From assembly GCA_000424365.1 (NCBI GenBank), contig AUJT01000004.1:33372-97371 (forward strand): a stretch of DNA of 64,000 bases, read 5' to 3'. The notes beneath the pieces are model-generated. The model searched no databases. It saw nothing but the letters and a program-made list of their open reading frames with translations, and was not told the origin of the DNA. Origin of the DNA: Lachnospiraceae bacterium NK4A144. GTDB taxonomy: Bacteria; Bacillota; Clostridia; Lachnospirales; Lachnospiraceae. Positions 1 through 64,000 of this stretch are shown in pieces. How positions within the stretch are numbered: the first letter of the stretch is position 1; each line of letters starts with the position of its first letter. The position numbers and the translations under genes were made by a program.

Positions 1-119
1 CAATCCTAAAACACTCGCATTCCGCGTAATAACGCTACTTGCTCGTGTTTTGCGGGTCCCAAGGTCTCAATCCTCTTTGTGCAAGCACAATCGGATTTTG
101 ACCTTTTGACCCTGACATC
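1..119. mobile_element. MITE-like repeat R2, copy 1 (left end outside window)
   Basis: These 119 bases match by eye, base for base, the right-hand 119 bases of R2 copies ending at 51910 and 58148. The right end reads CCCTGACATC. By comparison with copy 3 (155 bp) about 36 bases lie left of the window. The eight bases after the element (120-127, ATGCTAAC) should recur just before its left end if it made an 8-bp target duplication. The element folds into several hairpins, for example GTGC-AA-GCAC. It ends 15 bp before the promoter proposed for the fkbH operon. Confidence 0.8.
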
Positions 120-133
120 ATGCTAACAATCAT

Positions 134-162
134 TTGTTCATTATCGGAATTTGGTGTATTGT
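134..162 (+). promoter_or_regulatory. Candidate sigma-A promoter of the fkbH operon
   Basis: A -35-like TTGTTC (134-139), a 17-bp spacer and a -10-like TATTGT (157-162) lie about 36 bp before the fkbH start codon and just after R2 copy 1. The match is moderate, and no better pair was seen in the gap. Confidence 0.4.
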
Positions 163-197
163 ATTTTTACATATTAGAACCTCTGAAAGGAATTTTT

Positions 198-1997
198 ATG
201 AGAGAACTCGAATATCCATTTGATGGGAATTACATTATAAAGAAGAAAAAAGCTCTGCGCCGTCAGCTTCTCAGCGAAGAAGGCGTCCGTTTTACCCCGC
301 TTCGTATTGCTATCCTCGGCGGCGAAACCACTAATGACATAAAAAATGTCATGGAGCTTTTCCTGCTGAATAACAAAATCCAGCCGGAATTCTATGAGTC
401 TGAATATAATCGTTACTACGAAGATGCCATGTTTCCAAACGAGGAGCTGGAGTCTTTCAAACCAGAACTTATTTTTTTCTGCACCTGTAACCGGAATATA
501 GCTGAATTCCCGGAGATCGGCGATAGTAAAGAAGTTGTGGACAATAAACTTCAGGGCACTTTTGAAAAGTTTCAGACAATGTGGGATCATGTCTCTGCGA
601 CTTACAACTGCCCTATCATCCAGAACAATTTTGAACCACCTATGTTCCGTCTCATGGGAAACCGTGATTCCTGGGATATTCACGGACGTACAAATTTCAT
701 CAACAGACTTAACCAGCTTTTTGCTGAATATGCTGCATCACACGAGAATTTTTACATACACGACATTAATTACGAAGCTTCCGTTATAGGTCTTTCTAAC
801 TGGTCAGATTCTTCTTACTGGCACATGTACAAATACGGTGTTTCTGTTCCCGCGATCCCGTTTTTCTCATTTAATGTGGCTAATATAATCAAGTCAATAA
901 TGGGAAAAAACAAAAAAGTGCTCATGCTTGACATGGATAATACGCTGTGGGGCGGGGTTATCGGCGATGATGGAGCAGACAATATTGAGATCGGACAGGA
1001 AACTGCCATGAGTCAGGTTTACAGCGAGTTCCAAAGCTATGTAAAATCTCTTAAGTCTTTGGGCGTACTCCTCACCGTTAATTCCAAAAACGATCATGAT
1101 ACGGCTGTTAAGGGACTGGAGCGACCTGATTCGATCCTTCATCCCGATGACTTTGTTTCAATGAAGATAAACTGGGATCCAAAGAGCAGAAATCTCGTAG
1201 ATACTGCATCTGAACTTAATCTCCTTCCGGAAAGTTTTGTCTTTGCAGATGACAATCCGGCTGAACGCGAGATCATCAGGCAGGAAGTTCCCGGTGCTTC
1301 TGTTCCGGAAATAGGAAACAGACCTGAGCACTATATCGAAATCCTTGACCGTTCAGGATTTTTTGAGACTACAAACCTTTCTGCAGACGATCTCAAACGA
1401 AACGAGATGTATCAGGCTAATGCTGCAAGAAGCGCTGCCAAGGCTTCTTTCCAAAACTATGATGATTATCTTAAATCTCTGCAGATGAATGGTGAAATAC
1501 AGAACTTCGTTCCTGCATATATGGCACGTATCGCGCAGCTCACCAATAAGAGTAATCAGTTTAATCTCACTACAAAGAGATATACTCAGAGCGAGATTGA
1601 AGCTGTTTCGGCCAATCCTGCATACATCGATATTTACGGTAAGCTCACGGATAAATTTGGTGACAATGGAGTAGTAAGTGTTGTTATCGGTAATATCCGC
1701 AATAACGAATGTCATATCGACCTCTGGATCATGAGCTGCCGAGTTTTGAAGCGTCAGATGGAAAATGCGATGATGGACGCACTGGTTGGTGAATGCAAGG
1801 CTCGAGGATTACAAAAGATCGTTGGCTATTACTATCCTACAGCTAAAAATAATATGGTCAGAGAATTTTTCGCCGAACGTGGTTTTAACAAGATAAGCGA
1901 AGACACTGAAGGCAATACTGTGTGGGAATTTGACCTTACCACCGATTACACATTACAAAATACTGTTATAAACGTTAATAAGACGGAGGATAATTGA
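198..1997 (+). CDS. FkbH-like HAD-IIIC protein (glyceryl-ACP synthase type)
   Basis: 599 residues. FkbH-type enzymes take D-1,3-bisphosphoglycerate, remove a phosphate and load the glyceryl group on the phosphopantetheine arm of a carrier protein. The HAD nucleophile motif DMDNTLWGG is at residues 245-253 (D245 and D247), after an N-terminal domain of about 240 residues and before a C-terminal acyltransferase-like region from about 460, as is usual for the family. The start at 198 is chosen because AAAGGAA precedes it; an upstream in-frame ATG at 120 abuts repeat R2 and would add 26 hydrophobic residues. It leads a four-gene operon that ends with an acyl carrier protein, its expected partner. 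With no polyketide synthase here, the acyl group probably goes to a surface polymer. Family assignment is firm; the substrate is inferred. Confidence 0.85.
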   Translation: MRELEYPFDGNYIIKKKKALRRQLLSEEGVRFTPLRIAILGGETTNDIKNVMELFLLNNKIQPEFYESEYNRYYEDAMFPNEELESFKPELIFFCTCNRNIAEFPEIGDSKEVVDNKLQGTFEKFQTMWDHVSATYNCPIIQNNFEPPMFRLMGNRDSWDIHGRTNFINRLNQLFAEYAASHENFYIHDINYEASVIGLSNWSDSSYWHMYKYGVSVPAIPFFSFNVANIIKSIMGKNKKVLMLDMDNTLWGGVIGDDGADNIEIGQETAMSQVYSEFQSYVKSLKSLGVLLTVNSKNDHDTAVKGLERPDSILHPDDFVSMKINWDPKSRNLVDTASELNLLPESFVFADDNPAEREIIRQEVPGASVPEIGNRPEHYIEILDRSGFFETTNLSADDLKRNEMYQANAARSAAKASFQNYDDYLKSLQMNGEIQNFVPAYMARIAQLTNKSNQFNLTTKRYTQSEIEAVSANPAYIDIYGKLTDKFGDNGVVSVVIGNIRNNECHIDLWIMSCRVLKRQMENAMMDALVGECKARGLQKIVGYYYPTAKNNMVREFFAERGFNKISEDTEGNTVWEFDLTTDYTLQNTVINVNKTEDN

Positions 1998-1998
1998 T

Positions 1999-2400
1999 TT
2001 GTCTTTGAAAGTACACCACATCGGATATATGATAAAGAAGATCTCGAGATCTCTGCCTCAGTTCCTGGAACTCGGATATGTGGTCGAGATTCCTGAATTT
2101 TCTGACGAAAGCCGCAAATGCGATTTTTGTTTTTTGACAAAGGATGGTTACAGGGTTGAACTTATCAGTCCCTGGAACGAGGAATCCTCTCTTTTCCCAA
2201 TGCTTAAGCACCATAAAAATATGATGTATCACATCTGCTACGAGACTGATGATATGCAAACAGAGATCGACAGGCTCACCGGGCTTCACTATGCTCTTAT
2301 AGAGCCGCCGGCAGCAGCCCCCGCCATTTCCGACACAGCAACCGTCGCATTCCTAATGCACAAGGATCTCGGGATGATCGAACTCGTCGTGAAAGAATGA
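1999..2400 (+). CDS. VOC (glyoxalase/methylmalonyl-CoA epimerase-like) protein
   Basis: 133 residues with a TTG start one base after the fkbH stop; GGAGG sits 9 bp upstream, which decides the start. The fold signature is visible as two beta-alpha-beta halves: HHIGYMI near the N-terminus, YRVELISP in the middle, MYHICYE opening the second half and GMIELVV at the end. The His and Glu residues sit where VOC enzymes place metal ligands. Methylmalonyl-CoA epimerase-like VOC proteins act on acyl thioesters, so a role on the FkbH/ACP-bound acyl group is plausible. The exact reaction cannot be read from sequence. Confidence 0.7.
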   Translation: MSLKVHHIGYMIKKISRSLPQFLELGYVVEIPEFSDESRKCDFCFLTKDGYRVELISPWNEESSLFPMLKHHKNMMYHICYETDDMQTEIDRLTGLHYALIEPPAAAPAISDTATVAFLMHKDLGMIELVVKE

Positions 2401-2427
2401 GTCTATAAATATTTATAAGGAGTTATT

Positions 2428-3327
2428 ATGCCGAAACTTACTGACAAGCTTATTGCAGACATTTCAGAAAAGAATCCTTTACAGAAGGTATATCTAAAGG
2501 AACTTTTGGAAAATGACATCCGCGATGAAGAAATCACTGATCTTGAAAATATACTTAACCTTCTCTGCAAGGAGCACACCATTGAGGAACTTGCGGATGC
2601 GTATCTACTTTTAGTAGGCGATACGATGGAAGAAACTGCTTTTTTCCTCCGAAACGGTCACTATCGCTATTCTACTCTTGCAGAAGTTGATGAAAAAGTA
2701 TATCAGAACACTGATTACATGAGTAAATATATGCTCGGTCTCATGCTTTCAGGTTATCTATGGAAAAATCATCTGGCGATCAACAGGTATTTTAAGGAAG
2801 CAATCTCATCTTTCAGCGGAAAGAATTATCTGGAGATCGGTCCGGGACATGGAAGATACTTCCTCGAAGCTATTAATCTCGGAGCATTTGATCATTATAC
2901 CGGTGTCGATCTTTCTCCCAGTTCTATTGAACTGGCGCGAAGCTTCATCGAAACGAACAAGGTTCCTGATGCGAAACCTTACGATCTTATCTGCGCCGAC
3001 ATAACTAAGTATGAATTTGATTCACTTTTTGATGGTGTAAGCATCAGCGAAGTATTGGAACATGTGGAGGATCCACGTTCTCTATTAAAACGTATCCATG
3101 AGATCACCAAAGAAGGGGCTGATGTTTACGTGTCTGTACCAATAAATGCCCCCGAGATCGATCACATTTATCTTTTTAAGAGCAATGAAGAGGTCTTCAA
3201 GATGGTCGAAGAAGAGAATTTTACCATTAAAGATTCTTTCTATGTGACATCCAACGGTGTTTCCTACGAAAAGGCACAGAAAAAGCGCATTGCTGTAAAC
3301 CTTGCAATGCATCTCATTCGCAAGTAA
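2428..3327 (+). CDS. SAM-dependent class I methyltransferase
   Basis: 299 residues with a good ribosome site (ATAAGGAG) before the ATG. About 130 N-terminal residues are helical and of unknown role. Then comes the SAM-binding motif I LEIGPGHGRYF, the acidic end of beta2 (TGVDLS), and EVLEHV, typical of type 11/12 methyltransferases. It lies between the VOC and ACP genes. In methoxymalonyl-ACP loci an O-methyltransferase (FkbG) accompanies FkbH and an ACP, so this enzyme may O-methylate a glyceryl-type group, although it could instead methylate a sugar. The family is clear; the substrate is unknown. Confidence 0.75.
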   Translation: MPKLTDKLIADISEKNPLQKVYLKELLENDIRDEEITDLENILNLLCKEHTIEELADAYLLLVGDTMEETAFFLRNGHYRYSTLAEVDEKVYQNTDYMSKYMLGLMLSGYLWKNHLAINRYFKEAISSFSGKNYLEIGPGHGRYFLEAINLGAFDHYTGVDLSPSSIELARSFIETNKVPDAKPYDLICADITKYEFDSLFDGVSISEVLEHVEDPRSLLKRIHEITKEGADVYVSVPINAPEIDHIYLFKSNEEVFKMVEEENFTIKDSFYVTSNGVSYEKAQKKRIAVNLAMHLIRK

Positions 3328-3382
3328 AATAGTACAGGCAGTAACATTTTTGATTTCGTATATTAATGAAATGGAGATAATA

Positions 3383-3622
3383 ATGACAAAAGAAGAGGTT
3401 TTTAGCCGTCTTACAGAGGTTTTCAGAGATGTTTTTGATGATGAGAGCATCGAGATTTCCGAAAGCACAACTTCTGCTGATATTCCTGACTGGGATTCTT
3501 TCGAACATATTAATCTGATCCTTGCTGTTGAGACAGAATTTGGTGTAAAGATTCCGATGGGAAAGGCTGTTACGCTGAAGAATGTCGGAGAGCTTGCTGA
3601 GACTATTATTTCTATGCTGTAA
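3383..3622 (+). CDS. Acyl carrier protein, partner of FkbH-like enzyme
   Basis: 79 residues, acidic, four-helix ACP size. The phosphopantetheine site is DWDSFEH with Ser39, a variant of the usual DSL motif. The start at 3383 has GGAG 6 bp upstream; a longer frame begins at 3302 but overlaps the methyltransferase gene and has no ribosome site. It is the last gene of the operon and is followed at once by a strong hairpin terminator. It is expected to carry the acyl group made by the FkbH-like enzyme, possibly for one of the two MBOAT transferases downstream. Confidence 0.88.
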   Translation: MTKEEVFSRLTEVFRDVFDDESIEISESTTSADIPDWDSFEHINLILAVETEFGVKIPMGKAVTLKNVGELAETIISML

Positions 3623-3666
3623 AAAGAAGGTCGTCTGATGTGATCATCATGACGACCTTCTTTTTT
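3621..3666. terminator. Bidirectional terminator between converging genes
   Basis: GAAGGTCGTC at 3626-3635 pairs with GACGACCTTC at 3651-3660, with a second paired block TGATG/CATCA inside. T-runs on both strands (TTTTTT after 3660; AAAAA before the stem) suit termination of the plus-strand ACP operon and of the minus-strand SGNH gene. Confidence 0.85.
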
Positions 3667-4951
3667 ATTCTGCTTTCATATATATTTTGCCGTTGTAATC
3701 GTACTGGAAAAACTGTTTTGCAGCGAATTCGCCGTCGGAGCTTCTCCTGACTTCTATTTTCATGTCGTAGTTTCCGGTTACTTCCTGTTCCGGATCTTCA
3801 ATTACTTTTATATCAAAGTTTTCCATGCAGTAATCCATGGCATATTGGGTTAAGAGAAGGCTTTTATCTGTTACATACATTGTATATGTGTAATCTTCTC
3901 CTCCGAGCCAGTTCATATAGGATACCGCATCTACCTGCTCTGCTACCCGTTCAAGCCGCTGCACTTTATATTTCTGCACATCTTCTGTCCACGGCTCTGC
4001 ATAGACCGGATCATTTCTATGATCTTCGATCTTTAATTCATTTATCATATATTCTGCGAGCTTATCTGCTGTCTTATTTCCACCAAGATAGTTCAGATGT
4101 ACCGAATCACCAAAGTCATAGTCGTAGTCGATATCAATATCTGCGTCCCTCTCATTTAAGCCCATGTATGCTCCGCCATGTTCTTTTGTAAGCTTTTTCA
4201 GAGCATTCATTCGACGCTGACGCTTATCGTTAAACATATGTCCCGGAACAGGAACATCTACCAGAACACACTGGATCCCTTTTTCCTTACACAGATCAAG
4301 TATTTTTGTAAGATATACTGTTCCATCTCCGCCTTTTAGTGTTTCTGCTTCATCCGTATACTCTGAGATGCCTTCAACCTGACGGAAGGTGCTCAGCATG
4401 TATGCGCCCTTATCATAATTATAATTAGCAACAAAGTCATCTTTTGTCAGATTTTCATAGCGGTTATGATACGCATACAACGGAGAAATAAATGCCAGCA
4501 TGCCTCCGTCAAAAAACTGCCCTGCATATTTTATCGCTTCAAGTTTATTTTCATTTAACGGAAGTGCATCAATAGATTGATGAACGTAACCATATCCGCA
4601 ATTAATATCATCTTTAACATCACCGATTATTGCAGAATCAACAAATACGACTTTGGGGTCACTATGTTCAAGAGCTTCTTTTACCACAAAATATGTAACC
4701 TGTATTGATTCTCCTGCTGATGCAAGATTATATGAAGAAATTCCATAATTATTCCAAATGTATATAGGATCGATCGCTTCATGCATCCGGCTCGCACCGA
4801 AGTATAATGCATCAAATTCTGTTTTTGCATTAAAATATTCACTTTTTCCGTTTCTACTGGTCTTATCCCGAAGTAAATTCGAAAGAGATACTGTCACCAG
4901 CGCAACCAATAGAAGAAAAGCGATAGTTGATATAGCTTTTTTCATTCTCAT
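3665..4951 (-). CDS. DltD/AlgJ-like SGNH-fold membrane-anchored protein
   Basis: 428 residues. One N-terminal membrane segment (about 5-26) anchors an outside domain. The SGNH block I is FGASRMHEA with Ser54, and the C-terminal Asp-His pair is in GDSVHLNYLGG (D282, H285), so the catalytic triad looks intact. DltD- and AlgJ/X-type partners of MBOAT transferases have this layout and help move acyl groups to polymers outside the cell. Its start abuts the stop of the MBOAT gene, so the two are co-transcribed and probably work together. The tail beyond about residue 340 is unassigned. Confidence 0.72.
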   Translation of the reverse strand: MRMKKAISTIAFLLLVALVTVSLSNLLRDKTSRNGKSEYFNAKTEFDALYFGASRMHEAIDPIYIWNNYGISSYNLASAGESIQVTYFVVKEALEHSDPKVVFVDSAIIGDVKDDINCGYGYVHQSIDALPLNENKLEAIKYAGQFFDGGMLAFISPLYAYHNRYENLTKDDFVANYNYDKGAYMLSTFRQVEGISEYTDEAETLKGGDGTVYLTKILDLCKEKGIQCVLVDVPVPGHMFNDKRQRRMNALKKLTKEHGGAYMGLNERDADIDIDYDYDFGDSVHLNYLGGNKTADKLAEYMINELKIEDHRNDPVYAEPWTEDVQKYKVQRLERVAEQVDAVSYMNWLGGEDYTYTMYVTDKSLLLTQYAMDYCMENFDIKVIEDPEQEVTGNYDMKIEVRRSSDGEFAAKQFFQYDYNGKIYMKAE

Positions 4952-6514
4952 TTAAAACCCCGCATAAATGAAATCTGCCGAATGGTATCCAGGACCGTAC
5001 TCACCGTATACTATGACGCATGCAAACAGCGCGATCCAAATGATCCATCTGAATGCAAGTCCCTGCTCTGCGATCCAGTTTCTTGCATAACCGTATTTCT
5101 CACGAAGTACAGCCACGATCATTAGTGCAATGATACCTGCAAAAATAATGGTAAAGTCAAATTTAGTGAGTCCGGCCTTGTAAAGACTGCCATCAATAAA
5201 AATCCAGACATTGGATGCAGACGGTGTTAAAGCGGCAAACATCCGCTTAAGCATATTTATTGCTTCCGAAATTCCGTCTGACCTAAAAAACACCATTGAT
5301 AACGTGTAAATAATATATGTTCTGATGCGTCTGAACGTTATCCATCCAAAACTCTCTTCCCTGACATGAAGCATTTTATTTAGCTTGCTTAATGAAGGGC
5401 CCAGGATTTCATATGTCAGCATCACTAACCAATACCATATGCTGCATCCAACGATGAATTTATAGTTTCCATGCCACACACCCATTACAAACCATGTGCA
5501 GAATACTCCTATGGCAAGAGAAGCTATCTTTGATGCACGTTTTCCAAATTTCTTCTTTACGTTTTTTGTAAGAGACACTACTTTTTTTGATTTGAGCACA
5601 GGATACATGATGTAATCCTTTGCCCAGTTTCCGAGCGACATATGCCATCTCTGCCAAAATTCCTGTGAAGTCTGAGAGAAAAACGGATTATTAAAGTTTT
5701 CCGGAAGAGTTATGCCAAATAGTTCTGCTGCACCGAGTACAACGTCAACACTTCCCGAGAAATCCGTATAAATCTGTACCGGATAAAGAAGCGCCGCAAC
5801 CCACGTCCATAGTCCTGTATAGGAAGCAGGATCACCGTAGACTGCATTTACTACTATAGAAACCCGTTCCGCAATTACAAGCTTTTTGAAAAAGCCCCAT
5901 AATATTCTCTGGGAACCTCTTGCGATCCGGTCTATTGAAAATTTTGCCCCTGCATAAAACTGAGGTGAAAGAGTCGCATAACGGCTTATCGGACCCGTTG
6001 TCAGCTGCGGGAAGAATGCCAGAAACAGAAACAGCTTAAAAAAGTTCTTTTCAGGTTTCGCCGTTCCCCAACTGCAATCAACAATATATCCTATGGTCTG
6101 ACAGGTGTAATAACCCATACCAAAAGCTGCCGCCAGAGGGACAGCCTTCATTTCCGGAAACACCGAAAATTTTGCATGAAGCCACGCCGAAAGTTGTATC
6201 CAGTATGCACTTCCTTTCATTATGAACCACACGGCTACATTTAATACTATGGCGATAGTTACGACCGCTGTGGCTTTTTTATTAAATCCATTCAGCGCAT
6301 CTCCATTTTCCGGATCTGCCATCACGATTCCTGAAAAATACGCTAAACCTGCTGAAAACAGCAAAAACAGTATCGTATATGGTGTCGCCGCAAGGCAATA
6401 AAAAACAATGCTCAAAATAAGCATTGTCACCCATTGCACTTTTCCGGGAGTAAGGTAATAGATCAATACTGCTGCTAATAAAAACAGTATAAAACCCAAT
6501 GATATTATGTTCAT
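4952..6514 (-). CDS. MBOAT O-acyltransferase (DltB/AlgI type)
   Basis: 520 residues with 10 or more membrane segments. MBOAT signatures are present: FWQRWHMSLGNW and the active-site His in FVMGVWHGNY. DltB and AlgI move acyl groups from a cytoplasmic donor (a carrier protein in the Dlt case) across the membrane to a polymer. The gene is paired with the SGNH gene at 3665 with no gap. The unlinked plus-strand FkbH/ACP operon nearby is a candidate donor source. A terminator upstream (6587-6622) suggests the pair has its own promoter in 6515-6586. Confidence 0.88.
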   Translation of the reverse strand: MNIISLGFILFLLAAVLIYYLTPGKVQWVTMLILSIVFYCLAATPYTILFLLFSAGLAYFSGIVMADPENGDALNGFNKKATAVVTIAIVLNVAVWFIMKGSAYWIQLSAWLHAKFSVFPEMKAVPLAAAFGMGYYTCQTIGYIVDCSWGTAKPEKNFFKLFLFLAFFPQLTTGPISRYATLSPQFYAGAKFSIDRIARGSQRILWGFFKKLVIAERVSIVVNAVYGDPASYTGLWTWVAALLYPVQIYTDFSGSVDVVLGAAELFGITLPENFNNPFFSQTSQEFWQRWHMSLGNWAKDYIMYPVLKSKKVVSLTKNVKKKFGKRASKIASLAIGVFCTWFVMGVWHGNYKFIVGCSIWYWLVMLTYEILGPSLSKLNKMLHVREESFGWITFRRIRTYIIYTLSMVFFRSDGISEAINMLKRMFAALTPSASNVWIFIDGSLYKAGLTKFDFTIIFAGIIALMIVAVLREKYGYARNWIAEQGLAFRWIIWIALFACVIVYGEYGPGYHSADFIYAGF

Positions 6515-6586
6515 GTATATCCTCCAATGCCGATTTTGTTACAGCATACCGTCTGATTATACCCAAATAAGAAAGCAGATACAACA

Positions 6587-6622
6587 CAAAAAGAGGGCTG
6601 GTATCATAACCCGCCCCCTTAA
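6587..6622 (-). terminator. Rho-independent terminator of the 481-aa secreted protein gene
   Basis: On the minus strand an AGGGGGC/GCCCTCT hairpin with a short inner GGT/ACC stem is followed by TTTTT. It lies about 25 bp after the stop of the gene at 6648. Confidence 0.7.
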
Positions 6623-6647
6623 AATAAGGATATACCTATATTTTTAA

Positions 6648-8093
6648 TTACTTTTTAATGTTCTTTGCAACACCACGGTAAGAAGCATTACCTGTGAAAT
6701 TCACTGACCCATCTGAATTTACTGACCAGAGAAGATCTCCAACGATCTGCCCTTTTGAATCTGTCTTGAAATTATCAGAGTCAACACGCTTTGCCAGTTT
6801 CAGTGCCTTACCTCTCTTCATGGTACGAACATTGAAAGCACCCTTAGTCAGCTTCCAGTTCTGCCATGCGATATTTGCCTTAAGCTTCTTTCCGTCAGAT
6901 GAAGCAGAAAGCTTGCTGATAAAGTACGCATTTGCCTTCTTTTTATCTGTAGTAAAAAGGTCTGTAGAAATCTTCTTAGGTTCAATAGTGAAATAGAACT
7001 TTGTAGTCTTGAGAAGTTTTCTCAGAGCATTTCTTTCAGACTTATTGATGACACCGTCATCAGTATTTTTGAATGTTACTGAAAGTGTGAAGTACGGAGC
7101 CTTATCTGCGCTTGCAGATGCTACAGCCTTACCATTCTTGATAACAGCCTTCTTGATAGTGATACCATTCTGGTCTTTCCAATAATAATCGCCATAGCTA
7201 TCGCCCTTTACAGGGTAATAGATACCATTTGAACTGAGCTTGGAGAATTTAACAGAAATACCGATTGCTCCATCGATCACTCCATCAGGATCATCTTCAT
7301 TAATACGGTGTGTACTTGCTGTTACTTTGGAACCTCTGTACTCACATGCTCCATCATATTCAACTTCCATAAATGTCTTTGCGCCATCAATGGTACCGAT
7401 CTCAAGACGTCGTGTTATTACATCACCTGCATTTGCTTCATGAACAAATACTTCACCTGTAACACCATCAGCAGGTGTAAAAGTAATATTCTTCTGGTTA
7501 TCAAGGTTTGCGAGCTTTAAGGTAAATACAACTGTCTGATTACCTGTAACGCCGGAAAGCACGCCATTCTTTACTTCAACAGGCTTTGTGCTGGTCTTTC
7601 CGTAATCCTTGACAGCATATGTCACGATAATATTAGAAGAAATATTATCAGATGTCTGCTTTCCATCAGTCAGTGCCCATTTTCCTGTTCCAGACTCATT
7701 ATCTGTTATCAGTCTGTAAGTTTTTCCATTGTTTTCAAAATTAGCGTGCTCAAGAACCGCTGTACGGATTACACTTTCAGACAATGTATTATCTGAAAGC
7801 ACCTTAAGATCTTCCATCTTATCATCGCTTACAGTCATAACGACATTTCCGCTAAGAAGCTCTCTTACAGGATTTTTTGTGTCATCATCGATCGCAGCAG
7901 CACCTTTTCCATCAGTTTCTGAGTACTCTGTTACTTCCTCAATTTCCTCAAAGTTATCGATTGCCTGCTCTGTCACTACTGTTTCTTCTGCAGCGCTATC
8001 ATGGATTTCTTCACCAAAAACGACGGTATTCATAGAAAATACCATAGACGCTGCGAGAATCATGGAAATAATTTTTGCTGTCCTTTTTCTCAT
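6648..8093 (-). CDS. Secreted protein of unknown function, 481 aa
   Basis: The protein begins with a clear signal peptide (charged MRKRTAK, hydrophobic core, likely cleavage after VVFG near residue 27). An acidic, Glu/Asp-rich stretch follows to about residue 80. The rest is beta-rich, Lys-rich near the C-terminus and ends in NIKK. There is no LPXTG signal and no domain I recognise; repeated beta-type stretches could be Ig-like folds. It has a GGGAG ribosome site, its own leader and its own terminator, so it is probably monocistronic. It sits between the two MBOAT units; no functional link can be shown. Confidence 0.7.
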   Translation of the reverse strand: MRKRTAKIISMILAASMVFSMNTVVFGEEIHDSAAEETVVTEQAIDNFEEIEEVTEYSETDGKGAAAIDDDTKNPVRELLSGNVVMTVSDDKMEDLKVLSDNTLSESVIRTAVLEHANFENNGKTYRLITDNESGTGKWALTDGKQTSDNISSNIIVTYAVKDYGKTSTKPVEVKNGVLSGVTGNQTVVFTLKLANLDNQKNITFTPADGVTGEVFVHEANAGDVITRRLEIGTIDGAKTFMEVEYDGACEYRGSKVTASTHRINEDDPDGVIDGAIGISVKFSKLSSNGIYYPVKGDSYGDYYWKDQNGITIKKAVIKNGKAVASASADKAPYFTLSVTFKNTDDGVINKSERNALRKLLKTTKFYFTIEPKKISTDLFTTDKKKANAYFISKLSASSDGKKLKANIAWQNWKLTKGAFNVRTMKRGKALKLAKRVDSDNFKTDSKGQIVGDLLWSVNSDGSVNFTGNASYRGVAKNIKK

Positions 8094-8248
8094 GTTTACT
8101 CTCCCATCCTAAATAATTTTTTTCGCATCTGTTCACTTTTTTCCAGATGCACGGGCGCATATCCCTGCAAAGCGGCCGTTACTGTTCATGAGCTCACAGC
8201 CTCTTTGCCGTGTATACAAATTTTTGCACCACACTTCTTATTATAAAC
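8094..8248 (-). promoter_or_regulatory. Structured leader of the secreted-protein gene
   Basis: The 155-bp gap upstream of the 481-aa gene holds several complementary blocks on the minus strand: GCAAAG/CTTTGC and, nearest the gene, GCATCTG/CAGATGC around a 12-nt loop. It may be a 5' untranslated region with regulatory structure. It matches no riboswitch class I can name. Confidence 0.3.
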
Positions 8249-8280
8249 AAAAAGACCGACCCCTTCAAGGAATCGGTCTC
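8249..8280 (-). terminator. Terminator of the SGNH-MBOAT-ACP operon
   Basis: On the minus strand AGACCGA pairs with TCGGTCT (inner TTCC/AGGG pairing) and is followed by TTTTT. It lies about 25 bp past the ACP stop. Confidence 0.85.
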
Positions 8281-8303
8281 TTAAGACTTTTTTAAGATTG
8301 TAC

Positions 8304-8531
8304 TTATTCATTCTGAAGCTTCTGGATAAGATCCCACATAGCTTCTACTGTATTGAAGTTCTCCGGCAGCAGATCATTGACATTAATGTCGATATCAAAC
8401 TGATCATTTATTTCGCCAACGATAGAGATAATATCAAAAGAATCAAGTATCTCGTCGTCAATAAGTGCCTCTTCATTCTGAAAATCTACATCCGGTCTGA
8501 TCTCAGACAGGAGATTTAATAATTCGTCCAT
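8304..8531 (-). CDS. Acyl carrier protein (DltC-like position)
   Basis: 75 residues, strongly acidic. The phosphopantetheine site is ILDSFDI with Ser31. The start at 8531 is favoured over the longer frame to 8618 because GAGAGGA lies just upstream and the extra residues are basic and not ACP-like. It is the last gene of a three-gene unit (SGNH, MBOAT, ACP) that mirrors dltD-dltB-dltC. No DltA-type ligase is present in the window, so what loads this carrier is open. Confidence 0.85.
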   Translation of the reverse strand: MDELLNLLSEIRPDVDFQNEEALIDDEILDSFDIISIVGEINDQFDIDINVNDLLPENFNTVEAMWDLIQKLQNE

Positions 8532-8647
8532 TTTGTCCTCTCTTTCACTTCTTTCGGGATTCAAAGGCCGACCGCCTTTTCTTTCGTACATTTTAACAGC
8601 GTGTACATCACTGTGCAATACATTGTAACGATGTTCAATATTTTTTC

Positions 8648-10264
8648 TTAGAAATTCTGATAGATGAATGAGGATGCATCATATCCGGCACCGTATATAC
8701 CAAATATCAGCACTGCAAAGATAGCTGCATAATATACGATCCATCTTGCAGGAAATACCATCCCCGCAATACGATTACGTATCACAACACCCTTTTCATT
8801 AAAGTAATCAACGACCATCAGAAATACGATCATTACTATGAGAAGGTTCCAGTTTTTCTGATCAAGTCCCATATTCAAAAGGCTGTTATCGGAAAATACC
8901 CATAAATTGAATGACGAAAACATCGCTCTTATCATTCGTACCGCATCCATAGCAGAGGTTCCTCTGGAAAAGAAACGGCCTATCAGAACGATCATTGTTG
9001 TTCTCAATATCTGAAAAGCGCTGTACCAAAAACTCTTATCATCTATTTTCAGCTTTGCCCTGATGTCGATATAAAGCTGCTCAAATAATGTATTTGATGA
9101 AACAAACGTCGCCATAAAAATACCGTATACAACGTATTTCCACTCAGCGCCATGCCAAATACCTACGATAAGGAATGCTATAAATGATGCAAATGTCGGA
9201 ACGAGTACTCTGCCGTAGTGATTTCCAAATTTCTTTTTCAGGCTCTTCTGCGCTCTTGCCGCACGCTTTGACAGACAGATCGGGTAAAATACATAATCCT
9301 TCATCCATCCACCAAGTGTCATATGCCATCTCTGCCAGAACTCTGATACGCTCTTAGCGAAATACGGCTGTCTGAAGTTTTCGGTAAGGTGGATACCAAG
9401 CATATCCGAAGCACCGAATACTATATCCATTCCTCCTGAAAAATCAGCATATATCTGGAAACCGTAAAGGAGCGCTGCTATAAAAATAACAAAGCCCTTG
9501 TATCCGGCTGAATCATAATTTGAAAATACTTCATTTACAAAGATTCCTGCTCTCTCTGCAATGACCATTTTCTTAAAGTAACCCCAAAGGAGCCTCATAA
9601 AACCTGTACGGAACCCAAAATCATCCCAATAATGAGGTTCTTCGAGCTGTTTTGCCATGTCATTATAACGGCCGATAGGTCCCTGTATGATCTGCGGAAA
9701 ATACGCCGTAAATAATGCAAAGTGGAAAAACTTATGATCCGCTGCGTATTTACCCCTGTATATATCAATGAGGTACCCCATTGTGATGAATGTATAGAAT
9801 GATATTCCGAGAGGAAGTATAAAACTTGTCTCCGGTATCTTTCCGCCCATTCCTAATGCAGTCATTACCGCATCGATATTATCGATCACGAAATTTCCGT
9901 ACTTCAAAACGATCAGTATTCCAAAATTGATAAGCAGCCCTGCGATAAGATATACTCTTTTCTGCTTTAATGATTCATTTTTGAGTCCGTTTTTTTCATC
10001 AGGTGTAAGCTTTTTACCTGCGGCTTTCGCTTCATCAAGCTTTCCCTGATAAACAAGCTGTATCTTCTCGATCTTTCGTGCTGCCAAATAGGTCGTTATA
10101 GTAGTGACCAGTATAAATACAACGCCTTTCCAACCCGTACCGTAGCAGTAAAAAACATAACTCGCAATGAGAAGTACAGCCCATTGCATCTTTTTAGGCA
10201 CGATGTAATATATCAGGATCGTAAGAAGTAAAAAAATAAAAAATGTTAAAGAAAAAAGTGTCAT
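8648..10264 (-). CDS. MBOAT O-acyltransferase, second copy
   Basis: 538 residues, polytopic, clearly related to the MBOAT at 4952 (same FWQRWHMTLGGW block, IVGIWHGAEWKY for the catalytic His). A Lys-rich cytoplasmic loop of about 45 residues (about 65-110) is extra relative to the other copy. It lies between the SGNH-ricin gene and an ACP gene. Its likely role is moving an acyl group from that ACP to a polymer outside the membrane, with the SGNH protein as outside partner. Confidence 0.88.
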   Translation of the reverse strand: MTLFSLTFFIFLLLTILIYYIVPKKMQWAVLLIASYVFYCYGTGWKGVVFILVTTITTYLAARKIEKIQLVYQGKLDEAKAAGKKLTPDEKNGLKNESLKQKRVYLIAGLLINFGILIVLKYGNFVIDNIDAVMTALGMGGKIPETSFILPLGISFYTFITMGYLIDIYRGKYAADHKFFHFALFTAYFPQIIQGPIGRYNDMAKQLEEPHYWDDFGFRTGFMRLLWGYFKKMVIAERAGIFVNEVFSNYDSAGYKGFVIFIAALLYGFQIYADFSGGMDIVFGASDMLGIHLTENFRQPYFAKSVSEFWQRWHMTLGGWMKDYVFYPICLSKRAARAQKSLKKKFGNHYGRVLVPTFASFIAFLIVGIWHGAEWKYVVYGIFMATFVSSNTLFEQLYIDIRAKLKIDDKSFWYSAFQILRTTMIVLIGRFFSRGTSAMDAVRMIRAMFSSFNLWVFSDNSLLNMGLDQKNWNLLIVMIVFLMVVDYFNEKGVVIRNRIAGMVFPARWIVYYAAIFAVLIFGIYGAGYDASSFIYQNF

Positions 10265-10302
10265 TCTGCGCCTGTTTCCTTTCTTATGTCAGTGCTTAAA
10301 AG

Positions 10303-12231
10303 TTAATTTTTTAGTTCGAAACACTGACTCTCATCCCCGTACTCTGCTGTAAGCACATAATTTCCCTGTTTATCCAGAGAAAGATATTTATCTGCAAACA
10401 GAGACATTATACGTATATTACCGTCTCCATCTGTAAATACTGTCCATTGCTGCGCCGCAAGCCCGCTCTCTTTCTGCAATGTTACTGATGTTCCATCTGT
10501 ATTGCCAAAGTTTTCAGGCGTAAGCACCATTCCGCTTTCAATATCCTTTATCACGTAACAGCCATTAGCCGCAGAAACAAATTTAAGAGTTTTTTCATTT
10601 CCACGTGTCACGAGAACACCATTTTCCAGCCTGGCTGTCTCAGATGATGTGTTTCTATTTAAACGGTCTTCCGCATCACCGTCAGGGACATGATCTTCAA
10701 AACAAAGTGTTCCTTTATTATCCAGTCCAAAGGCTGCTCTTGAGATTACTTTTCCGTCAGCCCTGTCGATCACCGCCATGTCTATCCCCGGGAAATCGCA
10801 GGTATATTCTCTGCCGTCAACCTCCAGAATACTTTCTTTACCTGATGTTGAGCCCGAGCTTACGATACGGTATGAATGTTCTGCTCCATCATCGGAAACA
10901 AAACTACCCAAAAGTTCCTCTTTTCTGTAGCTCTCTTTTATAAAGGTATTTCCATTGCTGTCTGCAATGGCGACAGTCGCTTTCTGCGCTTCCGGCTTTA
11001 TTCCGTTTTCAAAACCCATTCTCCGGAACAATCCGTCCATCTCAGGATCATAGAAAGACTCAGCATCCTGATACACCATGAGCAAAACGATATACTTATC
11101 CGTATTATCTGCCACATCGCTTAAATATTTGTATATCTCCTGACGCGGATACATGCAGTCATATAAATTTGCTCTCTCCCAGTTGAGATATTTATCTGCC
11201 GTTTCATTCCATATTTCATTTGAATCACGGTGATCAGTAAACACATTCATGCTTTTAAGATAACCTGCAAACCAATGTGAAGCCTTAGAATTTCCAATAT
11301 AATTCAGATGATATCCGTTATCATGCGTGTCTGTGTCCCAGTCAAATGTAAGACTGTCCTGCGAAAGCATATCTACTATATTATTAGTGTCCCGTTCTGA
11401 GAGATACACATTTATTTTTTTTGTCCATTCACTGTTCCAGTGTCTCGTCGGACACTTTATCGGGATCAGCTGAATGTTATTTTCACGGCAATACACAATG
11501 ATCTTTTCAAAATCCTTTGCCGCATCACTACTGATATCCATATGCGCCTCAGAATAACTCTGAGTTCCGTCAGACCCAAGAACAGTTTTTTCCGTAGTCC
11601 TTATGCCTACTTCATCAGAGGCGTATTCATTGGAAGAATAAAACCTGAGGGCAGAGCCTCTAAGGTAGTAACCACTCTCATCTACTCCCTGATAATTTTC
11701 ACGAGTCAGATCAGTCCAACGATCATGAAAGTTATACAGCGGAAAAAGCGCCGAATAGACAGTATCTATATCCGGACTGCAATCGAATATCGCATGAAGC
11801 TTTGTTATAGACGGCTTCATTGCAAGCAGTTCCTTTAATATAAGAGAACTTGAATCACTATCGGCTATCAGCGATGAAACATCCACAAACACAGCCTTGA
11901 GGTTATGTCTCTTTTCGGCTTCCACTATCCAATAATATGAACAGGACATATTCTGCTGTTCACCGGCCAACACGTAGCCTGTATATCCTGTTTCTTCATA
12001 TATCTGCATGGGATTAATTGCATAGTTCGCATGACTTGTCCCGACAACTACATAATCCAGCGTATTTTCAGGCAGCTTATAGAAATCACGATAACGAGTA
12101 CCTTCACCTGCATCATCTCTGTCCATGGTATAAGTCCATTTCGGGACCATCACATCAGTAATGCGTACCATCAGAAATATGCCTATTGCACAAAAAAATA
12201 TCAGCATTAATGCTGATTTTAATTTCTTCAA
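10303..12231 (-). CDS. DltD-like SGNH protein with ricin-B-like C-terminal domain
   Basis: 642 residues: an N-terminal membrane anchor (about 5-25), an SGNH domain with VVGTSHANYAINP (Ser66) and the distal DTHDNGYHLNY Asp/His block near 300, then a middle beta domain with VIDRADGKVIS resembling the ILEI/FAM3-type fold. A C-terminal segment of about 100 residues contains AAQQWTVF, the QxW motif of ricin-B lectin repeats. A lectin module would hold the catalytic domain on glycan. It heads the SGNH-MBOAT-ACP operon. The gene at 15980 is a full-length paralogue. SGNH and QxW are seen directly; the ILEI assignment is tentative. Confidence 0.75.
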   Translation of the reverse strand: MKKLKSALMLIFFCAIGIFLMVRITDVMVPKWTYTMDRDDAGEGTRYRDFYKLPENTLDYVVVGTSHANYAINPMQIYEETGYTGYVLAGEQQNMSCSYYWIVEAEKRHNLKAVFVDVSSLIADSDSSSLILKELLAMKPSITKLHAIFDCSPDIDTVYSALFPLYNFHDRWTDLTRENYQGVDESGYYLRGSALRFYSSNEYASDEVGIRTTEKTVLGSDGTQSYSEAHMDISSDAAKDFEKIIVYCRENNIQLIPIKCPTRHWNSEWTKKINVYLSERDTNNIVDMLSQDSLTFDWDTDTHDNGYHLNYIGNSKASHWFAGYLKSMNVFTDHRDSNEIWNETADKYLNWERANLYDCMYPRQEIYKYLSDVADNTDKYIVLLMVYQDAESFYDPEMDGLFRRMGFENGIKPEAQKATVAIADSNGNTFIKESYRKEELLGSFVSDDGAEHSYRIVSSGSTSGKESILEVDGREYTCDFPGIDMAVIDRADGKVISRAAFGLDNKGTLCFEDHVPDGDAEDRLNRNTSSETARLENGVLVTRGNEKTLKFVSAANGCYVIKDIESGMVLTPENFGNTDGTSVTLQKESGLAAQQWTVFTDGDGNIRIMSLFADKYLSLDKQGNYVLTAEYGDESQCFELKN

Positions 12232-12434
12232 AATAGATTACCCTTTCTTTTTCCGAACAACGCAAATATTATAACCTTTTGCCTAATATGACGCAATAGC
12301 GGTTAGTCATAGTCAGTAATCGCTTTTACCTATAATGGATTAAATTACCATAATATGCTATTTTTATGATGACAAAGTCAAAAGCAAAATACATTTGTGC
12401 CTGCACAAAACAAAGAATAAATAAAGGAGTATCA

Positions 12435-13307
12435 ATGAATTTACCACAACTTCTGGGATATTATCATGAAAAACTCACGCCACCATTTCTTTATCCACAC
12501 GAACTAAAAAGCTGGTATAAAAAATGTACAGGACGTGAGTTGGATCTCGAACATCCAAAAACCTTTAGCGAAAAAATACAGTGGATAAAACTCTATTACA
12601 AAAATCCGCTAATGACCACTCTTTCAGATAAGTTACTGGTCCGTGACTGGATAAGCAGCAAGATCGGCGATGAATATCTGGTCCCTCTGATCGGTGCATG
12701 GAAAAACTTTGATGACATTGATTTTTCTACATTTCCCGATAAATTTGTCTTAAAAGCAAATCATGGTTCAAAGATGAACATCATTGTAAATGATAAAAGT
12801 CTCTTTGATAAAAATGCCGCAAGAAAGAGCTTCAACCTATGGCTAAAACAGGATTTTTCCTTTTTCTTCGGTTTTCAGCTTCATTACAGTCCTATCAAGC
12901 CTATGATAGTTGCTGAAGAAATGATACCTAACGACGGAAATCTTTTTGATTACAAGATCCTTGTTTTTGATGGTAAAGCCAGATATATCTGGATCGACAG
13001 CGACCGTTATACAGAACATCATAGAAACATTTATGATTTTGACTGGAATCCTGCTCCTTTTGAGATAGAATTCCCAAAGAGAAAAGAGGAACTTCCTCCT
13101 CCGGTAAACCTTGCAAAGATGAAAGAACTCGCAGAAAAGCTCGCAGAGGGATTCCCCGAAGTCAGGGTCGACTTTTACGAAGTTGATGGCAAACTTCTTT
13201 TTGGAGAAATGACATTCACATCAGGAAGCGGTCAGGAGAAGATCACTCCATATGAATACGATAAGATTCTTGGAGATATGATAACCTTACCTATTGAGGA
13301 TCATTAA
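12435..13307 (+). CDS. TupA-like ATP-grasp protein
   Basis: 290 residues. KTFSEKIQWIKLYY near the N-terminus, FVLKANHGS in the middle and VDFYEVDGKLLFGEMTFTSG near the C-terminus are typical of the TupA-like ATP-grasp family, named after the teichuronopeptide protein of alkaliphilic bacilli and common in capsule loci. Such enzymes are thought to form amide bonds with an acid on a sugar or peptide. The start at 12435 follows AAAGGAG; an upstream in-frame ATG at 12366 lacks one. It is monocistronic: divergent from the SGNH-ricin gene (a TATAAT lies at 12331-12336 in the shared gap) and closed by a terminator. A HexNAc-uronate, which the locus seems able to make, is a possible acceptor. Confidence 0.78.
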   Translation: MNLPQLLGYYHEKLTPPFLYPHELKSWYKKCTGRELDLEHPKTFSEKIQWIKLYYKNPLMTTLSDKLLVRDWISSKIGDEYLVPLIGAWKNFDDIDFSTFPDKFVLKANHGSKMNIIVNDKSLFDKNAARKSFNLWLKQDFSFFFGFQLHYSPIKPMIVAEEMIPNDGNLFDYKILVFDGKARYIWIDSDRYTEHHRNIYDFDWNPAPFEIEFPKRKEELPPPVNLAKMKELAEKLAEGFPEVRVDFYEVDGKLLFGEMTFTSGSGQEKITPYEYDKILGDMITLPIEDH

Positions 13308-13328
13308 CTCCCTATAATATCTGCATTT

Positions 13329-13363
13329 AAGCTCACGCATTATTAAAGTGCGTGAGCTTTTAT
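13329..13363 (+). terminator. Terminator of the ATP-grasp gene
   Basis: AAGCTCACGCA (13329-13339) pairs with TGCGTGAGCTT (13349-13359), followed by a short T-rich tail, 22 bp after the stop codon. Confidence 0.85.
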
Positions 13364-13864
13364 CTTATAACTTATTCCTACACGGAAAATACGGCAAAGC
13401 AGGGGGGCTTTGTTCCATATTTTTGTACATCCGAAAACGTTTATTGTATAAACAATTGCATCGTCAAGGTATTTTAAATTATTTCACCTATCGCACTCGT
13501 TATTTATGAAATACTCACAAAACAGTTTTTCGTTTTTATTTGAAAACAAACGTTGTATGTTTGTACGTACATTTGTGGATAACGTGTATAACTTGGTGTA
13601 TAAGTGCTTTTATGCGGTGTTCCCACTGTGCGTTTGTGGATAAATTTTGTGGACAACTTCACTTTTTTCATGAATACACCATACTAGCAACACTATTTTG
13701 TGCATTTTTAAGAATGTACTATACCTGTATTCATCATTCAGAAAATTGCCTGTCTGTCAGTTTTTTTTATATCGCTTTTCATTCAGTCGTTATTGTTCAT
13801 TGTATTCAAATGTATGATTATCATAACAGTCGCCTCGTATTATGTATACAAAAGCCAGGTGAGG
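13364..13864. other. AT-rich gap with a cluster of DnaA-box-like sites
   Basis: No convincing gene is present; a 139-residue frame at 13540-13959 is Cys/His-rich, lacks a ribosome site and runs into repeat R4. Three TGTGGAYAA sequences lie close together: 13574-13582 and 13635-13643 are exact complements of the DnaA box TTATCCACA, and 13648-13656 differs at one base. All three point the same way. CAAAGC/GCTTTG near 13400 can form a hairpin. The AT content is high. Confidence 0.5.
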
Positions 13865-13960
13865 GAGCCGTAGGCTCTTCCTCTCCGCGCGCGTCGCATC
13901 TTATGCACACAGTGCATTTTTATCTTATAGGAATTCCATCGGAATTTCCTATAAGATAAA
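13865..13960. repeat. Repeat R4, copy 1
   Basis: A GC-rich block (CCGCGCGCGTCGCATC, then TATGCACACAGTGCA) is followed by an inverted repeat: ATCTTATAGGAATTCC pairs with GGAATTTCCTATAAGAT. The same order of blocks recurs at 32706-32785. An upstream hairpin (GAGGGAGCC/GGCTCTTCCTC, 13861-13882) may belong to it. No open reading frame is evident. Confidence 0.65.
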
Positions 13961-13986
13961 AAGCTGCCCTTCTTTCGAAGGACAGC
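13957..13986 (-). terminator. Terminator of the NlpC/P60 gene
   Basis: On the minus strand GCTGTCCTTC (13986-13977) pairs with GAAGGGCAGC (13972-13963) around GAAA, then TTTTT. It lies 26 bp after the stop and abuts repeat R4. Confidence 0.85.
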
Positions 13987-14011
13987 CTCAATATGATCTG
14001 TATTTATTAAA

Positions 14012-15562
14012 TTAGAATATTCTTCTGACAGCTACCGGTGTTCTGTAGTTTGCATTTGAAACCTTGATACCGGTCTTTGCTGTAGATGCGTGAACTATCT
14101 GACCATTACCAATGTAGATCGCAACATGACCGGAGTAACATACGATGTCACCAGCCTGTGCATTTGCAAGTCCGCCGGATACAGCAGATCCTACGCTACG
14201 ATCAGCACCTGAACTATGCGGCAATGAGATACCAAAGTTCCTGTAAACACTCATAACGAATCCGGAGCAATCCGCACCATTTGTAAGAGATGTTCCACCA
14301 TATACATACGGATTTCCAACGAACTGAAGTGCATAATTTGCAACTGAGGAACCGGAACCGCTTCCGCTTGCAGAATAAGAACGTCCACCTGAGGATGAAC
14401 TGCTCTTGCCAGAGGAAGAACCACCCTTTCCGGATGAAGTGCTGCCCTTCTTAGAGCTGCTACTCTTTGCAGACTTCCTTGCAGCTTCTTCAGCAGCCTT
14501 TCTCGCAGCTTCTCTTTCTGCTTCCTCTCGAGCGAGACGAGCTTCCTCTTCTGCCTTTGACTCAGCATATACATACTCAGTAAAGAGATGAACGAACTGT
14601 GTATTTACATATCCTTCACCTTCCTCGATGGAAACCTTTGCCCATCCGTCATCGGTCTCATCAAGAACTGTCAGCTCATCATCCATCGGTACCATACCGA
14701 GGACTTCTGCTTCTGTGGAAGAATCCTGTCTAACATAAAGTGTTGTTGTGGTAACACGTGCTGTTCTGGTACCTACCTTTTTTGCAAGCTCCTTTGCCTT
14801 ATCACCTGTTACGACAAACTCACTCTTAACATAACCTTCGGTATTTCCGGAACGGATCTTTATCCAATCGCCCTTTGTTCCAAGGTTTTCACCTACTGAA
14901 TTTGCATACAGTTTTCCGGCAACCTCTGAATCCTCTGAAGCCTCTGTACGAACATTTACGAAATTATCAACCTGTGCAACAACGAGATTTTCGTATTCCT
15001 CTTCTTTTTCGCTTTCAGCCTTTGTAACAGCGTCAACGAGGTTCATGTCTCCATCGTTGTCATCATCTGTCTTGACTTCTGTTCCCGCACCTGCTGAAAT
15101 ACTTTCAGCTTCATCGGATTTAACAGATGTTTTTGGCTTTTCATCCTTCTTTTTGGAATCTGAATCAGATGATTCCTCAGGATCATTTGATGTTGCCTGT
15201 GTACTGCTGGTTGCGAGATCTCCGTCTGTTTCTGTCTCGTAATTTCCTGCACCTGCAGATGGTGTCTCTGATGAATCTTCTGTACTGCTCTTGCTTTCTT
15301 TAGATTCTGTTGATTCTTTCTCAACAGATTCTTCAGCAACAGTTGTTACTGCTGAAATATCCGATGCATCAACCTTTCCGGTCGCTAAAACTTTTTCTGC
15401 TCTGAGAGCCTTTACTGATTTTCCCTCACTCAATGCTCTCGCTGCCCCTGCTGCAGGAAGCTCTGAATTGAGCGTACTCGCACCTGCATAGTAGGGTGAA
15501 CTGGTTGCGAGCATGACGCCGACAAGACATCCTGCCGCAAACTTGACTGCTACTTTTTTCAT
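14012..15562 (-). CDS. Secreted SH3 domain NlpC/P60 endopeptidase
   Basis: 516 residues. Signal peptide (about 1-29), a long low-complexity Ser/Glu/Asp-rich region (about 60-190), two bacterial SH3 domains (about 193-250 and 262-325), an Ala/Glu/Arg-rich helix, a Ser/Gly-rich linker, and a C-terminal NlpC/P60 domain from about 410. The catalytic Cys432 is in GADCSGF, His479 in YSGHVAIYIG and His491 in IVHAS. Such enzymes cut peptidoglycan stem peptides, usually D-Glu-gamma-diamino acid bonds. It is monocistronic with a strong promoter, a leader of about 180 nt and its own terminator. It is a general wall-turnover gene inside a polysaccharide locus. Confidence 0.92.
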   Translation of the reverse strand: MKKVAVKFAAGCLVGVMLATSSPYYAGASTLNSELPAAGAARALSEGKSVKALRAEKVLATGKVDASDISAVTTVAEESVEKESTESKESKSSTEDSSETPSAGAGNYETETDGDLATSSTQATSNDPEESSDSDSKKKDEKPKTSVKSDEAESISAGAGTEVKTDDDNDGDMNLVDAVTKAESEKEEEYENLVVAQVDNFVNVRTEASEDSEVAGKLYANSVGENLGTKGDWIKIRSGNTEGYVKSEFVVTGDKAKELAKKVGTRTARVTTTTLYVRQDSSTEAEVLGMVPMDDELTVLDETDDGWAKVSIEEGEGYVNTQFVHLFTEYVYAESKAEEEARLAREEAEREAARKAAEEAARKSAKSSSSKKGSTSSGKGGSSSGKSSSSSGGRSYSASGSGSGSSVANYALQFVGNPYVYGGTSLTNGADCSGFVMSVYRNFGISLPHSSGADRSVGSAVSGGLANAQAGDIVCYSGHVAIYIGNGQIVHASTAKTGIKVSNANYRTPVAVRRIF

Positions 15563-15743
15563 ACGATCGAATCCTCTTTACCTACAAGTTCTTTAGCTTG
15601 CTTTTCACGGTTCTCCCTGCCGTTTAAGCAACACTTTCTCTCCCTAACCCTTTTTACTGTTCCAAATATGTCTGTTAACTAAAATGTAAAAATAAAAATC
15701 GACTTAATAACGATTCAAAATATTACAATTTTGTTAAGACTAC
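15563..15743 (-). promoter_or_regulatory. Long 5' leader of the NlpC/P60 gene, possible c-di-AMP riboswitch
   Basis: The promoter at 15751-15779 implies an untranslated leader of about 180 nt. Its gene-proximal half is purine-rich, with a short ACGG/CCGT stem and AGCTAAAGAACTTGTAGG, which loosely resembles the 3' part of ydaO-type (c-di-AMP) riboswitches, a class often found before NlpC/P60 genes. The 5' hallmarks of ydaO are not clear, so this is a weak guess. Confidence 0.25.
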
Positions 15744-15750
15744 GATTGAA

Positions 15751-15779
15751 ATATTAACACTTTACGTAATATCTGTCAA
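15751..15779 (-). promoter_or_regulatory. Sigma-A promoter of the NlpC/P60 gene
   Basis: On the minus strand TTGACA (15779-15774) and TAATAT (15756-15751) are separated by exactly 17 bp. The -35 is the consensus and the -10 has one mismatch. Confidence 0.8.
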
Positions 15780-15818
15780 TAAAACAGGCTTCATCTATAA
15801 GCCATAACACAAAAACTA

Positions 15819-15965
15819 GTTACTGTTCACTCGCTTTCAGCTCGCGACAGTAACAGGTTTTGCCAATTAAATCGCCTTTGGCGATGGGCAAAACCTATAT
15901 GGCTTTTCATATTTATTGGCCACAAACTCCGCAGCAAAGTGCTCCGTTTACGTGTGAACTGTTAC
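15819..15965. mobile_element. MITE-like repeat R1, copy 1 (147 bp) with 8-bp target duplication
   Basis: The ends GTTACTGTTCAC and GTGAACTGTTAC are imperfect inverted repeats (10 of 12). The element is flanked by the direct repeat AAAAACTA at 15811-15818 and 15966-15973. Inside is a nested hairpin: GGTTTTGCC with GGGCAAAACC, and ATCGCC with GGCGAT. There is no coding capacity. It is inserted about 14 bp past the stop of the SGNH-ricin gene at 15980 and may act as its terminator. Confidence 0.85.
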
Positions 15966-15979
15966 AAAAACTACACTTT

Positions 15980-17908
15980 TTATTTCACAAAAAACTTCTG
16001 CTCTGAACTGTCTTTATACTCTCTCTGAACAAGCTCACCATTCTCTTGTGAAAGATACAACCCACTGTAAAGTGAAAGAATTCTCCATGTTCCATCATCC
16101 ATTTTAAGCGGGATCCATTTCTGCATTGCTGTATCATTTATAATGCCAAATCCAACGCTGTCCCCATCGTTATTACCGCCTGAAGTCGCCTCCATGGCAG
16201 CACTTTCTTCAGGATTCATCAAAAGAAGAGTTCCTCCATTTGAAGACCTTGTAGATAATTCCTGAACAAACTCACCTGATACCGATGACAATATCACCTG
16301 TCCTTCAATGGACAATCCCTGTTGATATTCAGCAAGACGTCCATCGGCTTCTGATGAAAGAGTATTCTGACGAAACAGAAGGCTTCCGTCAGAGTCTGTA
16401 CCTACGAATGCCTTTGACAGAACAGTTCCATCCTTTCTATCAACGACCAGGATATTTAAGCCATCTTTGTCATTATAGGAATAATCTTCACCGTCAAAAA
16501 CTATCGTGCTCTCATCACCACTGGAATATGACGAACTGATCATTTCTATCGAATGAACCGAACCATCCTGAGCTGTGTAATTTCCCGTATATGATGATTT
16601 TCTGTATTCAGAATATAGGAAGGATTTATTTCCGCCATCGATCACTGCAAGCATCGATTCCTGAGGTTCGACTTCCGTAATATCCTCAAATCCACTCTGC
16701 CCGATCAGATCATCAAGACAATTATCCGACACGGTCCTCGGATCATGCATAGAAGAATACAACACCAGATATTTATCCTTATTCTGGGAAATCATATCAA
16801 AATAGCGATACATGTTTTCCTTTGGATTCAATCTGGATGCTATCTTTCCATATTCCCAGTCCCTGTACTTTGCAAGATCCTGATCCCAACCTTCATATGA
16901 TGCCTGATTTCTGTGATCAGTTAAAATGCCCAGTCCTTTAAGATATTCGGCTATATACTGAGATGACTTAACACTTCCGAAATAATTTACATGTCCGCCC
17001 TCATCATGAGTATCTTTTGTCCAATCTATCCGCACTTTTTCAGGATCGGTGAGATCTAAAAGTGTCATATCTCTTTCCGCAAGGTACTCACTGACTTTTT
17101 CACTCCAAACAGGATTCCATCTGGTAGTCGGACATTTTATCGGAATACACACGATACCGTTCTCATCGCAAAAATCAATGATCTTCCCAAAATATTCCAG
17201 TTCTTCCTCACTTACGTCTCTGTATTCTGTGTTTATCTCCGTATCACCTGAATCATTCTGTACAATGCAGTCCAGCTCTCCTGCCCTAAGGTCGTTATTG
17301 ATAGAACTATTATCTATGGTAAATCTCTCTGTAGCGCCCTTTGTGTAATACTCGCTGTCGTCAGCCCCTGAATAATCCTCTGTATCTAGTTCCTCCCATC
17401 TCTCATGAAATCTGTACAGAGGAAATAATGCAGCATAAAGCGTCTCTTCTTTCGGAGAACATTCACGAATTGCTTCAAGCTTATTTACTGATGGTTTCAT
17501 AAGTATCAGATTTTTCAGTATCTGCTCATTATTCTGCACATCCTTGATTATGGAAGATACATCAACAAAAACGCATTTAATATCCTGCGTTTTTACAGCT
17601 TCCTTTAACCAGTAATATGAAACACTCTGCGGCTGAAAAGGGCTTCCTAGGTCATATCCTGTATATCCTGTATCTGCATAGATCTGCATAGGATTAACTG
17701 CAAAAAAGGAATGACTTACACCTATCACCACATAGTCCAGCGTATTTTCCTTTAATTTATAGAAAGAACGATATCTGCTTCCCTCTCCATAATCTTTTTC
17801 GGAATATGTCCACTTGGGAGTAAAAATCCCGGTAACAACAGACAAAAGTGATACTCCTATCCCAAAAAACAAAATAAAGTTCAAAATACGCTTAAACACC
17901 TGTTTCAA
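15980..17908 (-). CDS. DltD-like SGNH protein with ricin-B-like C-terminal domain, second copy
   Basis: 642 residues, the same length and order of parts as the protein at 10303. N-terminal anchor (about 9-29), YRSFYKLKENTLDYVV leading to the SGNH Ser65 in VIGVSHSFFAVNP, the distal block DTHDEGGHVNYFG, the middle domain with VVDRKDGTVLS, and a C-terminal lectin-like region with AMQKWIPL (a QxW motif) and a final FFVK. It is last in the nonulosonate operon and overlaps the CotH gene by 4 bp. No MBOAT gene adjoins it, so it may work with one of the two MBOATs at 5-10 kb, or as an esterase. Confidence 0.74.
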   Translation of the reverse strand: MKQVFKRILNFILFFGIGVSLLSVVTGIFTPKWTYSEKDYGEGSRYRSFYKLKENTLDYVVIGVSHSFFAVNPMQIYADTGYTGYDLGSPFQPQSVSYYWLKEAVKTQDIKCVFVDVSSIIKDVQNNEQILKNLILMKPSVNKLEAIRECSPKEETLYAALFPLYRFHERWEELDTEDYSGADDSEYYTKGATERFTIDNSSINNDLRAGELDCIVQNDSGDTEINTEYRDVSEEELEYFGKIIDFCDENGIVCIPIKCPTTRWNPVWSEKVSEYLAERDMTLLDLTDPEKVRIDWTKDTHDEGGHVNYFGSVKSSQYIAEYLKGLGILTDHRNQASYEGWDQDLAKYRDWEYGKIASRLNPKENMYRYFDMISQNKDKYLVLYSSMHDPRTVSDNCLDDLIGQSGFEDITEVEPQESMLAVIDGGNKSFLYSEYRKSSYTGNYTAQDGSVHSIEMISSSYSSGDESTIVFDGEDYSYNDKDGLNILVVDRKDGTVLSKAFVGTDSDGSLLFRQNTLSSEADGRLAEYQQGLSIEGQVILSSVSGEFVQELSTRSSNGGTLLLMNPEESAAMEATSGGNNDGDSVGFGIINDTAMQKWIPLKMDDGTWRILSLYSGLYLSQENGELVQREYKDSSEQKFFVK

Positions 17909-20178
17909 GTCAGTTCCTCCAGAAATTTATTCATCCACGTCTGTCGTTCATTAAAGAATCCAAGAATTTCATTCATCCTCTTCCTGAAATATCCTTCATC
18001 AGAATTGCTTCCATACCATCGTTTTTCGCTATTTACTGCTGCACGTTCTGTCAGATCCGAAATATCATCGATAACACTTCTGACATTTGAAGGCTCATAT
18101 ACCGTAGCCATGATCTCCTTCATTCTCTTGGCAAAGTCTCTGCGAAAGCCTTCGTTTTGCATACAGGAAGCAAACATATCTCCGCCTGAGGCAGCCATCT
18201 CTATCATATTTTTGCTTACCGAAGACTGAAGCATATTTAGATTATTGTCAAACATCAGAAAACGCCATTTTCCATCCTCGTATGGTGAATCCGTAACTGA
18301 TCTTGATCTCCAGAAAGCTACATTTGAACCGGGCCAGTCTGCTCCGGATTCGATGTAGATCCTTGCCGCATAATAATCGATCATACTATCTATATCAACG
18401 ATCTTCTTAAAACCTTCATAGACATTATCATCCGCAAAATCATCACCATAGGTATATAAATAATGCTTCAAGTCGTTATAGAGTTCCTGATCTTCAGCTG
18501 TTCCTTCTGAAAGAGCACCATTCTTTACCATTACAACATCATCGGCATTCACACCGTAATGCTTTGCAATGTACTCCGAATTCTGTCTTTCCGCGGCTTC
18601 ATACGCGCCCCAATACTCACCATTCAGAAATACATAATAAATCGGTCCATACTCAATTGTTCCAAATTCAAGGTCCTTTGTAAGTTTTGACACTATACGG
18701 TCCTTTGTCTTTGTTCTCTCATCATTTGCACCGGTATAGAGCGTTATGCTTCGTTCACCCTCATCTCCATCAAGAAACGGAACGTTAAAAGTATCCTGTC
18801 CATAAGCACTCCTGGCAAACAGATTAAAACTCTTTTGGGCATAATTTCTCGTACGGTTGCCTTTTATACGAAGACCAACAGTCTGCTCCATGATAAGATT
18901 TCTGTCTGAAGCTCCAAAAACCGCCACGTCTGTTTCTCGTTCCCATTCAGGACCTCTTTCAGAATAATTTGACGGAGTCCAGTCATTAAGAGTTATCCCA
19001 CATATGCTCACTGTTCCATCAAGCGGCACATCCGGATTCTCAGAAATGTATCTGAGCGCATCGCTGCTAAGAGATATCTGTTCCTTGAAGTAGTCCTCGC
19101 CTGTCTTACCCACAACATATATACCGTTATCATAACCAAAGAGTCCATCCGGATCGGTAACAAGCGAAATAATTCCGTAATCATCGTAAGCTGTCTTATC
19201 CTGAAATCCAACAAAATAAGATGCTGTTGCTGTCTCACTGTAATTTCCGTTTTCATCGAATACAACTGCACGGACCACAGTGCACTTGTCTATCGGTTCC
19301 TCAGGAAGCTGCCATTCCGTCTTAGCATATGACAGAAAATCCACAGAAATATCTTTTATCCCGGCATATAGATTTTCATCTTTGGATCTGTCGTTTATTA
19401 AGATCGGTCCCGTATACAACTCCGAATTCTTTGTAGGAACGCTTCCGTCTAATGTATAACGAATCTCAGATCCCTCCATAGATGTGATGGACAATTCGAA
19501 GCTATCATCATAAAAACCGCTTTTTTTTGAAAATACCGGTTCTGCCAGCGTAGCTTCGTCGATTTCTTCCGTGCCAATATTACTGCTTCCCGGAGACGAG
19601 ACCATTTCTCCCATTTCATTTCCGCCATCTTTAGTACGTCCCCATGAAGCATTGTATTTCATCGCCGGAATCTCAACTGTATCTACAAGGCTTCTCGATC
19701 TATCCGAAAGATAGATTCTTTCTCCCTTTGATGCCAATGTAAACGGCAGGTGTATCTCCGTAATATCTACTGATGATACGCTTCCTCGACCTGTCATTAT
19801 GTAATTCTTAAGGCTGAATGACGCATCCGGGTCTTCTGTTTTTTTCTCCTTTGTGCCATCTGCAAAAAGAAGCAGATATCCATTTGCCGATATTGTCACA
19901 TCCGAAAATACATACTTTCTAAGTTTTTTTCCCGAATTCGAGATGCTCCATCCCTCAAGCGAAATATCATGATCCTCCGGATTATATAATTCGATCCAAT
20001 CCGGATATTTATTATTTTTGTCCTGTATTACCGAAAGGTTTGATGAACAGACTTCGTTGATCAGAATCTTGTCCCTTTCTCCGGTAAATCCCGCCGCAGA
20101 CGCAAAAAAGGCAGCAACGACGAGAAAAAACACAATTCCTGCGATTCTGATCATATTTTCAGAAATTAGTCTTCTCAA
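17905..20178 (-). CDS. Lamin-tail/CotH-kinase surface protein
   Basis: 757 residues. A signal or anchor helix (about 10-30) is followed by a lamin-tail domain (INEVCSSNLS, PDWIELYNP, VTISANGYLLLFADG), a chitobiase/Fn3-like segment (IRYTLDGSVPTKNSELY), and a CotH domain (LRIKGNRTRNYAQKSFN, VFLNGEYWGAYEAAER, WRFLMFDNNLNM). CotH proteins are atypical kinases; in Bacillus, CotH phosphorylates spore-coat proteins. The same domain mix is common in secreted Clostridia proteins of unknown target. It lies between the 4-epimerase and SGNH genes in one operon, so its target may be a surface protein tied to this polysaccharide. Domain calls are confident. Confidence 0.8.
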   Translation of the reverse strand: MRRLISENMIRIAGIVFFLVVAAFFASAAGFTGERDKILINEVCSSNLSVIQDKNNKYPDWIELYNPEDHDISLEGWSISNSGKKLRKYVFSDVTISANGYLLLFADGTKEKKTEDPDASFSLKNYIMTGRGSVSSVDITEIHLPFTLASKGERIYLSDRSRSLVDTVEIPAMKYNASWGRTKDGGNEMGEMVSSPGSSNIGTEEIDEATLAEPVFSKKSGFYDDSFELSITSMEGSEIRYTLDGSVPTKNSELYTGPILINDRSKDENLYAGIKDISVDFLSYAKTEWQLPEEPIDKCTVVRAVVFDENGNYSETATASYFVGFQDKTAYDDYGIISLVTDPDGLFGYDNGIYVVGKTGEDYFKEQISLSSDALRYISENPDVPLDGTVSICGITLNDWTPSNYSERGPEWERETDVAVFGASDRNLIMEQTVGLRIKGNRTRNYAQKSFNLFARSAYGQDTFNVPFLDGDEGERSITLYTGANDERTKTKDRIVSKLTKDLEFGTIEYGPIYYVFLNGEYWGAYEAAERQNSEYIAKHYGVNADDVVMVKNGALSEGTAEDQELYNDLKHYLYTYGDDFADDNVYEGFKKIVDIDSMIDYYAARIYIESGADWPGSNVAFWRSRSVTDSPYEDGKWRFLMFDNNLNMLQSSVSKNMIEMAASGGDMFASCMQNEGFRRDFAKRMKEIMATVYEPSNVRSVIDDISDLTERAAVNSEKRWYGSNSDEGYFRKRMNEILGFFNERQTWMNKFLEELT

Positions 20179-20196
20179 TTCGTTCCTGCCTTATGT

Positions 20197-21174
20197 TTAA
20201 AGATTATTTTTGTACCAGTCTATTGCTTCTGTGATTCCCCGCTCAAAGTCATACTCAGGATGATACCCGAGAAGTTCTTCAGCCTTGCTTATATCTGCGT
20301 TACTATGACGTATATCACCTGCACGCGGAGGTCCAAAGATCGGCTCCACATCGCCTTTTCCAAGAGCCTCTGCAAGACGGTGATAGATATCGATCAGATA
20401 TTCCCTGCCGCCTGCGGCAATATTATATGCCTGACCACCGGCTTCATGAGAAGCTTTGCAAGCTTTCAGATTACCTTCGATAACATTCTCTATATAGGTA
20501 AAATCACGGCTCTGCTTTCCATCACCGTTAATAGTCGGCACATCACCATCAAGGAGCTGCTTAATAAATTTCGGGATTACCGCTGCATATGCGCCGTTTG
20601 GATCCTGACGTCTTCCAAAAACATTGAAATAACGCAGTCCGTAAGTATCAAGACCATAAAGTTTATAATAAAGCTTTCCGTACTCTTCATCAACTCTCTT
20701 TGTCAATGCATACGGTGAAAGCAGATTTCCCTCCTGGCCCTCTTTCTTCGGAAGTACCGGATGATCACCATACACCGAAGAACTGGACGCATATACAAAT
20801 TTCTTTACGCCATTCTGTCTGGATGCTTCCATCATATTAAGAGTGCCGCGAATATTATTCTCTTCATAAAAAAGCGGCATCTCAATACTTCTCGGTACAG
20901 AACCCCAGGCTGCCTGATTCAGCACATATGTAACACCCTCTGTGGCTTTCATACAGGTATCGAGATCTTTAATGTCTCCCTTTATAAAAGTGTAATTAGA
21001 ATCATTTATAAAAAGATCTACGTTTTCCTGCTTTCCTGTGGAAAGGTCATCTAAACCACGAACCTTATGTCCTCTTTTTAAGAGCGCTTCCACAAGATTT
21101 GAACCAATAAATCCTGCTGCACCGGTTACAAGAAAGACGTCTTCCGGATCAAATTTTATTTCTGAATATGACAT
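20197..21174 (-). CDS. UDP-N-acetylhexosamine 4-epimerase (WbpP/TviC-like SDR)
   Basis: 325 residues. NAD-binding GAAGFIGSNL near the N-terminus, SSSSVYGD with catalytic Ser, YALTK for the Tyr-Lys pair, and LRYFNVFGRRQDPNGAY, which is typical of WbpP/TviC rather than GalE. These enzymes interconvert UDP-GlcNAc(A) and UDP-GalNAc(A). The nucleotide sugar dehydrogenase at 25649 belongs to the TviB/WbpO type, so together they can make UDP-GalNAcA, as in Vi antigen and Pseudomonas O6. The gene follows neuA by 26 bp in the same operon. Confidence 0.82.
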   Translation of the reverse strand: MSYSEIKFDPEDVFLVTGAAGFIGSNLVEALLKRGHKVRGLDDLSTGKQENVDLFINDSNYTFIKGDIKDLDTCMKATEGVTYVLNQAAWGSVPRSIEMPLFYEENNIRGTLNMMEASRQNGVKKFVYASSSSVYGDHPVLPKKEGQEGNLLSPYALTKRVDEEYGKLYYKLYGLDTYGLRYFNVFGRRQDPNGAYAAVIPKFIKQLLDGDVPTINGDGKQSRDFTYIENVIEGNLKACKASHEAGGQAYNIAAGGREYLIDIYHRLAEALGKGDVEPIFGPPRAGDIRHSNADISKAEELLGYHPEYDFERGITEAIDWYKNNL

Positions 21175-21200
21175 TTACTGTGCCTCCGATATATAAACAC

Positions 21201-21902
21201 TTATTTCTGTCTGCTCTTTAAAATACAATCTGCAAGAAAAAGATCGAAGGGCTTATCTATGTCCACAGAATCCTCTTCCTCCATCACATATGGCAGGCAA
21301 CGGGTTCCATAAAGGCTTCCCGTCTTTCTGTAAACATCTGTATAGACTGCATATATCGCAGCTCCATTTCTCGCGTACAGATGAGGCAACGCCTGTCTTG
21401 TCGTATATTTCTCGCCATCTTCCTGATAGAACTTCAATGCGCCGCTATCGTCCATCTTCATAATCTTCATCGGAAGATATTGATGCGGCATATCCATAAC
21501 ACTCACTATCGCATCTGCAGTCTCGTCCTCTATGAGAAGCTTCAGTGCCTCATCAATGTGCTGCGCTGTACGAAGCGGTGATGTGGGCTGGAGTAAAATA
21601 AATATATCAGGTGTATAGCCTTTTTCTGCCAGACGATCAAGGTGATAATTAATCACATCTTTCATAACAGCTGTATCTGTTGCAAGTTCTTCAGGACGCA
21701 TCTCTACTTCGATGCTCTGACTCCTGCCAAATTCAGCAAATTTTTCATCATCTGTTGAAAGCAGTATCCGATCTATGTATTTACTTTCCTTTGCTGCATC
21801 AAAGGTGTACTGCATAAGAGGCTTTCCGTTAAGATTCACCATGTTTTTTCCGGGAATGCCCTTTGATCCGCCTCTTGCAGGTACAATGGCCAGAATATTC
21901 AT
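21201..21902 (-). CDS. neuA: CMP-nonulosonate (acylneuraminate) cytidylyltransferase
   Basis: 233 residues. Opens with the nucleotide-binding motif IVPARGGSKGIPGKN, followed by STDDEKFAEFG, LLQPTSPLRTAQHI and the C-terminal SVDIDKPFDL, all typical of NeuA-type enzymes that activate sialic or legionaminic acid as CMP-sugar. Its start codon overlaps the neuC stop (TAATG), so translation is coupled. A second cytidylyltransferase is fused to a PseG-like domain at 61459. Which nonulosonic acid is used cannot be told from this gene alone. Confidence 0.85.
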   Translation of the reverse strand: MNILAIVPARGGSKGIPGKNMVNLNGKPLMQYTFDAAKESKYIDRILLSTDDEKFAEFGRSQSIEVEMRPEELATDTAVMKDVINYHLDRLAEKGYTPDIFILLQPTSPLRTAQHIDEALKLLIEDETADAIVSVMDMPHQYLPMKIMKMDDSGALKFYQEDGEKYTTRQALPHLYARNGAAIYAVYTDVYRKTGSLYGTRCLPYVMEEEDSVDIDKPFDLFLADCILKSRQK

Positions 21903-23056
21903 TAATATACTATCCTCTTCTGAACAGGAACTTCTACTTTGCTAAGGATATCTGCTATCTGCTCACCGGCATGACCGTCACCATAGATAGGCTCTGATAC
22001 ATACGGACCATGCTCAAGCTGCTTTTTAATAGCCTCATATACAGCATTCTCTTCATCCGGAGCATCGATAACGTTCTGACCTCTCTCACGGCCATTCTGT
22101 CTTGTTCCTACATTTACAACCGGTGTTCCGATAAATGCTCCCTCGCGGATACCGCTTGATGAATTACCTACAAGACATGCTGTATTCTTCATCAGACGTA
22201 CATATACGCTGATCGGGAGGTTCTTGAACACATGGATCTTTGCATCAGGATTAAACTCACGATATGTTCTGATACCCTTTGAAATACCCTCTGAACCAGC
22301 ATCTGCATTCGGCCAGAGCATGATGATATTTAGTCCTGTCTTCATAGCAGCCTTGATAGTAGCTGTGATCTGCTTCTTCGCTTCAGAATACTCTGTTGTA
22401 ACCGGATGCTGAGAAATAAGGATAAAGGGTTCACTTAAATCAAATTCAGGACCTACGCCGCCCTGAGTCTTGTAGATATCCATAGGCATAGATGAATCCT
22501 CGTCAAGGATCCTCTTAACGTTATCGATTCTTGGACATCCTACAACGAATATATCTTCCGGTCTCTCACCAAGTTTCTCTATTCTCTCGCCAGCCTCTTT
22601 ATTTGCCGGGAAATGAACATGAGCAAACTTTGTGATGGCATGACGGATACTTTCATCAATAGTACCTGTTACCTCACCACCCATCGTGTGAGCTACGCGG
22701 ATATTCATATATGCAGCTGCAATAGTAGCAGCCATTACTTCATAACGATCTCCGATAACGATAACAAAATCAGGCTGAAGTCTTTCAAAAACGTCTGCAA
22801 GTCCGAGCATTCCGAGACCTGCTGTCTTTACCATGGCATTAGGCTTATCACCCTCTACCTGCATATATACCTTTTCATCTATCTTAAATCCATCAGCTGT
22901 AAGGATCTTTTCAAGATTACCAAACTTGTCTACAAGACCGGAACCGCCAAGAACAACCTGAAGCTCAAGTTCAGGATGCTTCTGAATTGCCTGCATGGCA
23001 GACTTTATTGAACTGTAATTTGCTCTGCCTCCGATAAAAACACAGATTTTTCTCAT
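21902..23056 (-). CDS. neuC: UDP-N-acetylglucosamine 2-epimerase (hydrolysing), NeuC/LegG type
   Basis: 384 residues of the WecB/NeuC GT-B fold: IGGRANYSSIKS at the N-terminus, IVIGDRYEVMA, HTMGGEVTGTIDESIRHAI, and CLVGNSSSGIREG. NeuC releases ManNAc from UDP-GlcNAc; the LegG relative does the same with a diacetamido sugar. No 4,6-dehydratase, aminotransferase or N-acetyltransferase for legionaminate precursors was seen, so ManNAc and then Neu5Ac is the simplest reading. It lies between neuB and neuA. Confidence 0.85.
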   Translation of the reverse strand: MRKICVFIGGRANYSSIKSAMQAIQKHPELELQVVLGGSGLVDKFGNLEKILTADGFKIDEKVYMQVEGDKPNAMVKTAGLGMLGLADVFERLQPDFVIVIGDRYEVMAATIAAAYMNIRVAHTMGGEVTGTIDESIRHAITKFAHVHFPANKEAGERIEKLGERPEDIFVVGCPRIDNVKRILDEDSSMPMDIYKTQGGVGPEFDLSEPFILISQHPVTTEYSEAKKQITATIKAAMKTGLNIIMLWPNADAGSEGISKGIRTYREFNPDAKIHVFKNLPISVYVRLMKNTACLVGNSSSGIREGAFIGTPVVNVGTRQNGRERGQNVIDAPDEENAVYEAIKKQLEHGPYVSEPIYGDGHAGEQIADILSKVEVPVQKRIVY

Positions 23057-23103
23057 AATTTTCCCTTCTAAAATGAAGCGGCCGACTTTATTCTCAGCCC
23101 CTC

Positions 23104-24111
23104 TTACCAGTTAATATCTTCTTTTTTGATAATATCATCAAAGTGAAGATCTCTTTTTGCTGTATGACCAAGGATTTCCTTGTAGTATTTTGTCGGAAGT
23201 CCTGTTCCCGGCTTTTTATATCCAAGCATATGTGCCTCTATAGGTGTTCCTGCCGGTATGTCCGTGATGGATACGATACTCTTCTGGAATATCTCCTTCA
23301 TGTTTGAAAACTCATCAGCACTTGTCTTATCTACAGGATTTGCAAGCGCGATCTCCAGATTCTTGACTGAATCGCAAAGCTGCGTCATCTCATCCGGTTC
23401 CATGGACATCTTTGCATCCGGGCCATACATTTTTTTGCTAAGAGTAAAATGCTTCTCTATGAGATGAGCGCCCTTCTGGAACGCTGCGATCGCTGCCCAT
23501 TCACCTGATGAATGATCTGAAAATCCAAGAGGAACTCCCGGATACTTTTCCTTAAAGAGGTCAATTATATTAAGTCCGACATGCTTTGGATCACACGGAT
23601 ACTCCGATGTACACTGCATCAGAGCCACATTGCAGTTTTTCTTTAAGAAGATCTGCATACATTCATCCAGTTCTTCAAGACTGCTCATGCCGCTGGAAAC
23701 GATCACAGGTACATTTGCATCTGCGAGATGCTCCAGATACGGGATATTTGTGATCTCACCGCTCGGAACCTTAAAGCAGTCAATGCCAAGTTCAAGCAGA
23801 AAATCGATCGCTTCAATAGAGAACGGAGAAGAAATAAACTCAACCTTGTTCTCTGCCGCACATTCTTTTAAGGCTTTCCACTGATCCATGTTAAACGCAG
23901 TACGCTTAAAATACTCATATCTAGGTTCTGCCTTAAAATACGGTGGCTGCGGTGCATTACGAATAGTCTCCGCTTCTGAGATATGTGTCTGCAGTTTTAC
24001 TGCGTCCACACCACATTCTGCGGCCGCAATTATCATTGCCATTGCTTCTCCAAGACTACCGTCATGAGTCATTCCAAGCTCAGCAATTATCTTTCTTTTA
24101 TTAAAATCCAT
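23104..24111 (-). CDS. neuB: N-acetylneuraminate (nonulosonate) synthase
   Basis: 335 residues. The TIM-barrel part has IAELGMTHDGSLGEA, VKLQTH, SSPFSIEAIDFL, FKVPSGEITN, GFSDHSSGEWAA and IEKHFTL; the short C-terminal SAF (antifreeze-like) domain runs from about 275 (IPAGTPIEAHMLGYKKPGTG). The enzyme condenses PEP with ManNAc or a related 6-carbon sugar. Full length, with both domains intact. It begins the neuB-neuC-neuA run and follows an SGNH gene by 10 bp. Confidence 0.87.
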   Translation of the reverse strand: MDFNKRKIIAELGMTHDGSLGEAMAMIIAAAECGVDAVKLQTHISEAETIRNAPQPPYFKAEPRYEYFKRTAFNMDQWKALKECAAENKVEFISSPFSIEAIDFLLELGIDCFKVPSGEITNIPYLEHLADANVPVIVSSGMSSLEELDECMQIFLKKNCNVALMQCTSEYPCDPKHVGLNIIDLFKEKYPGVPLGFSDHSSGEWAAIAAFQKGAHLIEKHFTLSKKMYGPDAKMSMEPDEMTQLCDSVKNLEIALANPVDKTSADEFSNMKEIFQKSIVSITDIPAGTPIEAHMLGYKKPGTGLPTKYYKEILGHTAKRDLHFDDIIKKEDINW

Positions 24112-24121
24112 TCTTTATGCC

Positions 24122-25645
24122 TCAATATTTTACTGCTGTGAGCGGTTTAGGTTTTTCCGGCTGTTCAACCGTAAATTCACCCATATGTACATAATCGCCA
24201 TTAGCACTGTCGATCACATATGTCTTAACATCCCAAGGATTTTCTTTCGCGTCCAAAGTGTCTTCCAGGATATCCTGCTCGACTCCATCTACCGTAAGAG
24301 ACGCTTTACCGTTTTCTTTCAGACTAAATTCAGCTTTTCTTCCATCGAGTTCAATTGAAACGCCCTCTTTCGTAGGCGTATAAGCCTTAAATAAACCTGA
24401 TGGACTATCCGTAACAAACAGAACACCACCGTTTGTGTCTTTCGGAACAATATCTGACGATATTGTATACGCCTCATTAGCCCTTTTCTCAGAAACATCA
24501 GCTCTGTGACGAAGCGTGTTTCGTAAAAGCTTCAGCATTCTTTCATCCTGAAGAACCGGAGAATCTTCCCTAACATAGATCATAGAGCTATAATTCCAGT
24601 CCGCAAGCTGGCTCAGGTATACATCAAGCTCCGGCTGCTGAACTATACGTCCTGTTTTATATGCATGATACTGATCCCAATATTCTGCCCAGTTAGCATA
24701 CGCAGGATCATTTCGGTGATCTTCCAAATGATAGTTTTCATTAATAAAATCACCTATATATTCCGTTGTCTTTCTGGCACCGGCTTCATTAAGATGACCT
24801 CTCAGATCCTTCATATCGACAGTATAATCGACCACTCCGGGAATATGAGAAAAATCAAGATAATCTACACCATATTCATCTGCAATATCCTTTATGGCGT
24901 TTGCATACATCTGCCGGTCTGCCTTTGCCGGAAACGGCAGATTTGTGAGGAGGATGGTTATACCTCTCTCCTGACACATCTCAATAGACTTTCTAATATA
25001 GTATTCTGAAAGATCTGCAGGCTCTGTCTTTGCATCTTCACTTGTTTCTTCATGAAGTTCCGGCTCGGATACAAACATTTCCTCGATGGTATCATGGTAT
25101 GCACCATTATCCATATATGGCTTGTAGTATCCAAAGTCATCCTTTGTCAGCTCATTCCATCTTGAGTGGTACTTCACGATAGGAAATAGCAAACCTGCTC
25201 GTACTGTCCAGTCATCCTCCAGATCCATAGCCATTTCATACTTCGTCTTACTTATGGGAAAAAGATCAAATGTCTCAAGTGCAAGATCCGACACGCCCTT
25301 ATAATTCACATCCGAACGGGTACAATCCATAACAACTACCTTTGGATCTGTATAGTCAAGCGCATTTCTCATGACCCAATAAATTGTGGGAATCGTGTTA
25401 CCTGCGCATCCCATATTGTAAGCAGTCATACCATGATCCTGCCATAATTCCAGCGGATATATACCATATTCCACATGACTTACTCCAAAGAACAGAACAT
25501 CCGTCTGCTCTGAAGCTTCAAAAAATCGTGTTAATTTCTGTCTGCTTTTTTTAAGAGAAACAACATATGTCGCACAATAAAAAAATCCGGCTAAAATTGA
25601 AATAAATACTACAGCGCAAACAGCTCTACGTATTTTTGATGTCAT
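24122..25645 (-). CDS. DltD-like SGNH protein without lectin tail
   Basis: 507 residues. N-terminal anchor (about 7-30), SGNH block LFFGVSHVEYGIYP with Ser56, NMGCAGNTIPTIYW as the second block, and DLRGHLNEAGARKTTEY for the distal Asp/His. The C-terminal 170 residues contain VIDSANGDYVHMG, related to the middle domain of the two SGNH-ricin proteins, and a Pro-rich end; there is no QxW motif. It sits between the UDP-sugar dehydrogenase and neuB, so an O-acetyl or other acyl group on a nonulosonate is one possible target. Confidence 0.7.
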   Translation of the reverse strand: MTSKIRRAVCAVVFISILAGFFYCATYVVSLKKSRQKLTRFFEASEQTDVLFFGVSHVEYGIYPLELWQDHGMTAYNMGCAGNTIPTIYWVMRNALDYTDPKVVVMDCTRSDVNYKGVSDLALETFDLFPISKTKYEMAMDLEDDWTVRAGLLFPIVKYHSRWNELTKDDFGYYKPYMDNGAYHDTIEEMFVSEPELHEETSEDAKTEPADLSEYYIRKSIEMCQERGITILLTNLPFPAKADRQMYANAIKDIADEYGVDYLDFSHIPGVVDYTVDMKDLRGHLNEAGARKTTEYIGDFINENYHLEDHRNDPAYANWAEYWDQYHAYKTGRIVQQPELDVYLSQLADWNYSSMIYVREDSPVLQDERMLKLLRNTLRHRADVSEKRANEAYTISSDIVPKDTNGGVLFVTDSPSGLFKAYTPTKEGVSIELDGRKAEFSLKENGKASLTVDGVEQDILEDTLDAKENPWDVKTYVIDSANGDYVHMGEFTVEQPEKPKPLTAVKY

Positions 25646-25648
25646 GTC

Positions 25649-26965
25649 TTACAGTCTCCAATAAATGTATCCTGCGTTTTCGTATGTCTTTCGGTCAAGT
25701 ATGCCCTTAACATCAGAAAGGATCTTTGAATGATCATTCTTTCCATACATCTTATCAAAGTCCGCAGGTGTAAGATCAGCAAATACGTCATGCTGAACTG
25801 CAAGGATAACTGCGTCACAATCCTTGATATCTTTGATATCAGTAAACTTTACGCCATAAAGCATCTCTGCTTCCTGTGCGTCTGCCTCAGGATCTGCGAT
25901 CATAGGATCGATTCCATACTCACGAAGTTCATTTACTATATCAATAACTTTTGTATTTCTCGTATCAGGGCAATTTTCCTTAAATGTAAATCCAAGGATA
26001 GCCACACGTGCATTTCGTACAGGAGCTTCTGCCTTTATCAGATTCTTAACAAGACTCTCTGCCACATACTTGCCCATATCATCATTAATACGGCGTCCTG
26101 ACAGGATTATCTGACTATGATATCCAAGCTGTTCTGCCTTATATGTAAGATAGTACGGATCGACACCGATACAATGACCGCCAACAAGTCCCGGGAAGAA
26201 ATGCAGGAAATTCCACTTTGTTCCCGCTGCCTTAAGAACCGCCTGTGTATCGATTCCCATTCTGTTAAAGATCATTGAAAGCTCATTCATGAAAGCTATA
26301 TTGATATCTCTCTGACTGTTCTCGATAACCTTTGCAGCCTCAGCGACCTTTATGGACTCTGCTCTGTATACACCTGCAGCTACAACAAGGCTGTATGTAT
26401 TTGCGATCTCCTCGAGAACCTCATCATTCATTCCGGAAACGATCTTTGTGATGGTCTCAAGACGGTGAACCTTGTCACCCGGGTTTATTCTCTCGGGAGA
26501 ATATCCTACAAAGAAGTCTTCTCCGCATTTCATTCCTGATTCTTTTTCAAGGATAGGAACACAGATATCTTCTGTAACACCCGGATAAACTGTTGACTCA
26601 TATACTACGATGGATCCCTTTGTGAGATTTCTTCCGAGTGTATGGCTTGCGCCCTCAACCGGTCTGAGATCAGGTGTATGATCAGAATTAACAGGAGTCG
26701 GAACAGCAACGATATGAAACTTTGCTTCTTTAAGTCTTTCTTCGTTAGAAGTAAAGTCAACCGCAGAATTCTTAACTCCCTCGTTTCCAACTTCATTAGT
26801 CGGATCTATACCCGCTTTATATTTTTCAATCTTGTCATTGTTTATATCAAAACCGATCACATCGATATGCTTTGAAAATGAAACTGCTATCGGCATACCG
26901 ACATATCCCAGTCCAACCAGTGATAATTTAGTTCTGTGATTTACCAGATCTTCATAAACAGACAT
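25649..26965 (-). CDS. UDP-N-acetylhexosamine 6-dehydrogenase (TviB/WbpO-like)
   Basis: 438 residues. NAD-binding LVGLGYVGMPIAV, VYESTVYPGVTED, the catalytic Cys in VGGHCIGVDPYYL and GFTFKENCPDTRNTKV mark the TviB/WbpO branch, which oxidises UDP-GlcNAc or UDP-GalNAc to the uronic acid. The start at 26965 is preferred to 26989 because AAGGAAATT lies directly before it. Together with the 4-epimerase at 20197 it would supply UDP-GalNAcA, an acid that the TupA-like and CapA proteins could use as amidation site (inference). Confidence 0.85.
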   Translation of the reverse strand: MSVYEDLVNHRTKLSLVGLGYVGMPIAVSFSKHIDVIGFDINNDKIEKYKAGIDPTNEVGNEGVKNSAVDFTSNEERLKEAKFHIVAVPTPVNSDHTPDLRPVEGASHTLGRNLTKGSIVVYESTVYPGVTEDICVPILEKESGMKCGEDFFVGYSPERINPGDKVHRLETITKIVSGMNDEVLEEIANTYSLVVAAGVYRAESIKVAEAAKVIENSQRDINIAFMNELSMIFNRMGIDTQAVLKAAGTKWNFLHFFPGLVGGHCIGVDPYYLTYKAEQLGYHSQIILSGRRINDDMGKYVAESLVKNLIKAEAPVRNARVAILGFTFKENCPDTRNTKVIDIVNELREYGIDPMIADPEADAQEAEMLYGVKFTDIKDIKDCDAVILAVQHDVFADLTPADFDKMYGKNDHSKILSDVKGILDRKTYENAGYIYWRL

Positions 26966-27029
26966 AATTTCCTTCCATTCCGGAATCAACCATGACTCCG
27001 CCTCTTATTTATTTACAAAAACCAATTCA

Positions 27030-28103
27030 TTATACACTCTTAGCTGTTAAATGGCAAAACAGTTTTAATGTCCTGCCTACCCGCGATCTCCAAAAGTTGT
27101 AACCTGCAAGCACGATCCAGTTGTTTATTTTATCTGTTCCCAACACCGGACTGCCCTTCATTGAGCCTTCTTTTACCAGCTTAATGTATTCTTCTGAACG
27201 ATAATCTTTTTCCGGCATTTTTTCCGGAAATGGTGACTCACCGAGTATTATCGATTTCTTTTCAGTTCTGTCATACATTATAGTCATAGTGCTGAATGTA
27301 TGATCTTCCGTGTCGTAACCCACCATCAGACCATAGTCACAACGATTTTTTATCTCTGACGGAAAAACCTTATTATAACCATCTCTGCGTCCCGCAAAAT
27401 AAAAATTACCTAATGAGTAAAATACAGGTTTTCCATGCCTTATTTCATACGGCTGAGGACAATGGGTATGATGTCCGATCACCATTTTTACCTGTTCTAT
27501 CTCACAAAGTTTATCTGCAAGCTCGATATCAAAAGGCATAGGATACATACTGTACTCAAATCCCCAATGCATCACAGGTATGATCGCCGTGTCTGGGTTT
27601 TCTGCAGCAAATCTCCGTATGATCTTTAGTATAAGCTCATTATCTCTTGGAGCACATCCGCCGTGTCGTTCACCTGCATACACGGTTTCCTCTTCTTTCC
27701 ATCCAAAATTAAATATTGCTGTATCACTATTTTTTTCTTTTATGATCGCAGGTCTGCAGGCTTCCTCCAGATCTTTCCCGGCTCCTGCGGTCTGTATTCC
27801 TGCTTTATTGAGCGCTTTGATAGTATCTCTCATACCACTTTCACCATAGTCCATCGTATGGTTATTAGAAAGCATGACAGCAACTGTTCCAAGTTCTGAT
27901 AATATTTCTATGCTTTTCGGATTTTGCGCCAATAGAACTCCACGCTTTTTTATAGGTTTATAGGATGTATCCGGAGCGTAAACTCCTTCATAATTTATGA
28001 CCGGACAAAATTGCTTTTCTTTGAAGCAGGCGGCAATAGCTTTAATATCCTCACTCTGCCCGGCGTGATCATAAAAGAAATCTCCGGTGAATAATAATTT
28101 CAT
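27030..28103 (-). CDS. CapA family metallophosphatase-like protein
   Basis: 357 residues. Metal-site motifs of the PGA_cap/CapA family: FTGDFFYD, NYEGVY, LSNNHTMDYGE, VMHWGFEYS and VIGHHTHCPQPYE. CapA takes part in poly-gamma-glutamate capsule formation, but many CapA proteins in polysaccharide loci have unknown roles. Here there is no signal peptide and no CapB/CapC partner, so it may act inside the cell. It is the first gene of the operon that continues through the dehydrogenase, SGNH and neu genes; its GGGAG ribosome site is good. Confidence 0.8.
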   Translation of the reverse strand: MKLLFTGDFFYDHAGQSEDIKAIAACFKEKQFCPVINYEGVYAPDTSYKPIKKRGVLLAQNPKSIEILSELGTVAVMLSNNHTMDYGESGMRDTIKALNKAGIQTAGAGKDLEEACRPAIIKEKNSDTAIFNFGWKEEETVYAGERHGGCAPRDNELILKIIRRFAAENPDTAIIPVMHWGFEYSMYPMPFDIELADKLCEIEQVKMVIGHHTHCPQPYEIRHGKPVFYSLGNFYFAGRRDGYNKVFPSEIKNRCDYGLMVGYDTEDHTFSTMTIMYDRTEKKSIILGESPFPEKMPEKDYRSEEYIKLVKEGSMKGSPVLGTDKINNWIVLAGYNFWRSRVGRTLKLFCHLTAKSV

Positions 28104-28128
28104 GTCTGCAACTCCCTTTTCAGCGCAG

Positions 28129-28157
28129 TTGATAATTACTGATTTTCAAACTATAAT
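28129..28157 (+). promoter_or_regulatory. Sigma-A promoter of the radical SAM gene
   Basis: TTGATA (28129-28134), a 17-bp spacer and a perfect TATAAT (28152-28157). Transcription would start near 28164, about 35 nt before the ATG at 28200. Confidence 0.8.
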
Positions 28158-28199
28158 GGACTCTTGATCATAAAAAACGACCAGAAAGGCATTCTAAAA

Positions 28200-29072
28200 A
28201 TGAGTACATACTTTGAGAGAATCTTTAAGCCCTGCTTTAATGAGCTTATGAATATTATCCCGGGAAAGAAAAGTCTCTCGCAATACATGCGTATGGTGGG
28301 TAATCTCATCATACCGGGAAAAACTATATATCCCGATATCGTTATGGTCATCACTACGCGCTGCTCACTTAAGTGCAAAAACTGTAATAATCTGATGCCC
28401 TGCTACGATAAGCCGTATCATATTGATGCGGATCAGATCATAAGCGACATTGACCGCCTTTTGGAAAATACCGATATGATCCTGAAATTCGGACTTATCG
28501 GAGGCGAGCCTTTTGTTTACCCCGAGCTTTCTAAGGTACTGACTCATGTACTTAAGAGCGACAAGATAATGTACGTTTCGTTAACAACAAACGGAACCGT
28601 TATCCCAAACAGTGATCTGTTAAAGCTCATGGAAAATCCAAAGGTCATTGTCGAACTTAGCGACTATGGATTAAAAACTCAGAAGATCGATGAAATGATG
28701 CGCATACTTGCCGAACACAATATCAAGTGTGTTCCTGACAAGGTTTCAATGTGGGTTAGCCCCGGCGGAACCGAATTCAGAGGAAAAGACAAAGTACAGC
28801 TCGCAAAAGAATATCAAAACTGTTATTCATCAAAGTACTGCCACACAGTCCTTAACGGCAAAATCTTCCTTTGTGCACGCGGCGCCCATCTATATGACCT
28901 GGGCTTCATGAAGAGTGATCATGATTATTTTGACATCCGTATCCCACGCTCAAAGAAAGATTTTAACAAAACGCTTCAGAATTTCCTTTTGAGCGATTAC
29001 GCAGATGCCTGCAACTACTGTGATCACGCACTGAAAATACCTGTAAAGCCCGGCGAGCAAAAAGAAGATTGA
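28200..29072 (+). CDS. Radical SAM protein with second Fe-S cluster region
   Basis: 290 residues. The CX3CX2C motif is TRCSLKCKNC (Cys55, 59, 62), followed by GLIGGEPFVYPEL (the GGE motif). A C-terminal set of cysteines (NCYSSKYCHTVL, FLCARG, ACNYCDHA) is SPASM/twitch-like and could hold an auxiliary cluster. The start at 28200 follows AAAGG; an upstream TTG at 28164 falls at the predicted transcription start. It stands alone between its own promoter and terminator. Radical SAM-SPASM enzymes of similar size in capsule loci act on sugars or peptides; the substrate here is unknown. Confidence 0.78.
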   Translation: MSTYFERIFKPCFNELMNIIPGKKSLSQYMRMVGNLIIPGKTIYPDIVMVITTRCSLKCKNCNNLMPCYDKPYHIDADQIISDIDRLLENTDMILKFGLIGGEPFVYPELSKVLTHVLKSDKIMYVSLTTNGTVIPNSDLLKLMENPKVIVELSDYGLKTQKIDEMMRILAEHNIKCVPDKVSMWVSPGGTEFRGKDKVQLAKEYQNCYSSKYCHTVLNGKIFLCARGAHLYDLGFMKSDHDYFDIRIPRSKKDFNKTLQNFLLSDYADACNYCDHALKIPVKPGEQKED

Positions 29073-29075
29073 TAC

Positions 29076-29110
29076 AAAGAATCCGGTACAAAAAGCCGGA
29101 TTCTTTTTAT
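29076..29110. terminator. Terminator between the radical SAM and GT2 genes
   Basis: AAAGAATCCGG (29076-29086) pairs with CCGGATTCTTT (29096-29106), followed by T residues on the plus strand and preceded by A residues, so it can serve both converging genes. Confidence 0.85.
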
Positions 29111-30042
29111 TTTCCTCTTTTCTTCATTTCATGTTCAATTCTGTACTTTCCCTGTATCAGAAACCACTGTGGGGATATAAAAAGAGATCTGACATAATGC
29201 CCTAATGCGCATATAAAGATTTTCAGACTTTTTTCCTGAGATGCTCCTTCCCTCATGTAATGGGCAATGTGAAATTCCACATTGAAACGGGCATCCCGGT
29301 CCTTGATTATATCTTCTTTGTATTTCTTATATAGAAGCCTGTGCGCTTCCACATTTTTTCTCCAGTTAAGTGTTATCTGCCCTGCATCGTGCGCCTTATG
29401 GTACTGATAAAGTCCCTCCGGCACTCCTATTACAGGAAAACTCCTGCTGATCCGGAGCCACATCTCATAATCCTGTCTTGCCGGCATATCTGTGTCAAAC
29501 ATTCCAACTTTTTCAAAGGTTGCCGCAGGGACCATTGCCTGAGATGTCGTACCTATCCGGTCTTCATGAAGAAGCTCACGGTAAGTTGCATTAGGGACAA
29601 AATTATGTCCATGGATAATACCTCTTACCGGCGGATCTGTCCTCTCATCTATCCTGTACCCATCCGAATAACAAAGACCTGCTTCAGGATTAGCTTTAAG
29701 ACACTCAACCTGTTTTTCTACTTTTTCAGGAAGCCACTCATCGTCATCATCGAGAAATGCTATATACTTTCCCTTTGCATGACGTATTCCCGTATTTCTC
29801 GCATACTGGGCTCCGTGACCACCTTCTGTGGGGATCACCTGTATTTTTTCTGAAAGCTCCTTTACTTCCAGAAGTCCCTTCGAGAACAACTCGCTTCCTT
29901 CTCCGCGGTTATCATCGATTATCAATATTTCCATCACAGGACATGTCTGGGAAAGAATGCTCTTTACTGCCCTTCCTACCGTGTCCTTATCTCTCTTATA
30001 ACTGGTTATAACTGCGCTGACCTGCGCTTTTTTCTCTGACAC
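29107..30042 (-). CDS. Family 2 glycosyltransferase
   Basis: 311 residues of GT-A fold: VSAVITSYKRDKDTV at the N-terminus, IDDNRGEGS, ARNTGIRHAKGKYIAFLDDDDEW for the metal-binding DDD. No membrane segment apart from a weakly hydrophobic stretch near the C-terminus. It adds a sugar to a lipid-linked repeat unit in the cytoplasm; donor and acceptor are unknown. It is the last gene of a minus-strand run, and its start abuts the stop of the GT-C gene upstream. Confidence 0.82.
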   Translation of the reverse strand: MSEKKAQVSAVITSYKRDKDTVGRAVKSILSQTCPVMEILIIDDNRGEGSELFSKGLLEVKELSEKIQVIPTEGGHGAQYARNTGIRHAKGKYIAFLDDDDEWLPEKVEKQVECLKANPEAGLCYSDGYRIDERTDPPVRGIIHGHNFVPNATYRELLHEDRIGTTSQAMVPAATFEKVGMFDTDMPARQDYEMWLRISRSFPVIGVPEGLYQYHKAHDAGQITLNWRKNVEAHRLLYKKYKEDIIKDRDARFNVEFHIAHYMREGASQEKSLKIFICALGHYVRSLFISPQWFLIQGKYRIEHEMKKRGK

Positions 30043-31641
30043 TTAATTCTGCCTTTCAAAAACATATAATCCGATATTTTTATCGAAAGATGTCTGTTCC
30101 CACTCATTACCGAGAAGTTCTGTATAAACATCAGGTTTACCGCTCATTACCTGATAGATGTATATCTTATCAGCTGCGTCAAATCGTTCTTTGATATCAT
30201 CATCACCATTTGACACTACATGGAGTTCCTCGCCTTTTCCGCCGTATTCCATGTAATACTCTTCAAAGCCGTCCGCATTTGCCCTGTTAGCGTTTATCGC
30301 TACAACAGTATTTCCGCTCTGTATCGAATCAATCGCATCCTCAGAAGACAATATCTCATCTCTTACATTTCCATAAGTATTGTCATACGGTGCACTTACT
30401 TCTTCCTTTACGTCATAATAATAATTTGGTGCTCCGATAAAGAAAAGGATCATAAGCACTACAGAACTATATATCATAAACTGGGTATAGCTTATCTGCA
30501 GTCCGTCTTTTGTTACTTTGTCAGAATCAGTAAATACATCGCTTCTGATACTTACGCGTATAACAAATTCAATTATATCCTGCAGGATCAGGCTCACTGT
30601 AAGGAGTGCCGCCGGAACAACCGACAAAAAATAACGTATTACAAAAATGCCGCCATTTGATGCTATATGCGCACTGTATATATAATCGCCTATAACAAAT
30701 GCAAGGGGCATCATTGCAAACCCAAGCCTAAGAAAACCTTTATAAAAGTCCGGTCTTAACTGAAGAATTCTCCAAACCGATGCCATTACTGCCGCGATCA
30801 TTCCCAGTATCAGAAGGATATAGATCGGTTTATCGTTACTCACAAGGAACATGAGTGCAATCGGTATTGATTCAAAAGTTGGTGTTTTGGGCCAAAACTC
30901 TGAAAGGTTCATTGTTCTCCGGATGAGCATCAGTATAAACCAGGGAAGAAGCGTACCACCGGCGATCACATACGAAAATATCGTGCAGATCCTGATCCTC
31001 TTTGCGATGAGTAAAACCACATCCATAAGAAAAAGGTAAACGATCATTATACAGCCAAAATAGTGTGACCATGCAAGTCCTGTCATGGCAAGTCCAAGCA
31101 CAATAACGCCTTTCCAGGATTCACGTCCCTGCTCTTCCTGTCTTTTTATGTAATAAAAAAGAACCATTGCTGTAAACAGCATCCAGAATGCATGGACACG
31201 GAATGTTAATCCGCATTTCTGCATGATAGTTGCTGAACTGCACGAGAGCACAGCCATGATATAACCTGTGTACTCATCGCCTATGGCAACAGCCATTTTT
31301 ATCAAAAAAATGATCGCGCCTGTTGTGAGAAGAACGGTTAAAAACCTCATCCATCCTTCCCCGTATGGAACTACTCTGTACCAAACAGCCGCAAGCAGTG
31401 GAAACAATGGGAGATTTGTCACTTCACTTGTCAGATAATAATCGAGTATCCCTCCAACTCCCAGTTTCTTGGCTATGAATCCTATCTGCGATACTTCATC
31501 AAGATTAAAATACTGTCTTCCCATGAAGTGAACCGAAAACATAAACTGGATAAAGATAAATATCCCGCATATAAGCCAAAAGTGATGCTTTTTTATTGGT
31601 GTCAGTATCGTTGTTTCCTTTTTTGCTCTTCTCTCAGTCAT
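30043..31641 (-). CDS. GT-C type membrane glycosyltransferase (GT39/ArnT-like)
   Basis: 532 residues with about 10-12 membrane segments and an outside C-terminal domain of about 110 residues. FNLDEVSQIGFIAKKLG in the first outside loop carries the acidic DE pair expected in GT-C enzymes that use polyprenyl-phosphate sugars. It is likely to add a sugar outside the membrane, with a donor such as that made by the GtrB-like enzyme at 35999. It overlaps the GT2 gene at 31634 by 8 bp. Confidence 0.68.
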   Translation of the reverse strand: MTERRAKKETTILTPIKKHHFWLICGIFIFIQFMFSVHFMGRQYFNLDEVSQIGFIAKKLGVGGILDYYLTSEVTNLPLFPLLAAVWYRVVPYGEGWMRFLTVLLTTGAIIFLIKMAVAIGDEYTGYIMAVLSCSSATIMQKCGLTFRVHAFWMLFTAMVLFYYIKRQEEQGRESWKGVIVLGLAMTGLAWSHYFGCIMIVYLFLMDVVLLIAKRIRICTIFSYVIAGGTLLPWFILMLIRRTMNLSEFWPKTPTFESIPIALMFLVSNDKPIYILLILGMIAAVMASVWRILQLRPDFYKGFLRLGFAMMPLAFVIGDYIYSAHIASNGGIFVIRYFLSVVPAALLTVSLILQDIIEFVIRVSIRSDVFTDSDKVTKDGLQISYTQFMIYSSVVLMILFFIGAPNYYYDVKEEVSAPYDNTYGNVRDEILSSEDAIDSIQSGNTVVAINANRANADGFEEYYMEYGGKGEELHVVSNGDDDIKERFDAADKIYIYQVMSGKPDVYTELLGNEWEQTSFDKNIGLYVFERQN

Positions 31642-32695
31642 ATTTCCGTACCACTGTATTCCTTAAAATATTCTCCATTTTTCTCACCATAAAGAGAAAC
31701 CCTATCTTCTTTTTACGGATCAAATGCAGCTGCATCCGGTCAAACAGTCCCATTCCTGATACATCTACATTTTTAATGGCTTCTCTGTACGGTTCTCTCT
31801 CTATCAGTCTGTGAAAGCCGGTAATCCTCGTTCTTTCAGATTCCTTATTTAAGGGATGTGTATAAAACAGCTCCTGATACTCTCCTGTCAGGACCTTATA
31901 ATACTTTCGATTAACAGCATTTATAAAACGACTGTCCTTTTCATACTTCTCAGTAAATTTCCTGTACTCGGAAAGCGTCTTTTCCATGATATCCACGATA
32001 TCAGGGTTAAACCTCTTACTCACCGAACTGCCCGATATCCTGTAATGGTATCCGAGATAAGGATAGTATCTGAATTTGCTGCTGTGTTCTATAAGGTGCA
32101 GTACAAATACCGTATCCTGTCCCTTCTTAAGCCCCGGAGTGTATCTCACCTGACCATCCTCTATAGTCTGCCTCCTGATGAGTTTTCCCCATGGAGCGCC
32201 AACCTCTACGGGGCCCAGCAGGGGATTTCCCTCAAGCACAGCGAGCTCCAGTGTTTCTCGATTCCACAGACGTTCATCCGGATCCTGAAGCACCCTGTTC
32301 ATTTCACGATTTGTATAACTCGTTGCATATCCAAAAAACAGTATATCAGCCGGATCCCGTTCCATTTCAGTGAGAATGTTTTTTAGACAATCTCCCGATA
32401 TCCAGTCATCTCCGTCTACAAAGAGAACATATTCGCCGGAAGCATTATCAAGCCCCGTATTTCTCGCAACAGAGGTTCCGCCGTTTTCCTGATGAATGAC
32501 TCTGAGGCACGTATTTTTATTCTGAAGCTCATCCAGTACCGCAGCTGTTTCAGCTTTTGACCCGTCATCTACGGCTATCACTTCAAAACTGCCTTTTTCC
32601 ATTCCGCTCTGTGTTTCGAGGCTTTCGATACATTTTTCGAGATATTCTTTTTTTATGTTATATACCGGAATTATTATTGATATTTTTGCTGCCAT
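31634..32695 (-). CDS. Family 2 glycosyltransferase
   Basis: 353 residues. KISIIIPVYNIKKEYLEKC, VIAVDDGSKAET and GEYVLFVDGDDWISGD show a GT-A fold with a DGDDW metal site, the common CpsJ/EpsH-like type. The C-terminal 100 residues are basic and may rest on the membrane. AGGAAATAGAA precedes the ATG. Repeat R4 copy 2 lies between it and the gene upstream. Acceptor unknown. Confidence 0.82.
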   Translation of the reverse strand: MAAKISIIIPVYNIKKEYLEKCIESLETQSGMEKGSFEVIAVDDGSKAETAAVLDELQNKNTCLRVIHQENGGTSVARNTGLDNASGEYVLFVDGDDWISGDCLKNILTEMERDPADILFFGYATSYTNREMNRVLQDPDERLWNRETLELAVLEGNPLLGPVEVGAPWGKLIRRQTIEDGQVRYTPGLKKGQDTVFVLHLIEHSSKFRYYPYLGYHYRISGSSVSKRFNPDIVDIMEKTLSEYRKFTEKYEKDSRFINAVNRKYYKVLTGEYQELFYTHPLNKESERTRITGFHRLIEREPYREAIKNVDVSGMGLFDRMQLHLIRKKKIGFLFMVRKMENILRNTVVRKYD

Positions 32696-32705
32696 TTCTA
32701 TTTCC

Positions 32706-32785
32706 TATCCGCGTGCGTCGCATCCTATACACGCAGTTCATTTTTTTGCTTATAGGAATCTCAGCGAAATTTCCTATAAGTAAAA
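32706..32785. repeat. Repeat R4, copy 2
   Basis: The blocks CCGCGTGCGTCGCATC and TATACACGCAGTTCA are followed by CTTATAGGAAT (32749-32759) and its complement ATTTCCTATAAG (32769-32780). Order and sequence match the copy at 13865. The stop codon of the YfhO-like gene at 32761 lies in the loop of this hairpin, so its last residues (TYRKFR) are coded by the repeat. Confidence 0.65.
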
Positions 32786-34989
32786 AATAACATGACCACC
32801 GATATCAGCGATACTATCGCTGATACATAGAAGATCTTAGGCTGCTCGTACTTTATCACAACTTTTACATCTTCACCTGCCGGTACCCTGACCTTTAGCA
32901 TACCGCTTTCCCCTGCTTCTACACCGGTCTCTCTGACCGAAAGATCCTCAGCTGTCAGATATGCGTGATAACCTTTGTAGAAAGTCACAGGAACAAGGAT
33001 ATCCGAATCATCATCTGCTGTATATGTAAATGTGACCTTTGAATCCTTTTTATAATAGTCAGAAATCTGCGCCGTTTCGCTTTCAGCTTCCTTTGAAAAG
33101 CCATTTTCGTTATATCCTGACGGAACATAGTCAGGCGGGAAATGATCCCCGGTATCTGGCGAAAACGCTGTGATAAAATCCTCTTTTGCCGTACAGATAG
33201 AGTCTATCGCCAGACATGAACTGAATATCCCGAATACTACAAGCGCGATCATCACGGCTTTTCTGTATTTTGACAGCTCATGCAGACGCACGCACATGAT
33301 CGTTCCCGAAAAAACGATCAGTGATTCCGCCACCTGCTGGAAACGTATCGGAAACTGAAACATACTTATGACGCGATCTATCATACTGAATTTTTGCAGG
33401 GTCTGCCATGGGAACCATGTAGTGGCCATGAACAGGGCAAAAGCTCCTGTAACATACATGAGTACCAGATATCTCTCAGTCTCATCCTTTTCCTTTTTAC
33501 AGAGGATGAACAAAATACCTATCACAAGGCAGATAATCCCGGTAAAACCGATGTTTAAGCTTCCCTCGTGGTAATAACCCGTGGACTGCCCTCTTGTTCC
33601 CCAGGAATATCCGTCTCCCTGAGTCACCATAAAGAGCTGCGCCGGAAAGATCGCCATATTAGAAAAATCCCTGACTGCCAGTGATGCAGCTGTATCAATA
33701 TCCGACAGATAATAATAAATAAAAGGTACTATAGTAAACAGACTTAAACCTGTAAAAACCGCTGCTGACAATAAAAATGCAGCAACTCGCCCTTCCTTAA
33801 TGCACTTTGGCGCATAAACCAGGCAAAAGAACACACATACAACAATCCACATTATGATACTCAGTATGTGGGACGCCATAACACCGCTCATTCCTACTGC
33901 CAGCATCCACCACTGTTTTTTATCGCCCTCGATCATTTCATACAGACCGGCTATTATCAATGGTACAAAAACCATGGCAAGAGCTTCTCCGATCACCTCT
34001 CTGGTATACAGACAAAATATCCTATAGGACATAGTCGAATAAACCAGTGTAGTCAGGAGCGCATGTGTATCTCTGCCCGTGATACGCTTCGCACTGTACC
34101 ATGCAGAGACTATGGTCCCGAGATTTATTAAAACCACTAATGTCTTAAATGCTGTGGAAAGAGAGACTCCGAAAAGTCTTAGACATGCAGGAATATATAA
34201 GAAAAGCGACGGATACATACTTCCGATCATTCCTTTTCCTTCATTAGCCTGAGTGTATAACTGAACCGGAAACTGTCCTGCCCTGAGTTCATGCATCATT
34301 CCCTCTACTCTTGCCAGATGGAAATTCATATCCTTACCGGTTATAAAGAGATCACTGTAATCAGGATAGTTTATAAAAATAAAGAAAAGAAATAAGGCTA
34401 TCGGAATCCATTGTTCACTTAAGGGCTTTGAAAGAAAATCCTTCTTTCTCATCCAATGACCGATAAACAATACAGTCATGATCAACACGATACCAAAGTA
34501 TATGGAATCAGTCCAAAAACAGAAGTCCGCTCTAAGATATGCATGCTTTAGCGTTACCGTTCCGCTTCCCGGATAGAGATAGTCTATCACCAGATCATAC
34601 CGGTCATCATCCAAAGAAAACGGGATCCGTGTCAGTGTCTCAGAAGACGGGATCACCCATGTCTTTATGACTTCATCCCCGTCTTTCATCACAGCCTCAA
34701 AATCCGTATCTCCCTGATGATCCAGCTCAAGTGTATAACTTCCTTTTCCCAGATGAATTGCCGGCATCCTGCTGATAAGCGCATCTTCTTTTAACGGTGA
34801 CTCACCATGAATTGTCAGAACGCCATTTGTATAGTCAGCCTCTTCTGCTGATTCTTCAAACTTATAGATGTCATAATATATCTCATCATCCATCTGAAAA
34901 TTCAAAAAAGCCGTCATGGCGATCAATATGATCAATATCATCTCGATTGCCCATATCTTCTGTTTTCCGGTTAATCCCAATTTTTTCAT
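32761..34989 (-). CDS. YfhO-like polytopic membrane protein (742 aa)
   Basis: Layout: one N-terminal membrane segment, an outside beta domain (about 30-155), then about 12 membrane segments, a second outside domain (about 610-710) and a last membrane segment. FHLARVEGMMHELRAGQFP in the first long loop and SMYPSLFLYIPACLRLFG are typical of YfhO/GT-C relatives. YfhO proteins take sugars from undecaprenyl phosphate to surface polymers. The GtrB-type synthase lies two genes upstream. The C-terminus ends inside repeat R4. Confidence 0.65.
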   Translation of the reverse strand: MKKLGLTGKQKIWAIEMILIILIAMTAFLNFQMDDEIYYDIYKFEESAEEADYTNGVLTIHGESPLKEDALISRMPAIHLGKGSYTLELDHQGDTDFEAVMKDGDEVIKTWVIPSSETLTRIPFSLDDDRYDLVIDYLYPGSGTVTLKHAYLRADFCFWTDSIYFGIVLIMTVLFIGHWMRKKDFLSKPLSEQWIPIALFLFFIFINYPDYSDLFITGKDMNFHLARVEGMMHELRAGQFPVQLYTQANEGKGMIGSMYPSLFLYIPACLRLFGVSLSTAFKTLVVLINLGTIVSAWYSAKRITGRDTHALLTTLVYSTMSYRIFCLYTREVIGEALAMVFVPLIIAGLYEMIEGDKKQWWMLAVGMSGVMASHILSIIMWIVVCVFFCLVYAPKCIKEGRVAAFLLSAAVFTGLSLFTIVPFIYYYLSDIDTAASLAVRDFSNMAIFPAQLFMVTQGDGYSWGTRGQSTGYYHEGSLNIGFTGIICLVIGILFILCKKEKDETERYLVLMYVTGAFALFMATTWFPWQTLQKFSMIDRVISMFQFPIRFQQVAESLIVFSGTIMCVRLHELSKYRKAVMIALVVFGIFSSCLAIDSICTAKEDFITAFSPDTGDHFPPDYVPSGYNENGFSKEAESETAQISDYYKKDSKVTFTYTADDDSDILVPVTFYKGYHAYLTAEDLSVRETGVEAGESGMLKVRVPAGEDVKVVIKYEQPKIFYVSAIVSLISVVMLFFTYRKFR

Positions 34990-34992
34990 GAA

Positions 34993-36009
34993 TCACATCG
35001 TCCTGTTAGTTTTACACTTAAGCGAATCCTGATTTGCCTTTCTTATAAACCACTCATATGCCAAACGGAATAAACGGATAAATACCGAACGGGGTATCTT
35101 CCTGTAAAGGATCTTTTCAAACTTTAATACAATGCCCGTATCCGCAGGCATCTTTCTGTATCCTCTCCAGGGGGACAGCGCGATATACTTATCAAAAAGC
35201 GCATTATCCGGATGTACATTGTCCTTATGCCATGGAAATTCTCCGACAAACCTGAAAAAATGAAAGATCACAGGCTTACGGAGTGCATCATGCAGTTCGT
35301 CGAGACTGTAAAAGCCTCTGCTTCCGAAAGTTCTGAAATAATCTCTCAGGGAAAAAGCAAGATATGCAGGTTCGATATTGTACTCTGCCGGCAGTCTCAT
35401 GATCTCACCCTTAAGAACTACGTTTAAGAGATCCTGATCAGGTGACGGATACCATGCACGCACATTTTTTACATGATTTGCGATCCTTTCCGAACAGCGG
35501 TCACTCCTCCACTTCTTCATGTCAAAGAGGATCACTCCGGAATTGTAGTAATAATCGTCTTTTGAAAATCCAAGTCGTCTCTTATGGAGTCGTACAAGCG
35601 AATCCAGCGACATTGCCAGCGGATGTCCCTCCATATCGAGACTGTTTAATTCATCCAACGGACCATTTACGATAGTATCTGCATCCAGATAAAGCAAACG
35701 TTCCACATCATCATTTAAAAGCCATGACAGAAACAGCCGCATATTTGCTGCGTAGGAACCACGGTACTTCGGCATGTTCATCTGTTTCATGCGAAATACA
35801 AGCTCTTTTGTATCAATAAAGCATAAACAGCGATGATAACCCGCAGCCAGCGACCTGAGCTTTGCTTCTGATTCCGGAGAAAGATTTTCCCCAAGGATAA
35901 AGACCCTGATCCTGTCTGCATGACGGTTATTTTCAAATAGTGACGTAATGCTGGCACCCGCATACGGCGCATATTTTTCATTAAACTGATAAAGTACATC
36001 AAGCTTCAT
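34993..36009 (-). CDS. Family 8 glycosyltransferase
   Basis: 338 residues. LDVLYQFNEKYAPYAGASI, RLLYLDADTIVNGPL with the DxD metal site, YYNSGVILFDMKKWR and DQDLLNVVLKG are clear GT8 (retaining galactosyl/glucosyltransferase) marks. The start at 36009 overlaps the GtrB-like gene by 11 bp and begins at the conserved beta strand; the frame is open to 36063, but those residues do not fit the family. The basic C-terminus (about 290-338) probably binds the membrane. Confidence 0.82.
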   Translation of the reverse strand: MKLDVLYQFNEKYAPYAGASITSLFENNRHADRIRVFILGENLSPESEAKLRSLAAGYHRCLCFIDTKELVFRMKQMNMPKYRGSYAANMRLFLSWLLNDDVERLLYLDADTIVNGPLDELNSLDMEGHPLAMSLDSLVRLHKRRLGFSKDDYYYNSGVILFDMKKWRSDRCSERIANHVKNVRAWYPSPDQDLLNVVLKGEIMRLPAEYNIEPAYLAFSLRDYFRTFGSRGFYSLDELHDALRKPVIFHFFRFVGEFPWHKDNVHPDNALFDKYIALSPWRGYRKMPADTGIVLKFEKILYRKIPRSVFIRLFRLAYEWFIRKANQDSLKCKTNRTM

Positions 36010-37009
36010 GCTCTGCTGATCCTTCCTCCGATGATCCATCTGTTTCTGCAGTATCCTTATCAAAGTTCAGACGTCTTTCCTCAACAACCAGCGGCCGATG
36101 CATGATACGCGTATTGATATTCAGGATATATTCGCCCATAAAGCCTATGAAAAACAACTGCAATGAACCAAGCAGGAATACACCTATTACCATCGGAGCA
36201 TAACCTGCTGAGAACTCATGCCAGTGTGTAAGTTTCATTACGAGATACACCAGCGCAACGATAAAGCTTGCCGCCGACGCAATAAATCCGGCAAAAGTAG
36301 CCAGTCTGAGTCCAACCTTTGTATAGGACGTTATGGAAAGCATGGCTGCATCGTAAAGAAGATAGAAATTGTTGCTCGTCTTTCCGGCACGACGCTTCGG
36401 CTGAGTAAACGGGATCTCTTTTCTCTTAAAATTATACTCTGCAACGATCCCTCTAAGGAACGGGATCGGATCATCTAGCTGACGCAGGAGATTTATAAAG
36501 GATTTATCATAAAGTCCTGTACCGGTAAAGTTCTCAATGAGCTTTACTGTGGACATATTTCTGATCATCTTGTAATAGCATGTCCTAAGGAAATAGATAA
36601 GCTTATTTTCTTTACTGGTAGTCTTTATGGCACTTACGATCTTATAGCCTTCTTCCCACCATTTTACAAATTCCGGAATAAGTTCCGGAGGATCCTGAAA
36701 ATCACATGCCATAGAGATAGTTGCGTCTCCAGTAGTCTGGCACATTCCATAAAATGGCGAATTGAACTGACCAAAATTCGTTACGTTAAGGATCGCACGG
36801 ATATGGCTGTTTCCCTCACAAAGTTCTTCCAGTTTTTCACGAGTGCCGTCTTCTGAGCAGTTATCGATGAACAGCAGCTCCCAGTCATAGGCTGAAAGCT
36901 GCTCTGTCATGATCTTTGTGATCGCCTCGCTTATAGGTCCTACATTTTCGATCTCGTTGTAACACGGGATCATTATACTTATCTTTTTCTTACGACTTTT
37001 TTCTTTCAT
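35999..37009 (-). CDS. GtrB/CsbB-like polyprenyl-phosphate glycosyltransferase
   Basis: 336 residues. KISIMIPCYNEIENV, LFIDNCSEDGTREKL, FGQFNSPFYGM and ISMACDFQDPPELIPEF identify a DPM1/GtrB/CsbB-type GT2 enzyme, followed by two membrane helices (about 230-300). These enzymes load one sugar on undecaprenyl phosphate for use by GT-C or YfhO enzymes outside. Three YfhO-like genes in the window are candidate users, which fits a three-component glycosylation system; no GtcA-like flippase was seen. Confidence 0.83.
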   Translation of the reverse strand: MKEKSRKKKISIMIPCYNEIENVGPISEAITKIMTEQLSAYDWELLFIDNCSEDGTREKLEELCEGNSHIRAILNVTNFGQFNSPFYGMCQTTGDATISMACDFQDPPELIPEFVKWWEEGYKIVSAIKTTSKENKLIYFLRTCYYKMIRNMSTVKLIENFTGTGLYDKSFINLLRQLDDPIPFLRGIVAEYNFKRKEIPFTQPKRRAGKTSNNFYLLYDAAMLSITSYTKVGLRLATFAGFIASAASFIVALVYLVMKLTHWHEFSAGYAPMVIGVFLLGSLQLFFIGFMGEYILNINTRIMHRPLVVEERRLNFDKDTAETDGSSEEGSAEHEA

Positions 37010-37037
37010 GTTTCTTTCCTAAATGGGTTAATGCGGG

Positions 37038-38846
37038 TTATATGCTCTGTGCTTCTTCACGGATCTTTTTATACTCTTCTTCCGGAAGGAACGGGAACAT
37101 ATCATCAAGCGGCGGAGACACAATGGTTCCGTCAGGATTTACCTTTGACGAAAGCTTTGGTTCAAAATTCTGCTTTGGATCAACAAAGACCTCACAGATG
37201 ACCGGTCCTGTGCTGTTTAACACTTCATCTATCTTTTTGCCGGCATCTTTTAATGAATCTATCTTTGAATACTCTAGTCCAAATGCCGCTGCGATCTTTT
37301 TAAATGACGGGAAGCTTACACCATTTCCATCACTTATTCCGACAAGATCACGTCCCTTAAAGAGATTCGTCTGAGTCTGACGTATCGAATGATATCCATT
37401 ATTGTTAAGGATAAATATCTTCAGATTCAGATTGTTATACACTGCGGTCTGAAGCTCCTGGATATTCATCATAAAGCTTCCGTCGCCGTCAATACAGATG
37501 GTTCTCTTCTTTCCTCTGGCAACAGCGGCGCCGAGAGCAGCCGGGAAACCAAATCCCATAGCAGCAGAACCCGAATTTGTAAATATCCTTACGCCCTTAC
37601 GTACCTTAAATGCCTGAAAGGTCTGTACGCATGCTGCACCATTTCCGCAGATGACCACGTCATTTTCTTTCATGTGATCTGAAAGTTCTTCAAGGAAAGG
37701 ATACGGATTCATGGGCTTTGGAACTTCACTGTACTCAGGCAGATTAGGTGAATATTTCTTATAAATGTTTCTGCACCACTTGAGCCACTCCTGATGATCA
37801 CCAACTTCATCGGTGGATGCGTGTGCAAGCTCTGAGAGCACTTCCTTTACATCTGCATGGATAGGCATATCGATATTTACCGTAGGCTTATGAAGCTCAT
37901 TTTCATCGATATCAACCTGTATCTTATATGCATCTTTTGCAAACTGATGCTTATTGTAGCTAATGATACGTATATTCATACGGCATCCGAGCACAAGCAG
38001 AAGATCAGCGTTCTGAACGATGAAGTTTGCCCCTCTCTGTCCAACAGTTCCCGGAATACCTACATAATACGGATTTGCATCCCATAAGAGATCCTGTGCA
38101 TTCCATGCTGTAAGGATAGGAATACTGAGCGCGTGTGTTGCCTCCAGAAACTCGGGATAAGCATCACCCAGACGGATTCCCTCTCCCGCAAGGATAACCG
38201 GTCTCCTTGCAGCTTCTATATGCTCAAGGATCTTGTCTGCGTCTGTTTTTCTAAATACAGGCTGTTCTTTCTTTTTTGTATTATCAGGTGAAAAACCTGT
38301 GAGATCATCTGTATCAACAATAGCAGCCTGAATATCAAGCGGCACATCGATCCATACAGGACCTTTTCTGCCATGATTAGCGAGATACCATGCCTTTTCC
38401 AGCTGATAGCGGATCTCATTCGGATTTGTGATCATTACAGCAAATTTAGTAATAGACTTCACCATTTCTGTAATGTTACCCTCCTGGTCACCAAGCTGAC
38501 GAAGCGGTACATCTGTTGACCACATGGTAGTTTCGCGCTTTACCTGACCTGAAATCACAAACATAGGGACAGAATCTACCCAGCAGTCAAATGCTCCTGT
38601 TATGGCATTTGTTCCACCGGGACCGCTTGTTACGCATACTGCTGCGATTTTTCCGGTAAGTCTGGTATACCCCTCTGCCGCAATAGCCGATCCCTGCTCG
38701 TGGTGATTGTACACACAATGAAGATCATCATGATGACCGAATGCATCATTTAAATGCATTGCACCACCGCCTGTAACAGTAAACACGGTATCTACGCCAT
38801 GAGACGCGAGAAAATCTGCTATATATTGAGCTATTTTAACCTTCAT
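37038..38846 (-). CDS. Thiamine-diphosphate enzyme (acetolactate synthase/YerE-like)
   Basis: 602 residues with the three-domain plan of acetolactate synthase: the activating Glu50 in YNHHEQGSA, SGPGGTNAITGAF, and the TPP-binding GDGSFMMN with NNNGYHSIRQ. Acetolactate synthase for amino acids is unlikely in this setting: no small subunit, no ilv genes. In yersiniose synthesis YerE, a TPP flavoenzyme of this family, adds a two-carbon unit to CDP-4-keto-3,6-dideoxyglucose, and rfbF, rfbG and rfbH for that sugar lie 6-9 kb upstream. It has a GGAGGAG ribosome site; an inverted repeat CGTCAG/CTGACG (38866-38884) lies before the start. Confidence 0.82.
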   Translation of the reverse strand: MKVKIAQYIADFLASHGVDTVFTVTGGGAMHLNDAFGHHDDLHCVYNHHEQGSAIAAEGYTRLTGKIAAVCVTSGPGGTNAITGAFDCWVDSVPMFVISGQVKRETTMWSTDVPLRQLGDQEGNITEMVKSITKFAVMITNPNEIRYQLEKAWYLANHGRKGPVWIDVPLDIQAAIVDTDDLTGFSPDNTKKKEQPVFRKTDADKILEHIEAARRPVILAGEGIRLGDAYPEFLEATHALSIPILTAWNAQDLLWDANPYYVGIPGTVGQRGANFIVQNADLLLVLGCRMNIRIISYNKHQFAKDAYKIQVDIDENELHKPTVNIDMPIHADVKEVLSELAHASTDEVGDHQEWLKWCRNIYKKYSPNLPEYSEVPKPMNPYPFLEELSDHMKENDVVICGNGAACVQTFQAFKVRKGVRIFTNSGSAAMGFGFPAALGAAVARGKKRTICIDGDGSFMMNIQELQTAVYNNLNLKIFILNNNGYHSIRQTQTNLFKGRDLVGISDGNGVSFPSFKKIAAAFGLEYSKIDSLKDAGKKIDEVLNSTGPVICEVFVDPKQNFEPKLSSKVNPDGTIVSPPLDDMFPFLPEEEYKKIREEAQSI

Positions 38847-38955
38847 AATCTATCTCCTCCATGGACGTCAGTTTATATCTGACGAAATTTTTCCGGTATT
38901 CTTTCGCTATGATCACACCTTACAGTATTCTTCAGAATACCACAATTTTCATCTG

Positions 38956-41772
38956 TTACTGCTTTTTTCTCAAATTTTTAATAATTCCTGTATTGAAAAT
39001 CCCGATCAACATTACTAATATCACTGCACCGACTCCGCCTATCAGTCCAACCCGGACATATGGAGTTTCATAACGCAGTTCTATTTCATGACTTCCTGGT
39101 TCAAGCTCCAGTGCCATAAAGAACACATTTGCAGGAATAATCTCTGTTTCATTTCCATCGACATAGGCTCTCCACCCTTTCATATAAGGAACTGATAAAA
39201 CAAGAGCCTTTGGTCTTGTGACCGTTATTTTTCCGGAAAGGCAGTTGACACCTTCCTCTATATCCGTCAGTACTTCCTGTCCGAATCTTTCCTGAGCATC
39301 CCATACGTCAGATAACGGCGATGCGATCACGTCAAATTTATCAAATGTATAAGTTCCGGGATTTCGGAATGTTACGGTAATTTCCTCTGGCGTAGCATCA
39401 CTATAGCCCATATTTGCCAAAAAATCATGCCGTCCACTGTAAACATCACTGTTAGCGGTAATAATTCCTACTATGCTCTGCCTTTCTCCATCATCAAAAA
39501 GTATCGTACTTTCTTTATCAAGTGTATGAAAGGCATCTTCTGCATAAACCTTTTGCTTTTCATATGCGGTAAGCTGAGACCACGCCCCGTCATCATAGGT
39601 ATCTTTCTGCTTCATGCCTTTAAATTGCAGATTCTTAAATAATACATGAAGTTCAGAATCACCGGCACTTTTTAATTTTAGCGTCAGCGAACCACCATGA
39701 CGGATCACAAAGGAATTTCCCGTAACCTCTGCATTTCCCTTTGTTATGATATCCTCCAGTACCGACACCGAATCATCCTTAACCGATGCCTCCGGAAGAC
39801 TGCTATGCTCCATGACAGCGCCTGTAAGTAAAGCCGCTTCTCTCTCAGTTTCTGACATATCAGAAAACCTGTCATATGGAATATAGCTGTCACAGGTAAA
39901 ACCAACGGGTAGTGCATCCGGATTTTTCCACACCGTAACATGTCCTACAGGCGTGTCCCCCTCTGCCGCCTTTTCATTATAGATAGGCGGGACCAGCTTT
40001 TCAGAATCATCATTGGAAATATAGTACTTTACACCTGTCAGAAGTTCCAAAAGGCTTCTATTTTCCACTCCATCATAATGCCACTCCTCTGTAACATTAA
40101 AATAGAGCTTATTTAAGAAATCGGAGCTTGATGCATCTGTTAATGAAAAATACAAACGGTTTGTGTACTTTTTCCTTAAGATCGATGAGTTTATGGTAAT
40201 CGGTAATGATGATTCATCTATCCTGTAAAAGCTGCTATCGTTAACTTCGTTTAATACCTCATCCGCATTTTCTTCAAGAAGATTTTTGTCTGCAGCATTG
40301 AAGTCAAGGTAATTTACCAACGAATCATTCTCTACTACAGAATACCGGTATTTACCATTTGCAGCTATTGATACCATCAGCAGTATCATCAGGATCATCG
40401 TACGAGCGGTATTATCTTTCCAAAGACCGGTGTTTGCCATCATTAGGGCAGCTACACATATCAATATCAGAAAACAGGTGATGCTTTCTGTGTTTCGCGT
40501 AACGGAAAAGCCAAGAAAAAATACAGCAAGACATATTGCTGCGATAAGTATCCTCTTTTTTTCCGTCTCACTTATGTTTTCAAGCTCAGGGAGTACCTTT
40601 GCCGCTATCATTCCGACTATCATCGAGTATCCCCAGGTCCACCTGTTCGTAACATAGGAAAATCCGGTGAGTGCAAAGGCGCACGCCGGTATCATAAGCA
40701 TAGCTGTGCCAATGATGAAGATAACTCTGTAGCTTTGCCACTTTTTTTCTTTATGAAAAAAGAGTGTCATTACAGCAAACATTCCTATCGCCGTGTAGCC
40801 CATCAGAGTCCAGTAGCCCGGTCTCTGAGTGTTCATAAAATCGGCAAAAAATTTCACATAATATGACAGATCATACAGCAGCGGTACCGCATGCTTTGAG
40901 TTGAATCTACCGGAATTTACAGTTGCCAGTACCAGCGGCAGCATTATAGGAAGTGACAGCATCACACCTACAACTCCCGCACCTGTAAATCGTAATAATA
41001 CAGGGATCAGTTCCTTAAGCTTTATCTTTTTATAGATCGTTATATAACGGAATACGCAATAGATAACCAGCAGAACAGTCTGCATATAGAAAAAATAATA
41101 GTTACTGATAGCTGCGATTCCTACTGCAAGTATAAAAGGGATCGGATTTTTCTTTCGAAAGATCCTCTCAGCTCCATACAGTATCCACGGAAACCATGCT
41201 ACCGGAAGCAGGAAGCAGGAATGCATTATACCTAGTACCATAGGAAACGCTGAAAAGCAGTATATCAACGCTCCGATCAATGTAGTGCTCCTACGGTTTC
41301 CATGAAGTATTGAAAAGCACGAAAAACCAAGTCCGCCTATATATAATCTCATTAAAAACAGTAACGTATAGTAATGTTCTATAAGAGATTCCGGAACGAG
41401 TACCGACAGAAGGACCATCGGATCTCCTGCTCCGTAGTAATGAAACGTTGTCAGTATGTCCGACCCGTAACCTACAGAAAAATCCCACATCGGAAATACC
41501 AGCCTGTGCTCTGTTAAAAATGTATTCATCACATTTTTCAAATACCTGCTGATATAGAGCAGTGCGTTATAATGCTGTTTTATTCCGTCACCATCCCATA
41601 CCATCGTCTTTCTGTATAACGCAAAATATCCGTACACCAGCAGTGCGGACACTGCAAAGAGTACGGTATAGCTGATCATATATGAGCATTTTTTTGCGCG
41701 AAATCGATCAAAGACATTCTCTGCTTTTTTGATGCAATCTCTCATAGATACCTCGACTGTTTTCTTATTCAA
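38956..41772 (-). CDS. YfhO-family membrane protein (938 aa)
   Basis: About 13-14 membrane segments in the first 460 residues, with MVWDGDGIKQHYNALLY in the first outside loop, then a large outside domain (about 470-900) and one last membrane segment. The end DVNGNETEI-like core reads KGWRAYVDGNETEIIPANV, a strong YfhO signature. In Bacillus and Listeria such proteins glycosylate teichoic acids from C55-P-sugar. It overlaps the HAD gene by 8 bp. Confidence 0.8.
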   Translation of the reverse strand: MNKKTVEVSMRDCIKKAENVFDRFRAKKCSYMISYTVLFAVSALLVYGYFALYRKTMVWDGDGIKQHYNALLYISRYLKNVMNTFLTEHRLVFPMWDFSVGYGSDILTTFHYYGAGDPMVLLSVLVPESLIEHYYTLLFLMRLYIGGLGFSCFSILHGNRRSTTLIGALIYCFSAFPMVLGIMHSCFLLPVAWFPWILYGAERIFRKKNPIPFILAVGIAAISNYYFFYMQTVLLVIYCVFRYITIYKKIKLKELIPVLLRFTGAGVVGVMLSLPIMLPLVLATVNSGRFNSKHAVPLLYDLSYYVKFFADFMNTQRPGYWTLMGYTAIGMFAVMTLFFHKEKKWQSYRVIFIIGTAMLMIPACAFALTGFSYVTNRWTWGYSMIVGMIAAKVLPELENISETEKKRILIAAICLAVFFLGFSVTRNTESITCFLILICVAALMMANTGLWKDNTARTMILMILLMVSIAANGKYRYSVVENDSLVNYLDFNAADKNLLEENADEVLNEVNDSSFYRIDESSLPITINSSILRKKYTNRLYFSLTDASSSDFLNKLYFNVTEEWHYDGVENRSLLELLTGVKYYISNDDSEKLVPPIYNEKAAEGDTPVGHVTVWKNPDALPVGFTCDSYIPYDRFSDMSETEREAALLTGAVMEHSSLPEASVKDDSVSVLEDIITKGNAEVTGNSFVIRHGGSLTLKLKSAGDSELHVLFKNLQFKGMKQKDTYDDGAWSQLTAYEKQKVYAEDAFHTLDKESTILFDDGERQSIVGIITANSDVYSGRHDFLANMGYSDATPEEITVTFRNPGTYTFDKFDVIASPLSDVWDAQERFGQEVLTDIEEGVNCLSGKITVTRPKALVLSVPYMKGWRAYVDGNETEIIPANVFFMALELEPGSHEIELRYETPYVRVGLIGGVGAVILVMLIGIFNTGIIKNLRKKQ

Positions 41773-42424
41773 AAAATCCCGGGATTTCTGATGCGTTTGC
41801 AGCTGCTCCGATGGCTTTATAGCCTTCTATGTCACCTGTTTCATGGAAGCCAAATCCATATGTAACTGCAAGGAACGGACTTCCTGCCTTTTCTGCTCCT
41901 TCTGCATCAAATATCGTATCACCGATCATTACTGCTTCAGAAGTTTCTATTCCCATGTTTTCACAGCAAAGTCTGATGATATCATGCTTTTTCAGGTTAT
42001 CGAGCGCATCTGATCCATAGATGCAGTCAAATACAGTATCTAACCCAAATTTTTCACAGATCCTTTCTGCCATATCCTGCTTTTTGAGCGTTGCAACCGC
42101 CAGTTTTACACCAGCCTTTTTTAACTCTTTTAAGGATTCGATAACACCTTCATAGGGGTCACATTCTAATACGTATCCCTTTTCACGATAGGCTTTTCTA
42201 AAGAGATTTGCTACTCGTATTGCTTCTTCCATCGGAAGGTCATAGTATTTCTGGAATCCCATCTGGATCGGTGGTCCGATGAACATATCTACTTTGTCAC
42301 GGTCTACGAGCGGTAGACCTGCTTCTTTTGATGCTTCATCTACCGCATGTACTATTCCGCGCTTTGTGTAGAATAGTGTGCCGTCCATATCCCAGAGTGC
42401 TGCTTTATACTTTAATGATGACAT
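41765..42424 (-). CDS. HAD-IA phosphatase (phosphoglycolate phosphatase-like)
   Basis: 219 residues. ALWDMDGTLFYTKRG holds the nucleophile DxD, KLAVATLKKQ motif II, and VMIGDTIFDAEGAEKAG the metal-binding end, with an alpha-helical cap between. Typical length for the Gph-like subfamily. In this operon it lies between a YfhO gene and, upstream across repeats R1 and R3, the aldolase gene. It could remove phosphate from a precursor of the branched-sugar route, but this is only context. Confidence 0.78.
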   Translation of the reverse strand: MSSLKYKAALWDMDGTLFYTKRGIVHAVDEASKEAGLPLVDRDKVDMFIGPPIQMGFQKYYDLPMEEAIRVANLFRKAYREKGYVLECDPYEGVIESLKELKKAGVKLAVATLKKQDMAERICEKFGLDTVFDCIYGSDALDNLKKHDIIRLCCENMGIETSEAVMIGDTIFDAEGAEKAGSPFLAVTYGFGFHETGDIEGYKAIGAAANASEIPGFFE

Positions 42425-42467
42425 ACTTTTCTTTCTTGTGCTTGTTTATCAATTACACTTCCCGTAC

Positions 42468-42867
42468 GTTTACCTAGTATATTGTTACTGTTCACTCGCT
42501 TCCAGCTCGCTCACGTAACGGATTTTGCCAATTAAATCGCCTCCGGCGATGGGCAAAATCCAATGGCTTTTCATCTTTCTTGGTCGTAAACAGCTAAAGC
42601 ATACACTCTCACTAAGCTCACATTCGTTCGCTAAGTGTTCGTAGCATCCGCAGCGTAGTGCTCCGTTTACGTGTGAACTGTTACAGTATATTATCTCATT
42701 CCGCGCTCGGACAGCTCTAAGCTCACGCACTGTCCTCATATACTCGATAATTTATGCGCAACTCGCCGCATTGCGGCTCAAACAGTTCGCATAAATTATC
42801 TAATCGGACAGTGTATTCGCTAACAGCTGCCGGCTGATTGCTGCATGAGATAATATACTAGGTAAAC
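42468..42867. repeat. Structured repeat R3, copy 1, interrupted by R1
   Basis: The left arm GTTTACCTAGTATATT (42468-42483) continues after the inserted R1 copy as ATCTCAT (42693-42699). It is the exact complement of the right arm at 42845-42867 (begins ATGAGATAATATAC). The core shares most of its bases with the copy at 50657-50849, including TCCGCGCTCGGAC and GCTGCCGGCTGATTGCTGC. An inner stem pairs GATAATTTATGCG with CGCATAAATTATC, and CACTGTCC pairs with GGACAGTG. Core identity is conserved, arm sequence is not. Confidence 0.75.
42484..42684. mobile_element. MITE-like repeat R1, copy 2 (201 bp) with 8-bp target duplication
   Basis: The ends GTTACTGTTCAC and GTGAACTGTTAC are the same as in copy 1. 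The direct repeat AGTATATT lies at 42476-42483 and 42685-42692. Removing the element and one direct repeat restores the perfect left arm of R3. It is about 54 bp longer than copy 1, with an extra CGTAAAC/GTTTACG hairpin region. The inner hairpin is GGATTTTGCC/GGGCAAAATCC. Confidence 0.88.
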
Positions 42868-42893
42868 TTTGGTTTTCACTCTCATTCAATACC

Positions 42894-42923
42894 GTTTACT
42901 CGCCTCTGGCTCGCTCCGGTAAT
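42894..42923. repeat. Degenerate R1-like fragment
   Basis: TTTACTCGCCTCTGGCTCGC resembles the left end of R1 (TTCACTCGCTTCCAGCTCGC) with a few changes. It lies 6 bp past the aldolase stop; no right end or target duplication is seen. Confidence 0.35.
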
Positions 42924-42928
42924 AAACT

Positions 42929-44545
42929 TCATGCCTCGTATTTAGAAGATGTGAGGAAACGGATCTTCATTCCCTTGTCTCTGAGGGCACGGACTACTTC
43001 ACCTGTATAGTGGTTGAGCTTTATTGCGTAGTCTGCCGCAAATTCGTACTCCATGCCTGAATCTGCGTAGTTTCGTCCGGATTCCGGAATATAACCGTCA
43101 AAGCCTGCAAGTACTACTTCTTTTACATTTGTGTCGGCTAAGAGACGGAGAAGCATCGGAAGAGAATTATCCGGGATCTCAAAGTTCATGTCTACAAGTC
43201 CTGCGTAGTCTACATTGTAATCAAAGCTTCCTCTTGCAGGAGTTACGTTTGATGTAGCAACTATTTTGAGAGCCCTGCTTCCGCTTTCTGCAGAGAGCTT
43301 TGCAAGCCTTGATGACATCTGCATATATCTCTTTGCATTACTTAAAAAGATATAGTCAAGATGGAATCTCTCCGGCATAAAGTTTATCGCCATTGTTACC
43401 GGCGCTTCTGATGCTATGAAATCAGTGACTTTTTCTCTTTCTTTTCCGATAGATGGACCGGGACCGAGTACAAGTACGGTCTTTCCATTAAATGCTTCTG
43501 CCAACCGCTCTCTGTCTGCTGTATCACTTATTGTGTTGTTCTGATACTCAAGATATAGCTTCTCGATATATTCCTGATTAAAGGCAAGTGCCTCTTCCTC
43601 TTTGATCATGGAAAGTATCTCGTTTATAGACTTTACAGAAAGAGTCTTTTTCTTAAGGAGATACTGAGCATATTTTGGATGACAGTCATTACTTGCACAG
43701 AGGAAATACTGCATCTGATATCCCCATGGATTTTTTTCATAGATCTTCATGATGCAGGTATCTATCATCTCAAGAACCTGACTCGTATGGTAATGAGTAT
43801 ACTCATGCTCATTCATCCATGTTGTGAGCAGCTCCAACGGACAGTTTCCTGCGGATTTTCCGATTCCGTATGCAGAACCGTCTATCACAAGATCGCGCTC
43901 TGATTCCATTTCCATAAGTGCTACAGTATTTGAAAATGCCTGCTGGAAATTGTTATGCGCGTGGTATCCGATCGCAATGTCCGGGAGCAGATAGCTGTCG
44001 ATCAGATCATATATATGCAATAGCTTTGTACGATCCAACAATCCATAGGTATCTACAATATACATCGCTATAGGATGAAGATCATTTATCTCCCTCACAA
44101 GTTCGATCATCTCATCATCAGTATAACCTGTAACGGATACCGGCTGTGCTCCTACAAGATACCCCTTCTTTTTCAGCTCTTTACAAAATGCAATAGCTTC
44201 ATGTCTAGTATTTTTCTTTATCATGACACGGATTCCGTCTAAAACAGACTCCTCCGCATCCTTGATCCTGGACAGATCGCAGGTGCCATAATCGATCATT
44301 CCGAAAATCTTTGCATTTCCGTGGTCTAACCCTGCAAATATCTTATCCATTGCCTCGCTGTCGGGTGTCATTGTCCTGTCAGGATCAAAGGGTTCTCTTT
44401 CGTCAAGAAAACCTGTTTCGATATAATCAATACCTGCTGAAACTGAACGTTCAAAAAGATTTATGATATCTCCGCGTCCAAATCTCCAGTCATTTACAAA
44501 ACCGCCATCTCTAAGCGTACAGTCAAGCAATCTTATGTTTCTCAT
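42929..44545 (-). CDS. Aldolase (HMGL-like) fused to a GPGPS Rossmann-like domain
   Basis: 538 residues. Residues 1-280 are a DRE-TIM barrel: LLDCTLRDGGFVNDW with the Arg-Asp pair, ETGFLD, and GYHAHNNFQQAF with metal-binding His residues, as in 4-hydroxy-2-oxovalerate aldolase. These enzymes cleave or form 4-hydroxy-2-oxo acids from pyruvate and an aldehyde. From about 335 a second domain begins with VLVLGPGPSIGKE and continues with VVLAGFDGY; the pattern recalls DUF115/CST-I-type Rossmann folds, but the match is weak. It directly follows rfbH, and the TPP enzyme is downstream, so a shared role in a branched sugar is likely. Confidence 0.78.
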   Translation of the reverse strand: MRNIRLLDCTLRDGGFVNDWRFGRGDIINLFERSVSAGIDYIETGFLDEREPFDPDRTMTPDSEAMDKIFAGLDHGNAKIFGMIDYGTCDLSRIKDAEESVLDGIRVMIKKNTRHEAIAFCKELKKKGYLVGAQPVSVTGYTDDEMIELVREINDLHPIAMYIVDTYGLLDRTKLLHIYDLIDSYLLPDIAIGYHAHNNFQQAFSNTVALMEMESERDLVIDGSAYGIGKSAGNCPLELLTTWMNEHEYTHYHTSQVLEMIDTCIMKIYEKNPWGYQMQYFLCASNDCHPKYAQYLLKKKTLSVKSINEILSMIKEEEALAFNQEYIEKLYLEYQNNTISDTADRERLAEAFNGKTVLVLGPGPSIGKEREKVTDFIASEAPVTMAINFMPERFHLDYIFLSNAKRYMQMSSRLAKLSAESGSRALKIVATSNVTPARGSFDYNVDYAGLVDMNFEIPDNSLPMLLRLLADTNVKEVVLAGFDGYIPESGRNYADSGMEYEFAADYAIKLNHYTGEVVRALRDKGMKIRFLTSSKYEA

Positions 44546-44567
44546 TTTGCTCCTTTTTTCCAGATCT

Positions 44568-45917
44568 TTACGCCTTAGCTGCGTGACGTATCACGCGGAT
44601 CATTCTATCGAGACGTGCCGCATCCATTCCGGGATATACTCCGATCCAGAACGTATTATTCATGATGTAATCAGTATTTGTGAGGTCTCCCACAACCCTG
44701 TATGCCGTATCGTCGTTACGGATAGAGTCAAAGCACGGATGTCTCAGTATATTTCCCGAGAAAAGCATTCTGGTCTGAACGCCTTCTCTCTCTATCTCCT
44801 GTACCATTTCATTACGGCTTAGTCCTGATCCTTCTTTTACTGTTATCAGGAATCCAAACCATGAAGGTTTTGAATTTTCACAAGGCTCAGGAAGTATAAG
44901 CTTGTCGGACAGATCCTTTAATCCGTTATAAAGTGTCTCAAAGTTCTCTCTTCTGCGCTTTACAAAATTCGGGAATTTCTCAAGCTGTGCACATCCCACT
45001 GCTGCCTGCATGTCTGTAGGCTTGAGATTGTATCCGAGATGTGAATATACATATTTATGATCATAACCTGCCGGAAGCTCTCCGTACTGGCCGTCATAAC
45101 GGTGTCCACATGAATTATCAACGCCTGAAGGGCAGCTGCACTCTCTTCCCCAGTCTCTCATAGAGCGGATTATCTTATGCAGCAGAGGATCCGATGTATA
45201 AACAGCGCCGCCTTCTCCCATTGTCATATGATGCGGAGGATAGAAGCTTGATGTTCCGATGTCTCCGATCGTTCCTGTAAGTTTCTCCTCTCCATTTATC
45301 GTATAAGTGGTTCCGAGAGCATCACAGTTATCTTCTATGAGCCAGAGATCATGCTTTTCGCAAAATGCCTTTACAGCACCGAGATCAAACGGATTGCCGA
45401 GAGTATGCGCGATCATAACAGCCTTTGTCTTTTCGGAATATGCTTCCTCAAGACGTGTTGTGTCGATATTGTACTGCGGTATTGTCACATCTAGAAATAC
45501 CGGTACAGCGCCATACTGTATCGCAGGAGCGACAGTTGTAGGGAATCCCGCTGCCACTGTTATTACTTCATCGCCTCTCTTAATACGGCGGTCTCCGAGA
45601 AGAGGGCTGGTAAGTGTCATAAATGCGAGAAGATTTGCGCTTGAGCCGGAGTTAACTATTGATACATAGGGAACTCCGAGGTATTCGCCAAACTTCTTCT
45701 CAAACATGTTTGTATATCTTCCGGAGGTAAGCCAGAATTCCAGAGAAGAATCCACGAGATTCAGTATTTCCTTTTCATCATAAACCCTGCTCGCGTAAGG
45801 GATCCTCTGACCTTCTTCATAAGGCTTTTTCTCGCAGTGATATTTTTTAGCGTAGTCTGCTACTGCATCCAGTATCTGCTGACGCGCTTCTTTTTCTGTC
45901 ATATTTTCAAAATTCAT
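44568..45917 (-). CDS. rfbH: CDP-4-keto-6-deoxyglucose-3-dehydrase (E1)
   Basis: 449 residues of the DegT/AHBA aminotransferase fold. The usual PLP lysine is replaced by His in SFYPPHHMTMGEGG, the hallmark of the E1 dehydrase. Cysteines for a [2Fe-2S] cluster are present: one in EDNCDALG, then after about 60 residues RECSCPSGVDNSC (C-X1-C-X7-C). E1 makes the 3-deoxy intermediate from CDP-4-keto-6-deoxyglucose using a separate reductase (E3, RfbI/DdhD), not found in this window. The start at 45917 follows GAGGAA; an ATG at 45929, next to the rfbG stop, is possible too. Confidence 0.92.
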   Translation of the reverse strand: MNFENMTEKEARQQILDAVADYAKKYHCEKKPYEEGQRIPYASRVYDEKEILNLVDSSLEFWLTSGRYTNMFEKKFGEYLGVPYVSIVNSGSSANLLAFMTLTSPLLGDRRIKRGDEVITVAAGFPTTVAPAIQYGAVPVFLDVTIPQYNIDTTRLEEAYSEKTKAVMIAHTLGNPFDLGAVKAFCEKHDLWLIEDNCDALGTTYTINGEEKLTGTIGDIGTSSFYPPHHMTMGEGGAVYTSDPLLHKIIRSMRDWGRECSCPSGVDNSCGHRYDGQYGELPAGYDHKYVYSHLGYNLKPTDMQAAVGCAQLEKFPNFVKRRRENFETLYNGLKDLSDKLILPEPCENSKPSWFGFLITVKEGSGLSRNEMVQEIEREGVQTRMLFSGNILRHPCFDSIRNDDTAYRVVGDLTNTDYIMNNTFWIGVYPGMDAARLDRMIRVIRHAAKA

Positions 45918-45930
45918 TTTATTCCTCATA

Positions 45931-47013
45931 TCAAACCCTGAATACCGACTCTTCCATGTCCTGAAGGTATTCTTTTATTTCACGCTCGGTCTCTTTTCGT
46001 ACATCTCCGCCTGAGATATATACATGGCTCCAGAGAGCGGTTCTTTTTACTGCTTCTCCGACTCTCCAAATCGGATGCCAGCCAAGCTTCTCACGTATCT
46101 TTGCGCAGTCAAGTTTCAGGAAAGATGCTTCGTGCGGCCCACCATCACTGTGATTTTCCCACGTAAGACCATCTCCATAGGCTTTGCAGAAAAGTGTCGC
46201 AAGTTCACCTGCACTCTTTACATCCGTAAGCTCCGGTCCGACATTGTAATAATCCGCAAATCTCTTTTTGTCCTCATACTGCTTTTCAGCGATCTCGAGA
46301 TATACTGCCAGCGGTTCCAAAACATGCTGGAACGGTCTGGTTGCATCGGGATTTCTGATGATTATCGGCTTTTTCTCCTCTGCTGCACGTACGCAGTCAG
46401 GTATCAGACGATCCACAGCGAAATCACCGCCGCCTATTACATTTCCGGCTCTGGCAGTAGACACTGCAGGACTGTTTTCATCAGAAAAGAAAGACTTCAC
46501 ATAGCTGTGAGTCACAAGTTCCGAGCAGGATTTTGAATTTGAATAAGGATCATAGCCATCGAGAGGCATATCTTCCTTAAAAGCTGTATCGTCGTCTCTA
46601 TTCAGGTAAACTTTATCAGTTGTGACATTAAGCACAGACTTTACCGAATCACATTCTCTGACGCACTCTAACAGATTTACGGTTCCCATCACATTTGTTT
46701 CATAGGTGTAACGGGGTTCTTTATACGAAGTACGAACTATCGGCTGTGCTGCAAGATGAAAAACTATCTCCGGCTTTTCCTCCATGAAAACTCTGCGAAG
46801 ATGCTCATAATCTCTGATATCGCCGATCTCTGAACGAAACTCATTTCCGTCAAAGAGCATATCAAAAAGTGCCGGTTCCGTAGGAGGCTCGGAAGAATAG
46901 CCTGTAACGACAGCTCCTGCCATTAAAAGCATTTTTGTGAGCCAGCTTCCCTTAAAACCTGTATGGCCTGTGATAAGTACTTTTTTATTTTTATAAAAAG
47001 AAATGTCCAGCAT
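45931..47013 (-). CDS. rfbG: CDP-glucose 4,6-dehydratase
   Basis: 360 residues, extended SDR. VLITGHTGFKGSWLTKML near the N-terminus is the RfbG-type GHTGFKGSW motif; FHLAAQPIVR, TTDKVY (Ser replaced by Thr as in dehydratases), YDPYSNSKSCSEL with Tyr-Lys, and GGGDFAVDRLIPD follow. It makes CDP-4-keto-6-deoxyglucose. The stop is next to rfbH, and the start 12 bp after rfbF. Confidence 0.93.
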   Translation of the reverse strand: MLDISFYKNKKVLITGHTGFKGSWLTKMLLMAGAVVTGYSSEPPTEPALFDMLFDGNEFRSEIGDIRDYEHLRRVFMEEKPEIVFHLAAQPIVRTSYKEPRYTYETNVMGTVNLLECVRECDSVKSVLNVTTDKVYLNRDDDTAFKEDMPLDGYDPYSNSKSCSELVTHSYVKSFFSDENSPAVSTARAGNVIGGGDFAVDRLIPDCVRAAEEKKPIIIRNPDATRPFQHVLEPLAVYLEIAEKQYEDKKRFADYYNVGPELTDVKSAGELATLFCKAYGDGLTWENHSDGGPHEASFLKLDCAKIREKLGWHPIWRVGEAVKRTALWSHVYISGGDVRKETEREIKEYLQDMEESVFRV

Positions 47014-47025
47014 ATTTCCTCTTTA

Positions 47026-47799
47026 TCAATTCCATGTTTTCCAAGGTGCCTGTCCTGATGCCCAAAGCTTCTCGAGCTGCTCTTTTTCTCTCTGGGTATC
47101 CATACATTTCCAGAATCCGTCATGATGGAATGCCATGAGCTGTCCCTCTTCTGCAAGTTTCGGGAGCGGTCCCTTTTCAAATACAGTATCGTCACCCTCG
47201 ATATAATCAAATACAGCAGGCTCAAATACCATATATCCGCCGTTTACGACTCCGGCATCTTTTTCTTCTTTTTCTGCAAATTCATGAACCTGACCACCCT
47301 TACCGAGATCAAGTACGCCAAATCTCTGATCGACAGAGATCGCAGTGATGGTTCCTATACGTCCATGACTCTTATGAAACTCCAGAAGTTTTCCAATATT
47401 TACGTCAGATACTCCGTCACCATAAGTGAGCATAAAGGTCTCGTCACCTATATAATCTCTGATGCGGCGAACACGTCCACCTGTCATGGTATGGAGTCCC
47501 GTATCCACTAGAGTTACCTTCCACGGCTCCGCATAATGGTTATGTACTTCCATGGAATTTTCCGCGAGATCAAATGTAACATCTGATGAATACAGATAGT
47601 AATCCGCAAAAAATTCCTTTACCATATGCTGTTTATATCCAAGGCAGATCACAAACTCATTAAATCCATAATGAGAGTACTCTTTCATGATGTGCCAAAG
47701 TATCGGCTTGTCTCCGATCTCTATCATCGGCTTCGGTCTTAAATGGCTCTCCTCGGAAATACGTGTTCCGAGACCACCTGCGAGAATAACGACTTTCAT
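47026..47799 (-). CDS. rfbF: Glucose-1-phosphate cytidylyltransferase
   Basis: 257 residues. VVILAGGLGTRISEESHLRPKP is the nucleotide-binding start; YGDGVSDVNIGKLLEFHKSH and FWKCMDTQREKEQLEKLW are typical of RfbF. It makes CDP-glucose from CTP and glucose-1-phosphate, the first step of the 3,6-dideoxyhexose route. It is first of the rfbF-rfbG-rfbH-aldolase run; the 77-bp gap to the YfhO gene upstream may contain its promoter. Confidence 0.94.
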   Translation of the reverse strand: MKVVILAGGLGTRISEESHLRPKPMIEIGDKPILWHIMKEYSHYGFNEFVICLGYKQHMVKEFFADYYLYSSDVTFDLAENSMEVHNHYAEPWKVTLVDTGLHTMTGGRVRRIRDYIGDETFMLTYGDGVSDVNIGKLLEFHKSHGRIGTITAISVDQRFGVLDLGKGGQVHEFAEKEEKDAGVVNGGYMVFEPAVFDYIEGDDTVFEKGPLPKLAEEGQLMAFHHDGFWKCMDTQREKEQLEKLWASGQAPWKTWN

Positions 47800-47876
47800 A
47801 CGATATTCCTTTCATCATAAAATCCTAACCCTACTATCATATCATGAGTTGAAGAACAAATGTGGACAAATTAGGA

Positions 47877-50615
47877 TCATAATACTTTCTTCAAAACCTC
47901 ATGTATCACAAACCACACCATAGGTATAGCATAAAAAATTGCTGCAAAAGTTCCAAAGGCTAGTGTATACAGGAATTCTATCACCCTGCCTGCCGGACTC
48001 TGTACCATCTCCTCACTGCCAGATTTAACGTATGTTCCGCGTTTTTCTGCGATCATCAGAAGAATAACTGCCAATAACGAAAGGACTGTGATGATACTTC
48101 CGGGTATCAGTCCCGCCGGGCAAAATGTAAGCTCTATTTCATTTTCTCCGTCTTCTACCGGTATACCTGTAAGTATTCCTGAGATGTCTGTGAGCTCTGC
48201 TTTTTTCCCATTTACTTTTGCAGAAAAGCCGGGATCGCAGTGTATCGGAAGGATCGCCATATTTTTTTCTGCTGAGCCCTTAACGGTTGCTGTGAGAGAG
48301 GACTTTCCGACTTTTACATCTGCTCCCTCTGCATTCAGAGTATCACTAAGGCTCTGCAGCTTATCCAGATCGAGGATAAAAATGTACGATTTTTCCGGAC
48401 AGTTCAGAATCACTTCCTGATCTTCATAGGACCCAAGATAGATAAGACTGGTATTGAACCATGCAGGATATGCTGTATTATCCATATCTCCGATCGTCGG
48501 AACCGGAATATTTTTTCCATTTACCTGTACAGCGTCAGCCTGTCCGCCTTTCATGTACAGAGCCTTTCGTCCCTCTATCTTTATCTTTCGCTCAGTCTTA
48601 CCGTTTTCATCGTCAAAACGCGTTATGATCGTGCCATCACTGCCGCTTACTGCCTGATACAATTTATTCTGCGCATCCGCAAGATGCATTTCTGACGGAT
48701 CAAAACTTTCCAAACTTTTTCCATTGATCGCGATAACCGATGGAAAAGCTGCATTGTTTCTGTATAATTCGTATTTCCCATTTGAAGTCTCAGCTTCACC
48801 TGTCTTTTCTGTTACCGGTGATATTCCTTCAAACGGTACTCTGGTTATGTACTCCGTAACGCCAAGCAGAGAATCTGTAAAGAATGTTCCGCCTGCATCC
48901 AGTATCCTCATGAAATGGGTACTGTATCCAAGCTTTTCTGCACTTTTCTGCTGTTTTCCCGTAACGGTATTCGCCCAGCCTGTAACAGTCGCGCGACCCA
49001 TTACCATGCCGTAGTTTGTATTTAAGTCTGTATCAGGATTCTTGAGTCTCTGTATCCTGTCTGTTTCAGCATCTCCGGTAAGATGAAGCTTTTCATCAAG
49101 CTCCATAGCTGTAACCACGTATTCACCTGACTGCTCCGGGTCAGCAAAAAATCTATCCGTGAAGTGTGGATTACCGTATCCGGCAGCTGCGCCGATCACA
49201 AGCTCGGCTATCGGAAGCAGTATCATCATATAAAACGCTGTTTTTTGAAAAAACATGCTTTTAAGCACTTTGATCTTTCCATAACGTACCAGCGCGCAAA
49301 TGAGGAAAATCACAAACAATCCCGCTGCAAAGATCACCCAAAACCGGTAAAGCTCCTGAACCGTCCATGTATCATGATCAAAATAATATGAAAGCACATA
49401 ACTCACAAATATCATGGATAAATCAAATGCAAATGCCAGCGAAACTACATTATTTAACCGTGTAGCTTTCCCTTCTCCGCACCGTTCCTTTGCAAATTCT
49501 CCGGAGAAATAAACTGCTCCTGTAAGGATCGCAAAAGGGATCAGATATGCGCATCTGATCGGATAATGGTAATAGGTTCCAAAGTGCCACAGGATATTTA
49601 TTGATTCAAAAGGTATCAGCGCACAGGGTATAAATACCATCAAAAGTACCGTTACTGTACGTTTTACATCCTTTCTGAAATGAATCGCTCCGAAAAGGAT
49701 CACTGCCAGAGCACATTCCAGTCCGTATAACTGCCAACCCTTAACATAATACTCGTCTGCACCTACTGAGTTTAATATCGACACAAGTGTATCGACCGGT
49801 CCGCCGCTCAGATTGGAGTTAAATCTGGATGACATTGTCATCTGAAGAACCGCAGGTATCAGCATCACTGCCGAAATCGCCAGACCGCCAACTGTTCCTG
49901 CCGCTATCTTCCAGATCCTGTCTCTGCGGATTTCCGTATTTTCTTTCCCGCGCAGCAATATAAACATCCATACTCCGGAGAATATCAGGATATAGATCAG
50001 ATGCATGAATCCCAGATAGTAGCTAAGCGCAGTTGTAAATCCAAGCATCAGCGTATATGTCCACGGCTTACCGTCTTTCATGAGTTTATAGAATCCAAGA
50101 GCGAGCAACGGCAGAAATACAGATGTATCAAGATAGGTCGGGATAGTGTAATGTGTCAGCGTGTATCCACAAAGACCATACGCTGCTGATGCGATAAATC
50201 TGACATGATACGGTACTTCTTTTTTTACTGCCGTCAAAAAAACGTACATAGCAAGCGCCATTCCAAAGAGGTGAAGCCCCATAAATACAGACAGACTCTT
50301 CATCACCATATTTCGCGGAATGAATAAGAAGAACAGATTGAAGGGAGAAATATTCCACTGGATCGCACTTCCCATGGAAAGATTCTGCCCTTCGTTTATA
50401 TACCAGCTATAGAAAAGAGCACTTTTTCCATGAAGTACGTCCCAGATATGATAATACAGCGGGGCGTTTGTCTGCCCCATGTCGTAATAGTCTATCCTGC
50501 CATCCCCAAAAGGAAATATTCCCTTTGCCAGCAGCACACCCATGAATATCGCAAATGTGAGCATAGCCGGAGCTATGCTAAGCAGGATATTTTTTATTTT
50601 TATCTGATTCTTCAT
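47877..50615 (-). CDS. YfhO-family membrane protein (912 aa)
   Basis: About 13 membrane segments in the first 480 residues, with FPFGDGRIDYYDMGQTNAPL in the first outside loop (acidic GT-C-like site), an outside domain (about 490-840) and C-terminal membrane segments. IHCDPGFSAKVNGKKAELT is the YfhO-type end motif. Likely transfers a polyprenyl-linked sugar onto a surface polymer. It is the third YfhO-type gene here and appears to be its own unit or the head of the rfbF run. Confidence 0.8.
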   Translation of the reverse strand: MKNQIKIKNILLSIAPAMLTFAIFMGVLLAKGIFPFGDGRIDYYDMGQTNAPLYYHIWDVLHGKSALFYSWYINEGQNLSMGSAIQWNISPFNLFFLFIPRNMVMKSLSVFMGLHLFGMALAMYVFLTAVKKEVPYHVRFIASAAYGLCGYTLTHYTIPTYLDTSVFLPLLALGFYKLMKDGKPWTYTLMLGFTTALSYYLGFMHLIYILIFSGVWMFILLRGKENTEIRRDRIWKIAAGTVGGLAISAVMLIPAVLQMTMSSRFNSNLSGGPVDTLVSILNSVGADEYYVKGWQLYGLECALAVILFGAIHFRKDVKRTVTVLLMVFIPCALIPFESINILWHFGTYYHYPIRCAYLIPFAILTGAVYFSGEFAKERCGEGKATRLNNVVSLAFAFDLSMIFVSYVLSYYFDHDTWTVQELYRFWVIFAAGLFVIFLICALVRYGKIKVLKSMFFQKTAFYMMILLPIAELVIGAAAGYGNPHFTDRFFADPEQSGEYVVTAMELDEKLHLTGDAETDRIQRLKNPDTDLNTNYGMVMGRATVTGWANTVTGKQQKSAEKLGYSTHFMRILDAGGTFFTDSLLGVTEYITRVPFEGISPVTEKTGEAETSNGKYELYRNNAAFPSVIAINGKSLESFDPSEMHLADAQNKLYQAVSGSDGTIITRFDDENGKTERKIKIEGRKALYMKGGQADAVQVNGKNIPVPTIGDMDNTAYPAWFNTSLIYLGSYEDQEVILNCPEKSYIFILDLDKLQSLSDTLNAEGADVKVGKSSLTATVKGSAEKNMAILPIHCDPGFSAKVNGKKAELTDISGILTGIPVEDGENEIELTFCPAGLIPGSIITVLSLLAVILLMIAEKRGTYVKSGSEEMVQSPAGRVIEFLYTLAFGTFAAIFYAIPMVWFVIHEVLKKVL

Positions 50616-50656
50616 GTTCTTTATTCCAATCTAAGTTTTTCAAAACTTTCTATACG

Positions 50657-50849
50657 GCGCTGTTCTTACAGATACTTCTTTCCGCGCTCGGACTGCACTA
50701 ACCTCACGCGCTGTCCTCATATACACGGAAATTTCTGCGAAACTCGTCGCTTTGCTCCTCAAACAGTTCGCATAAATTTCCTATTCGGACAACGTGTTCG
50801 CTAAGTGCTGCCGGCTGATTGCTGCAAGAAGTATCTGTAAGAGCATCGC
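50657..50849. repeat. Structured repeat R3, copy 2
   Basis: The arm CTTACAGATACTTCTT (50665-50680) is the exact complement of AAGAAGTATCTGTAAG (50826-50841); pairing continues outward with few mismatches to 50657 and 50849. The core matches R3 copy 1 (TCCGCGCTCGGAC, CTCACGC, CTGTCCTCATATAC, CAAACAGTTCGCATAAAT, GCTGCCGGCTGATTGCTGC). The inner stem pairs GGAAATTTCTGCGAA with TTCGCATAAATTTCC with one mismatch. It fills the gap between divergent YfhO and SDR genes. Confidence 0.75.
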
Positions 50850-50911
50850 CTGCGATAGCTCTTGTGTCACCTTACATGCACTTCACCACTAAATACGTTA
50901 TAATCATAACT

Positions 50912-51652
50912 ATGATGAACATAAATACACAAAAATGCAACCCACAAACTGACCATATACTGCACGTGCTGATAACCGGCGCATCCCGTGGGATAGGCCG
51001 CGCTGTTGCGGAGCGTTTCACTGAAGAATACGGTGAAAACGTATCACTGTGGCTTATATGCCATAAAGACGTCCATGCGCTTGACGATCTGCCTGGACAC
51101 CATTTTGCAGGCGATATCGGCAATTTCGACTTTGTAAAAAGCGTAATAGACGAAATGCCAGCCGTCGATGTGGTCGTTAATAACGCCGGTATCTCATGGA
51201 TCGGGCTCCTGCAGGATATGACTCCCGAGGAATGGAATACTGTCATACAGACCAACCTGTCGAGCGTATATAATACCTGCAAAAACGCTATTCCTAAGAT
51301 GGTTCAGGCTCATTCCGGAAAGATCATCAATATTTCCTCCGCCTGGGGAAATGTCGGCGCTTCCACAGAAGTCGCTTATTCTGCATCAAAGGGCGGTGTA
51401 AATGCGCTGACACGTGCTCTTGCAAAGGAACTCGCGCCAAGCAATATCCAGGTAAATGCTATCGCCTGCGGTGTCATAGATACTGACATGAATAAATGCT
51501 TTACGGAAGACGAACGAAATGCACTGATAGATGAGATACCCGCATGCCGCATGGGCTCACCACGCGACGTTGCAGATCTCGTACTGAGCCTTTCCAAAGC
51601 CACTGACTATCTTACAGGTCAGATAATCGGTCTCGATGGCGGCTGGATTTAA
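50912..51652 (+). CDS. Short-chain dehydrogenase/reductase (FabG-like)
   Basis: 246 residues. Cofactor-binding TGASRGIGRAV, VVNNAGISW, the catalytic Ser in NISSAWGN, YSASKGG with Tyr-Lys, and the ending LTGQIIGLDGGWI. A reductase acting on a keto sugar or acyl group is possible; YerF-type reduction of a branched keto sugar would fit the locus, but FabG-like enzymes are too varied to assign. No ribosome site precedes the first Met (ATGATG at 50912), while TATAAT at 50899-50904 would start transcription at or next to it, so the mRNA may be leaderless. It is the only plus-strand gene between 29 and 64 kb. Confidence 0.82.
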   Translation: MMNINTQKCNPQTDHILHVLITGASRGIGRAVAERFTEEYGENVSLWLICHKDVHALDDLPGHHFAGDIGNFDFVKSVIDEMPAVDVVVNNAGISWIGLLQDMTPEEWNTVIQTNLSSVYNTCKNAIPKMVQAHSGKIINISSAWGNVGASTEVAYSASKGGVNALTRALAKELAPSNIQVNAIACGVIDTDMNKCFTEDERNALIDEIPACRMGSPRDVADLVLSLSKATDYLTGQIIGLDGGWI

Positions 51653-51720
51653 AAATCCTGCTTTGCCGTATATACAACGCCTGTCACATCACTTAGCTTC
51701 TTTATCGGGATGCATACAAA

Positions 51721-51910
51721 GATGTAAGGGTCAAAAGTAAATTTTGCCCCTTACTGATGTCACGGATTGCTTCATTGCTACGCAATTCCCGCAATCCTAA
51801 AACACTCGCATTCCGCGTAATAACGCTACTTGCTCGTGTTTTGCGGGTCCCAAGGTCTCAATCCTCTTTGTGCAAGCACAATCGGATTTTGACCTTTTGA
51901 CCCTGACATC
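51721..51910. mobile_element. MITE-like repeat R2, copy 2 (190 bp) with target duplication
   Basis: The left end GATGTAAGGGTCAAAAG and the complement of the right end, GATGTCAGGGTCAAAAG, match at 16 of 17 bases. ATACAAA flanks both sides (51714-51720 and 51911-51917). The last 155 bp (from 51756) equal copy 3; the extra 35 bp at the left form a hairpin (GTAAGGG with CCCTTAC). The element overlaps the 3' end of the membrane-protein gene at 51826 and supplies its stop codon. Confidence 0.85.
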
Positions 51911-53382
51911 ATACAAAACCTGATCGCATACGTATAAAGCACGTAGATAACGAGAGGAGCGATCTGCATCATTACGCGGTTTCCGGAGTCACTCATTCTG
52001 ACTGCGAGCACTCCTCCTCTCGCCCAGCATACGGCGATCACAGAAAGCATCACTACCGGCACAACCGCCGATATACAGCTAAGCATCCCTTTATTTCTCA
52101 CAAAATCCGCTGCGATCAGGATAAACAGTACACCTATAACTACTCCAAAGATCCCCCAGCCATTTCCCTGACGGATATTTAGTATAAACGCTTTGATATC
52201 GGTAAGATAGCGCTCTCTGCTTATCACGCAGATTCCGGCATTTCCTAAAAGCAAAACACCCAAAAGCAATGTTGGTATATATTTTTCCGGAATAAACGGG
52301 CGTATCAGCACGATATATACAACCAGAGCAACTACCATGGCTATCATCATCGCCGCTTTTTTCCAGTCAAGGAAGCTGTAAAGCGGATCGATCCCCATAC
52401 GACCAAAGAACATCATATAGTAGCCTGCAACGGTGAGAAACAGTGGCAGACAATAGACTAAAAGGAGTTTTTTCTTTGATGCAGGATAAACCGATATCAG
52501 GACAGTCATGATCGTCACCATTACCCCACCCTCCATACGGAGCATGGATATCATTCCGATAAGCAACGCCTGTACCACAAGATAATCTGCCGAATCCCCA
52601 TCCTCTGCCATCTTTACAGCCAGATAAAAGGCTAAAAAGAAGTATTCCATAAAGTAAGCATTGGACAATACCCACACAGCAGTTCCGAGAAACGGCTCGG
52701 ATGTAGCGAGTACAAGAACAGCTATTCCGGCAGCGATCGCTGCATACTTCGACCTTACACCTGTTCTTACCGCAGTTTCTCTGCATGATTCCTGAAATAT
52801 CAGCAGGAAAAATACATTTAGAACCCATTGTATGCCGAAAGTCTCATCAAACCCGAAAAGGAACGGCAGGCAATTTACTACCGCCGTTGTTTGTCCTACG
52901 TTACTTAAAAAAGAATCAAGCGACGATACATAGAATCCCTCAGACGTAAGGATCGACGGGTAGGTCGAATAATAATAAACCGAATCATTTGAAACAGCTA
53001 CCGGAAAATCGCCTGAAGTGAATACCATTGCGAGGATAACCACTGCAAAGCATGATGCCAAAAGCGACTTGAGGTCAAATGCTTCGATCTTTATACCGCG
53101 CTTTCTCTTTATCAAAAGGATAACCAGGAGTACAAGTGCTATAAGCAAAACAACATTTCGTACGCAAAACTCTACGCCGATAAGTAAAAGCGTATATCCT
53201 GAAAGTGCATAAAATGCAAGTCCTACGGGATAGGCAAGCAGCGCTTCCCATCTGTCATTTATGCCGTCTCTAAGCAGATGGATCAGAAAAAAGCCAATAA
53301 TGTATACTCCGATTATTACAAGTACCTGATTTCTGAATGCCGCACCAGAGCCTTGCTGTAAAACATCTATAACCTCATTCAT
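51826..53382 (-). CDS. Polytopic membrane protein (GT-C or polymerase-like), C-terminus rewritten by R2
   Basis: 518 residues with about 12-13 membrane segments. SNDSVYYYSTYPSILTSEG in an outside loop resembles the acidic loop of GT-C enzymes, and the position in an assembly operon also allows a Wzy-type polymerase; neither can be settled. The last 27 or so residues (after AIRFCM) are coded by mobile repeat R2. Without the insert and one target repeat, the frame would read on as HPDKEAK and stop. The start overlaps the upstream gene by 4 bp. Confidence 0.62.
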   Translation of the reverse strand: MNEVIDVLQQGSGAAFRNQVLVIIGVYIIGFFLIHLLRDGINDRWEALLAYPVGLAFYALSGYTLLLIGVEFCVRNVVLLIALVLLVILLIKRKRGIKIEAFDLKSLLASCFAVVILAMVFTSGDFPVAVSNDSVYYYSTYPSILTSEGFYVSSLDSFLSNVGQTTAVVNCLPFLFGFDETFGIQWVLNVFFLLIFQESCRETAVRTGVRSKYAAIAAGIAVLVLATSEPFLGTAVWVLSNAYFMEYFFLAFYLAVKMAEDGDSADYLVVQALLIGMISMLRMEGGVMVTIMTVLISVYPASKKKLLLVYCLPLFLTVAGYYMMFFGRMGIDPLYSFLDWKKAAMMIAMVVALVVYIVLIRPFIPEKYIPTLLLGVLLLGNAGICVISRERYLTDIKAFILNIRQGNGWGIFGVVIGVLFILIAADFVRNKGMLSCISAVVPVVMLSVIAVCWARGGVLAVRMSDSGNRVMMQIAPLVIYVLYTYAIRFCMMSGSKGQNPIVLAQRGLRPWDPQNTSK

Positions 53383-54092
53383 TCGGCATCCTCCTTTCCG
53401 GTATCTCCAATAACTCTTTTGTAATAGTCTTCACTCATGAGATACAGATCCTGATCCGGTCCCCATACAGCTACGAGCTTTTTCTCTCTATCATCATCCG
53501 CAAGATTAACATAGACATCCGGAAACAGGTCCTGACCTCTTTCTTTCTCCCTCTTCTCCGCAAATGCATGATAATACCATGAGTACCAGAAAGCCGTCGC
53601 CTGCTGCACATGTTCTTTATTTAAGGGAAATGCATAACGCAGCATGTCATTTGCCTGACCAAGATGGATAAAATCATCCTGAACCGGCACAAAATTCTCA
53701 GACACCGCATTACCGCTCACAATGTCATTATCAACCTCGACTTTATCCGCGAATTGACGAAACCAGAGTGTATAATCATTTTCAATGAGGTAATTCCGGT
53801 CAAAAGGATTTCCGTCCATATCGTCTTTACCGTAAGTCCCATACATGTCATAGGTCTTTACTTCCTGTGAAACACGAACCGTACGGTCTTTTAGATATAC
53901 ACGCAAAAACATATCCGGATACTGGCCGTTAGCCAAAAACGCCGGATCATACATTGTCTGAGTTTTGTGATTATATATCTCCAGTTCGTTCATGAGATGA
54001 TTCGGAACCATGAAAAGATTTAGGAGGATCAGCACTATAGCTGCTCCTCCCACGATCGCTATTCTGTTTCTCTTTTTCTTGTCCTGTCTCAA
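53379..54092 (-). CDS. Membrane-anchored protein of unknown function (237 aa)
   Basis: A basic start (MRQDKKKRNR), one membrane segment (about 11-28), then an outside domain of about 200 residues rich in Tyr, Asp and charged residues, with no motif I recognise. No cysteines are evident outside the membrane. It overlaps the 518-residue membrane protein gene by 4 bp, which suggests the two proteins act together, perhaps as membrane enzyme and outside partner. Confidence 0.65.
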   Translation of the reverse strand: MRQDKKKRNRIAIVGGAAIVLILLNLFMVPNHLMNELEIYNHKTQTMYDPAFLANGQYPDMFLRVYLKDRTVRVSQEVKTYDMYGTYGKDDMDGNPFDRNYLIENDYTLWFRQFADKVEVDNDIVSGNAVSENFVPVQDDFIHLGQANDMLRYAFPLNKEHVQQATAFWYSWYYHAFAEKREKERGQDLFPDVYVNLADDDREKKLVAVWGPDQDLYLMSEDYYKRVIGDTGKEDAE

Positions 54093-54121
54093 TTTTTACC
54101 TCATCTATAAAAAATTACATT

Positions 54122-55600
54122 TTACTTCTTTCTTATAAACTTCTGAAGCACAGACAGCCCATAATTAAATGACAAAACCAAGCTGTCTCTTTCTATCACA
54201 CAGACTGCGAGTATAAAACCTATCGCCATAGCAGTCGTGATCACGATACTATCCATAAACGATGCCGCAAATGCCAATATAACCAAAAGAATGCCGTCAA
54301 CCGCCGTACGGATAAAATCATATCTAACGCGGTAAACTCTCTCTGAAAAGAAAGAACCGATCGCAAAATAAATAATATAAGACAGTCCCGTCGTGATCGC
54401 AGCTCCGACCCCCGCAAGACGCGGTACAAGAATCGCATTTCCGCAGATATTGCATACGATCGTCACAGCACTCGCGATATTCAGATACATATTTTTCTTC
54501 TGAAATTTAATACCCTGAACTGTGATCTCAAACATCATTGCAAAGATAGGCATAAGTGTCAGGAACGGAATTATCTTATCCGCACCTCTGTACTTTGCTC
54601 CGAGAAGCAGTACGATCACCTGCCGGAACATGATGAGTCCGATAGCTGCCAGCACACAGAAGAAACGAACTATTCGAAATGCCTGTCTGAAAAAAGCCTT
54701 CGTTTCCTCTTCTTTTCCGGTCTCATACCGCTCCATGGCTACCGGAGACCAGTATGCCAAAAACGTATTTTTGAAGGTCACGAGAAGAACTATTATCTTC
54801 ACAGCAGCACGATAAATGCCAAGTTCATTGTAATCCGACCAGGTTTTAAGCGCTATGCTGTCACAGCTCGATAATAACCACTCCATTAGAAGGACCATTA
54901 TGAACGGGTATCCATATTTAATAAGCTCTATTATGGATACTTTTTCTGTCCCGTTCGTAAGTGCCTCACCATTTACAACCGGCTTTATCTTTCCTGTCCT
55001 TATAAGGAAATATCTGATTCCCAGAAACAGCGTCGTAATACCCCATGAAACAGTCATGGCGTAAAGCGCTACTCTAAAATCATTTCCCAAAAACCACGCT
55101 GTACCAAATATTAACAGGATATTTAATACTTTTTGTGAAATATTGATATTTGAGTAAAGTTTTCCGTTCTGCTGCATCCTGACATCAAGAAAGAGAAAGC
55201 GCTCAAACACTGAAATAATTGTATATCCTATCACAAGGATAGTGACATCCAGGCTTGTATTTCTCTTAAACAGCCAGTAATTAACATACTCCGCAGTAAA
55301 CAGATAAATAACGATGAGACCCGCAACTATCATGAGCGTCGTTTTTAAGCAGCTTCTCATGAGATAATCACGATCAATATTCTTTTTATAATAATAACGG
55401 ATAAAAGACTGATCGAGTCCGAGTATGGCAAAGATATAAATGCAAGAAACCGCAGCCTCAAACATTCCTGCTCTGCCGTATTCGTCCGTGGACATAAGCC
55501 TTGTGACTATCGGTGTCTGTACAAATCCAAGCAGCAGTACTATAAAATTCCCGTAAAAAAAGCTTAAAAAACTTCCAAAAGCTGATTTTTTATTACTCAT
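54122..55600 (-). CDS. Wzx-type oligosaccharide flippase
   Basis: 492 residues with about 14 membrane segments. The N-terminal SFLSFFYGNFIVLLLGFVQTP leading to MSTDEYGRAGMFEAA is typical of the polysaccharide-export (MOP/MVF) flippase family. It would flip the undecaprenyl-linked repeat unit. It lies between the GT4 gene and the 237-residue gene. A second flippase gene runs off the right end of the window, so two export routes or two units may exist. Confidence 0.82.
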   Translation of the reverse strand: MSNKKSAFGSFLSFFYGNFIVLLLGFVQTPIVTRLMSTDEYGRAGMFEAAVSCIYIFAILGLDQSFIRYYYKKNIDRDYLMRSCLKTTLMIVAGLIVIYLFTAEYVNYWLFKRNTSLDVTILVIGYTIISVFERFLFLDVRMQQNGKLYSNINISQKVLNILLIFGTAWFLGNDFRVALYAMTVSWGITTLFLGIRYFLIRTGKIKPVVNGEALTNGTEKVSIIELIKYGYPFIMVLLMEWLLSSCDSIALKTWSDYNELGIYRAAVKIIVLLVTFKNTFLAYWSPVAMERYETGKEEETKAFFRQAFRIVRFFCVLAAIGLIMFRQVIVLLLGAKYRGADKIIPFLTLMPIFAMMFEITVQGIKFQKKNMYLNIASAVTIVCNICGNAILVPRLAGVGAAITTGLSYIIYFAIGSFFSERVYRVRYDFIRTAVDGILLVILAFAASFMDSIVITTAMAIGFILAVCVIERDSLVLSFNYGLSVLQKFIRKK

Positions 55601-55608
55601 AGTTATGT

Positions 55609-56718
55609 TTATTCTCCGAGGATCTCGCGGTATACCCGGAGATGTTTATCCAGGTAGGCTTCTTCCGTAAAGTTATCACGATAGCGCCTGTAGAAGTATT
55701 CCTGATATCTCTTAAGTACCTCAGGTTCTTCCATCAGACGTTTTACTGCAGAAACAGCAACTTCCGGATGTTCCTTTGTATATAGGCAGGCCGGATCACC
55801 GATCACTTCCGGAAGTCCTCCAACAGCAGTAGAAAGTACCGCGCATTTACGGCTCATGGCTTCCACTGCAGCTTTTCCAAAGGATTCAAACTGTGATGTC
55901 ATGAGGAAAAGATCAAGTCCGTAATAATAACGGCTCATTTCTTCCTGCGAAAGATCCTCTTCATAAATTAGATCTTCATCTCCGATGATGCCTGCTATCT
56001 TTCTCCTGAGTTCCGCTGCCTGTACGTCATCGCCCTTTTCAAAAAGAGAAAGCACCAGATGTACCCGAAATCTTAATCCTGCGTCATGAAGAGCCTTAAC
56101 GAGTACCGGCACAAAAGGCCAGTCTTTTTCTATGCAGATACGTCCTGCAAATCCGATCGTAAATAAGCCATCACGTTTTTTTCGACTTTCGTCATACTCA
56201 CTGAATACCGGGCTTATGGTGTTATATATTACGCTCAACGGACGGATCGACGAATTATCTTCCCATAATCTGCGGTTTTTCTCAGTTGTGGTGACCATCA
56301 TCGAGGCACCCTTAAGTACAGGCATCATAAAGAGCTTTGACCGTGTCCTGTAGCCAAAGTACATTCCTCTGTCTGTGTAGAGATATGGGATCTTCGGAAA
56401 GAAATGTCTGATAAAACCGTAGGTTATAAGCGATTCTGACATTTCGATATGAATTAGATCCGGTTGTTCCTCTCGAATTATCCTTAGAAATGCTCTGATA
56501 CGTATAAAAAGATTTTTTACACGACTCTCACCCATTGGATAGGTTCTGACTTTGAAATCGTATTTTGAGTTTTTATCAAGGAGTTCCGGACAGATCACAA
56601 CAGGCTCATAACCGCAGTCAGGATTATTTACCAAAGCATTGCATATACTGATCGTCGAGAGCTGTGCGCCTCCCGGCAGATCGATCGGATACTCCATTAA
56701 ATAAACAACTTTTTTCAA
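55609..56718 (-). CDS. Family 4 glycosyltransferase
   Basis: 369 residues of GT-B fold. PGGAQLSTISICNAL at the N-terminus, IHIEMSESL, GFAGRICIEKDWPF and the C-terminal ESFGKAAVEAMSRKCAVLSTAVGG with the EX7E-type donor site. Retaining enzyme for a lipid-linked intermediate in the cytoplasm. It lies between another GT4 gene (29-bp gap) and the flippase gene (8 bp). Confidence 0.84.
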   Translation of the reverse strand: MKKVVYLMEYPIDLPGGAQLSTISICNALVNNPDCGYEPVVICPELLDKNSKYDFKVRTYPMGESRVKNLFIRIRAFLRIIREEQPDLIHIEMSESLITYGFIRHFFPKIPYLYTDRGMYFGYRTRSKLFMMPVLKGASMMVTTTEKNRRLWEDNSSIRPLSVIYNTISPVFSEYDESRKKRDGLFTIGFAGRICIEKDWPFVPVLVKALHDAGLRFRVHLVLSLFEKGDDVQAAELRRKIAGIIGDEDLIYEEDLSQEEMSRYYYGLDLFLMTSQFESFGKAAVEAMSRKCAVLSTAVGGLPEVIGDPACLYTKEHPEVAVSAVKRLMEEPEVLKRYQEYFYRRYRDNFTEEAYLDKHLRVYREILGE

Positions 56719-56747
56719 ATATAGACTCCTCTATTGTCACTATTGAT

Positions 56748-57914
56748 TTATTCCCGGTACCAGTTATTGTACAGATATTCACAAGGCGAAAGGGGCCCCT
56801 CGTTATAATGCTTCATTGACCCAGAAAGCATTGCATCCGACATCTCAACTATCCTCGATGCTGCAACTTCCGGATTCCAGTATTTCTGCATATTCTGGTG
56901 CGCTGCACGGCCAAGTTCACGAGCTGTGTCCGGGCTCTTAAGAAGTGTTTCAAGCTTATCCGTGAGGCTGTCCTCATCTCCGCTCTTAAATACAAATCCT
57001 GTTCTTCCCTGTGATACCAGAAAAGGTGTGGCACCTGCTGCATGGCTTGCGATCACTGCGCATCCTGCAGACAGTCCCTCGTAGATCACAGATCCCCAGC
57101 CTTCTAAGAAATTACTGGTCATTACAAAGATATTTGCCTTTTCCATCTCTGCTCTGGTTTCTTCTGGGCTCAAAAATCCCTTAAACTCAGTGATATCTTC
57201 GAGTTTCAGGTCATGCACAAGCTTCATTAAATGCTTTTCTTCTACACCGTCTCCGACAAATTCCAGCCGGAAATCATAGCCTGCATCTCTGCATCTTTTC
57301 GCTGCACGTATCAGAAGATCTGCTCTCTTAAGTTTAAGGAATCGTCCTGCCCACAGTACTTTTACAGGCTTATTCCGGTCTTTCAGTTCTGAAAGCTCCG
57401 CAAATGACTTCTTCTCTCCTGTTGGGAAATATCCGAATTTATAGCACTTTCCTATATATGAGTGCATAAATTTATAATCTGATGCACAATATGCGCTGGC
57501 TGCAAGAAGGTACAGTTTTTTGTCCCTGTTTCTGTAATGGTTATGTACGAATTTCTTTGCAAGCCTGGGGATAAGTACCTTTATCCTGCCCTCTTTAAGC
57601 GGTCTTTCCGAATAGCGGAATGTAAGTTTATCAAACTCCAGACGCTTTTCTATCATATCTTCCGGAGCTGTTCCCATGATAACCACATCACTTTTTTCCC
57701 CGAGTTCATATGCTTTTTTCAGATTTTCATCGGATTCATAGGACTTTAACACATATGACGGAGCCTTTCTGCCCCAGCCCATATCGGAACGAAACTGCTC
57801 CATAGGTTCGGTTTCTACGAAAGTAAAGCCATCTCCAAGTATGCTGTAAAAAGCATTGCAAAGAGCTTCCTGATGGTGATTGAAATAGTTTGAGAAAAAA
57901 GTTAGTGTTTTCAT
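56748..57914 (-). CDS. Family 4 glycosyltransferase
   Basis: 388 residues. LTFFSNYFNHHQEALCNAF opens the acceptor domain; VLWAGRFLKLKRADLLIRA and EGWGSVIYEGLSAGCAVIASHAAG form the donor domain with the conserved Glu residues. The start at 57914 is favoured over a GTG at 57944 because the first beta strand starts there; the ribosome site (TTGGAAAAA) is weak. Its upstream gap holds an R1 fragment and R2 copy 3, which separate it from the GT2 gene. Confidence 0.82.
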   Translation of the reverse strand: MKTLTFFSNYFNHHQEALCNAFYSILGDGFTFVETEPMEQFRSDMGWGRKAPSYVLKSYESDENLKKAYELGEKSDVVIMGTAPEDMIEKRLEFDKLTFRYSERPLKEGRIKVLIPRLAKKFVHNHYRNRDKKLYLLAASAYCASDYKFMHSYIGKCYKFGYFPTGEKKSFAELSELKDRNKPVKVLWAGRFLKLKRADLLIRAAKRCRDAGYDFRLEFVGDGVEEKHLMKLVHDLKLEDITEFKGFLSPEETRAEMEKANIFVMTSNFLEGWGSVIYEGLSAGCAVIASHAAGATPFLVSQGRTGFVFKSGDEDSLTDKLETLLKSPDTARELGRAAHQNMQKYWNPEVAASRIVEMSDAMLSGSMKHYNEGPLSPCEYLYNNWYRE

Positions 57915-57939
57915 GGTTTTTCCAATTCTTTGTTTTGGT

Positions 57940-57985
57940 GTCACTGTTCACTCATTCACAGCTCGCTCACTTAACAGATTTTGTC
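57940..57985. repeat. Truncated R1 element (left end only)
   Basis: GTCACTGTTCACTCATTCAC and the following CAGCTCGCTCACTTAACAGA match the first 45 or so bases of R1 with several changes. The right end is missing, and R2 copy 3 begins 8 bp on. It is older than the R1 copies with intact target duplications. Confidence 0.55.
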
Positions 57986-57993
57986 ATAGTGCT

Positions 57994-58148
57994 GATGTCA
58001 CGGATTGCTTCATTGCTACGCAATTCCCGCAATCCTAAAACACTCGCATTCCGCGTAATAACGCTACTTGCTCGTGTTTTGCGGGTCCCAAGGTCTCAAT
58101 CCTCTTTGTGCAAGCACAATCGGATTTTGACCTTTTGACCCTGACATC
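57994..58148. mobile_element. MITE-like repeat R2, copy 3 (155 bp) with 8-bp target duplication
   Basis: The ends GATGTCACGG and CCCTGACATC are near-perfect inverted repeats, flanked by ATAGTGCT at 57986-57993 and 58149-58156. It lacks the 35-bp left part of copy 2. The last base of the right target repeat is the first base, on the plus strand, of the stop codon of the GT2 gene at 58156, so the insertion just spared that protein. Inner hairpins include GGATTG/CAATCC and AAAACAC/GTGTTTT. Confidence 0.88.
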
Positions 58149-58155
58149 ATAGTGC

Positions 58156-58890
58156 TCACGCCAGTACATATTTTATAAGCTCAAATGCTACACATTCAAA
58201 GATGTACAAAAAGCTGTAATCATTTTCCCTGTATATCCTAAATCGACGCTTGATGCGTGGGATTATTTCCTTTGCGGGAATACGACTACTGACGCCTCCC
58301 ATCTGAAAGTCAGCGAGAACTTTAGGAACTGCGACTATTTTGTATCCGGCCCTCTTTACTTTGAAGTAAAGATCCATATCATCACTTATGTCACGGCAGC
58401 GATAACGGAATTTCTCGTACACTTTTTTGCCCACAAACTGCGTAGGATGATTCCAGTCACGGCTGGTGGTGTATTTACGCACCTTTGCATGTTTAATGAA
58501 GGTCTTTCCGTCTCTCATATGCATCCTGATATCAGCAAATGCCAGATCACAGCCTGTTTTTTCGAAAGTCGTGATCATCGTGCTCACCGCTTCGGATTCA
58601 TACCAGTCATCACTATTAATGATACCGATGATATCCCCATGAGCTCTGTCTATGCCCTTATTCATGGCATCATAGATACCTTTATCAGGCTCACTCTTTA
58701 TATCAAGGGTATATCCCTTTTCTTCAAAGCGTGGTCTGTAACTCTCTATGATCTCCAGTGTCCTGTCGGTGCTGCCACCGTCTACGATCAGGTACTCTAT
58801 CTCATCTGCACTTTGAGCAAGCACAGACTCTACTGTCCGCGCCACTGTTTTTTCTGAATTAAAACAAACGGTTATTATTGAAACTAACAT
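58156..58890 (-). CDS. Family 2 glycosyltransferase
   Basis: 244 residues. SIITVCFNSEKTVARTVESV, YLIVDGGSTDRTLEII, YDAMNKGIDRAHGDIIGIIN and SDDWYES form a compact GT2 enzyme of the WcaA/PGL-C type common in colanic-acid-like clusters. It overlaps the polyprenyl glycosylphosphotransferase gene by one base and is probably the second or third enzyme on the lipid carrier. R2 copy 3 sits at its stop codon. Confidence 0.85.
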   Translation of the reverse strand: MLVSIITVCFNSEKTVARTVESVLAQSADEIEYLIVDGGSTDRTLEIIESYRPRFEEKGYTLDIKSEPDKGIYDAMNKGIDRAHGDIIGIINSDDWYESEAVSTMITTFEKTGCDLAFADIRMHMRDGKTFIKHAKVRKYTTSRDWNHPTQFVGKKVYEKFRYRCRDISDDMDLYFKVKRAGYKIVAVPKVLADFQMGGVSSRIPAKEIIPRIKRRFRIYRENDYSFLYIFECVAFELIKYVLA

Positions 58891-60248
58891 TAATTCTCCT
58901 TATCACCGTCCTGACTGAACCCTTCTGTGGAGTCATCAGCGTTAAAGAGTACGAGTACCGTTTGGAATAACAAACGGATATCTAAGAGCAAACTGAAATT
59001 CTCGATATACATGAGGTCAAGAATAAGCTTGTCTCTGGAAGAAGTATTGTATCTGCCTACGATCTGAGCAAGTCCCGTAAGACCGGCCTTCATACGGAGC
59101 CTGTAACGAAACTCCGGCATTTCTCTCTCATATTCACTGACATTTTCCAGCATTTCCGGTCGGGGACCTACGAGAGACATATCCCCACGGATTATATTTA
59201 ATAACTGCGGAAGCTCATCTATCCTGTATTTTCTGAGGAAATGACCGATCTTTGTTATGCGGTCATCACCTGATGTCGCAGAGAAGTTCTCCACGTTTTC
59301 TTTCATGGTACGGAACTTATATATCTCAAAAACTCTTCCGTGAATAGTTGCTCTCTTTTGCCGGAAGAAAACACTTCCCTTGTCTTCCGCATGGATAAGA
59401 GCCGCAGAGATCAAAAACAACGGGCTCAGTAAGATCAGGAAAAATGCGGAGATTCCGATATCCGCCAGACGTTTTACTATACGCTGCTCAAAGGTCATCT
59501 TCCGTGCTTCATGAGCAAGAAACGGCACGTCTCCAAACATCATCTCGCGGCTCGTCATTTCCACAATGTCTGAAATATCCGGATTAAGATATATATTTAT
59601 CTGATGCTTATAGCAGTAATTTACGAGTTCTGTTCGCTCTCCTGCCGGAACATCATAGAAAAATACAGCATCCGACTCTTTTACAAGCTTCTTTATATCC
59701 GGATCATCATAGCGAACTATATTTTCAATAACATATCTCTGCCTGAATGACCCTATAACGCGCTCAATATTGGCTTTTTCAGCCACATTCGCGATTATGA
59801 CCGTCGTATGTTCTTCCGGTGTGACATACAGATAAAACTTATTGCCGATATAGACCATCAGTATGACAAGTATCGCCTGCAAAACGAGGGACAACAGGAA
59901 GAATCCTATGGACGTAAGCCTGAATACTCTTCCGTTTGCGTCATTAACATTCATTATGAGGAATACCAGATAAGTCCCGACTGACGTAAAGAACAGGGTC
60001 AGTTCCATTGCCAGAACTATCGTCCTGTTTTTTCTCCGTCCCACATCAAAGCTTCCGTATATACGAGTCAATGCAAATGCCATTATGACATACATAACTC
60101 CCATGATGACGCTTGTTCTCGATAATACTCTGACCTGCCGGTTCTCAATTCCGAGCATAAAAAAGAAAAGCACCATGGAACCGCCATAGAGCAGAAATTT
60201 TATAAGTGTCTGTATGCTGTTCTGAAAACGTGTCAAAAATTTTTTCAT
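58890..60248 (-). CDS. Polyprenyl glycosylphosphotransferase (initiating enzyme)
   Basis: 452 residues. Four N-terminal membrane segments (to about 135), a CoA-binding-like domain (about 150-240), one more membrane hairpin, and the bacterial sugar transferase domain: VFFRQKRATIHGRVF, YKFRTM, RKYRIDELPQLLN with the catalytic Asp-Glu, GDMSLVGPRPE and MKAGLTGLAQI. It transfers a sugar-1-phosphate, often glucose or galactose, from UDP to undecaprenyl phosphate and so starts the repeat unit. It is the only initiating enzyme seen, so this operon probably directs the main polymer. Confidence 0.92.
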   Translation of the reverse strand: MKKFLTRFQNSIQTLIKFLLYGGSMVLFFFMLGIENRQVRVLSRTSVIMGVMYVIMAFALTRIYGSFDVGRRKNRTIVLAMELTLFFTSVGTYLVFLIMNVNDANGRVFRLTSIGFFLLSLVLQAILVILMVYIGNKFYLYVTPEEHTTVIIANVAEKANIERVIGSFRQRYVIENIVRYDDPDIKKLVKESDAVFFYDVPAGERTELVNYCYKHQINIYLNPDISDIVEMTSREMMFGDVPFLAHEARKMTFEQRIVKRLADIGISAFFLILLSPLFLISAALIHAEDKGSVFFRQKRATIHGRVFEIYKFRTMKENVENFSATSGDDRITKIGHFLRKYRIDELPQLLNIIRGDMSLVGPRPEMLENVSEYEREMPEFRYRLRMKAGLTGLAQIVGRYNTSSRDKLILDLMYIENFSLLLDIRLLFQTVLVLFNADDSTEGFSQDGDKEN

Positions 60249-61462
60249 ACTCTGTAGACCGTTCTTAGATATTCTTCAAACCTTATTTCCGGGCTGTACT
60301 GTTCTGCCTGTGTCCTGCAGGCAAGAGCTGTTTTGTCAGCATCTCGTGATGTCATATCATCTATGGCGCGGATAACACCATTCATATCTCTTACAGGCAC
60401 GACAATTCCCGTATCAGGCGTGAGCGACTCCGGACTTCCTCCTGTCTCATAGGTTATCACCGGTGTGCCGCATGCCATTGATTCCAAATTAGTTGTCGGG
60501 AATGTATCTTCCAGCGTAAGATTTACATACACATCAGCTGTGCTGTACCACTGCACCATTTCTTCGATGCTGTCCGTGTGTCCTATTCCTATGACATTCT
60601 CCGGCAGATTTTTCATCTGTGCCGGTTTCAGTCCTATCATGACTATCACGGCTTTATCTTTCAGGCGCTTTGCCATCTCCATGAAGTCATCGATACCTTT
60701 TCGTTCCCTCCAGGGATTTGCTACACCAAGTAAAAGCAGTCCGTCTCCGATCCCGTATCTTTCCCGTAGATCGGATTTAAGTGCTCTGAACCTTTTCAGA
60801 TCTATCCCTGTAGGGACCACATGTACCGGATAATCCTTTAAGTACGATTTTTGAACCTCATCCTTAAGCCAACGAGACGGGGTTACAAGCTCCGTTTCAG
60901 GGATACCTGTAAAAAGTGCCTTTTTATCGATGTAATTTCTTTTAGACGCATCCATCAAAAAGGATGCCGGATACTGTCTTTTCTGCGGACAGTCATGGCA
61001 TCCTTCCTCTTTCCATCTGTCGCAGCCGATATATGCAAAATGAGTGCAGTGACCTGTAAATGTCCAGCAGTCATGAAGTGTCCAGACTATCCTGTGTCCT
61101 GCTTTTTTCATATATTCGTCTTTTAAGTACTCAAAAAGCATGCGAACATTCACATAGTACCCGTGGACATTGTGAATATGGATAAGGTCAGGATCTTCAC
61201 GCCGTATAAATTCAATGAGTTTCTTCGTGACTCCCGCGGAATACATTCCATGTCTGTCCGTGATACGGCTAAGCACACCGTGCATATTTACATCCATATC
61301 AGAACCTATGCGATATGTACGATACCCTTCCGGTGCGCTATTTCTGCCGTATGCGCAGACACTATCTATCCCTTTGGCTGCAAGGGCATCCATAAGTCCT
61401 GTGATGATACGTCCCGTACTTCCGTTTCCCACTATGGAATTTATAAAAAGGACTTTCTTCAC
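60245..61462 (-). CDS. Family 4 glycosyltransferase (WcaC-like)
   Basis: 405 residues. FINSIVGNGSTGRIITGLMD, HIHNVHGYYVNVRML, WTLHDCWTFTGHCTHF and the Cys-rich stretch YIGCDRWKEEGCHDCPQ are shared with WcaC/EpsF-type GT4 enzymes; GVANPWRERKGIDDF and EDTFPTTNLESMACGTP form the donor domain. It overlaps genes on both sides by 4 bp, so it is tightly coupled to the initiating enzyme and to the cytidylyltransferase-PseG fusion. Confidence 0.86.
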   Translation of the reverse strand: MKKVLFINSIVGNGSTGRIITGLMDALAAKGIDSVCAYGRNSAPEGYRTYRIGSDMDVNMHGVLSRITDRHGMYSAGVTKKLIEFIRREDPDLIHIHNVHGYYVNVRMLFEYLKDEYMKKAGHRIVWTLHDCWTFTGHCTHFAYIGCDRWKEEGCHDCPQKRQYPASFLMDASKRNYIDKKALFTGIPETELVTPSRWLKDEVQKSYLKDYPVHVVPTGIDLKRFRALKSDLRERYGIGDGLLLLGVANPWRERKGIDDFMEMAKRLKDKAVIVMIGLKPAQMKNLPENVIGIGHTDSIEEMVQWYSTADVYVNLTLEDTFPTTNLESMACGTPVITYETGGSPESLTPDTGIVVPVRDMNGVIRAIDDMTSRDADKTALACRTQAEQYSPEIRFEEYLRTVYRV

Positions 61463-63120
61463 TTCCTCACACCCATTGTCTCTTCAGGATCTTCAAGTAT
61501 CAGATCTATTACTCGCTTCTGTCCGTTTTCAAATTTCTTTGTAAGCTCAGCAGAACGCATCTCACGACGAACATTCGGTGTGTTTACAAGCCAGCGGATA
61601 GTCTGGATCACTGTAGTATCATCCGTTCTGCTTCCAAGACCGAGATTTATAAATCCGTTCTGAATGCCTGCAAACACATGCTGCGCCTCACGTTCATTCT
61701 GCGCAAGTACTATAGCCGGAACACCCATGCTCGCAAGCTCATAAATGGTACGTCCCTGACTGGTGATCGCGAGATCGGCATTTTTCATATATGCCGAAAC
61801 ACGTTTTACATCATTATGGACAAAGATATTTTTCTCAGGGATATCAACTACCTGATCCTTATGCGCATAACCGAAACCTGTGATGAAGTGGAATGCTGTC
61901 TCCGGCATCTCATCATGAAGCTTCTCTGCAATGCGGTAAAGACGCCCTGTCAGATCCGTCGGATCTGAACCGCCAAAGATTACCATTATATTTTTGCAGT
62001 CTTCTGAAAACTTCTTTGGCTTCTCCTCAAGAAACTCATCGCGGATAAAGTAATAATCAGATCCTTCGTAAACATTTCCGGGACGGTCGGTATGGTTTTC
62101 ATACAGAGCATTTATTACTGCATCCGCAAGACGTGCGCCGCTTCCCGTATCTTCAAAATTCACGATCCTGTCAGTGTATTTTCTCTCTAACCGGATAAGA
62201 TCTTCTTCCGTATCCAGGATATCATTTATGACGATATCCGGCTTATATGTTGCAAGTACCTGCTCATATTCTATGTTATTTGATATAACCTCAAACGGGA
62301 AGAAAGAGCTCTTAAGTCTTTCAATTCCCATTTCACTTTCAGCATCAGTAACAAACAGGAGCTCATGCCCTATAAGCTTATATGCAAGGGAGAGGCATCT
62401 GTAGATGTGTCCCATTCCGAGCTTTCTCTTTCCTACCGTTCTGAAAAGGATCTTTTTTCTGCCAAGAATAGCCTCCGCCGTGATCCAATCCTCGTATGTA
62501 TCAATATCAACAGCTTCTTCCGGACTAGTCTCAAAAACAGATACATTTTCTCCTATGCGGTTATTCTTTGACACACACTCACGTTTTGTAATGAGAAATC
62601 CACCTGTTTCCAGATAGTTTTTAGGCAGAAACTGCGAATTAAGTCTCTTCTCGTAATTCTTTACTATCTGTCCGTCTTTCTCCGTCCATGACAAATGCGG
62701 CTTATTAACAACACTTATCACTGTGTCAAAGTTATTTTTTTCGAAATAGTCAATAGCCGCCAAAACGGTCTTTGCCTTAAGGGTCGGAGAAGTTGCCTGC
62801 ATAGTGATGACCGTGTCATAATGCACGCCCTTTCTCTCTTCCATCCTGCATACTGCATCATGGATCACGGGATCAAGTGTGACTCCGTCTGTCGCAAGAG
62901 AAGGATCTCGCATCACTACATCAACTCCGGTATTTTCCACTATACTGGAAAGTTCCTCGTCGTCTGTCGATACCACTACATCAACTTCATATTTTTCTGT
63001 CAGAGCACAGGCATTTTCCACTGAATAAAGTATCAGCGGTCTGCCGTTCATAAGTCTGACATTTTTACGCGGAATACGCTTTGAACCACCCCTGGCAGGG
63101 ATACACACTAGAATCTTCAT
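61459..63120 (-). CDS. Cytidylyltransferase fused to PseG-like hydrolase
   Basis: 553 residues. Residues 1-220 are a NeuA/PseF-type CMP-sugar synthetase: CIPARGGSKRIPRKN, VVSTDDEELSS, MQATSPTLKAKTV, AVDIDTYEDW. From about 224 begins a GT-B domain like PseG, the UDP-sugar hydrolase of pseudaminic acid synthesis: VGKRKLGMGHIYRCLSLAY, VIFGGSDPTDLT and ITSQGRTIYELASMGVP. In the standard route PseG acts before the synthase and the cytidylyltransferase after it, so the fusion joins non-adjacent steps. The synthase (PseI), dehydratase and aminotransferase were not found here and may lie to the right. Confidence 0.82.
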   Translation of the reverse strand: MKILVCIPARGGSKRIPRKNVRLMNGRPLILYSVENACALTEKYEVDVVVSTDDEELSSIVENTGVDVVMRDPSLATDGVTLDPVIHDAVCRMEERKGVHYDTVITMQATSPTLKAKTVLAAIDYFEKNNFDTVISVVNKPHLSWTEKDGQIVKNYEKRLNSQFLPKNYLETGGFLITKRECVSKNNRIGENVSVFETSPEEAVDIDTYEDWITAEAILGRKKILFRTVGKRKLGMGHIYRCLSLAYKLIGHELLFVTDAESEMGIERLKSSFFPFEVISNNIEYEQVLATYKPDIVINDILDTEEDLIRLERKYTDRIVNFEDTGSGARLADAVINALYENHTDRPGNVYEGSDYYFIRDEFLEEKPKKFSEDCKNIMVIFGGSDPTDLTGRLYRIAEKLHDEMPETAFHFITGFGYAHKDQVVDIPEKNIFVHNDVKRVSAYMKNADLAITSQGRTIYELASMGVPAIVLAQNEREAQHVFAGIQNGFINLGLGSRTDDTTVIQTIRWLVNTPNVRREMRSAELTKKFENGQKRVIDLILEDPEETMGVRK

Positions 63121-64000
63121 GACTTAAAAAATTTCCTCCGGACGAAACAAATCGCCATGATTATATCATTCTTTTTTATAATTGCCAAAATAGCTGCGAC
63201 TACCGCAAGCATCGCATATCTAAGGATCCAGTTCGGATACAGAACCGACAATGCGATTCCTGCTGCGCTCGTAAGGATCACCATCACAAAATAAAGACCG
63301 TCTGCATAAACCTTTTCTCTAAGCATGAATCTCGTGCAGATATAATGCAGTATCATCAGAGCAAAATATCCTGCAAGAGTTGTATATGCAGCTGCTATAT
63401 ATCCGTATCTCGGTATGTAGTATGCATTCAGACCTATATTTATGATCGCAGCGATCACAGAGTTTCCGGCGATCAATGCTGTCTTTTTAGTATAAAGCTC
63501 AAGATTTACATAGTTTGTATAAAAGTACTGACACAGCGTTCCAAGTGCCACCGGCGGAACGACCCACATGGAATCCCAATAATTTCTGTGAAAGAGGATT
63601 TTTACCGCTTCCGGTGCCGCTGCGACAAAGAAAAGTGTCATTACACAGCCGTAAAACATGAGCAATTTATTCTTCTCGCGTATCGCTTCTCTGTTTTCCT
63701 CATACATCTGCTCATTGAACCATGGAAGCCAAGCCTGCGAAACAGCATTAGTTATAAACATCAGCAGTGTTCCTATGGTATAACCCGAGGTATAAAGACC
63801 TGTATCCGAATCACCGCAAATATTCTGTATCATGGTTACATCTATTCGTGATAACAAAATAAGAGCAAGACCATGAGGTATCATCGGAATACCGATCTTA
63901 AGAGCATATATCCAGTACTCTTTTTTATAAAGTGTCTTTCCTCGCCGCAGAAGATTTATATAACACCAAAGCGCTACCGCTGCACTGGGGATAACAGTTC
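63117..64000 (-). CDS. Wzx-type flippase, 5' part beyond the window
   Basis: The frame stays open from the stop at 63117 to the window edge: LLRRGKTLYKKEYWIYALKI can be read upstream of the first internal Met at 63884, so the true start is outside. At least 294 residues with about 8 membrane segments; LSRIDVTMIQNICGDSDTGLY and SQAWLPWFNEQMYEENREAI are typical of the MOP/MVF flippase family. It overlaps the fusion gene by 4 bp. Confidence 0.82.
   Translation of the reverse strand, partial: TVIPSAAVALWCYINLLRRGKTLYKKEYWIYALKIGIPMIPHGLALILLSRIDVTMIQNICGDSDTGLYTSGYTIGTLLMFITNAVSQAWLPWFNEQMYEENREAIREKNKLLMFYGCVMTLFFVAAAPEAVKILFHRNYWDSMWVVPPVALGTLCQYFYTNYVNLELYTKKTALIAGNSVIAAIINIGLNAYYIPRYGYIAAAYTTLAGYFALMILHYICTRFMLREKVYADGLYFVMVILTSAAGIALSVLYPNWILRYAMLAVVAAILAIIKKNDIIMAICFVRRKFFKS

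Follow-up and report, generated by a model that had tools for sequence, protein, structure and literature searches.

A predicted biosynthetic route in Lachnospiraceae bacterium NK4A144 to a CDP-activated deoxy sugar that carries a long polyhydroxy chain at C4

The genes at 37038–47799 of the window (the whole 64,000-nucleotide stretch of DNA analysed) probably encode the synthesis of a CDP-activated deoxy sugar that is branched at C4, the branch being a long polyhydroxy chain. We put the probability of this reading, which rests on sequence comparison, at about two in three. The prediction that the aldolase makes a longer 2-oxo acid, that the ThDP enzyme uses it and that the branch exceeds two carbons is well supported. 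The gene families, the gene order, the affiliation of the ThDP enzyme and the recurrence of the set are observed directly.

Gene organization

The five genes reported by the initial annotation, for RfbF, RfbG, RfbH, an HMGL-type aldolase and a ThDP enzyme, are all encoded on one strand, and the open reading frames and profile matches agree. All genes described in this paragraph are on the minus strand. The cluster of the ThDP enzyme contains the genes for CDP-4-keto-3,6-dideoxyglucose, each above its curated cut-off: rfbF/ddhA for glucose-1-phosphate cytidylyltransferase (47026–47799; TIGR02623, 400 bits, cut-off 300), rfbG/ddhB for CDP-glucose 4,6-dehydratase (45931–47013; TIGR02622, 432 bits, cut-off 278) and rfbH/ddhC for CDP-4-keto-6-deoxyglucose-3-dehydrase (E1) (44568–45929; NF011936, 723 bits, cut-off 423). 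The HMGL/HOA-like (DRE-TIM) aldolase is encoded at 42929–44545 (PF00682, 62 bits, cut-off 29), and is a predicted pyruvate-dependent 3-deoxy-2-ulosonate (phosphate) synthase. The predicted YerE/JanthE-like ThDP carboligase is encoded at 37038–38846 (PF02775, PF02776 and PF00205; best PDB match JanthE, 8rph). The placing of aldolase and ThDP enzyme in one set holds, but two genes between them had been overlooked. These are a phosphoglycolate-phosphatase-like HAD phosphatase (41765–42424; PF13419, 130 bits), predicted to be a ulosonate-phosphate phosphatase, and a YfhO-type membrane protein (38956–41772; PF09586, 313 bits), which is likely a GT-C glycosyltransferase. Because the HAD phosphatase is present in the set, the likely aldehyde changes. 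Between the aldolase and HAD genes lies a MITE-like non-coding repeat (42430–42928) of about 480 bp with 16-bp inverted repeats, for which 66 matching pieces were counted in the same genome, the query place included. A PgfS/ArnC-like GT2 (35999–37009; PF00535; NF047588, 168 bits, under its cut-off) and then a GT8 glycosyltransferase (34993–36063; PF01501) directly follow the ThDP gene, and a second YfhO/PgfM-like membrane protein (47877–50615; NF047590, 94 bits, under its cut-off) is encoded directly upstream of rfbF.

The RfbH step requires an RfbI/DdhD-type electron-transfer reductase; none was found among the scanned window genes, the scan covering those outside 120–20178. The absence of an RfbJ/Prt-type reductase, noted in the initial annotation, was also seen here, as no abequose/paratose-synthase-like protein was recognised among the scanned genes. 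An unbranched 3,6-dideoxyhexose of the abequose, paratose or tyvelose type would share rfbFGH with the branched route. That product was rejected for lack of such a synthase in the scanned genes, and it would leave the aldolase, HAD and ThDP genes unexplained; we consider it highly improbable.

Comparison with related loci

Three samples were used. The 80 named loci (L072–L151) are the best 80 of 579 when ranked against a ThDP alignment that had been made from loci with the aldolase. Thirty-six loci (L031–L066) were chosen by their aldolase, and 31 of them were counted, L061–L064 and L066 being left out for their short aldolases; in L061 and L062 the short aldolase has a shorter ThDP enzyme beside it. 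The Bacillota sample (L169–L179, n = 11) was obtained by searching 299 Bacillota genomes with the ThDP protein of the window. Aldolase, condensing-enzyme and phosphatase counts were taken from a search of the locus DNA itself, whereas counts of rfbF/G/H, GT2 and the reductase KR8 in the named loci are lower bounds, since they rest on called ORFs and antisense frames hide genes. The types were confirmed by Pfam in L098, L120 and L132 (HpcH), L120 and L132 (AroB-like), L137 and L174 (NeuB) and L172 (PF00793); the remaining condensing-enzyme calls rest on likeness to these loci, and that of L176 was judged from opening residues resembling L172. A weak NeuB match was also observed in L172.

The order rfbG-rfbH-aldolase-HAD-YfhO-ThDP-GT2-GT8 is identical in the relative L072, and the YfhO-type protein holds an equal position in L072 and L073. 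A GT8 neighbour 64–73% identical is present in L072, L073, L080 and L085, and relatives of the second YfhO/PgfM-like protein precede the rfb genes in L080 and L085. A GT2 of the PgfS/ArnC-like profile was called in at least 50 of the best 80 of 579 loci. Since the order is kept in L072 and the core pair recurs across phyla, the gene set is not a chance assembly.

A survey for the aldolase beside the ThDP gene, as proposed in the initial annotation, found the pair in 58 of the 80 named loci (best 80 of 579). In all 58 the aldolase is on the ThDP strand within 4.5 kb, and in 54 within 1.5 kb. Of the remaining 22 loci, 15 have a condensing enzyme of another family, which is HpcH/HpaI type in 12 and NeuB-like in three; in L131 and L134, about 7 kb separate the HpcH-type gene from the ThDP gene. 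No condensing enzyme was found in seven of these best 80 loci: L121, L126 and L143 end at contig ends, an AroB-like gene is present in L129 and L139, and L145 and L148 are not cut and have rfb genes and the ThDP enzyme. Among the 11 Bacillota loci, the HpcH, NeuB-like and DAHP/KdsA (DAHP/Kdo-8-P-synthase) types were each found in two and the HMGL-type aldolase in none; without the ilv operon L179, four of ten loci had no condensing enzyme that could be found. In the taxonomic family of the window, RfbH is mostly encoded away from this aldolase, as 11 of 59 above-cut-off RfbH matches lie within 10 kb of a long one. The loci with no condensing enzyme, the distances in L131 and L134, the lack of this aldolase in the Bacillota sample and the RfbH distribution count against the long-branch reading.

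Of the 58 aldolase-bearing loci (best 80 of 579), 42 have a HAD or KdsC-type phosphatase no more than 6 kb from the ThDP gene. Neither a phosphatase nor an AroB-like gene was found within 6 kb in 19 of the 73 loci with a condensing enzyme from the same best 80. Therefore the phosphate step is not shared by all loci.

The SDR at 50.9 kb had been suggested for the last reduction. This protein is FabG/YmfI-like and is encoded on the opposite strand; in L080, its relative is separated from the ThDP gene by about 7 kb and has relatives of other window genes as neighbours. A different, epimerase-type SDR (KR8) adjoins the ThDP gene in at least 21 of the best 80 of 579 loci, and the SDR at 50.9 kb, unsupported as the last reductase, was rejected as a member of the unit. 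In the window, KR8 matches a TviC/GalE-like protein at 20197–21174 (88 bits) and rfbG (18 bits), and its best match elsewhere in the genome is a 34% partial one on another contig. KR8 was not found among the called ORFs in the covered stretches of the near relatives L072, L073 and L085, and no branch ketoreductase was found in the window.

The ThDP enzyme

According to PDB comparisons, the ThDP enzyme is nearest to JanthE (8rph, 398 bits), and the YerE-type 5ahk (262 bits), which we take to be PpYerE, is no nearer than the acetolactate synthase (ALS) 6lpi (268 bits). In a tree with long branches, the window enzyme and JanthE fall in an 81-row clade apart from three ALS rows and 5ahk. The two enzymes also have a C-terminal tail in common, whereas the GDG motif of the window enzyme is CDG in JanthE. 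The tail pattern is present in 70 of 89 ThDP-type sequences. Of the other 19, a variant was recognised by eye in 11, uL065 is doubtful, and seven are without the tail (three ALS rows, 5ahk, L089_11, uL061 and uL062); the 6lpi and 5ahk rows are aligned parts of chains that extend just 13 and 15 residues more. On these comparisons, the ThDP enzyme is placed with JanthE and apart from the acetolactate synthases.

The best curated model is TIGR00118, as a plain acetolactate synthase would give, but its 373 bits lie below the cut-off of 538 and JanthE is much nearer. The neighbours of the ThDP gene are polysaccharide genes with no adjacent ilv genes, unlike L179, which is a true ilv operon as read from the openings of the neighbouring proteins. 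Two other ALS-type genes (30%) are present elsewhere in the genome. A plain acetolactate synthase was rejected on the cut-off, the nearness of JanthE and the neighbours, and is hardly credible. When plasmid records were searched with the ThDP protein, 12 were recovered, each at 31–33% identity, and the matches with an annotated gene underneath are acetolactate synthases.

JanthE converts 4-hydroxy-2-oxovalerate with benzaldehyde and also accepts pyruvate, and the accessible part of the report names no physiological substrates as yet (PMC12188165). The pyruvate activity is in line with a yersiniose-type route, in which the ThDP enzyme would add a two-carbon branch from pyruvate and the aldolase would serve another pathway. 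The yersiniose gene set consists of rfbFGH and a YerE-like enzyme, the YerE route has the same CDP-keto sugar and the same kind of carboligation, and L145 and L148 have such genes with no condensing enzyme found. Against it, 58 of the 80 loci have the aldolase no more than 4.5 kb from the ThDP gene and 15 more have other condensing families (best 80 of 579), and 5ahk is outside the clade of the window enzyme. We regard the two-carbon branch as unlikely. A branch of more than two carbons, the suggestion of the initial annotation, is backed by the aldolase in 58 of these 80 loci, by other condensing families in 15 of the remaining 22 and in the Bacillota sample, by the 16/15 split of aldolase partners described below, and by published enzymes with such a donor preference (accessible part of PMC12247030).

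The aldolase and its partners

The aldolase (AlphaFold model, pLDDT 90) consists of a barrel with helices (residues about 1–345) and an extra orphan alpha/beta C-terminal domain (about 344–538), which HOA lacks. The best PDB match is 3dxi, followed by HOA; in 3dxi and HOA (1nvm) the barrel and following helices correspond to those of the aldolase with a TM-score of about 0.8 by target length. R12, D13, H195 and H197 are invariant among 46 sequences, and form the RDG and HxH elements that we take to be the HOA metal/Arg motif. Nevertheless, the protein scores below the HOA models (TIGR03217, 59 bits, cut-off 286; NF006049, 71 bits, cut-off 229). The catalytic His of HOA (DmpG/BphI) lies three residues after the Asp metal ligand. 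At the position aligned with it by eye, Tyr is found in 41 of the 46 sequences and Phe in five, including Phe16 of the window aldolase. Thus, proton transfer must differ from that in HOA.

In 16 of the 31 aldolase-chosen loci the partner is a ThDP enzyme, and in the other 15 it is a sugar-acid cytidylyltransferase; none has both or neither within the stretch fetched. Any of rfbF/G/H is present in 12 of the 16 and in none of the 15, although related genomes among the loci break the independence that Fisher tests assume. Given this split between two partners, the product of the aldolase is most likely a 3-deoxy-2-ulosonic acid. It is probably made as the phosphate and then dephosphorylated by the HAD enzyme.

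The sister loci couple this aldolase with KdsB and KdsC relatives, as in the Kdo pathway (KdsA, KdsC, KdsB), where the HMGL-type aldolase would replace the PEP-dependent KdsA. By analogy, the product in the window might become a CMP-sugar acid while the ThDP enzyme works separately. The cytidylyltransferase partner in 15 of 31 loci and two CTP_transf_3 proteins in the window (21201–21902 and 61459–63120) are consistent with this. However, about 21 and 17 kb separate these two from the aldolase, and the first is grouped with NeuB/NeuC-like genes from a nonulosonic acid set. The set at 37038–47799 has no KdsB partner, the two partners do not occur together in the fetched stretch of any of the 31 loci, and a KdsB match was found in none of the best 80 of 579 loci. 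The CMP-sugar acid is thus quite improbable for the window.

Proposed pathway

From these observations we infer every reaction, the identity of the aldehyde, the sequence in which phosphate removal and coupling take place, and the product. RfbF, RfbG and RfbH with an electron-transfer reductase would produce CDP-4-keto-3,6-dideoxyglucose. The aldolase would join pyruvate with a sugar-derived aldehyde, most likely phosphorylated (e.g. glyceraldehyde-3-phosphate or erythrose-4-phosphate), to give a 3-deoxy-2-ulosonic acid phosphate, and the HAD enzyme would strip the phosphate. The ThDP enzyme would then decarboxylate the ulosonic acid and attach an acyl chain, of about 4–6 carbons or possibly longer, at C4 of the keto sugar. 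The ketone formed in this step may be reduced by a reductase, for which no candidate was identified in the window. The PgfS/ArnC-like GT2 probably loads the branched sugar on lipid phosphate, and with the YfhO-type GT-C protein it would bring the sugar via this lipid carrier to a surface polymer.

In a broader reading, for which we see even chances, the DRE-TIM aldolase family is a pyruvate-dependent 3-deoxy-2-ulosonic acid phosphate synthase whose product has two fates, CMP activation or use as a ThDP acyl donor, and four families feed such ThDP enzymes in several phyla. As four condensing families appear to have been recruited to ThDP enzymes of one kind, there would be a large and so far unseen class of surface sugars. 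The fate in the window would be dephosphorylation, after which the ThDP enzyme fuses sugar to sugar by a carbon–carbon bond, and C11–C13 branched sugars would result.

Known long-branch routes

To our knowledge, long-chain-branched sugars are known from only a handful of bacteria. The making of their donor acid was not found described in the reachable literature, and nothing was found there on the HMGL-aldolase/phosphatase module, on how widely it occurs or on its CMP counterpart. With this module there are candidate steps for making the donor, and a testable function for both an uncharacterised aldolase family and its HAD partner. It also predicts exact masses: for the coupled ketone, the calculated [M−H]− is 574.08 with pyruvate as donor, and 618.11, 664.12, 694.13 and 724.14 with a C4, C5, C6 and C7 unit, respectively.

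The principle of a long branch, which the initial annotation took as possibly new, has precedents, because the long-branch ThDP enzymes ErwE (erwiniose) and MMAR_2332 (caryophyllose) are already published (PMC12247030). According to the accessible part of that report, ErwE of Pectobacterium atrosepticum refuses pyruvate and favours functionalised donors such as 4-hydroxy-2-oxopentanoate, and the donor preference of MMAR_2332 of Mycobacterium marinum resembles that of ErwE. By description and not by sequence, ErwE has the CDP-4-keto-3,6-dideoxyglucose acceptor and the YerE-like enzyme found here, and the caryophyllose route has a long branch as predicted here. Both species are absent from the best 80 of 579 loci by ThDP similarity. 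The caryophyllose branch is a d-altro-1,3,4,5-tetrahydroxyhexyl group on a 3,6-dideoxy-hexose (accessible part of PMC5706390), and the sugar belongs to a mycobacterial LOS glycolipid, unlike the window system. We found no account in the literature of the in vivo source of the ErwE donor acid or of an aldolase linked to the caryophyllose route, and the accessible parts of PMC4703794 and PMC13354803 contain nothing on an aldolase.

The distribution of the loci suggests that long-branched sugars are present on many Clostridia, some Spirochaetes, Bacteroidota and others. Among the carriers with a strain name are Clostridium thailandense PL3, Lachnospiraceae bacterium A4 and Lachnospiraceae bacterium NK4A179. 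Several of the carriers are known from rumen or gut metagenomes, according to their record titles.

Gene set in the window

The gene set is real and well conserved and, judged from its sequences, most likely encodes a pathway to a long-branched CDP-sugar. The aldolase would make a longer 2-oxo acid, and the YerE/JanthE-like ThDP enzyme would graft its acyl chain onto CDP-4-keto-3,6-dideoxyglucose. The initial annotation placed rfbF, rfbG, rfbH, an aldolase and a ThDP enzyme at 37038–47799, and the ORFs show that these coordinates are exact. In the order of transcription, with all genes on the minus strand, rfbF (47026–47799), rfbG (45931–47013) and rfbH (44568–45929) score 400, 432 and 723 bits with NCBI curated models (cut-offs 300, 278 and 423). 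They are followed by the aldolase (42929–44545; HMGL-like, PF00682 match), a MITE-like non-coding repeat of ~480 bp (42430–42928), the HAD phosphatase (41765–42424), a YfhO-type membrane protein (38956–41772), the ThDP enzyme (37038–38846; all three Pfam domains present), GT2 (35999–37009) and GT8 (34993–36063). The set is surrounded by polysaccharide-cluster genes, namely glycosyltransferases, flippase-type proteins and a bacterial sugar transferase.

The MITE-like element has 16-bp inverted repeats (42468–42483 and 42852–42867) and 66 matching pieces in its own genome, the query place counted and some copies split in two. The NeuC (TIGR03568 over cut-off), NeuB-like, PseF-like and TviC-like genes at 20197–24111 (NeuB, NeuC and PseF-like at 21.2–24.1 kb) are a separate nonulosonic acid set. 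The protein at 61459–63120 combines CTP_transf_3 at its N-terminus with Glyco_tran_28_C at its C-terminus.

ThDP enzyme

Sequence comparison shows that the ThDP enzyme does not belong to the acetolactate synthases (ALS). Among solved structures it is closest to JanthE (8rph, 398 bits); E. coli ALS I scores 268 bits and 5ahk 262 bits. We take 5ahk to be PpYerE; the entry's own name is acetolactate synthase II. The ALS model gives 373 bits (cut-off 538). In a FastTree tree of 89 rows, the window enzyme and JanthE lie within a clade of 81 rows, and three ALS rows and 5ahk lie outside it; the tree carries a long-branch warning from the program. A C-terminal tail of the DGTxVSPPLDDMxPFL type was found by pattern in 70 of the 89 rows, including JanthE and the window enzyme, and a variant was judged by eye in 11 further rows. 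By both means the tail is absent from the ALS rows and 5ahk. Two other ALS-type genes in the same genome are 30% identical. A contrast case is L179, one of 11 loci from a ThDP search of 299 Bacillota genomes, whose neighbours were read as ilv/leu genes from protein openings.

The Prolixibacteraceae locus L089 has two ThDP enzymes, the second (ORF L089_11) encoded a few genes further downstream. In the tree this second enzyme groups with 5ahk (YerE type), in a grouping marked as potentially spurious; the cluster perhaps makes two kinds of branched sugar.

Aldolase

The NCBI models of 4-hydroxy-2-oxovalerate aldolase (HOA) give only 71 and 59 bits, far under cut-off. AlphaFold modelled the protein with high confidence (pLDDT 90), and Foldseek matches the N-terminal part to 3dxi ('putative aldolase') and to HOA structures such as 1nvm, with a TM-score of about 0.8 by target length. 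In a full-length alignment with 45 relatives from the named loci, Arg12, Asp13, His195 and His197 are invariant (46/46); by analogy, these presumably correspond to HOA's catalytic Arg and its metal ligands. The window aldolase resembles HOA in the N-terminal fold and these motif residues, whereas the place of the HOA catalytic His is occupied by Phe in 5 of the 46 sequences, that of the window among them, and by Tyr in 41. The C-terminal 195 residues (42932–43516) are modelled as a separate domain (pLDDT 92). A Pfam search of this domain gave no family, and its best fold matches, all weak, are archaeal HPPK (8sd5), SteA and a sialyltransferase.

Recurrence of the set

From one scan of genome contigs with a ThDP alignment, the best 80 of 579 were kept as named loci. 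These 80 come from Bacillota, Bacteroidota, Spirochaetota, Fibrobacterota, Kiritimatiellota, Verrucomicrobiota, Actinomycetota, Chloroflexota, Nitrospirota and Pseudomonadota. The initial annotation proposed a genome survey for co-occurrence of the aldolase and ThDP genes next to rfbFGH. DNA search detects the same aldolase in 58 of these best 80, not an unbiased rate since the query alignment was built from aldolase-bearing loci. The aldolase is always on the ThDP strand (58/58), within 1.5 kb in 54 loci and within 4.5 kb in all 58. Counts by called ORFs are lower bounds, as some genes are missed: RfbF is present in at least 34, RfbG and RfbH each in at least 37, GT2 in at least 50 and KR8, the epimerase-type SDR of the relatives, in at least 44 of the 80 loci; KR8 is immediately beside the ThDP gene in at least 21. 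The nearest relative, L072, shares the window order rfbG-rfbH-aldolase-HAD-YfhO-ThDP-GT2-GT8.

RfbH is over cut-off in 56 of 150 genomes of the window's family. Of the 59 matches, 11 (one of them in the window) have a long aldolase no more than 10 kb away; the majority of RfbH genes in these genomes may have another role.

Other condensing enzymes

Among the 22 named loci that lack the aldolase, 15 carry a different enzyme with similar chemistry. Twelve have an HpcH/HpaI-family aldolase (Pfam-confirmed in three, the rest by likeness), located ~7 kb from the ThDP gene in L131 and L134 and on the opposite strand in L138; L137, L146 and L147 have a NeuB-like protein. In the Bacillota sample, L169 and L171 carry the HpcH type, and L173 (~3 kb off) and L174 a NeuB-like protein. 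L172 combines a DAHP/Kdo-8-P-synthase-type protein (PF00793), a HAD phosphatase and a ribulose-phosphate-3-epimerase-like protein; L176 has a look-alike of the synthase-type protein. No condensing enzyme was detected in L170, L175, L177 and L178 of this sample. The HpcH/HpaI, NeuB and DAHP/Kdo-8-P-synthase families all join pyruvate or PEP to an aldehyde, giving 2-oxo acids. That a single kind of ThDP enzyme is accompanied by several enzyme families sharing this chemistry is the strongest indirect evidence that the donor would be a longer 2-oxo acid. Seven named loci without a condensing enzyme by DNA search count against this reading. Three of them (L121, L126, L143) are cut by contig ends, and L129 and L139 have an AroB-like gene; L145 and L148 are uncut and have no explanation.

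In L174 (5087–6983), the NeuB-like gene is followed by a HAD (KdsC-profile) and SIS fusion protein, shortly before the ThDP enzyme.

Two partners of the aldolase

An aldolase search of 150 genomes of the window's family gave matches in 67. Among the 36 loci taken, 31 (L031–L060, L065) have the long form or part of the C-terminal domain. The partner is a ThDP enzyme in 16 of the 31 and a cytidylyltransferase in 15 (L042–L054, L057, L059); no locus has both or neither in the stretch fetched, and searching the DNA with KdsB and ThDP proteins gave the same picture. Eleven cytidylyltransferases are of the KdsB type, nine adjoining the aldolase (one protein scanned passes TIGR00466), and L045, L048, L057 and L059 have a CTP_transf_3 protein. 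A KdsC-type phosphatase adjoins the aldolase in 5 of the 15 (one scanned passes TIGR01670). Within the fetched stretches, rfb genes are found in 12/16 ThDP loci versus 0/15 cytidylyltransferase loci (Fisher p = 1.6e-5, with loci taken as independent despite kinship). The partner label switches three times on the aldolase tree, so pairing with the ThDP enzyme was probably gained or lost on more than one occasion. A CMP-sugar-acid cytidylyltransferase requires a 2-ulosonic acid. As one aldolase family serves both partners, its likely product is a 2-ulosonic acid, and the 15 cytidylyltransferase loci possibly represent a pyruvate-dependent, KdsA-free route to CMP-ulosonic acids.

Known branched sugars and novelty

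Erwiniose is 3,6,8-trideoxy-4-C-(1-hydroxyethyl)-D-gulo-octose. In our own reading, it is a 3,6-dideoxyhexose to which four carbons from 4-hydroxy-2-oxopentanoate are attached, an acid formed from pyruvate and acetaldehyde. JanthE accepts 4-hydroxy-2-oxovalerate, according to PMC12188165. A 2025 review (PMC12247030) describes ErwE, which rejects pyruvate in favour of functionalised donors such as 4-hydroxy-2-oxopentanoate, and MMAR_2332, whose preference is similar. Long-donor ThDP enzymes are thus published, so the route, initially annotated as possibly new, is known in principle; within the literature searched, the module and its donor-making half are new. No link of long-branched sugars to an aldolase gene was found, a weak absence because primary papers lay outside the search. 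In the literature searched, only the review mentions both caryophyllose and aldolase, and its aldolase passages are about different topics. The same literature neither ties a DRE-TIM aldolase to a polysaccharide nor names any two of HOA, cytidylyltransferase and CDP-glucose dehydratase together.

Phosphatase and AroB-like genes

Of the 58 aldolase-bearing named loci, 42 encode a phosphatase of the HAD or KdsC type no more than 6 kb from the ThDP gene. A KdsC-like protein occupies the place of HAD in L125, and diverged HAD proteins do so in the spirochaete loci L111 and L117. The presence of a phosphatase next to the aldolase/ThDP pair points to an aldehyde of central metabolism that carries a phosphate. 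In its stead, some loci have an AroB-like protein (TIGR04425 type, over cut-off in L120 and under it in L132), which, judged by its family, would eliminate phosphate and close a ring. A condensing enzyme is found no further than 8 kb from the ThDP gene in 73 named loci; a phosphatase alone accompanies it in 44, an AroB-like gene alone in 9, both in one and neither in 19 (Fisher p = 0.0005, kinship uncorrected; p = 0.005 for an ORF-based count). The 19 loci with neither are the weak point of the phosphate step.

An AroB-like phospholyase (TIGR04425 type), often with an SDR, is near the ThDP enzyme in L087, L096, L120, L125, L129, L132, L133, L138, L139, L140, L144 and L146; it may close the branch into a carbocycle. 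L140 is a Bradyrhizobium locus. Bradyrhizose is a bicyclic C10 sugar whose genes are called unknown in PMC4743980. In L142, a PfkB-family sugar kinase (13443–14465) is directly 3' of the aldolase and next to the ThDP gene, which may hint at a 2-keto-3-deoxy sugar acid.
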